DNA of 30,819 bases from a virus, in IMG/VR virus record IMGVR_UViG_3300025674_000230, positions 1 through 30,819 of that record. One strand, written 5' to 3'. The notes beneath the pieces are model-generated. The model was not told the DNA's origin. It saw only the letters and a list, made by a program, of their open reading frames with translations, and searched no databases. A program made the translations under genes and the position numbers. This document shows, piece after piece, positions 1 to 30,819 of the stretch (positions are counted from its first letter, which is position 1; the number at the start of each line of letters is the position of its first letter).

Positions 1-12
1 GTACTGAAGACT

Positions 13-42
13 AAAAAAAAGGGGGCTTTAAGCCCCCTTTTT
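13..42 (-). terminator. Rho-independent terminator closing the fibre gene block
   Basis: An 8-bp perfect inverted repeat (GGGGGCTT / AAGCCCCC, one central base) is flanked by eight A on the left and five T on the right of the plus strand. Read on the minus strand this is a GC-rich hairpin followed by eight U, 16 bases after the stop of the last fibre gene. Because U tracts flank both sides it may work in both directions and could also end a convergent gene to the left of the window. Confidence 0.93.
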
Positions 43-58
43 ACTTTAGAGGCTTTGT

Positions 59-1816
59 TTAAATTACATCTGTAAATAACGTTGCATCTACTAACTTCAC
101 AGAGACGTTTTGTCCTGCAGTTCTTCTCCACGCCCACGCATAAATACCTGTAGGTATTGTAGAGAAAGTTTTATCCGCCCATTTTGTATATGTACCGTTC
201 TCACTGCTACTCCAATAAAAGGCTGAATAGCCGCTTCTCTTATTAAAATAAAGCCCGGCATAAAAAGCATCAAAAGTCCCAGGCCTATAATATGTGGTCC
301 AGCCCTGACTTCCACTCTCATCTACAGAAGAGTTAGCAGTAGCATTATTATCTCCTCGTATAGCTATATAATTATCCAAGGCACTTTCTGCTGGATCATC
401 TAAGTTATTGCCAGTTTCAGTATAATCGAAGCAAAATCCTGCGGCTTTACGGTTACTTAAGTTTCCGCCCACCCCTGAGAAATATAGTTTAATAAATATA
501 CGATCGGTTGGGGCGTCCGTCCAATTACTAGTAGTTAAAAAATTATGCTCTGGTGAAAATGCCTTGAAGTTAGTACTTGTCCCTGAGCCAGTGTACGTTA
601 GAGTACTGGAGTTATACGTAGTTGAGTACCCAGACTCTGCAACAGCTCCCGAGTTTGCCCAGCTTGTTCCATGCTGTGATACAACAGCTAGATTATCTTT
701 AACGTTAGTATCGTATAAAGTTTCTGGATTATAGGTAAAAGTTGCTATTCCATTCGAATTTACTCCTCGAATTATGCTTTTAGTAGAAGACGAAGCAGCA
801 TTTGTCGAAGACCCATCGCCTATTGCTGCGTAATATGTTCCGTTTGCCATCACACGGCTTCTGGTTGAATCGTAGGTTCCGTTTTTCCAGTAATGCACCT
901 TTTTAGTATTTCTATCAAGCATAAGGGAGTAGGTATCTCCTCCGGTGCTAGAATACTCTCCTCCATAGTGTCCTGGGTAAGAACCAACTGTAGTAACATC
1001 CCTTAAGTTGTTATCAGAGTTAGTTTTTGATGTACTTATAAAACCTGCCGCATACTCTCCCTGAGAAGAATTAGTTGTAAACTCATAATATACTGGAATA
1101 GTTGATTGATTATCTGCAACAGTGTACGTAGTATGAGTAGCAGAAAGAGTTCCTAAATTACCATCATTATATACCTCTATATTATTTCCATTATTATTTA
1201 ATTGCCAGCCCGAGCCACTAGTGGAATAACTATTAGTTGTAGTCCAATTTACATATTCATAAAAACTCAGTAAAAACGTTGAAGAAGCACTATTAGTTCT
1301 TACGCCATCAAAAGCCTTAAATCTAGCAGTAAATGTTCCGGCATTAGAACTATTAGTACTTGGAGTTACTGTAAAGGTGCCCCCACTTTGGGTAATTGTA
1401 GCTTGAGCTTGATTAGAGGGGCTGGTATCATGACTATAAGAAACATCAAATCCTTCTGGGTCTGTAGCTGCTACTGTAACAGTAGTTGCTGTTCCATCAG
1501 CCGCTAAGCTGTAAGAAGCTGCTGGACTAGTGGTGAATTCAGGAAGCGTATTTTTTCCACTAAAAATTCTATCCCACTCTGTACCGTCCCAGCCGTAAAA
1601 GGCTTTCACATCTGTTACAAAAGCTAAATCTCCCCCCGTATTTCCAGAAGAAGGAAGAGCTGCTATATTTGCATATGTAGTGACGCCACCGCCCCCGCCT
1701 CCACTGCTTGAGGAAGTAATATCCCACACTTCTGTAGTACTATCATATGTATAAGTTCTTCCAGCTACTGTGATGGTAGCCCCGTTACTGGGATTGTCTG
1801 TAAAATCAATTGCCAT
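59..1816 (-). CDS. Tail fibre/adhesin paralogue 3, conserved N-terminal module with SPRY-like C-terminal tip
   Basis: A 585-aa protein, last gene before the terminator. ATG start with GGAGA seven bases upstream. Residues 1-185 are the module shared with the two genes upstream: a FTDNPSNGATITVAGRTYTY head, a Gly/Ser linker, a 'YANIAALPSSG ... GWDGTEWDRIFSG' cassette and a cadherin/Ig-like domain ending near LLSF. The rest differs from both paralogues. Residues about 205-370 look SPRY/B30.2-like (YSLMLDRNTKKVHYWKNGTY is the typical strand pair), and about 405-585 look like a second beta-sandwich rich in aromatic residues (YSAFYWSSSENGTY, YAWAWRR). The likely role is receptor or glycan binding at a side fibre. 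The SPRY assignment is by eye only; the N-terminal homology is certain. Confidence 0.85.
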   Translation of the reverse strand: MAIDFTDNPSNGATITVAGRTYTYDSTTEVWDITSSSSGGGGGGVTTYANIAALPSSGNTGGDLAFVTDVKAFYGWDGTEWDRIFSGKNTLPEFTTSPAASYSLAADGTATTVTVAATDPEGFDVSYSHDTSPSNQAQATITQSGGTFTVTPSTNSSNAGTFTARFKAFDGVRTNSASSTFLLSFYEYVNWTTTNSYSTSGSGWQLNNNGNNIEVYNDGNLGTLSATHTTYTVADNQSTIPVYYEFTTNSSQGEYAAGFISTSKTNSDNNLRDVTTVGSYPGHYGGEYSSTGGDTYSLMLDRNTKKVHYWKNGTYDSTRSRVMANGTYYAAIGDGSSTNAASSSTKSIIRGVNSNGIATFTYNPETLYDTNVKDNLAVVSQHGTSWANSGAVAESGYSTTYNSSTLTYTGSGTSTNFKAFSPEHNFLTTSNWTDAPTDRIFIKLYFSGVGGNLSNRKAAGFCFDYTETGNNLDDPAESALDNYIAIRGDNNATANSSVDESGSQGWTTYYRPGTFDAFYAGLYFNKRSGYSAFYWSSSENGTYTKWADKTFSTIPTGIYAWAWRRTAGQNVSVKLVDATLFTDVI

Positions 1817-1860
1817 TTTTATGTCTCCATTGTTCTATAAAATTCATACTTACGCTTTTT

Positions 1861-3240
1861 TTATGATAACCAAGCGGGCATATTTGAGGAGCCTAAAATT
1901 CCTCTATAATAGTCATGTATTTTTTGCATATTAGTTGTAGATAAAACAGTATCATATACAATAAGCGCTCTAACATGGTGGGCTAATCTAAATGCTGAAG
2001 AAGTATATCCATTAAAGTCTGTGCCACTAGGAAATACAGCCCCTGACAATATAGCAGTATTATACTTAGATTGCTCAGCAGCCTCAAATACTGCATCTCT
2101 AGTAGTCAGATTGGTACTACCATTAACTCTATGTTCTATACTTTCTCCACTATGAGCGTTAAAGGTAGTCGGAACAGTAGTTTCACCGTCTCGGAATACA
2201 AAAGCATAAGTACTCGTATTACTACCATAGCTCCACAAAAGAGTATAATTTACTGTAGTCGGTGTGTGATAAATTAAAATAACAGTTTTAGCTTTTCCAC
2301 TCCCTGTACCCGTAAGTGCAGTAGGAAATTCAAAATTTCCTACGTTCTGCCCCCCAGCCGCAAATTGCATCGCAGCTACGCCATGAGCGGTTGTGCTAGA
2401 AGAGTATGTTCCGCCAGAAAAAGTTATATTGTTACTATTTGAGCTAATATCAGTCCACGTGGTACCTGAGCCCCCATAACTACTAGAGTCTCCAAAGTCC
2501 CAGTATCCTATTAAACCTGCTATACTAGAAGGTCCAAAACTTAGTGAAAATATTGAGGATGCACTATTCGTTCTTACACCATCAAAAGCCTTAAATCTAG
2601 CTGTAAATGTTCCCCCATTAGAAGTATTAGTACTAGGAGTTACTGTAAATGTACCCCCGCTTTGAGTAATTGTAGCTTGTGCTTGATTAGTTGGGGAAGT
2701 ATCGTGGCTGTAAGTAACAGCAAAACCTTCTGGATCTGTAGCTGCTACAGTAACAGTAGTTGCTGTACCGTCGGTGGCAAGGTCATAGCTAGCCGCTGGA
2801 CTAGTAGTAAACTCAGGAAGCATATTTTGTCCACTAAAAATTCTATCCCACTCTGTGCCGTCCCATACATAAAGAGCTTTTACATCGGTTACAAAAGCTA
2901 AATCTCCACCAGTATTTCCAGAAGAAGGAAGAGCTGCTATATTTGCATATGTAGTTACACTACTACCTCCCGAGCTGCCAGAAGCAGGGTAAAACTCAAC
3001 CCATTGGCTACTAGTTCCATCATCGTAGTAAATATAAGGTACTAGTTCAGTTGTATCAAACCACAAGTCTCCGCTAGAAGGACTGCCCGGAGCTGTGTCA
3101 GAGATCGCCATAGGAGACCCAGTACCATTACTGCTAGCAGTAATTTTCCACTTTGCAGCGGAACTATTATAAGTATAAGTCCTTCCGTCTGCTGTTATTG
3201 TGTCTCCATCGCTGGGACTGTCTGTAAAATTGATTGCCAT
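1861..3240 (-). CDS. Tail fibre/adhesin paralogue 2, LamG-like C-terminal domain
   Basis: A 459-aa protein, ATG start with GGAAGA upstream, 49 bases after the previous gene and 44 before the next. The N-terminal head (FTDSPSDGDTITADGRTYTY) is followed by an extra cassette of about 45 residues that the other two paralogues lack (PSSGDLWFDTTE ... IYYDDGTSSQWVEF). Then come the shared 'GWDGTEWDRIFSG'-type cassette (here YVWDGTEWDRIFSG) and the Ig/cadherin-like domain. The C-terminal part starts at GLIGYWDFGD and ends with ALIVYDTVLSTTNMQKIHDY, which is the usual beginning and end of concanavalin A-like LamG domains in phage adhesins. It probably binds carbohydrate. It shares this tip type with the 401-aa paralogue, but the sequences differ strongly. 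Confidence 0.87.
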   Translation of the reverse strand: MAINFTDSPSDGDTITADGRTYTYNSSAAKWKITASSNGTGSPMAISDTAPGSPSSGDLWFDTTELVPYIYYDDGTSSQWVEFYPASGSSGGSSVTTYANIAALPSSGNTGGDLAFVTDVKALYVWDGTEWDRIFSGQNMLPEFTTSPAASYDLATDGTATTVTVAATDPEGFAVTYSHDTSPTNQAQATITQSGGTFTVTPSTNTSNGGTFTARFKAFDGVRTNSASSIFSLSFGPSSIAGLIGYWDFGDSSSYGGSGTTWTDISSNSNNITFSGGTYSSSTTAHGVAAMQFAAGGQNVGNFEFPTALTGTGSGKAKTVILIYHTPTTVNYTLLWSYGSNTSTYAFVFRDGETTVPTTFNAHSGESIEHRVNGSTNLTTRDAVFEAAEQSKYNTAILSGAVFPSGTDFNGYTSSAFRLAHHVRALIVYDTVLSTTNMQKIHDYYRGILGSSNMPAWLS

Positions 3241-3289
3241 TTTATTCTTCCTTTTTTATTTATAATCGTCTACGAGGCTTCTTATTATA

Positions 3290-4495
3290 TTATGATGACC
3301 ATGTGGCCATATCGACACCTTGGTCGTCAAAGTAGTTGTGTATTGTTTCCAAATTAGACTCAGTTAGGATAGTATCGTAGCAAAGAACCGCTCTTACGTC
3401 ACTTGCACTTCTATAGCTCGCACTCGGAAAAGCCTGCCACTTGGCAGAATTACCACTATTGTAGTCAGCCTTCACACCTTGAATAACATTTGTATTAAAT
3501 TTACCATTAGTCATAAGAGAGTAGAACTGCCCCGTAGTAGTTGCTTCAGTGTTGTTTACGGCTACACTGTACGACTCTCCTGCCCAAAGACTATGACCTG
3601 CCCTTTGCTGCGCAGTAGAAGAACCCGACCCGGCTAATGCAAAATATGAACCACTGTCGCTAATACCCATAAAAAGAGTGCCGCTGGATCTAGCCCATAT
3701 AAATACCCAAGTTTTTGTTGATAGAGCTATACTACTGGGTACTTGAAAATTACCTACACCAGAAGAACCGCTTGCAAACTCGAAATACGCCCCGGATGTC
3801 CCTGCAGTCCCTTGTAAAGTATAATTAGAAAGAGTCATGGTTTCATTATTACCTACTAGAGATGTCCATGTACTTCCGGACCCAGAATAACTACCTGTTT
3901 TACCTACATCCCAATAGCCAATTAGTCCGGGACTATATGGCACAAAGCTTAGCGAGAATGTTGAAGAAACGCTGTTCGTTCTTACACCATCAAAAGCCTT
4001 AAATCTAGCTGTAAATGTTCCGGCATTAGAAGTAGTAGTACTAGGAGTTACTGTAAATGTACCGCCACTCTGAGTAATTGTAGCTTGTGCTTGATTAGAA
4101 GGGCTGGTATCGTGACTATAAGTAACAGCAAAACCTTCGGGGTCTGTAGCAGCTACAGTAACAGTAGTTGCTGTACCATCTGAAGCTAAACTATAGCTAG
4201 CCGCCGGACTAGTAGTAAACTCAGGTAGTGTGTTTACTCCGCTAAAAATTCTATCCCACTCTGTACCGTCCCATCCATAAAAAGCTTTTACATCCGTTAC
4301 AAAAGCTAAATCTCCGGCAGTATTTCCAGAAGAAGGAAGAGCTGCGATATTTGCATATGTAGTTACACTACCCCCTCCGTCACTAGCTGCCGCGGATGCT
4401 TTCCACTTAGCACTACTGCTCTCATACGTGTACGTTTTACCGTTCGCTGTTATTGTATCCCCATCGCTAGGATTGTCTGGAAAGTTAACTGCCAT
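3290..4495 (-). CDS. Tail fibre/adhesin paralogue 1, LamG-like C-terminal domain
   Basis: A 401-aa protein, ATG start with AGGAGA seven bases upstream, 21 bases after the stop of the 1389-aa gene. It is the shortest of the three paralogues: head (FPDNPSDGDTITANGKTYTY), Gly/Ser linker, 'YANIAALPSSG ... WDGTEWDRIFSG' cassette, Ig/cadherin-like domain to about residue 183, then a LamG-like domain from PGLIGYWDVGKTGSYSGSGS to AVLCYDTILTESNLETIHNY. The region before LamG is nearly identical to the other two genes even at DNA level, while the LamG part is not. That points to duplication followed by tip exchange or fast divergence. The function as a receptor-binding side protein is inferred from this architecture. 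Confidence 0.87.
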   Translation of the reverse strand: MAVNFPDNPSDGDTITANGKTYTYESSSAKWKASAAASDGGGSVTTYANIAALPSSGNTAGDLAFVTDVKAFYGWDGTEWDRIFSGVNTLPEFTTSPAASYSLASDGTATTVTVAATDPEGFAVTYSHDTSPSNQAQATITQSGGTFTVTPSTTTSNAGTFTARFKAFDGVRTNSVSSTFSLSFVPYSPGLIGYWDVGKTGSYSGSGSTWTSLVGNNETMTLSNYTLQGTAGTSGAYFEFASGSSGVGNFQVPSSIALSTKTWVFIWARSSGTLFMGISDSGSYFALAGSGSSTAQQRAGHSLWAGESYSVAVNNTEATTTGQFYSLMTNGKFNTNVIQGVKADYNSGNSAKWQAFPSASYRSASDVRAVLCYDTILTESNLETIHNYFDDQGVDMATWSS

Positions 4496-4516
4496 TTTAT
4501 TCTCCTGATATGCTAG

Positions 4517-7500
4517 TTATGAAAAACTGAATACTAAATATAGGTTGGTACCTGCGGTGCTGGAGCCTACTTGAGTTATATTTACTGTTATATAGTCGCC
4601 TTGAGAAAACGCTGTAGTATCACTATTATTGACACTAGACGTGGCTCCGTCAGCAATTGTTATTGTTTTAAAGGCACTCCCAGCACCATTTTTAATTAAA
4701 TCTATAGTAGCCGCTGCTCCAGCCGGTGCAGTGTCTACAAAAGCATGTATGGAATCAAGCGTAAAAGAGTCATGCAAATATAGTCGTTTCGAGCCCGTAG
4801 TTACAGCAAGAGTACCATCATAACTATATGTTTTTATAAACGCAGAGCTTCCTGTTGAATCTGCCGCAGGAGCCCACTCACTTCCATTCCACTTTAGTAC
4901 TTGACCGCTACTTGGACTCGTACTACTTACATTTGTTAGATCCGACAAAACACCAGATACAGTTCCTGAGTCAGGGTTCGCAAATTCAACCCATTGATTA
5001 CTACTGCCGTCAGCATAGTAAATATAGGGAGTCAGCTCAGTTGTATCAAACCACAAATCTCCCGCGGAAGGACTGCTGGGAGCAGTATCAGAAGTAGATA
5101 CTGAAGCACCTCCCCCACTTTGAGCAGTCCAACTTAAATTTCCTGAACCATCGGTTTTTAGCACATAATTTGCAGTACCATCTGCAGTCGGCCAGCTTAG
5201 CCCATCAAGTATAATTTTTCCTGTTCCATCTGGAGTTATAGAAATATTTCCATTGCTAACTGAAACGAGGCTTTGTCCATTAACGTCTAGATCACCTCCC
5301 AGCTGCGGAGTTGTATCTCCAATTAGGGAAGATAAGCCTCCAGAACTTACGGTAGTAAACGTAAAGGAACCACTACCGTTTGTAGTTAATACTTGACCAT
5401 TTGTACCATCAGGCCCGACATCTGTTAGTGATAGTAAACTAGAGCCAGCAGTAATTGTAACATTTGAAGCAGAGGTAACTCTTCCCTGGGCATCTACAAT
5501 AATTTGAGGTACAGTTGTTGCACTTCCATAAGTTGCTGCAGTAACGCCAGTGTTTTCTAAGCTTAAACTAACAGCCCCGGAGGTTCCTCCTCCTGTAAGC
5601 CCATTTCCTGCACTTACGGCGGTTATATCAGCATCAGAGGTAGTGTGTTCCATCAATAGCTCTGTGGCAGAAATAGCAATACCCATTTTAACATTGTAAC
5701 TATCTGCAGTCGTACTTAGAGTACCATTTGATGTAAGATAGTATGTAGAACCTGTTGTTAAACTAGATTGATTTCTATCAACTCCACCTATTAAATTTAC
5801 AGTACCCGTACCCCCTGCAGAAATGCTGTCTTCCGCAATTCCTATTACTATATTTTCAATATTTGTTGCAGTGACTGCTTGCTGTATACCATACATTTCA
5901 CCATCAACCCCACCAGTGCCATATCTGGTATAGCCAAACATTAGCCCTCCAGTTTTGTATATCAAAGTACCGGGATTAATAGTATTACTGTGCGCCATTA
6001 CATTAACGCTTGAGCCGGATGCAGAGATTTCTCCATTGGAAGCCATAGTAAGACGACTTAGCATTAATTTACGATTACTATTGTAGGAGCCATTTACAAG
6101 CAGCACTACAGTATTTGTATCAGGGTCGACCGTGGCTACTGCAATTGCAGCACTAAGAAAGTTATAGTTTATTCCAGAATCCGTTCCTTTGTCTGAAATT
6201 GTAACATCGCCATTTGCTTCTATGGTAGCGCTATTAAATCCTACAGGCCAAGTTCTATAATTAAAACCATCATTAAATCTAATCTGATAGAGCATCATAA
6301 ATTTTGCGCGGTTCGGAATATATACTACATTTAATCCTGCAGCACTCTCTCCATCAAAAAATACGCTTCCAGGCTGATCGTCACTATCTAGTTCTGTATT
6401 TTCTACAACCGTTTGGGTGCCTAGCGTTATAGTACCACCAGAAGAAGTCCACTTTCTAAAGTAAACATCTTCTCCAGAGCCGTAAACGGCTAGACCCGCG
6501 TCTCTTACAGGATCGTATGCCACTGAAGTTGCAGAAGGAGCAGAACCTAGAGTTACCGCTGAGCCTACTGAAAAAGTATCATTTGAGCTATCATAGGTTA
6601 GAGCTCTCATTAGTCCATTTGAGCTATCTTCGTATGCTATTATCCACTTTCCATCATTATCATCATATACAATATTATTATTGCTGTTCCAAGTTGAACT
6701 ACCACTCCAAATTTGGGTATTACTGCCCCAAGTTATTGCCCCCGTTGATGTATTAACAGTACCAACTTTATAGTAAGTATTTGAACCATCAGAGCCAATC
6801 ATAACAAGCTTGTTACTTGCAGCCATAAACATAGGACCACCAGTAACTTGATCTGTTGTACCTGGTAAAGTATTCCTAGATGTAATTGTAGCAGTTCCAT
6901 TCGCTGCTAAGGTAACCCAGGCATACTTAACACTAGAAGATTCGTAAGTTAGTATAAATATTTTATTATCATATGCTGGAACAAGTACTGCTTCCTCAAA
7001 ATTAGAGTTACTTGTTCCCAAGTAGGTTATCGTAGTAGTTGTTTGAGTAAGCGCTGCACTTGTAGTACTTTCACCTGCAGTCGCATACTGAGAATTCGCG
7101 CTTTCGTATACAATTACGTCTCCGGCACTTGCCGCATCAGAAATAGTAAGTTCTGCTTGTACTGTTTTAATTTGATCTACAAAGGATAGATTACCGCTGC
7201 CATCACTTTGTATAACTTGCTCTGCATTTCCATCATTATTAGGGAGTGTTAAAGTATAAGAGGCAGCTGCGCTATGTGGAGGACCCTGCAGTTTAACTCC
7301 ATGAGAATTTTGCTCACAGTTAAGAGTTATAGAGCCAGAGCCTGCGGTTGAGTTTCCTTTTATTTTAAACAGTCCTGAACCATTTGGATCTATTTCTACA
7401 TCGCCGTTGCTTACTGATGTTATAGTTTGTCCATTTACATCGAGGGCACCGCCAAGTTGAGGTGTAGTGTCAGTAACTATGTTTGGAACAATATCTGCTG

Positions 7501-8686
7501 ACCCATCAAAAGATACACCACCGATAGTTCTTGCAGTAGTTAAAGTAGCCGCAGATCCTGTAGTATTTTGATTACCTGTAATATTAACGCCTGGTAAATC
7601 AATGTTTGCAGACCCGTCAAAAGATACCCCACCAAGAGTTCTAGCTGTAGTTAAAGTCGCTGCGGAACCTGTAGTATTTTGATTACCTGTGGTATTAACC
7701 CCTGGTAAATCAATGTTTGCAGACCCGTCAAAAGATACCCCGCCAATGGTTCTTGCAGTCTCCAGTATAGTTGCGCTCGCAGCTGTTCCAGAAGTATTTT
7801 GATTTCCTGCTGTGTTTACGCCTGGAAGGTTAATATCTGCTGACCCATCAAAAGATACCCCACCGATAGTACGAGCTGTAGTTAAAGTCGCTGCGGAACC
7901 TGTAGTGTTTTGATTGCCCCCAATATCAACCCCGGGTAAACTTATATTTGCTGACCCGTCAAAAGATACACCACCGATAGTACGAGCTGTCTCAAGAGCT
8001 GTTGCAGTTGCTGCATTCCCAGAAGTATCCTGATTGCCCTCTATATCTACTCCCGGCAGGTTTATATTAGCGGTTGCATTAAAAGATACCCCACCGATAG
8101 TACGAGCTGTCTCAAGAGCTGTTGCAGTTGCTGCATTCCCAGAAGTATCCTGATTTCCAGAAGTATTTACTCCAGGCAGATTTATACTAGTAGTGCCATC
8201 AAAAGATACACCACCGATAGTTCTTGCAGTAGCAAGAGAGGTTGCGGTGGCGGCATTTCCCGAGGTATTTTGATTTCCGGTAGTATCAACCCCTGGTAAA
8301 CTTATATTTGCTGACCCGTCAAAAGATACACCACCGATAGTTCTTGCAGTAGTTAAGGTAGCCGCAGATCCTGTAGTGTTTTGATTTCCGGTAGTATCAA
8401 CCCCTGGTAAACTTATATTTGCTGACCCGTCAAAAGATACCCCACCAATAGTTCTTGCAGTAGTTAAGGTAGCCGCAGATCCTGTAGTGTTTTGATTTCC
8501 GGTAGTATCAACCCCTGGTAAACTTATATTTGCTGACCCGTCAAAAGATACACCACCGATAGTTCTTGCAGTAGTTAAGGTAGGTGCACTAGTAATAGCA
8601 ATATTCGGATTATCAGTTGTTCCTGAATTAGCAATACCTATTCCAACAGCTATGCTTCTTACATCTTTACCCAGTACTTTCGTCAT
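4517..8686 (-). CDS. Large tail fibre protein with ten N-terminal repeats and a beta-propeller-like centre
   Basis: A 1389-aa protein. ATG start; its ribosome binding site (GGTGGAG) lies inside the last codons of the 3049-aa gene, whose stop is three bases upstream, so translation is probably coupled. Residues 39 to about 400 are ten copies of a 37-40-aa repeat (TARTIGGVSFDGSANISLPG ... GNQNTTGSAATLT). There follow 'TPQLGGALDVNGQ' and 'GNAEQVIQSDGSGNLSF' linkers. About 520-930 is a region of blade-like repeats (YDDNDGKWIIAYED, VAYDPVRDAGLAVYGSGEDV) resembling a BNR/sialidase-type beta-propeller; no catalytic set was identified. Next come 'VDAQGRVTSAS', a second 'TPQLGGDLDVNGQ', a 'GDLWFDTTELTPYIYY' cassette, and a C-terminal beta-sandwich ending GTNLYLVFSFS. 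Probably a trimeric fibre or receptor-binding protein. Confidence 0.88.
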   Translation of the reverse strand: MTKVLGKDVRSIAVGIGIANSGTTDNPNIAITSAPTLTTARTIGGVSFDGSANISLPGVDTTGNQNTTGSAATLTTARTIGGVSFDGSANISLPGVDTTGNQNTTGSAATLTTARTIGGVSFDGSANISLPGVDTTGNQNTSGNAATATSLATARTIGGVSFDGTTSINLPGVNTSGNQDTSGNAATATALETARTIGGVSFNATANINLPGVDIEGNQDTSGNAATATALETARTIGGVSFDGSANISLPGVDIGGNQNTTGSAATLTTARTIGGVSFDGSADINLPGVNTAGNQNTSGTAASATILETARTIGGVSFDGSANIDLPGVNTTGNQNTTGSAATLTTARTLGGVSFDGSANIDLPGVNITGNQNTTGSAATLTTARTIGGVSFDGSADIVPNIVTDTTPQLGGALDVNGQTITSVSNGDVEIDPNGSGLFKIKGNSTAGSGSITLNCEQNSHGVKLQGPPHSAAASYTLTLPNNDGNAEQVIQSDGSGNLSFVDQIKTVQAELTISDAASAGDVIVYESANSQYATAGESTTSAALTQTTTTITYLGTSNSNFEEAVLVPAYDNKIFILTYESSSVKYAWVTLAANGTATITSRNTLPGTTDQVTGGPMFMAASNKLVMIGSDGSNTYYKVGTVNTSTGAITWGSNTQIWSGSSTWNSNNNIVYDDNDGKWIIAYEDSSNGLMRALTYDSSNDTFSVGSAVTLGSAPSATSVAYDPVRDAGLAVYGSGEDVYFRKWTSSGGTITLGTQTVVENTELDSDDQPGSVFFDGESAAGLNVVYIPNRAKFMMLYQIRFNDGFNYRTWPVGFNSATIEANGDVTISDKGTDSGINYNFLSAAIAVATVDPDTNTVVLLVNGSYNSNRKLMLSRLTMASNGEISASGSSVNVMAHSNTINPGTLIYKTGGLMFGYTRYGTGGVDGEMYGIQQAVTATNIENIVIGIAEDSISAGGTGTVNLIGGVDRNQSSLTTGSTYYLTSNGTLSTTADSYNVKMGIAISATELLMEHTTSDADITAVSAGNGLTGGGTSGAVSLSLENTGVTAATYGSATTVPQIIVDAQGRVTSASNVTITAGSSLLSLTDVGPDGTNGQVLTTNGSGSFTFTTVSSGGLSSLIGDTTPQLGGDLDVNGQSLVSVSNGNISITPDGTGKIILDGLSWPTADGTANYVLKTDGSGNLSWTAQSGGGASVSTSDTAPSSPSAGDLWFDTTELTPYIYYADGSSNQWVEFANPDSGTVSGVLSDLTNVSSTSPSSGQVLKWNGSEWAPAADSTGSSAFIKTYSYDGTLAVTTGSKRLYLHDSFTLDSIHAFVDTAPAGAAATIDLIKNGAGSAFKTITIADGATSSVNNSDTTAFSQGDYITVNITQVGSSTAGTNLYLVFSFS
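7490..8575 (-). repeat. Ten-copy tandem repeat, 111-120 bp unit, coding
   Basis: Ten in-frame copies of a 37- or 39-40-codon unit lie within the 1389-aa gene. The three copies nearest its 5' end are almost identical at DNA level with a 111-base period (matching points at 8321, 8432 and 8543). Central copies carry a longer linker (SGNAATATALE) in place of TGSAATLT. Another copy of the same unit occurs in the neighbouring 3049-aa gene near 13380-13500. Confidence 0.93.
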
Positions 8687-8689
8687 TTT

Positions 8690-11600
8690 TTAAATCTCCA
8701 CCCAGCCTATTGTAGAATCTACATACACTAATTCTACAAATCTTCCTGCACTCACTGTACCATTTTGCGCAGCAGAATCAATATTATTAGAGTTTCTAGC
8801 TATGGTAGTATCATAGGTAGAAATATTTTTTATTTTTACAAATGCTCCTGCTTCGGGACTAGCTGGAAGTGTTATTGTAATAGCAGAAGTTCCATTTACT
8901 ATTATTTTATCTCCTGTGGAAGCCTCATAAGCAGAGGTTTTTACTAACCAGTTTGGCTCAGTCGTGGTACTGCTTCCTCCAGAATCTGGGCTTGCAAACT
9001 GAACCCATTGATTACTAGTGCCGTCCGAATAGTAAATAAATGGAGTTAAGGAGGTAGAATTCCACCAAAGAGCTCCCGAAACAGGACTACTAGGAGCACT
9101 GTCTGATATAGTAACAACTGCGTCTCCTGCCGAGGCGCCGCCTGATGCTACTAAATCAATAGTACCATCAGTGTCGTCATAAGTTACAGTAATATTTGTT
9201 TCTGTATTGCCAGAGAACATAGAGCCTACAACGTCTTGAATTGCCTCTGTTAAATTTATATCAGAGGATCCATCGAAAGTATGGTCAACAGTTCCTACTG
9301 TGATATTTCTAGCGGTTGTAAGTGTATCTGCGCTACCAGTAACAGATCCTATTAGATCTCCTGTTATATTACTAGCCGTAAAATTACCCGAAACAGATAT
9401 AGTGTCCGTAGTTGCTGTAATTTCTTGTGTTCCTAGAAAAATAGTACCTGCGTCAAAATATCCCTTTCTAAATCTTGCGGTTGGAGAGCCTAAATCATAA
9501 GCTTCAGTAGTGTCAGGAAGTATATGACCATATACTGTAATAGCAGTAGCTGTAGTATCTGCTAGCTTAGTAGTCCCATTGTACAAACCCGAGGTAACAA
9601 CATCTAAGGTGCCATCAGTGTCATCATAAGTTACCGATGTGCCCGATTCAGTATTACCCGTAAACATTGCTCCAACAGCATCTTGTAACGCCTCTGTGAG
9701 GTCTATGTCAGAAGATCCATCGAAAGTATGGTCCGTACCATCTATAGTAAAGTTTCTTGCGATCTGAAGGGTTGTTGCTGTGCCGGCATTGCCTGATACA
9801 TCCCCGGTTAAGCCTCCGGATACATTACCTGTAATATTACCTGTTACATTACCTGTTAAATTACCAATAAATGTACCTTGAACATTTCCTGCAAAAAATC
9901 TGTTTGTAGAAGGATTATAATATAGCGATGTATCTGTTTCTAGCCCCTGGCTGCCTGTGGCCCCATCCACAAAAGGAATATAGCAAATTTCATTCGCGGT
10001 GTTATTGGCAGAAATAGTTACTTGAGTAGCAACATCGGCAGTATCTGCATTACCGATTACATCACCAGTAAATGTTGCGTCGCTTCCATCGGTTCCTGCT
10101 TCAAGTATTTTGCTAGTACCATTACTAGCATATACATCACCTGTTACATCACCTTCTAAATTTGCAACTAAAGTGGCGATGGAATATCCCGTGGCTGTTT
10201 TATCTACAGTTGAAGAGGGAGCAGACTGAGAATCCTTAAATAGATTCCACTTACCGTCACTAGCATCTCTGAATAGCCCTGCATATAGATCTTGGCTTCC
10301 CGAAGTATCGTAAATACCATAAAGACCAATATCAAGAGTGTCTGAGCTAGTATTTCCTCTCGCTAACTCAATTAAAGAATCTTCTACCGATATGGTAGCT
10401 GCCTCTACTACAACACTATCCCCATTTACTGTTAAATTACCCGCTACAGTAAGATTACCGCTAACACTAACAGAATCTGAAGTAGCATTACCTAGTGTTG
10501 TACTACCATTAACTGTTAAGGTATCGGTTACAGTAAGATCGGATCCTATAGTCACATCATCAGGAAGGCCTACAGTAATTGTTGCGCCTTCCCCAGACCC
10601 GGAAACTTCTATTTCATTAGTTGTTCCTGCAACAGCCGCTACGTAATTTCCACTTGTTTTTGTTCCCAGAACCACGGCATTATTCTTTATGTGATCCGTA
10701 CTAACGGATCTATCACTATCGGTGGTTGCGGATGATTTTAGCTTTGTACTATCTACAGCATTATCTCGTATATGGTCTGTAGTAATAGCTCTTGCAGTAT
10801 CTGTTGACGCAGAAGAAGAAATTTTTGCAGATGTTACTGCAGCATCACGAATAACATCAGTTATTACTGCTTCCGTACCTGTTGCACTGTCTAGCTTAGC
10901 TGACGTTACTGCATCATCTTCGAGCTTGCCAGTAGTTACTGCCGCATTCTGTAGCATAGTAGAGCTAATTCCGCCACTACTTACTTTTATTTCAACAGTA
11001 TCAGTATCAGTATCTACAGTAGTATCAATTCCGTCACCGCCTTCAAAGGTGATAGTATCCGTTCCAAGAACAATACTTGTACTTCCGCTGTCCGCGTAAA
11101 TAGATATATTAGGTAAAGATGCTGTACTAGTTGCAGTAAGTCGTCCTTTAGAGTCTACAGTAATAACAGGAATAGCTGTGCTGCTACCTACTTGACCTGC
11201 AGTAACCCCACTGTCTACTAGAGTTACTGTGGCTGGAGAAGTAGATATTCCAAAATCAGAGCTGTTAAAAGTAAGTGTACTGCCCAATGATATTGAGGCC
11301 GAAGTAGTGCCATCGGAGGCTGTAATACTGCTGTTTGCTAACTCTGCATTAACTACTCCACCGGTTTTTATGGAGACTTGTCCAGAACCAGAAATATCAA
11401 AATTATCCGAAGAAAAACTAGCAATACCTGCTGCGGACGCGGTTGCAAGAGACGCCGAAGCAGGAGAAACAGTGCTAGTTGCAGTAACTCGCCCTTTAGA
11501 ATCTACAGTAATAACAGGAATAGCTGTGCTACTACCTACTTGACCTGCAGTAACTCCACTATTTGCTAACGTTAAGGCTAAATCAACATTTCCTGTACCA

Positions 11601-14600
11601 TTAAAGCTAACTCCCGAAGCAGTAGCATCTCCACTAGCACTAAATGTGCGAGAAGATGATAATGCTGTTGCAGTATCTGCATTTCCTGTAACATCCCCCG
11701 TTACGTCCCCCGTTAGATCTCCTGTGACATTGCCCGTAAAAGTTGCCGCAACAACATTACTGCCGCTACTAAGAACTGCAGTGCCCACAGAATTTAATAC
11801 ATTTCCTTTTACATTTCCAGTAAGAACTGCGTCTACAGAATTACTTCCATTTGTAAAGATAGTAACATTATCTGAGTTTCTAATTGAACCCCGCAATGGA
11901 GCAGTTACTAAGTTGAATTCAACATTATTTGATGTTCCTACAGCCTGGCCAATAGAAATCTGTCCAGAGGATAGAGTTATACCTGTCCCAGCACTAAAAG
12001 CGGCTCTATAATCGGTACTGCTAGGTCCTGTATAGCTAAATGCTCCAGTTGAGCTATTATAACTAAAATCACCGTCGCCCGTATTTGCAGAAACACTTAA
12101 AGAGCCTCTTGCTCTAGAATCAGTATAGTATAAATTAGAACCTTCTGAAAGATCATCAGTATCTAAGCCATTTAAACTATTAGGAGCTCCATCTAAAGCA
12201 CCACTAAAAGTAGTTGCAGTTAGCGTATTTGAGCTAGGATTAAAGCGCAGCCCAGTATCTGTGTATATAGTTTGAGACCCTGTGGCCCCAGCAGACATAG
12301 GAACGTACCAAGAAGCGTCCGTATTTCCAGAGTCCTGTACGTTAAGATTAGTAGAAGATGTTATAGTAAGGTCTACTCGGTTATTTACATCATCATATAT
12401 AGCCGACGCTCCAGTATGATTATTGTGCTGGAACATTGGACCAATAGCGTCCATGGCTCTTTCATTAGTAAAATATTTGTTAGTTGTCCCTTCGCTAAGA
12501 GTATCAGTATCTCGTGAGGAAAAAGACGAATTAAACCTAGTGTCAGTATAATATAGATTTGTTGTACCTTCTGAGAGATCATCAGTATCTTTAGCAGCAA
12601 AATCAGTATTGAATCTTGCAGTTGTATAATATAGATTTGTTGTGCCTTCTGAGAGACCATCAGTATCTTTAGCAGCAAATTTAGTATTAAAGGTTGTATC
12701 AGTCAAATACAGATTTGTTGTACCTTCTGAGAGATCATCAGTATCTTTAGCAGCAAATTTAGTATTAAAGGTTGTATCAGTCAAATACAGATTTGTTGTA
12801 CCTTGTGAGAGATCATCAGTATCTTTAGCAGCAAAATCAGTATTGAATCTTGCAGTTGTATAATATAGATTTGTTGTACCTTCTGAGAGATCATCGGTAT
12901 CTTTACTATCAAATTTAGTATTAAAGGTTGTATCAGTCAAATACAGATTTGTTGTACCTTGTGAGAGATCATCAGTATCTTTAGCAGCAAATTTAGTATT
13001 AAAGGTTGCATCAGTCAAATACAGATTTGTTGTACCTTGTGAGAGATCATCAGTATTGTGGTTAGTTAGACTAGAAACTGTACCAGTCAGAACTGCATCA
13101 GTTCCATCTGTTCCCGCTTCAAGTATTTTACTAGTACCATTACTCGCATACACATCACCTTTTAAATCACCAAAAAACTTACCTGTTTGGATTTCAAGAT
13201 CGTTTGCTCCTGTCAAGATAAGATTACTTGCAACTAATGTATCTGTTACAGTAGAATATGATATACCACTGTCAATAACTATACTACGATTGCCCGCTGT
13301 TTGACTAGTAAGCGCAACTCGATATAAAGAGTTAGATCCTGCGGTAGAGATTGCCACTTGAGACGCAGTAGCTGCATTACCGGAGGTGTCTTGATTACCT
13401 GAGGTATTAACACCAGGTAAATTAATATTTGCTGATCCATCAAACGATACACCCCCAATGGTTCTTGCAGTTTCAAGAGCTGTTGCAGTATCTGCGTTTC
13501 CTGTAACATCACCAGTTACATTACCTACAATATTTGTAGCTATGTCATAGTTTGCAGCAAATCTAGTGTTCGAGTGATCCCATGTAATTGTAGGGGTAGT
13601 ACCAGAACTCCATGCACCAAAAGTTAAGCCAGCACCATTTATTTCGGTACTATTTGACGCATTTTTAGCTATTGTAATATTTAGATCTGCAACATCAAGG
13701 GTAGTTGTATTAAGAGTAGTTGTAGTTCCAGAGACAGTTAGATTAGCAACCGTTAAAGTGCCCGTAGAAGGTACATAAGATAAACCAGAATCTGCTTTTA
13801 CGTCTCTAGCTGAGCTTGTGCCAGTAACAAAAGTTAAGTAATGAGAACTTGTACTTGTTTCTTCACTATTTATATTAACCTGCTGAGCAATGCTGGATGT
13901 GCCTGCTATGTTTCCAATAAAGCTTGTAGCAGTTAGAGCCCCGGTGTTTGGATTATAGGTGAGTACCCCCGAATCTTTTTCCAAATCATGATAGCTTACG
14001 GATGAATACGTTGATCCTCCAGTATTATTTATAAAAGTAATAGGAAATTCTGCATCAGTATCTGCATCTGCAGCAGTTGTTACAATAGCTATTTTCTTAG
14101 ATAAGTCAGTAACACCGCTAACGTCAGCATAGGGATATGATGCGCTTGTTTCAACAGCAAAAGTATTGCCAGAAGCTGTCGGAGTATTAACAACTATATC
14201 TGCCTTAATCCTAGAAGTAGCATCCGCATATAAAATTGTTGTTCCAGCCTCTCCAGGATTTGCGGCAGAATAAGACAATAGAGGTCCATCCCCCGAAACT
14301 CTCGAAAAGCCGTCAATAGCTCTAACATTATTTGCACGAACTTCGGCTTTTTTATTGTCAGCAGTTCCCGTAATTGCGAACTCAAAGTATCCGGAGCTAT
14401 TCCATCCTAATCGACTTTCTCCGTACGTTGTATAAGTTCCAGACTGTACAGAAGCAAAAGTATTAGGTCTATCCCATCTAATAAAACACGAGACCAGGGT
14501 AGGAGCCGTTTTAAAGTGAACATCGCCCGCATGTATAATTACATCTCCGCCTACGGGAGCATCGTAATTTACACCAGAGATAGCTTGAACACTACCTACT

Positions 14601-17600
14601 TGTATACTTTCATCCCCTGGGATAAGAATCGCAACCGTAGAATCATCCCCATTAATAATCAATTGATCATGAACAGTAAGCTTGTCAGATATTTCTACAT
14701 TATTTGGTAAACCGATTGTAGGAGTAGAGCCTTCTCCCGATCCTCCGGTAACACTAATCTCATTAGTAGTACCCGCAATAGTTTGTACGTAGTTTCCAGA
14801 AGTTTTAGTTCCTAAAGTAACAGCATCATCACGAATATGATCGGTAGTAACGGCTCTATCGCTATCAGTACTGGCAGAGGATTTTAGCTTTGTATTGTCT
14901 ACTGAATTGGATGCTATCTTTGTATTGGTAACAGCATCATCACGAATATGATCGGTAGTAACGGCTCTATCGGCATCAGTGGTAGTAGAAGATTTTAGCT
15001 TTGTATTGTCTACGGCGTCATTTGCTAATTTAGCCGTTGTTACACCTAGCGAGGAAATAGCTATAGTAGCTGTTGAGCCTTCTGCAGGAGTATGCGTAAC
15101 AGATATCCCATCTCCGGCAGAAATATCTGATAAGTAGTTACCAGAAGTATCCGTGCCTAAAGTTACTTGTCCTGCAGCAAGATTTGTTGTTATTGATATA
15201 TTTGCAGAGCCGTCGAAAGAAGCACTTCCTTCCACAGGGCCGGTAAGTTCTATAGTTCTTGCAGTTTGTAGGCTTGATGCCGTATCGGCATTTCCGGTAA
15301 CGTCTCCAGTTACATCGCCAGTTAAATCTCCTGTAACATTTCCTGTAAAAGTTGCATCGGTACCGTCAGTTCCTGACTCTAGTACCTTACTAGTACCGTT
15401 GCTAGCATATACGTCGCCCTTTAAATCACCAGATGCTTTTCCAGTAATAGTGATATCTACTGCCGTTAGGTCATTAAGCTGCATATCATCGTAAACAGCG
15501 TTAGTAAAATCAACATTAGTACCAGAACTGAGATGAGTAACATTTGTTACCAGCTTCCATATACCGGCACTCTGATCTTTAACAAAGCCCTCTTCTAGTT
15601 CTGTGGAAGACTCATTATAGTGAGCTAAAAATCCTACATCAGTAGTATGGCCTGTATTACCGCTAGCCATATGTAGTAAATTATCTTCAATATCTAAATT
15701 AGCTGTATTGATAGTAACAGTTGTACCATTTACAGTTAAGTTTCCATCTACTATTAAGTTTCCGTCAATTTCACCATTACTTGTAACATGGAGCCCGCTC
15801 AGAGTACCCCCACTTACGTAGTCATCTACTCTTTGATCTGTATAATATAGATTAGTTCCTTCTGATAGATCGCCGGTATCTTTAGCAGCAAAATCAGTAT
15901 TGAATCTTGCAGTTGTATAGTATAGATTAGTTCCTTCAGATAGGTCTCCAGTATCAAAACTTGATAAACTAACCGTTGCATCTATAGCCCCATCATTTGC
16001 ATCGTCATATGAAAACGAGATACCTGCATGAGAGCCGTTGGTTACTAACTGACCGCTAACTACATCTTGTACTCTTTCAGTTGTATGATACTTATTAGTT
16101 AAACCTTCTGAGATATCATCAGTGTCTCCACTGAGTTCGCTAAGCTGATCCTTTGCAGCTACTTGAGCATCAACGTATGCTTTTACTGATTGTTGAGTGG
16201 GCAGTAATGTAGCACTATCGCTAGTCATGCTGTCTTCGTCAACAAATCCACTAACTGTAATAGTTCCATCACTTAAATCAGCAAACTGTACAGTACCACT
16301 AGCTGTAATATTAGTGGCCGCAGTTATTGCCCCAGAAGAAATACTTAAAGTACCATCTGTTAGCGTACCGGCTGTTATAGTACCACTCGCTGTAATAGCG
16401 GCAGCTGAAGTAATAGAGCCCGATAAAATACTTAAAGTACCATCAGTAAATCCAGGAGCATTTAAAGAATCTGTAGAATTGTCAAAATATACCCTAGAAT
16501 CCCCTTGAAGAGATCGGATACCTGAGCGGCCATCAGTTAATACTAAATGTCTATGACTATCGGGTATTGTAGGATCTTCTACAGTATCATCTGTATTTTT
16601 TGTAATTACAACCGTTGTTGCAACGCTTGCAGAGGGTGCATTTGCACTACTATCAAATGTTCCGGAAAATACGCCATCAAAAGCGCCTGCAAAGTTTCCT
16701 GTAAAAGTTCCATTTAAATTACCTGCGGTAATAATATCTTTTCCGGGATTATATGTAAATGCAGAGCTTGCGAATATATCAGATGTACCTGTTCGAGAGT
16801 CGACAAAAGCCATAAAATGCTCAGAGTCGAGCATAACAGTCCCTGTTCCAGAACCGTCGGAAGTTGCAGTGAAGTCTGTCTGAATTACAGTGCCAGTACC
16901 TTGATCTATCAAAGGAGTTGCTACAGCTGTACCTGTACCGGTACCGGCACCTGTAGCGGTAAAGACAGTACCTACTTCATTTGAGCTAGCCCCTATAGCT
17001 AAGAAATTAGAAGTGCCAACAGTTACAATTCTATATTCAGTACCTGCCGATATGCCATCAATACCTATTTCTGTGCCAGCACTTTTTGCCTTAAAAATTT
17101 CTCCAATAGCAGGAGTAGTATCTGTGCCGTATACAATCCAGTTTGATATAAGTAGAACCGTACCAGTGCCTGTGCCGGCACCTGTGGCAGTAAATGTAGT
17201 ACCAGCAACACTATCATCTGCACCTATCTGTGTAAAGTCAGTATCGCCGGGAGTTATAATCTCATAAACAGATCCGGTAGTTATACCGGTAACAGCTTCA
17301 GCTGTACCCCTATCCGTTATAATATACTCATGGCCTGTAACAAGACCATCATCAATTCCAATCTCAATAGCGCCTAGACTTGTCCAAGAAGTATTTCCTA
17401 AACTTTTAATAACATATGCTGTACTAGATACAATATCTGTTGCAGTAATAGTTGCATCTTCTACACCAATTTCCGCCGTAGGAGTGTTCTCAACAGTACT
17501 GATAGAGGTTATTCTACCCTGTTGATCTACCGTTATTCTAGGTATAGTATTCGAGGTCCCATAAGTGCCAGTTGTTACTGCAGTATTATTTAAATCAAAT

Positions 17601-17839
17601 GTGACTTCGTCATCGGATAGAGTGGTTGTTATTCCTACTCCTCCGGTAAACTGAAGAGTATCGCTTCCGATCTCTACACTACCCCCTGCGCCCACATCAG
17701 CATCTATATTGAAGGACGCACCTGACAATCCTATAACATTATTTTGCCAGACATCCTTGTCTTCATTGTACGTCCAAGTTATGTCCCCAGAAGTAACGGT
17801 ATCTCCGTCACTCGGATTTGATGGAAATGTTAAAGCCAT
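8690..17839 (-). CDS. Giant modular tail fibre protein, 3049 aa
   Basis: The largest gene in the window, open without interruption for 9150 bases. ATG start with a weak site (AGGGGT) that overlaps the end of the 97-aa gene. It opens with the short head seen in the three terminal paralogues (FPSNPSDGDTVTSGDITWTY). Residues about 150-330 hold 'FTATGAGTGTGTV' modules with intervening Y-I-I-T strands. Later there are several 'LTVNGTTVTINTANLDIEDN'-type modules, 'TGDLTGDVTGDVTGNADT' strings, 'RAVTTDHIRDDAV' segments, and eight tandem 26-aa 'DTDDLSEGTTNLYYT' repeats at about 1595-1798. A cassette 'ISDSAPSSPVSGALWWNS ... SNQWVQF' precedes the C-terminal domain (ITITLPASPEAGAFVKIKN ... VYVDSTIGWVEI), a common fibre end. 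It is most likely a long trimeric side fibre; the host receptor is unknown. No enzyme domain was recognised. Confidence 0.88.
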   Translation of the reverse strand: MALTFPSNPSDGDTVTSGDITWTYNEDKDVWQNNVIGLSGASFNIDADVGAGGSVEIGSDTLQFTGGVGITTTLSDDEVTFDLNNTAVTTGTYGTSNTIPRITVDQQGRITSISTVENTPTAEIGVEDATITATDIVSSTAYVIKSLGNTSWTSLGAIEIGIDDGLVTGHEYIITDRGTAEAVTGITTGSVYEIITPGDTDFTQIGADDSVAGTTFTATGAGTGTGTVLLISNWIVYGTDTTPAIGEIFKAKSAGTEIGIDGISAGTEYRIVTVGTSNFLAIGASSNEVGTVFTATGAGTGTGTAVATPLIDQGTGTVIQTDFTATSDGSGTGTVMLDSEHFMAFVDSRTGTSDIFASSAFTYNPGKDIITAGNLNGTFTGNFAGAFDGVFSGTFDSSANAPSASVATTVVITKNTDDTVEDPTIPDSHRHLVLTDGRSGIRSLQGDSRVYFDNSTDSLNAPGFTDGTLSILSGSITSAAAITASGTITAGTLTDGTLSISSGAITAATNITASGTVQFADLSDGTITVSGFVDEDSMTSDSATLLPTQQSVKAYVDAQVAAKDQLSELSGDTDDISEGLTNKYHTTERVQDVVSGQLVTNGSHAGISFSYDDANDGAIDATVSLSSFDTGDLSEGTNLYYTTARFNTDFAAKDTGDLSEGTNLYYTDQRVDDYVSGGTLSGLHVTSNGEIDGNLIVDGNLTVNGTTVTINTANLDIEDNLLHMASGNTGHTTDVGFLAHYNESSTELEEGFVKDQSAGIWKLVTNVTHLSSGTNVDFTNAVYDDMQLNDLTAVDITITGKASGDLKGDVYASNGTSKVLESGTDGTDATFTGNVTGDLTGDVTGDVTGNADTASSLQTARTIELTGPVEGSASFDGSANISITTNLAAGQVTLGTDTSGNYLSDISAGDGISVTHTPAEGSTATIAISSLGVTTAKLANDAVDNTKLKSSTTTDADRAVTTDHIRDDAVTNTKIASNSVDNTKLKSSASTDSDRAVTTDHIRDDAVTLGTKTSGNYVQTIAGTTNEISVTGGSGEGSTPTIGLPNNVEISDKLTVHDQLIINGDDSTVAILIPGDESIQVGSVQAISGVNYDAPVGGDVIIHAGDVHFKTAPTLVSCFIRWDRPNTFASVQSGTYTTYGESRLGWNSSGYFEFAITGTADNKKAEVRANNVRAIDGFSRVSGDGPLLSYSAANPGEAGTTILYADATSRIKADIVVNTPTASGNTFAVETSASYPYADVSGVTDLSKKIAIVTTAADADTDAEFPITFINNTGGSTYSSVSYHDLEKDSGVLTYNPNTGALTATSFIGNIAGTSSIAQQVNINSEETSTSSHYLTFVTGTSSARDVKADSGLSYVPSTGTLTVANLTVSGTTTTLNTTTLDVADLNITIAKNASNSTEINGAGLTFGAWSSGTTPTITWDHSNTRFAANYDIATNIVGNVTGDVTGNADTATALETARTIGGVSFDGSANINLPGVNTSGNQDTSGNAATASQVAISTAGSNSLYRVALTSQTAGNRSIVIDSGISYSTVTDTLVASNLILTGANDLEIQTGKFFGDLKGDVYASNGTSKILEAGTDGTDAVLTGTVSSLTNHNTDDLSQGTTNLYLTDATFNTKFAAKDTDDLSQGTTNLYLTDTTFNTKFDSKDTDDLSEGTTNLYYTTARFNTDFAAKDTDDLSQGTTNLYLTDTTFNTKFAAKDTDDLSEGTTNLYLTDTTFNTKFAAKDTDGLSEGTTNLYYTTARFNTDFAAKDTDDLSEGTTNLYYTDTRFNSSFSSRDTDTLSEGTTNKYFTNERAMDAIGPMFQHNNHTGASAIYDDVNNRVDLTITSSTNLNVQDSGNTDASWYVPMSAGATGSQTIYTDTGLRFNPSSNTLTATTFSGALDGAPNSLNGLDTDDLSEGSNLYYTDSRARGSLSVSANTGDGDFSYNSSTGAFSYTGPSSTDYRAAFSAGTGITLSSGQISIGQAVGTSNNVEFNLVTAPLRGSIRNSDNVTIFTNGSNSVDAVLTGNVKGNVLNSVGTAVLSSGSNVVAATFTGNVTGDLTGDVTGDVTGNADTATALSSSRTFSASGDATASGVSFNGTGNVDLALTLANSGVTAGQVGSSTAIPVITVDSKGRVTATSTVSPASASLATASAAGIASFSSDNFDISGSGQVSIKTGGVVNAELANSSITASDGTTSASISLGSTLTFNSSDFGISTSPATVTLVDSGVTAGQVGSSTAIPVITVDSKGRLTATSTASLPNISIYADSGSTSIVLGTDTITFEGGDGIDTTVDTDTDTVEIKVSSGGISSTMLQNAAVTTGKLEDDAVTSAKLDSATGTEAVITDVIRDAAVTSAKISSSASTDTARAITTDHIRDNAVDSTKLKSSATTDSDRSVSTDHIKNNAVVLGTKTSGNYVAAVAGTTNEIEVSGSGEGATITVGLPDDVTIGSDLTVTDTLTVNGSTTLGNATSDSVSVSGNLTVAGNLTVNGDSVVVEAATISVEDSLIELARGNTSSDTLDIGLYGIYDTSGSQDLYAGLFRDASDGKWNLFKDSQSAPSSTVDKTATGYSIATLVANLEGDVTGDVYASNGTSKILEAGTDGSDATFTGDVIGNADTADVATQVTISANNTANEICYIPFVDGATGSQGLETDTSLYYNPSTNRFFAGNVQGTFIGNLTGNVTGNITGNVSGGLTGDVSGNAGTATTLQIARNFTIDGTDHTFDGSSDIDLTEALQDAVGAMFTGNTESGTSVTYDDTDGTLDVVTSGLYNGTTKLADTTATAITVYGHILPDTTEAYDLGSPTARFRKGYFDAGTIFLGTQEITATTDTISVSGNFTASNITGDLIGSVTGSADTLTTARNITVGTVDHTFDGSSDINLTEAIQDVVGSMFSGNTETNITVTYDDTDGTIDLVASGGASAGDAVVTISDSAPSSPVSGALWWNSTSLTPFIYYSDGTSNQWVQFASPDSGGSSTTTEPNWLVKTSAYEASTGDKIIVNGTSAITITLPASPEAGAFVKIKNISTYDTTIARNSNNIDSAAQNGTVSAGRFVELVYVDSTIGWVEI
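12447..13055 (-). repeat. Eight-copy tandem repeat, 78-bp unit, coding
   Basis: Eight in-frame 26-codon units lie within the 3049-aa gene, with an exact 78-base period (for example the word CAGTATCTTT at 12661 and 12739). Two unit types alternate irregularly: one ending LYLTDTTFNTKFAAK and one ending LYYTTARFNTDFAAK. Some neighbouring units are nearly identical in DNA, so the array looks recently expanded. Related single units occur near 15810-15960, 16060-16130 and 12110-12170. Confidence 0.94.
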
Positions 17840-17848
17840 ATTATACCC

Positions 17849-18142
17849 CTAAATCTCTACCCATTGAAAGCTACTTCCATCGTAATAATAGATATATGTT
17901 TTCAAATCCGCCGTGTCTCGCCACATATCCCCTTCTTGCGGGTTGGCAGGGGTAGTAGAAGATTGAACTAAAAATACTGAACCACGGTTAATATGTACAA
18001 TACTTTCAGTGCCATTGACACTTTTTTTAATGTACATATCGCCGTCGTAAGTATTGATTGCAACTTCCCCGAGTTCAAGTTGCGAAGTGGTAGGAGCGGT
18101 ATTGGCAGAGCCAGACCGCTTTAATTTGATAGTTTGTGCCAT
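17849..18142 (-). CDS. Small fibre-associated protein, Mtd-N-like head plus DxWxDT cassette
   Basis: A 97-aa protein, ATG start with AGGAGAG five bases upstream. It consists of only two modules. The N-terminus (MAQTIKLKRSG ... LELGEVAINTYDGDMYIKK) matches the head of the next gene upstream and resembles the N-terminal domain of Bordetella phage Mtd-type proteins (KR-S ... GE-A ... G). The C-terminal half is the recurrent cassette NPQEGDMWRDT ... TYIYYYDGSSFQWVEI. Its stop overlaps the ribosome binding region of the giant fibre gene. With no shaft or tip of its own, it may be an adaptor or connector for the large fibre, or a remnant of a longer fibre; neither can be settled from sequence. Confidence 0.82.
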   Translation of the reverse strand: MAQTIKLKRSGSANTAPTTSQLELGEVAINTYDGDMYIKKSVNGTESIVHINRGSVFLVQSSTTPANPQEGDMWRDTADLKTYIYYYDGSSFQWVEI

Positions 18143-18160
18143 TTGGCTCTCCTAAATGCT

Positions 18161-18172
18161 GCGTATATACGC
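18161..18172. other. Perfect 12-bp palindrome in an intergenic gap
   Basis: GCGTATATACGC is a perfect inverted repeat in the 46-base gap between the 570-aa and 97-aa genes, 18 bases upstream of the 97-aa gene start. It could form only a short RNA hairpin (four pairs, four-base loop) and has no U tract, so it is not a terminator. It could be a protein-binding site or chance. Confidence 0.4.
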
Positions 18173-18188
18173 GGGAGAAAGAATTTAG

Positions 18189-19901
18189 TTAGAAAGTTCC
18201 GCCATCTAAAATATTAGCCCAGCTAGCAACACCTGCTGTTGTCATGCTAAGAATATAATCTGAGGCAGTAGCATCCGCCGAGGGCTTAACAAGTCTCGTG
18301 TAGCCTCCGTCGGATGCAGCACCAATCAGTATATCACCTATAGCTGTAGTTGTAATTCCTTTAATATTCAAAGAGGTTGTTGCATCTATTGTAATATCAT
18401 CAGCAATAACTTGTATAGTATTGCCATTCTTTGAAATACTATTGCCTTCAATAATCTGACCTGCCCCAGAAAACTGAGATACGGTTAAATTAGTTGTTCC
18501 AAAAGTAGGAGTTCCTTCATGGGTAAATACAAAACCATTATCGGCGTTTGTAGTTCCTTCTTCGACGAAGGTAAATACGCCTCCAGTAAGTTCGGCCGCT
18601 ATATTTGCATCTGCTGATCTTGTCAGTACCCAGTTTACCGAAGTACCGTCACCAACAGTAGTAACAGTATAAATACCGTTCTCTTCTCCATTAGTTTGAT
18701 TTTTTACAAGAACTCTATCGTCTTGAGCAAGGGCCACGCCATCTACGCCTATAGCTGCGAGCGCGCCACTATTAGTAAGAGTTCCATTTGCATTTACATA
18801 AGTACCACCAATATCGGCGGTAGTTGCAGCCCGTACAGATTCTTTTATGTCTAAAGCCTGTTTTAGAGCATCTACATACTCTTTTGTAACGAGGCTATTA
18901 GTTCCAAATCCAGCTCTGTTTTTATACCCAGAAGGAACAACAACTGTTCCAGTACCATTTGGAGTCAGTTCAATATTTGTATTTGCTAAAGTAGTGGAAA
19001 TAGTATTTCCATTTAACTCTAAGTCATCTACAGTTAGCTGTTCTAGACCATTTAAGCTAAGAGTGCTTTCTCCAGCATTAAGAGAAGAGGTTCCAAGAGT
19101 AATCGTATTTACGGAAACAGCGCCAGAAGTTACAGTAAAATCAGTAGAGTCAAAACTAGCTACACCTAAGTTAGAAGCACTTGCTAGTTCAGCTGAAAAA
19201 GTAACCCTCTGATCACCAACTACAACATTTAATCCTTCACCTTCTGAGAAAGTAAATGTTTCTGTGAGTTGAGTAATACTGCTAGTATTAGACGCATCGT
19301 CAGCAAAATTGAGTACTGTAGAAACAGGGCCAAAAGAAACTACGCCAGATCCATTAGTTATTAAAGCTTGACCATTAGTACCATCGGTTGTGGGTAAAGT
19401 GTAGTTTCCTGATAGAGATACTTCTTTATTAAATACAATTTGCTCGGCAGAGTTAGTAGTGTCTAGTGTAATATAATTATTCGTACCTTCTGATATAGTG
19501 AAGGCGGTTGAGCTACCATCAATAATTTTAAATTCGGTTGCTTGAGTTGCAATATCAATAGTGCCGCTATCGATATCTAGGCTAGACCCCGTAGCTACAA
19601 TAAGATTAAGATTACCTGAAGAAGACGTAATAGAGTTAGAGTCTACAGTAAGATTTGCTGTCTTTAACTGATCTATCTTACTGTCGGAGTCAACAAGGAT
19701 AGCACTGCTGGCAGTAAGGGTTCCCAGCGTATGGTCGAGCATATCGGTGAATAGATCGCCGCCAATTGTAATAATTGTACCGTCAGCTGCTTTACCTATA
19801 AATAGTTTTTTAGAGTCGTCAGAATAGGCAAGCTCGCCCTGCTCCAGACTAGAGGGAGCTGCAGTTGCGGTAGAACGCTTAATTTGAATTGTTTGAGCCA
19901 T
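18189..19901 (-). CDS. Tail fibre protein with Mtd-N-like head
   Basis: A 570-aa protein, ATG start with GGAG eight bases upstream. The N-terminus (MAQTIQIKRSTATAAPSSLE, GELAYSDDSKKLFIGKAADG) is the Mtd-N-type head also present on the 97-aa protein. The middle is beta-rich, with IELTPNGTGTVVVPSGY leading to LVTKEYVDALKQALDIKESV, a short helical stretch. It is followed by a widespread phage fibre domain: VRAATTADIG ... GVALAQDDRVLVKNQTNGEE, NGIYTVTTVGDGTSVNWVLT, then GGVFTFVEEGTTNADNGFVF. The C-terminus (ASDYILSMTTAGVASWANIL, DGGTF) is a common fibre ending that also resembles the end of the 139-aa protein. Likely a side-fibre component located between the J tip and the giant fibre; the target is unknown. 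Confidence 0.86.
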   Translation of the reverse strand: MAQTIQIKRSTATAAPSSLEQGELAYSDDSKKLFIGKAADGTIITIGGDLFTDMLDHTLGTLTASSAILVDSDSKIDQLKTANLTVDSNSITSSSGNLNLIVATGSSLDIDSGTIDIATQATEFKIIDGSSTAFTISEGTNNYITLDTTNSAEQIVFNKEVSLSGNYTLPTTDGTNGQALITNGSGVVSFGPVSTVLNFADDASNTSSITQLTETFTFSEGEGLNVVVGDQRVTFSAELASASNLGVASFDSTDFTVTSGAVSVNTITLGTSSLNAGESTLSLNGLEQLTVDDLELNGNTISTTLANTNIELTPNGTGTVVVPSGYKNRAGFGTNSLVTKEYVDALKQALDIKESVRAATTADIGGTYVNANGTLTNSGALAAIGVDGVALAQDDRVLVKNQTNGEENGIYTVTTVGDGTSVNWVLTRSADANIAAELTGGVFTFVEEGTTNADNGFVFTHEGTPTFGTTNLTVSQFSGAGQIIEGNSISKNGNTIQVIADDITIDATTSLNIKGITTTAIGDILIGAASDGGYTRLVKPSADATASDYILSMTTAGVASWANILDGGTF

Positions 19902-19915
19902 CTGTAACTCCGGGC

Positions 19916-19929
19916 GGCCTTAAAAGGCC
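19916..19929 (-). other. GC-rich hairpin over a stop codon
   Basis: GGCCTT and AAGGCC form an inverted repeat with a two-base centre. It spans the stop codon of the 139-aa gene and lies just upstream of the ribosome binding site of the 570-aa gene. It lacks a U tract, so termination is unlikely. It might affect coupling between the two genes. Confidence 0.4.
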
Positions 19930-20339
19930 CCTGCGTCTAGTGTATCTGAGTCTGCTCCAGCTGCACCTAAGATTATAGGTACCCACTCGAATACTCCAGA
20001 ACTAGTTTCGCGATATATTTTTACTTGGTCATCGTCTGTATCGTACCAAATATTTCCCTCACTTACAGAGGATCCCCCGACAGCAGAAGGCTCTGCGGGC
20101 TGGGCATAAGAAGCAAGATCAACCAACTGCTTTACAGCATCCTGCACAGTTGTGGCTGTAACTTGACCGTAGGGCGTAAAAGTTATTTGAGCAGAAGGAA
20201 TAGTACTTGGAAGTGCAAAAGTATTTACTGTTAATGCAGTGTCATCCCCTGAAATACCTACTGTTATGGCATCTGTATTACTTGCTATTATCTCGGTTAT
20301 TTCTTCTGTAATTGTAAGTTGGATATTTTCTTCAGCCAC
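19920..20339 (-). CDS. Small fibre-associated protein
   Basis: A 139-aa protein that starts with GTG inside the end of the 116-aa gene (8-base overlap), so it is probably translated by coupling; GGTGGGAG lies just upstream and no in-frame ATG is available nearby. It is Thr- and Ile-rich at the N-terminus, contains FTPYGQVTATTVQDAVKQL (a motif frequent in phage fibre proteins, where a short helix begins a trimer segment), then a degenerate version of the shared cassette (SEGNIWYDTDDDQVKIYRE ... FEWVPI), and ends GADSDTLDAGAF. The function is not known. The context and motifs suggest a short fibre, linker or assembly part. Confidence 0.8.
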   Translation of the reverse strand: MAEENIQLTITEEITEIIASNTDAITVGISGDDTALTVNTFALPSTIPSAQITFTPYGQVTATTVQDAVKQLVDLASYAQPAEPSAVGGSSVSEGNIWYDTDDDQVKIYRETSSGVFEWVPIILGAAGADSDTLDAGAF

Positions 20340-20682
20340 TTGCTCCCACCGTAATTCCCGCAGTAATATTTACTGTGCCCTCAATGAGTCTTGTAACTAT
20401 AGAATTATTCAAAGTATGAATCTCCAAGTCATATACATACAAACCTGGGGATAGCGCCGCAGAAGTTGTGGCATCTAGTTCCACTTTAAGAGTGCCTAAG
20501 AGCACGTCTGTTACACTACAGTTAAAAACGGCAGCGTCCTCGGTAGCGCTCTTACTAGTTTTCATTTTTGCGCGCGCACCATAGCCCGTAAGATTAAAAG
20601 CTGATCCCGATTGCTTAACCACCAAGTCAATTGCAAAAGTAGATCCTTGGTCAATCACTAGGTCATAATTAGCTGCACTCAT
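20332..20682 (-). CDS. Small beta-sandwich protein, first gene after the internal promoter
   Basis: A 116-aa protein, ATG start with GGAGA seven bases upstream. It is a compact all-beta protein of the type YDLVIDQGSTFAIDLVVK ... FNLTGYGARAKMKTSK ... GLYVYDLEIHTLNNSIVTRL. That pattern is common in small phage structural proteins and resembles the N-terminal Ig-like domain of lactococcal phage upper baseplate protein BppU. By analogy it may attach fibres to the tail tip, which fits its place between J and the fibre genes. The resemblance is by pattern recognition, and a plain 'hypothetical structural protein' label is the safe fallback. It begins very close to the predicted transcription start. 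Confidence 0.83.
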   Translation of the reverse strand: MSAANYDLVIDQGSTFAIDLVVKQSGSAFNLTGYGARAKMKTSKSATEDAAVFNCSVTDVLLGTLKVELDATTSAALSPGLYVYDLEIHTLNNSIVTRLIEGTVNITAGITVGASG

Positions 20683-20701
20683 TTAAATTCTCCATGATTA
20701 A

Positions 20702-20730
20702 ATTATAACAAAGGAAACATACGTAGTCAA
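20702..20730 (-). promoter_or_regulatory. Near-consensus sigma-70 promoter for the fibre block
   Basis: On the minus strand, TTGACT (20725-20730) is separated by exactly 17 bases from TATAAT (20702-20707), one base away from the full consensus. It lies in the 66-base gap after J, the largest gene gap in the window. Transcription would begin near 20694-20697, leaving a leader of only about 15 bases that carries the GGAGA of the 116-aa gene. No terminator was seen between J and this site, so read-through from the tail operon would add to it. Confidence 0.85.
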
Positions 20731-20748
20731 GAATTATTTTTTAGCTGG

Positions 20749-23700
20749 TTAAGTTAATTTTCCAAGCCGTACTCTAAGCACATTATTCGAGTCTTTAATG
20801 TCTATTCTTGTGTTTGTGCCGTCAAAAAACATAGTAGAAGCACTAGATGATGTGGATGAGATTGTAAGTTGCTCTGCATCAATAGTACCTGTTTCTATGT
20901 TTCCTCCGTCAATAGAGGTAATCGCAGTTCCTCCATCTGAAAAAGTACCATTACTGAAAGTGACAACTCCTGTAAAGTTAGTAAACTGAGTTACGTTAGA
21001 GTAGGAAACACTGAAACTAGAGCTACCTGCTGTACTTTCTGTGCCGTAATACCTAAGAGTATAGTGGGTGTTAGAGCTAGTAGGATCTTGAGGACGAGGA
21101 GAGTTTCTCCACACATTTGTAGTTCCACTATCGTTTATACCGCTGCCAGAAACTACCCCTGTTGAAAAAGTGTAGGTTGATCCGGACGGCGCAGATGGAA
21201 CTCCGCCACTAGTTTTTTCATAGAACAAATAGCCTTGTACTGTTCGTAATCCCGCAGCTCCGTCGCTACCATCTTGCGCTAATTTGACAGCGGTAGCCCA
21301 CTCACTATCTCCTATGGTATCTGCAGTGCCCGTGTTAATTGCGGCAGCCTGTGAGGTCCATAAGTAACTTCCCCCTGAAGAAGGTATGGTATTGCTCCAA
21401 CCGTTCGAGGTGGAAAAACTAAGAGCGCCTGAAGAAAAGGTGTAAACACTGTTTCCAGAGGGAAGACTTCCCGCACTAGTGCTTGAAGTAGTTCTCTTAT
21501 ATATTCGTACCACAGCACTATTTAATCCGTCTTCTCCGTCTTCTCCGTCTTCTCCGTCTTGTCCGTTTTGAGCTAAAACAACAGGAGAAGACCATTCACC
21601 TGCAGTTATGGTATCAGAGGTTCCTGTTCCAGAAGCAGCAGCAGCAACTATGTATATAGGATTGGATCCAGTAGGTATAGTTTTAGACCATCCATTAGAT
21701 AAAGTTCCTGTTGTAATTTGCCCTGTCTGCAGACTAACAGTAACAGATCCAGGATTTGAAGTTAATGCAGTAGAAGATCTTTGATATGCGTATACTAATG
21801 CAGTTTTAGTACCTGCAGAGCCTGGATTTCCATCTATGCCGTCCTGGGATAATAAAACTCCTGAAGACCACTCCGTATCTGAGATAGTATCAGAAGAAGA
21901 AGTACTGGCGGCGGTAGCCTGTGAAGTCCATAAATACTCTCCTCCAGAGCTAGGAATAGTAGAACTCCAACCATTTGCTGTAGTAAAAGAAATTGCTCCG
22001 GAAGAGAACGTATAAGTAGTATTGCCAGAAGGAAGGCTTCCAGAACTACTAGAACTAGTATTTCTTTTGTATATTCTTGCTGTAGCACTATTTAATCCTG
22101 GGTCTCCAGCATCACCGTTCTGTACAAGAATTACAGGGGAAGACCACTCACCTGCAGCTATTGTATCAGCACTTCCCGTACCAGCCGCTGAAGCGGCTAC
22201 TACATACAAAGGAGCACTGCCGGTAGGTATAGTTTTAGACCAACCATTAGCTAGAGTTCCTGTTGTAATTTGCCCACTATCAAGGCTAACAGTAACAGAT
22301 CCCGGGTTTGAAGTTAATGCAGCAGAAGATCTTTGATATGCGTATACTAATGCAGTTTTAGTACCATTACTTCCTATAACCCCCGCTCTTGCTTTAGAAT
22401 AGGAAAAAACCTTATCAAAAGTAGGTCCACCATAATTTATAGTCACAGGTATAGTAAGGGTGCCAGAGTCATTACTTGCTAGTACTGCTGTAATATCAAC
22501 TTCTAAATCAACAGCGGGACTGGACCCCACTGTTCCAGTAGAAAAAGTGAGTCCATTTGAAGGACTTTGAGTAATAGTTCCTACTGTATAGGTATTATCT
22601 GCAGGAGTAGCAGAATTATCGTAATAATAACGAGTATCTCCATTAAATACGTTTATAGTAAAATCAGCGCCTGCTACAGAAGATACATTTCCATTTGGAT
22701 CTGCTTCAAAAACATGAGATTCATGCCCTAATAGTACTGCATACCCGCCTTTTGGCTGTGTACTAGATAAATAGGGATCAAAGGCGTAAATACCTGAAGA
22801 TAGAGTGACCTCTCCTAACACAGAATCTGCTCCAGTATCCGGAGTAAATGCAGGAGTGTACAAGTTAACAGCAGAAGCAGTTCTAGTAAAAGGTGCTGTA
22901 ACTTGAATTTCTGTATCGCTTAGAACTTGTGCAATTAATCTATACTCAGCAGATGCAACTTCAGTCCCTGCAGCAGAACTGGAGGTAACTTTCAATAACT
23001 GACCCACAATTAAATCAGTAAAAGTAGTGGAAGATCCGGTAAGCCTATTGGATCCAGCAGTGGTGCTGACGGTTCCAGATACAGTAGTTAAACCATTGTC
23101 TGTAGCACCACGCTCTTTGAAGTAAGATACCTCTATTTCATTTCCATCTATGTCTTCTACAGTTTCATCGGTATGTACTACAAAACTTCTAAGAGGATCA
23201 CTGGAACTGCTTGCATCAAAATAAAGATACATAGTATCTGATGAAGACATACCTGCAAAACTTTCAGTTCTTTGTGCAGAAGTAGCTGCGCTAAACTGTA
23301 TTGAAGAAGCCGCGGGCGGAGTAAATCTAAAGTTTCTTGAATTTATTGAAAATAAACCATTTGATGTATCAAAATTGAAAGGCGCATTAAGAAGCCCTCC
23401 TTGAGCTACACTTTCAATATTCCCAATAGAGATAAGTGGACTATTTATTGCAATATTCGATACTTCCCAAGGTGATTTTGCTCCTAAAGTATTTACGGTT
23501 CTAATTTTTACTGTATAAGAGCCAGAGGCTACATTAGGTACAGTAAATGATGTAGAACCTTTTGAAGCCTCAACCGAAGTCATATTCGACGGACCAGAAC
23601 CATTTGATAGAAGGTCATGAGAAATTTCAAACCTTTCTATAAATCTATAGTTTCTAGTACGAGTAGATCCTGAAGAATCAGTATATGTTTCTGTAGGTGG

Positions 23701-26700
23701 AGTCCATCCTATAATTCCATGATAAGTAGAAGTCTGCCCAGAGTCAGAAGGATCGCCCACAGGTACCATCTCTAGAGATATCCCTGAAGGCGGAGGAACT
23801 GTTCCACTCGCTTCAGTATCAGGAATATAATTGGTAGTATAAGTTGGTATAGAGGTATCTACTTCGTCAAATTTAGTCTCATTATACTGAGTTGCAGATA
23901 TAGAGTACTTACCCTCTCCGTCTTCAGCTAGACCAGCTATTCTAAAAGTTTTTAAGTTTTCAGTGTCTTCATCGTCTCTAGTAATTGCCCAAATATAGTC
24001 TTGGAGAGGGGCTTGAGAAAAAGCTCCACTTACAGTAATGAGATCAGCACTAGTCCCAGAATTAGTAATATCCTTTACTTCTACCCTAGTGTTCTTGCTA
24101 AATTGTACATCTATGTGATTTCCCGCATTATCATAGTAATTTATGGCATCTTCAATAGTAGGAGGATTGTTTACAAGATCTATGAGCGTACCATCCTCGT
24201 CTCTGACCTCGGGAAGAAAAGCGCCTCTTGTATAAGTTGGAGGAGTACCCCCTGAGCCTATAGTAGCTGAATCTTGGGCAAGATATACAGAAGCTCCTGG
24301 AAAAACAATGTTTAGCTTACAGTCAGTTCCTACAGTAGATCCTGGACCAAAATCTACAGTCCTATCTAGATATATAGATGAAGTGGTGCTACCGCTTGAG
24401 ACTCTTCCAGATGCTTCTATATTAAGATCTTCTTTATCTTGAACATTAATTATATCTCCGGGGCGTAAAAAGGAAGCATTTACTCCAGTGCTAAATGATA
24501 CAATCTCTGTTTCTGTGGTATCCGTTTCTAAGTGCCATTGAGCTAGTCGAGCCGCTTGGGACTCTGAAGTACACCCAAATGCTACAATATCCTGAGATAC
24601 TATTTTCCCTTGTTTTACTATATTGCCTGTATCTTCTACAGTAAGAACTGTTTTCTTATAAAACTCATCTGGATTATTCCAAGTAACATTTATTTGATTT
24701 ACTCTTGCGCGCTGACCTGTATAACTATACTCAAATATTCCATTTTCTACATTTCCTTTAGTAAATGTATAAACAGCCTCTTTGGGAGAATCTTGAATAC
24801 CGACTATCTTACCATCTATCCACGCAAGCATACCTCTAAAGGAACTAGCTAAGTCTTTCAAAACTTTATAACTCTCCTCTATAGTAGACAGATATACGTT
24901 ACAAGAAAATCTAGGCTCTTGGCCACCTTTTCCGTCCGATACTAATTCGTCACAATATCGTGCAATTTGATACAAAGAAAATTTATCAATATCATCTTCA
25001 CTAATAAACTCTCCTAGTCCATAATCTTTGTCCGTGAGAATATCATAAAAAATCCATGCAGGATTATTACAATATACTTTACGAAAGTTAATGTTAGTGG
25101 GAGAAAGGCTTTCATCGCCTCTAAAGGACCCATTCCAAGAAACATAACTACCCGTATCCGCCCCTGAAGTTGCATTTCTTGTATACTTTGCTTGAGAACT
25201 TCCCGCCTCTTCTCGAGTAATATAATTACTGGGAACTTTTATTTTTTTACCATAGATATGATATGAACGGCTAGGAGGAGAGGTGAAATCTTCTGCTGAA
25301 TACCCGACAACTGCATAGGCGGAAGTTGGATAGCTAAACTTATTTTCTATAATTGCTTCGTAAGAATCAATTGTTGCATTTAACACAGCATCGTTATCGT
25401 CGCAGTAATCCTTAACTCCTTCAGGACTTAAACGTCTAACCTCTAAGCTCCAGGAAGTGAATGGTTGATATTTTTTTATATCTACTTCGTAAGTTGCTAT
25501 AAAAGCGGGATTATTGCCCTTTTTTTGGACTAAACCATCATTGCCGCCGTTAGCAACTCGAATGCCGCTGGGATACTTATAAGAAGCTAGTCCTATACCT
25601 CGAGTACTACTTCCAGCAGTAGTGGCCGACCAATCAGGAACATTAGCTAAAAAGTCGCTTCCTCCATAATCTCTACCGTGTACTAATACTGACTCGGCGG
25701 ACGTAGCCCCCTCTACAGTATATTTGAAAACTACTTGAAACTCTGCATAAGCACTTACATCTTTTCCTTTTGCATCAACGTGTCTTAATCCTCCAGGAAA
25801 CTTAATATTTACTTTTAATCTATCTATTTCACTTGCAGTATACTGCCCCAAAGATATCCCTGAGGATACTAAAGCTCCTGCTGCCGGGCTCTGAGTGCCT
25901 TGACCAGAGGGGGCTGTTACAGCATTTACTAGCTTTAAGGGTTGGTTAACCTGATATACGAAACTTGCCGTTTGGGCACTACCTACAGAGGTTTCATACT
26001 CCTCTCCAGAGCGAACACCCGTATAGAAGGCTGTATTTACATTATCGTATGCAAGATTTTTTCCTGTATTTTGTATATTGTATATATTATCTACTGTCGC
26101 GGAGGATACTCGTACAACATTATTTGTTACACTCGTAGGAGCACTAGATACAAGAGTAGCAGTTCCATTATTGGTTATGGAAGATATTTTTATAACTTCA
26201 TCAATAGATATAGAAGTTCCATTAGGTACTGATGTTTGAGGCAAAGGCCAAATCAAAGCATTTGTAGAAGAGTTTATAGTTCTTACTATTCCTCTATATT
26301 CTGTGCCGTTTGGGCCAGCTCCAGGAATACGTACAAAATAACCTGCAGAAGATAAAGTACTTGCACTTCCTCCTTTTGGATCACTAGTATGCTTGGCTTG
26401 AAATAATGCAGAATTTAAATTAACTCTAGCAAAGCCACGCGGTAGCGCTCCTGCAAGTGTAGAACTTCCTCCTCCTGCCCTTATCTCTAGATACCTATCA
26501 CCCTCGTTTAAATTTATATCAGCAAATAGACTTCCTGCGTTTGTTACAGAAGTTCCAGAAATATCAGCACGAGCAGTTCTACCCGTTAGCCCTGAGTTTG
26601 CATTATCAAGAAGAGAAGTGCCATTTAAATATACACTACCCTGACCATTTACTAATCCCCCTATCTCTCCACAGGCGATTAAATCTACAATACTAGCGTG

Positions 26701-26724
26701 TTGGTTTTCATATATTGCTGGCAT
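20749..26724 (-). CDS. J: Tail tip attachment / host specificity protein (lambda J family)
   Basis: The chosen ATG at 26724 has GGGAGGAG seven bases upstream and follows the I stop by two bases, giving 1991 aa; a GTG ten codons earlier has no good site. The N-terminus (IVDLIACGEIGGLVNGQGSV) matches the J family. The central region (YQIARYCDELVSDGKGG at about residue 590, then SFRGMLAWIDGKIVGI and FLRPGDIINVQDKEDL) is the conserved J hub that closes the tail tube. An FN3-like domain follows at about 975-1098 (SYTVKIRTVNTLGAKSPW). Residues about 1455-1820 are a two-copy 184-aa duplication containing a short Gly-X-Y run. The end (SIDGGNIETGTIDAEQLTI) is a usual J C-terminus. At 1991 aa it is clearly longer than lambda J (1132 aa). 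It determines receptor contact at the tail tip. Confidence 0.95.
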   Translation of the reverse strand: MPAIYENQHASIVDLIACGEIGGLVNGQGSVYLNGTSLLDNANSGLTGRTARADISGTSVTNAGSLFADINLNEGDRYLEIRAGGGSSTLAGALPRGFARVNLNSALFQAKHTSDPKGGSASTLSSAGYFVRIPGAGPNGTEYRGIVRTINSSTNALIWPLPQTSVPNGTSISIDEVIKISSITNNGTATLVSSAPTSVTNNVVRVSSATVDNIYNIQNTGKNLAYDNVNTAFYTGVRSGEEYETSVGSAQTASFVYQVNQPLKLVNAVTAPSGQGTQSPAAGALVSSGISLGQYTASEIDRLKVNIKFPGGLRHVDAKGKDVSAYAEFQVVFKYTVEGATSAESVLVHGRDYGGSDFLANVPDWSATTAGSSTRGIGLASYKYPSGIRVANGGNDGLVQKKGNNPAFIATYEVDIKKYQPFTSWSLEVRRLSPEGVKDYCDDNDAVLNATIDSYEAIIENKFSYPTSAYAVVGYSAEDFTSPPSRSYHIYGKKIKVPSNYITREEAGSSQAKYTRNATSGADTGSYVSWNGSFRGDESLSPTNINFRKVYCNNPAWIFYDILTDKDYGLGEFISEDDIDKFSLYQIARYCDELVSDGKGGQEPRFSCNVYLSTIEESYKVLKDLASSFRGMLAWIDGKIVGIQDSPKEAVYTFTKGNVENGIFEYSYTGQRARVNQINVTWNNPDEFYKKTVLTVEDTGNIVKQGKIVSQDIVAFGCTSESQAARLAQWHLETDTTETEIVSFSTGVNASFLRPGDIINVQDKEDLNIEASGRVSSGSTTSSIYLDRTVDFGPGSTVGTDCKLNIVFPGASVYLAQDSATIGSGGTPPTYTRGAFLPEVRDEDGTLIDLVNNPPTIEDAINYYDNAGNHIDVQFSKNTRVEVKDITNSGTSADLITVSGAFSQAPLQDYIWAITRDDEDTENLKTFRIAGLAEDGEGKYSISATQYNETKFDEVDTSIPTYTTNYIPDTEASGTVPPPSGISLEMVPVGDPSDSGQTSTYHGIIGWTPPTETYTDSSGSTRTRNYRFIERFEISHDLLSNGSGPSNMTSVEASKGSTSFTVPNVASGSYTVKIRTVNTLGAKSPWEVSNIAINSPLISIGNIESVAQGGLLNAPFNFDTSNGLFSINSRNFRFTPPAASSIQFSAATSAQRTESFAGMSSSDTMYLYFDASSSSDPLRSFVVHTDETVEDIDGNEIEVSYFKERGATDNGLTTVSGTVSTTAGSNRLTGSSTTFTDLIVGQLLKVTSSSAAGTEVASAEYRLIAQVLSDTEIQVTAPFTRTASAVNLYTPAFTPDTGADSVLGEVTLSSGIYAFDPYLSSTQPKGGYAVLLGHESHVFEADPNGNVSSVAGADFTINVFNGDTRYYYDNSATPADNTYTVGTITQSPSNGLTFSTGTVGSSPAVDLEVDITAVLASNDSGTLTIPVTINYGGPTFDKVFSYSKARAGVIGSNGTKTALVYAYQRSSAALTSNPGSVTVSLDSGQITTGTLANGWSKTIPTGSAPLYVVAASAAGTGSADTIAAGEWSSPVILVQNGDAGDPGLNSATARIYKRNTSSSSSGSLPSGNTTYTFSSGAISFTTANGWSSTIPSSGGEYLWTSQATAASTSSSDTISDTEWSSGVLLSQDGIDGNPGSAGTKTALVYAYQRSSTALTSNPGSVTVSLQTGQITTGTLSNGWSKTIPTGSNPIYIVAAAASGTGTSDTITAGEWSSPVVLAQNGQDGEDGEDGEDGLNSAVVRIYKRTTSSTSAGSLPSGNSVYTFSSGALSFSTSNGWSNTIPSSGGSYLWTSQAAAINTGTADTIGDSEWATAVKLAQDGSDGAAGLRTVQGYLFYEKTSGGVPSAPSGSTYTFSTGVVSGSGINDSGTTNVWRNSPRPQDPTSSNTHYTLRYYGTESTAGSSSFSVSYSNVTQFTNFTGVVTFSNGTFSDGGTAITSIDGGNIETGTIDAEQLTISSTSSSASTMFFDGTNTRIDIKDSNNVLRVRLGKLT
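21259..22362 (-). repeat. 552-bp tandem duplication inside J
   Basis: Two adjacent in-frame copies of 184 codons each start at TKTALVYAYQRSS (22362 and 21810). Each contains an 'SKTIPTGS' half and a 'YLWTSQA' half. The DNA is still very similar in places; the stretch encoding LVYAYQRSS is identical at 22333 and 21781. The copies differ most at their Gly-X-Y segments. Confidence 0.9.
21535..21571 (-). repeat. Collagen-like Gly-X-Y run, 9-bp units
   Basis: Nearly exact 9-base units (TCTCCGTCT on the plus strand) encode DGEDGEDGEDG within J. This is a short collagen-like trimer segment and a site where copy number could change by slippage. The first copy of the 552-bp duplication has only a shorter version (NGDAGDPG). 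Confidence 0.85.
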
Positions 26725-26726
26725 AT

Positions 26727-27380
26727 TTAGGCTCCTCCCTCTATAAATGTCCACTCCGATCCGGTATCTACAGTTGTGCTATATCTGGGTGATCCGGTGT
26801 AGGATACACTAACTGGAAGCCCGCCCACAATCAGTTCTCCATACGCTACAGGAACAGGCACACCTTGCGCTATCGTATTTTGGGGCCCATTAAATAAATA
26901 CGAAGGATCTGTGCCCTCATCTGTTTGGGGGCCTGGTGCTAGTAGCTGCGTTATACCCCCAATTGCAAGACTAAGGGCAACTTGTGTGGCTGCTACGGTA
27001 GCATACGCTCCAAATTTCGCTGTTCCAGCAGCAAGTTCTGATAAAGATCCAGTTATACCCGGACCAACCACAAAAGTAAGAGCTATTATCGCAACTGCCG
27101 CTAAGATTTTGGCGCCAGCACTCTTGGAACCTGAAGGAACTTCTGTGATAACTATATCTTCACTATTTAAAGATAAGAGCAGTTCCTCTGGTTCTTCTAA
27201 AAAATCATTTCCTCTTTGTATCTCAAATCCAACGCCTGCTTCTGCAGCATCTATTAAATACTTTCTAAATCCTGGGGTTTGACAATCTATTAATTTAAAA
27301 ATATCCTTAATGTTAGAGCACTCTGCTTCCCAATATGAGCCAAATTTTTCTATTCCTCCAATTAAATAAACTGATTGCAT
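26727..27380 (-). CDS. I: Tail assembly protein (lambda I family)
   Basis: A 217-aa protein, ATG start with AGGA upstream; it begins inside the end of K (19-base overlap). It has the family layout: an alpha/beta N-terminal part, a central hydrophobic segment (residues about 92-108, ILAAVAIIALTFVVG), a second hydrophobic stretch (about 132-147, TQVALSLAIGGITQLL), and a conserved C-terminal segment, GPQNTIAQGVPVPVAYGELI. In lambda, I is needed to assemble the tail tip together with L, K and J but is not found in the finished particle. The hydrophobic segments may be membrane- or partner-binding. Position between K and J supports the call. Confidence 0.93.
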   Translation of the reverse strand: MQSVYLIGGIEKFGSYWEAECSNIKDIFKLIDCQTPGFRKYLIDAAEAGVGFEIQRGNDFLEEPEELLLSLNSEDIVITEVPSGSKSAGAKILAAVAIIALTFVVGPGITGSLSELAAGTAKFGAYATVAATQVALSLAIGGITQLLAPGPQTDEGTDPSYLFNGPQNTIAQGVPVPVAYGELIVGGLPVSVSYTGSPRYSTTVDTGSEWTFIEGGA

Positions 27381-28066
27381 CTTACTATCCTATGTAAATG
27401 TATACCCCACCCTGCGTGTAGAGACTCTCTGCAAGAAAGCCTGTTAACAGCGTGATGTAAAAACATATCTTCTCCTATATATACCCCACAATGGTTAGGT
27501 ACATTTGAAAATACTTTAAAAATTAACGCGTCTCCAATCTTAGGAGAATTCACTTCTGTAAATCCATATGACTCAAATAAGTCATCAAAATAGTTAAAAC
27601 CTTTCTCCCACCAATCATCTTCAAACACAGTTTTTGGCAGCTCAATATCATAGGTTTCTGTGTAGTAGTCTCTTAGTAAAGAATAGCAATCATACTTTCC
27701 AAACAAATAATCTCTTCCTATCAAAGGCTGTCTTATTTTAGCTGGTGTATATACAAACTTATCTACTTCGGGCAAAGAGTATATAATATATGGTATCTCT
27801 AAAAAATTACTGGCTTTAATATCTGATTCGCTTGGCTCGCAGGTCGCGTTTGGATGACTATGTACTATTGCGTGGATATCTCCTACTAAAGCCGCTTTTG
27901 CATATTCTTTTGGGGAAATTACAAAATCTTCTTCAGGATTCTCTGCAACATTTTCACAGTGCTTCCAAACTAACTTGCCTTTTTTATTTAATAATAAGCC
28001 GCAGCCTTCGTTTGGATAATCCTCAAATAAGTCTTTTACTATTTCCTTATCTACGCTGTCTAGCAC
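27362..28066 (-). CDS. K: Tail tip peptidase/hydrolase, JAMM plus NlpC/P60 (lambda K family)
   Basis: A 234-aa protein from a GTG at 28066 that has GGAGGG seven bases upstream and sets E20 in the usual place; a TTG at 28105 would add 13 residues but has a poorly spaced site. The N-terminal JAMM/MPN domain has a complete metal site: E20 (NEGCGLL), H69 and H71 (IVHSHPNATCEPSESD), S79 and D82. The C-terminal NlpC/P60 domain has C127 (GKYDCYSLLRDYY), H192 (PNHCGVYIG) and H204/H205. Both active sites look intact. In lambda-like tails this protein acts in tip assembly and probably cuts peptidoglycan stem peptides or a tail protein. It overlaps L by 20 bases and I by 19. Confidence 0.93.
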   Translation of the reverse strand: MLDSVDKEIVKDLFEDYPNEGCGLLLNKKGKLVWKHCENVAENPEEDFVISPKEYAKAALVGDIHAIVHSHPNATCEPSESDIKASNFLEIPYIIYSLPEVDKFVYTPAKIRQPLIGRDYLFGKYDCYSLLRDYYTETYDIELPKTVFEDDWWEKGFNYFDDLFESYGFTEVNSPKIGDALIFKVFSNVPNHCGVYIGEDMFLHHAVNRLSCRESLHAGWGIHLHRIVRCNQFI

Positions 28067-29201
28067 CGGGGAACCCTCCAAAAGGTAATGCTCTATTTGT
28101 TTCAATAATACTTATTCCTCCGGTTATACTGGAGTGCTCTTGTGCATTGAATCTAAGGGAACAGGATTTTATTTTTTTACCGCAAATATCTCCCTCTGTC
28201 CAATATATACCCTCTTTTATAGTATCATGACTGCCGCCCACCTGCGTGAACTTATTAACTTGCCATAGTTTTCCCGAGTCTATAATATAGTTATTATGCC
28301 TACTGTCACGATAAGCATAATAAGTTGTTGATGTAGAGTAAGTAGAGAATACCCGTACTCGTCTCCAGCTAGAACTACTGTCATTAGGAAACGTAGAGGT
28401 TGCTTCCAACGCCTGCCAATATGCAGTAACTGTTCGACTACTAGACCCTGTTTTTGCTACTTCGGTCTGAGTTTCGCTAGTAATATAATATGATCCTGCA
28501 ACAGAGGTTCCTGAAAAAGTAGACATACCACTAAATATAGAAACAGGAACAATATACTCATCAAATTTATTCATAAATACATTATTCGTATCTGTTGCAA
28601 GTATTGTTTGATCCCAAGTACAACCACCTACTCTGTCTTGTCTAGATACATCTACAGATGCTCCTCTGTACCTAAAGGGGCAAGCTCCTCCAACAATAAC
28701 TCTACGCGGAAGTGTTATTCCTGCCAAATCAAAAGGAGCCGCCAGCTCAAAAGTAACAACAAAAGCTGTTTTTGATTTTATCCTATCTATTACATATGTA
28801 GCTTTTGGAAACTCTACAGGCGCATTTCCTGATCCAGAATCTCCTGTTCCTCCAACTAAATATTTTTCTAAAGTTGTTCTTCTAGTTAATCTTTTTCCAA
28901 CGAGCTCTTCAAAACTTAATCCTCCAATCTCGTTTGAAAATACACTGCTTAAATTAGCTATAGAGACCTCCGGTCTAGCATACGAGCCATCAGAAGATAC
29001 TTCTATACCTTCCATTTCTATAGGAATAGCAACATATGTAAGTATATTACCATCGGAGTCTCTAAACTCTATATCATCGCTATTTTCGTCTACTCCCGCA
29101 TGAAAATGCGCAAACGAACCAGAGGAATACTCTAGGTCATACAAATGTATATATCCAGAGTTTATTTCTTGTTTTTGAACGTCTTTTATTACATCGCTCA
29201 T
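28047..29201 (-). CDS. L: Minor tail protein, iron-sulfur type (lambda L family)
   Basis: A 384-aa protein, ATG start with GAGGTG eight bases upstream; the ATG overlaps the TGA of a 12-codon leader ORF. Four cysteines sit in the family positions: C174 (GGACPFRYRG), C194 (GGCTWDQT), C340 and C347 (GDICGKKIKSCSLRF). Lambda L binds a 4Fe-4S cluster through its C-terminal cysteines, so the cluster is probably kept here. The C-terminus ALPFGGFPGARQ is typical. Compared with lambda L (232 aa) it is about 150 residues longer, mostly as a Ser/Thr/Tyr-rich insert of about 130 residues between the second and third cysteine. It belongs to the tail tip ring between the tube and J. Confidence 0.93.
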   Translation of the reverse strand: MSDVIKDVQKQEINSGYIHLYDLEYSSGSFAHFHAGVDENSDDIEFRDSDGNILTYVAIPIEMEGIEVSSDGSYARPEVSIANLSSVFSNEIGGLSFEELVGKRLTRRTTLEKYLVGGTGDSGSGNAPVEFPKATYVIDRIKSKTAFVVTFELAAPFDLAGITLPRRVIVGGACPFRYRGASVDVSRQDRVGGCTWDQTILATDTNNVFMNKFDEYIVPVSIFSGMSTFSGTSVAGSYYITSETQTEVAKTGSSSRTVTAYWQALEATSTFPNDSSSSWRRVRVFSTYSTSTTYYAYRDSRHNNYIIDSGKLWQVNKFTQVGGSHDTIKEGIYWTEGDICGKKIKSCSLRFNAQEHSSITGGISIIETNRALPFGGFPGARQRR

Positions 29202-29236
29202 ACTTCAATCACCTCATCACTTAATATTTTCTTCAT
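29198..29236 (-). CDS. Possible 12-aa leader peptide ahead of L
   Basis: An ATG at 29236 with an excellent ribosome site (AGGTAGGT, five bases upstream) opens a 12-codon frame, MKKILSDEVIEV, whose TGA overlaps the ATG of L as ATGA. It may serve to load ribosomes for L by coupling, or may be the leftover 3' end of a gene. Its last codons (V-I-E-V-stop) lie in the same frame as the end of M (V-Y-E-A-stop) relative to the shared direct repeat. Such a short frame could be chance, and no evidence of a function for the peptide was seen. Confidence 0.45.
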   Translation of the reverse strand: MKKILSDEVIEV

Positions 29237-29255
29237 AATTTACCTACCTGTTGTT

Positions 29256-29480
29256 TCAAGTATCTTTCACCCACTTATTACCAAAGCAAAGGTATTGCAT
29301 CTTGCGCCAGAACCAGTTTGGCTCTTGACCTTTTCTTGGTCGCCAAGAGATGCCTTCTCCAGGCTTTCCACCAAATATATAACATTGCCATTCTGAGTGT
29401 TCAGGTGCTTTAAAAAGAATATAATTTTCTCCGTGAATCGCTTCGTAAGAAGGATACCCTTCTTCAAATACATCGCTCAT
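29256..29480 (-). CDS. Small tryptophan-rich protein between M and L, unrecognised
   Basis: A 74-aa protein that starts at an ATG overlapping the stop of M (ATGA), with only a weak ribosome site (GAAG), so coupled translation is likely. It is rich in aromatic residues and positive charge toward the C-terminus: SEWQCYIFGGKPGEGISW, then NWFWRKMQYLCFGNKW. There are no membrane segments and no signal peptide. I do not recognise the family, and lambda has nothing at this place. A competing frame of 68 codons in the same stretch has no matching start context and is less likely. It could be a small tip component or a cargo gene; the flanking direct repeat suggests a late arrival. Confidence 0.72.
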   Translation of the reverse strand: MSDVFEEGYPSYEAIHGENYILFKAPEHSEWQCYIFGGKPGEGISWRPRKGQEPNWFWRKMQYLCFGNKWVKDT

Positions 29481-29851
29481 GCTTCATAAACTCGTCTGAT
29501 GGTAGCTGTACAGGAGTAAAAATCATTATTATTATAAGAAACATTAAAGTTATCAACCACAGCTTTAATTGTAAACTCCGAACCTGCTGAATTAGTATCA
29601 GGAACAGTAAAACTAAAAGCAGTAACCCCTTCTTTTGCATTAAAAAAGGAGACTATATCGTCGATTTCTGCTTTTGGACGATTGTTAAAAGAAACAGAAT
29701 ACTGCTCTTTTAAATTATTTATACCCGCTACGGCTCTTTGCTCATACCCATCTCCAAAAGAAATTTTATTTACCTGTGGAGCAACGGTCCTCGCCATTGT
29801 TCTATCTGGAATTCTTCGTATGTTACCTAAATCTAAAAATCCTAGTGCCAT
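29477..29851 (-). CDS. M: Minor tail protein (lambda M family)
   Basis: A 124-aa protein, close to the 109 aa of lambda M. The ATG shares a base with the stop of the tape measure gene (TAATG), with GGAG upstream inside that gene. Family features are an N-terminal arm with DRTMARTVAPQVNKISFGDG and YEQR, the core VSFNNRPKAEIDDIVSFFNA, the loop VTAFSFTVP, and the end FYSCTATIRRVYEA. In lambda, M joins the tail tip complex after L, K, I and J and the tape measure have started assembly. The position directly after the tape measure agrees. Confidence 0.93.
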   Translation of the reverse strand: MALGFLDLGNIRRIPDRTMARTVAPQVNKISFGDGYEQRAVAGINNLKEQYSVSFNNRPKAEIDDIVSFFNAKEGVTAFSFTVPDTNSAGSEFTIKAVVDNFNVSYNNNDFYSCTATIRRVYEA

Positions 29852-30819
29852 TAGGCTGCTCCATATCTGCTAAGTATACCGCCGGGGCGTTTCTGCTTAT
29901 GCAGTTCTTCTTGAACTACGCTTGCAACAACTTTTCCTAGCGCAGCTGCTTGATTTTGTTGAGACGCTTGATCTTGACTAGTACTTGCGTTTCCTTGGTT
30001 ATCAATATTGATGTTAATACCAATAGTATTATTTGAAGTTGCTCCAGCTCTCATTTCTACTGGAATAGAGTTTCCGTTAGGTAGAGGTACTACGGCCTCT
30101 GTGCCGTGTAGAATTGCGGGATATCCTGCATTTCTTCCTCTTGCTATGCCGCCCTCTGAGTAGCCTTTCATAATACCACCGTTTCGGGCTACTGCTAAAG
30201 TTCCTGCTTCTGGGAAGGGACTGCTAATTGCTGTATTAACTGAAGGACTAGGAACCCCTAAAAAGTTTCCAAATGAAGTGCCGCCAATTGCAGATTGAAG
30301 TAATCGCATTACGAGCATCTTTGTAATCATTCTAGATATGTCTACTAGTATAGATTTTGCCATACTTGCAAATGCTTGTTTTACAGTCATAGTTCCTTCT
30401 ATTAATCCATTGAATGCAGTTTGCATATTACTTTGTAGTGAGTCTCCTATCTTTAAGCCCATTTGTGCAATTTGATCTGAGGCTTTTTCTGCTGCAATAA
30501 GTTTTTGCTCGGATAAAGCTATCTCACGCTCTGTTTGCGCGATAACCTTATCGTGTGCTGCTGTAGAAACTCCATCTCTTTCCAGAAGAATTCTGTCGCT
30601 ATATAACTGTTCTAGATCATTTCGTTTTTGTAATAGGGCTATTTCAGCTGCCTCAACTGCTAATACAGTTCTTTCTCTTTGTGCAAAAATATTTGTTAAA
30701 TTTGCAGAAGCCTGTAGATTAGCTATTTCATTTTTATTTTTTAAGTCTGCTAAAACTTTGTTTCGTTCTTCAATTTTTCTAAGATTATTTACAAAAGCGT
30801 CTATTCCGCCAGCAGTCTT
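29851..30819 (-). CDS. H: Tape measure protein (lambda H family), C-terminal part only
   Basis: The frame stays open to the right edge of the window, so the 5' part is missing; 322 residues are visible. An internal ATG at 30462 is not a true start, because the upstream 119 codons continue the same coiled-coil-like sequence (for example KIEERNKVLADLKNKNEIA and EREIALSEQKLIAAEKASDQ). The rest matches lambda-type tape measures: a helical part (MTVKQAFASMAKSILVDISR), the motif GGIMKGYSEGGIARGRNAGY, PAILHGTEAVVPLPNG, and the end KRPGGILSRYGAA. The protein fixes tail length and is ejected on infection; in lambda its C-terminus is cleaved during maturation. Confidence 0.93.
   Translation of the reverse strand, partial: KTAGGIDAFVNNLRKIEERNKVLADLKNKNEIANLQASANLTNIFAQRERTVLAVEAAEIALLQKRNDLEQLYSDRILLERDGVSTAAHDKVIAQTEREIALSEQKLIAAEKASDQIAQMGLKIGDSLQSNMQTAFNGLIEGTMTVKQAFASMAKSILVDISRMITKMLVMRLLQSAIGGTSFGNFLGVPSPSVNTAISSPFPEAGTLAVARNGGIMKGYSEGGIARGRNAGYPAILHGTEAVVPLPNGNSIPVEMRAGATSNNTIGININIDNQGNASTSQDQASQQNQAAALGKVVASVVQEELHKQKRPGGILSRYGAA

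Follow-up and report, generated by a model that had tools for sequence, protein, structure and literature searches.

The C-terminal third of the tail protein J encoded by this virus record is a repeat array. On the basis of comparisons with related sequences, we consider it probable that the array forms a modular stalk, which varies by gain and loss of pairs of domains (A and B), by the swapping of domain blocks at the linkers, and by change of linker length in units of 9 bases. All three routes are shown by the comparison of relatives, the third mostly in other tail proteins that carry the same modules.

The window analysed here is the whole virus record, 30,819 bases long. Its tail genes form a lambda-like run on the minus strand, in which a tape-measure-like ORF is followed by genes matching phrog_14, 18, 30 and 32, and then by J. 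The J protein is homologous to phrog_31, 'central tail fiber J' (E 8e-131), and has a Phage-tail_3 domain at residues 626–774 (E 5.5e-21). With these two features, and its site after the minor-tail and tail-assembly genes, it is of the lambda type. Phage-tail_3 is also the sole Pfam match in the whole of J at E 0.01, a level not reached by Collagen (PF01391). DNA comparison of the J region with named phages gave no match. The N-terminal part of the protein is presumably the 'hub'.

Some other features of the record are worth adding. An ORF of 570 residues (18189–19901) has a weak match to Mtd_N (E 0.001, below Pfam's cut-off), together with matches to PHROG tail and head-decoration families. 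The 3049-residue ORF at 8690–17839 contains a tandem array at 12543–13056, with 6.6 copies of a 78-bp unit (87% match) and also a 234-bp period (95% match); its copies are more alike than those of the J repeat, and it is therefore the better candidate for a recent duplication. A further tandem array, of 9.5 copies of a 111-bp unit (77% match), is found at 7491–8578 in the 1389-residue ORF at 4517–8686.

The organisation of J and its array is as follows.

20749..26754, minus strand: J gene, 2001 aa, GTG start; lambda-type central tail fibre or host-specificity protein
22363..22383, minus strand: upstream Gly-X-Y linker, GVIGSNG, preceding A1; located from the sequence, the arrays of relatives also beginning after such a linker
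22117..22362, minus strand: module A1, β-domain of 82 aa (profile score 107 bits)
22093..22116, minus strand: linker A1-B1, GDAGDPGL (Gly-X-Y part GDAGDPG)
21844..22092, minus strand: module B1, β-domain of 83 aa (profile score 100 bits)
21811..21843, minus strand: linker B1-A2, DGIDGNPGSAG (Gly-X-Y part GIDGNPGSAG)
21565..21810, minus strand: module A2, β-domain of 82 aa (profile score 108 bits; AlphaFold2 model of A2-B2)
21523..21564, minus strand: linker A2-B2, GQDGEDGEDGEDGL (Gly-X-Y part GQDGEDGEDGEDG), located by TRF and from the sequence
21274..21522, minus strand: module B2, 83 aa (profile score 98 bits)
21250..21273, minus strand: linker B2-C, DGSDGAAG (Gly-X-Y part GSDGAAG)
20962..21249, far border approximate, minus strand: C domain, a diverged B-like module (LRTVQGYLFYEK..., 10 bits to the B profile)
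20752..20961, minus strand: C-terminal tip of J, 3' of the array; candidate receptor-contacting end, by analogy with lambda gpJ

The array thus consists of four homologous β-domains of about 82 residues, in the order A1-B1-A2-B2, and a diverged fifth domain, C. The A and B domains are homologous to each other with an hhalign probability of 99.8%, and the C-domain profile matches the B profile with a probability of 96%. The first-pass annotation described two tandem copies of 184 residues. These are real, in that the tandem repeat at 21250–22362 has a period of 552 nt, with a core of 263 nt that is 81% identical, and a search with one 184-residue copy recovers the other at 75% (E 1.1e-80), but the basic unit is the domain of about 82 residues and 184 residues correspond to A plus B. 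An ungapped comparison of the 552-nt copies gives an identity of only 52%, since in copy 2 the internal linker is longer by two triplets and the last linker is shorter.

Collagen-like segments had been placed only at the ends of the two copies; in fact a Gly-X-Y linker is present at every domain border of the array. Among 61 distinct module-bearing ORFs, 116 of the 138 module junctions carry at least two Gly-X-Y triplets. The near-perfect run of 9-base units was correctly recognised (TRF reports 21526–21566, with 4.6 copies and 96% matches), but it separates A2 from B2 within copy 2 and is not at a copy end, and the coordinates originally given for it (21535–21571) were off by 5–9 nt. The run proper occupies 21526–21564 and has GGAGAAGAC three times as perfect 9-base units. 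An 18-mer made of two such units has three overlapping matches at the run when at most one mismatch is allowed, compared to 0.00 expected from shuffles.

Structure prediction with AlphaFold2 was run for A2-B2 as a monomer, using an alignment of 47 rows. It generates confident β-domains (mean pLDDT 92), with the linker between them at a pLDDT below 50. No clear structural match was found in the PDB using Foldseek (best E 0.75), nor a clear Ig or FnIII match using VIA, where the best Z was 2.6 among 521 chains, mostly cytokine-receptor chains; a search of the PDB by sequence gave no useful match for the module. Among the predicted structures of BFVD the best match is 'Tip attachment protein J' (44% identical, E 7e-20), and the predicted viral relatives of the module include J proteins of uncultured phages.

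No curated family was found for the module. GldM_3rd and Collagen of Pfam were each matched by one of 47 units, as was the MiiA motif of NCBIfam, and nine PHROG families were each matched by one of eight units (best E 1.4e-4), none of them recurrently. The record's own units match no Pfam family, the Collagen matches overall being from one of eight and one of 47 units. A tblastn search with the 184-residue unit against 50,697 phage records returned a single match, of 42%, to the unannotated fecal contig MT837439. A genome collection yielded one weak module locus, on an archaeal MAG contig; this contig (L081) is assigned to a Thermoplasmata MAG, has coding sequence for B-like modules and is possibly viral. 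The A/B module would appear to be a widespread tail domain that has no Pfam or NCBIfam entry.

The array had been assigned to the receptor-binding part of J. This is doubtful, given that it lies between the hub part and the C-terminal tip, where the FnIII repeats of lambda gpJ are found. By this analogy the array is more likely a stalk than a receptor-binding tip, and the tip would be formed by the last 70–170 residues of J. Each linker has 2–5 triplets with little proline, so it is uncertain whether they form a stable triple helix.

We propose that the stalk is a chain, A1-B1-A2-B2-C, strung between the hub part and the tip, its domains separated by Gly-X-Y linkers. It changes by duplication, loss and partial homogenisation of AB units; by exchange of blocks of domains from one phage to another, many of the joints being at Gly-X-Y linkers; and by lengthening and shortening of linkers in 9-base units, for which replication slippage or recombination between the repeats would be the simplest mechanism. 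The evidence is taken in turn below, starting with the linkers.

The first-pass annotation suggested that the repeats are a hot spot for length change. In a systematic set of 26 clusters of close relatives, nine of 53 indels fall in linkers, which represent 2.7% of the columns (p 1e-5), and eight of these nine are multiples of three residues, compared to 11 of the 44 outside. The suggestion thus has comparative support, but the linker indels came from only six of the 26 clusters. Five of these consist of other tail proteins that carry the modules; the sixth is a J pair, L139/L136, whose gap is a single residue. The remaining J clusters of this set have no linker indels (the informative pair L152/L158, described below, was not the pair picked there), and 12 of the 26 clusters, including that of L003–L006, have no indel at all. 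The systematic linker indels are thus mostly from tail proteins other than J, and the systematic support for J itself is thin.

The count on 26 clusters is a repeat of a count on ten hand-picked pairs, and the excess in it is weaker than in the original but still clear. Seven of the hand-picked pairs are at least 80% identical, and in these nine of 18 indels are in linkers, which make up 5.8% of the length, all of them multiples of three residues. In the three pairs below 80% identity, linker indels were not enriched. Individual pairs are instructive. L066 and L073 are 98% identical, and their sole indel is GGTACAGAC present three times as against twice; L072 and L073 are 99% identical, and their sole indel is one GGAACCGAT unit. 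The J pair L152/L158, at 91% identity, has GQD seven times as against six, and its second linker differs by two triplets. Change by whole 9-base units is thus supported for module-bearing tail proteins, and for this one pair of J proteins.

Codon usage points in the same direction. Where two adjacent Gly-X-Y triplets are identical in sequence, they are encoded by the same 9-mer in 41 of 91 cases, as compared to 7.4 expected from codon usage, a 5.5-fold excess that suggests that 9-base units were copied recently. When equal triplets are taken from separate linkers of one ORF, there is a smaller excess of identical codons (96 of 664, with 50.9 expected, or 1.9-fold), and part of the codon signal is therefore not due to slippage. 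These counts were made on 53 of the 61 distinct ORFs, after removal by hand of 13 near-duplicate locus ids.

It could be argued that the linkers are simply tolerant loops: indels would arise everywhere and be purged inside the domains, with no raised mutation rate in the linkers. We regard this as the less probable reading, although one to be taken seriously. In its favour, the linker has low confidence in the AlphaFold2 model, many indels (44 of 53) do fall outside linkers, and equal triplets in separate linkers already have codons in common more often than expected. However, loops that merely tolerate change do not readily explain why the linker indels are almost all of whole triplets, nor why, where the DNA was inspected, they are copies of the neighbouring 9-base unit, nor the difference in codon sharing between adjacent and distant triplets. 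Copying and tolerance may both act on the linkers.

In the record itself, linker B1-A2 is one triplet longer and linker A2-B2 two triplets longer than in L003–L006, the four relatives with a full-length J, and comparison with L004 gives five indels, two in linkers and three outside. The codon identity of the record's own A2-B2 run (P 0.015) is not extreme taken alone, and is suggestive only. The two additional triplets at this linker, and its three codon-identical GED units, fit a single recent expansion. The exact flanks of the linker, with a gap of 0–30 between them, had no matches in viral contigs, a set from which the records nearest to this one are possibly missing. Among themselves, L003–L006 have identical linker lengths and no indel in 1996 columns, and so the array is not always fast-changing.

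The number of modules varies as well. It had been proposed to compare related J genes for their copy number, and such a comparison does reveal variation: two AB pairs at 83% identity of the J core, and one or none at 61–62%. The repeat number is the same throughout L003–L006, which taken alone would count against a variable array, but other J relatives differ. L025, at 61% identity over just the second half of the core, has a single AB pair; L009 and L010, at 62% and identical to each other in their overlap, have none, the upstream linker running directly into C. L011, L012 and L015, at 44–45%, also have no AB unit, and L026, L029 and L031, at 33–34%, have one AB pair. In L047 an A module is joined directly to C.

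The J-core scan used the best 80 of 587 confirmed relatives, and the counts of J types are accordingly not a census. A set of 40 distinct J proteins has the 3' end present (some are cut at the 5' end). Using a module threshold of at least 35 bits, 29 of the 40 have no module, three have one, four have two and four have four. A J-core tree of 40 rows requires at least seven changes of module number; it is without L017, L018, L058 and L149, and includes L009, L010 and L026, in which the 3' end is open but the array region is seen. The largest arrays from the module scan of 61 loci have five AB pairs (L041, the first being cut by the contig end) and six A modules (L065). The contigs L014 and L025 have the same IMG sample number and adjoin at J residue 774; they may be the halves of one genome. 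L017, L132 and L136 are relatives with long collagen-like stretches of the GPTGPQ type in J.

Exchange of domains between phages was analysed by identifying blocks, defined as stretches of at least 78% DNA identity between otherwise divergent proteins, among 147 distinct proteins (J and other module-bearing ORFs). L029 and L047 have in common a 272-nt block comprising module A, which is 91% identical and has both ends in linkers. Compared with L031, L047 is without the B module, and the joint lies in a linker, with DNA flanks of 69% and 86%. Between L029 and L031, protein identity rises from 40–50% to 97% at the end of the upstream linker; the DNA block begins 60 nt upstream of the linker end and was therefore counted as a miss. 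L026 has an array like that of the record, together with a C domain, on the J core of 33–34% identity noted above.

Block ends were counted once per cluster pair and side, giving 35 ends, and were scored as near when within 15 nt of a linker. For linkers of at least three triplets, nine ends are near, compared to 1.03 expected gene-wide and 2.72 expected within the C-terminal 35% (P 0.001). For linkers of at least two triplets, 17 are near, against 5.38 and 8.33 expected respectively. Some joints recur across several cluster pairs, and these P values are consequently nominal. An initial count, of 32 ends out of 58 with 13.4 expected, repeats related pairs, and the reduced set of 35 is relied on here. 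Part of the joints at which domains were exchanged or lost thus coincide with Gly-X-Y repeats, the other 26 of the 35 ends lying away from linkers of at least three triplets.

As to the age of the duplication, sixteen loci were found with J as the query, four of them with a full-length match (L003–L006), and all four have the ABAB arrangement. They represent two lineages, L003, L004 and L005 being about 100% identical in J and L006 97%. The identity given above between their J core and that of the record, 83%, corresponds to a dS of about 1.6. When 51 AB units were placed in a tree, those of the record and of L003–L006 formed one clade (support 95/90), apart from the single units of L025 and L026. 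The shared ABAB, the silent divergence and the unit clade place the duplication best in an ancestor of the record and L003–L006, and this is most likely where ABAB arose.

The two module types have diverged differently. In the record, A1 and A2 are 81% identical in DNA, with a dS of 0.53, and their first 30 nt are identical; inside L003 their dS is 0.68, compared to 1.05–1.16 for orthologous A modules between genomes. B1 and B2 are 66% identical with a dS of 1.8 (1.5 inside L003). B1 has 77–78% protein identity to the B modules of L003 and L006, and B2 65–67%, so that B2 of the record has possibly been replaced by exchange. Sites at which both copies of a genome have the same base, and the two genomes have different ones (concerted sites), were compared with ortholog-type and swapped sites. 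For A1/A2, there are 17 concerted, seven ortholog-type and one swapped against L003 (13, one and one at third positions), and 14, seven and one against L006. For B1/B2 the counts are ambiguous (13, 11 and five against L003; 13, 11 and three against L006). Clustering of concerted versus ortholog-type sites, sought as proof of conversion tracts, was not significant (P 0.15–0.25).

We read these observations as partial homogenisation of the A modules. Alternatively, AB could have been duplicated independently in the lineages of the record and of L003–L006, from an ancestor with a single unit. This is unlikely, although it has some attraction: silent sites pair A1 with A2 within each genome (the 13 concerted among the 15 informative third positions against L003), the relatives at 61–62% have one unit or none, and the branching inside the unit clade is poorly separated. 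Independent duplications, however, do not readily account for the ortholog-type sites (seven in A, 11 in B), for the motif AGDPG of the A1 linker, which is common to the record and L003–L006, or for the fact that B1 of the record is nearer to B1 of L003 than to B2 of the record.

The original suggestion was of a recent 552-bp duplication, which would mean one event in the recent past of this phage, with copies now drifting. The period is real, and the 81% identity of the 263-nt core and the identical start of A1 and A2 do give an impression of recency. In this form, nevertheless, the suggestion is refuted, by ABAB in relatives separated by a J-core dS of about 1.6, by the dS of 1.8 between B1 and B2, by the joint unit clade and by the shared A1 linker, and we attach very little weight to it. 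It is equally improbable that the array was created by a metagenome assembler that collapsed or expanded repeats, since, even though the window is just one virus record, the copies of the repeat are diverged enough to be assembled separately, and ABAB is also found in four contigs with four sample numbers (three of them nearly identical in J).

An ancestral ABAB array, subsequently modified by partial homogenisation, exchange and linker change, is therefore our preferred reading. For the linkers, the molecular mechanism would be slippage or recombination. The length of the stalk would set how the tip is presented, and hence adsorption and possibly host range; if so, this would provide a simple route to host-range change. 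The comparisons also set apart two scales of variation, namely tuning in 9-base steps within linkers and exchange of domains between linkers. More speculatively, this β-domain family, so far undescribed, could be a mix-and-match stalk in the tail proteins of many uncultured phages, with the linkers as a device for evolvability: their GGN-rich 9-base repeats would both tune the length and act as in-frame seams for swapping. We put this forward tentatively.

The closest known system is lambda gpJ, a protein of 1132 residues. Contact with LamB is made by its last 149 residues, and FnIII repeats may connect these to the structural domain (PMC7291167). The J protein described here belongs to the same family, with Phage-tail_3 and the same position after the phrog_14, 18, 30 and 32 tail genes, but it is much longer, at 2001 residues, and uses another β-domain, with Gly-X-Y linkers. 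The side-tail proteins of E. coli prophages are modular with collagen stalks, and recombination between prophages has been proposed for them (PMC3368898); their stalks are long trimeric collagens, as opposed to the short linkers of J, with 2–5 triplets and little proline. In the virophage Guarani, in-frame loss of collagen-like units (81 nt) in ORF8 was found together with a change of host (PMC7242381). This is a different class of virus, with 27-nt repeats in a protein that is not a tail protein.

In the antireceptors of Streptococcus thermophilus phages, collagen-like repeats separate domains and were suggested to be recombination hot spots, and spontaneous deletion of a region with a collagen-like repeat was observed; PMC7242381 and PMC5601072 credit these results to Desiere 1998, Duplessis and Moineau 2001, and Bruttin and Bruessow 1996. 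The idea that collagen-like repeats are recombination sites in phages is thus already in print. For the A/B domain no description was found, nor for changes of 9-base units in J, in the titles and abstract openings among the matches listed from the open-licence literature. The S. thermophilus phages are siphophages of Gram-positive bacteria and their proteins have other domains, whereas here the modules connected by the linkers are homologous, and linker length varies in steps of one 9-base unit. The present results add sequence-level support, from uncultured phages, for the older idea that collagen-like repeats serve as recombination joints in phage adhesion proteins.
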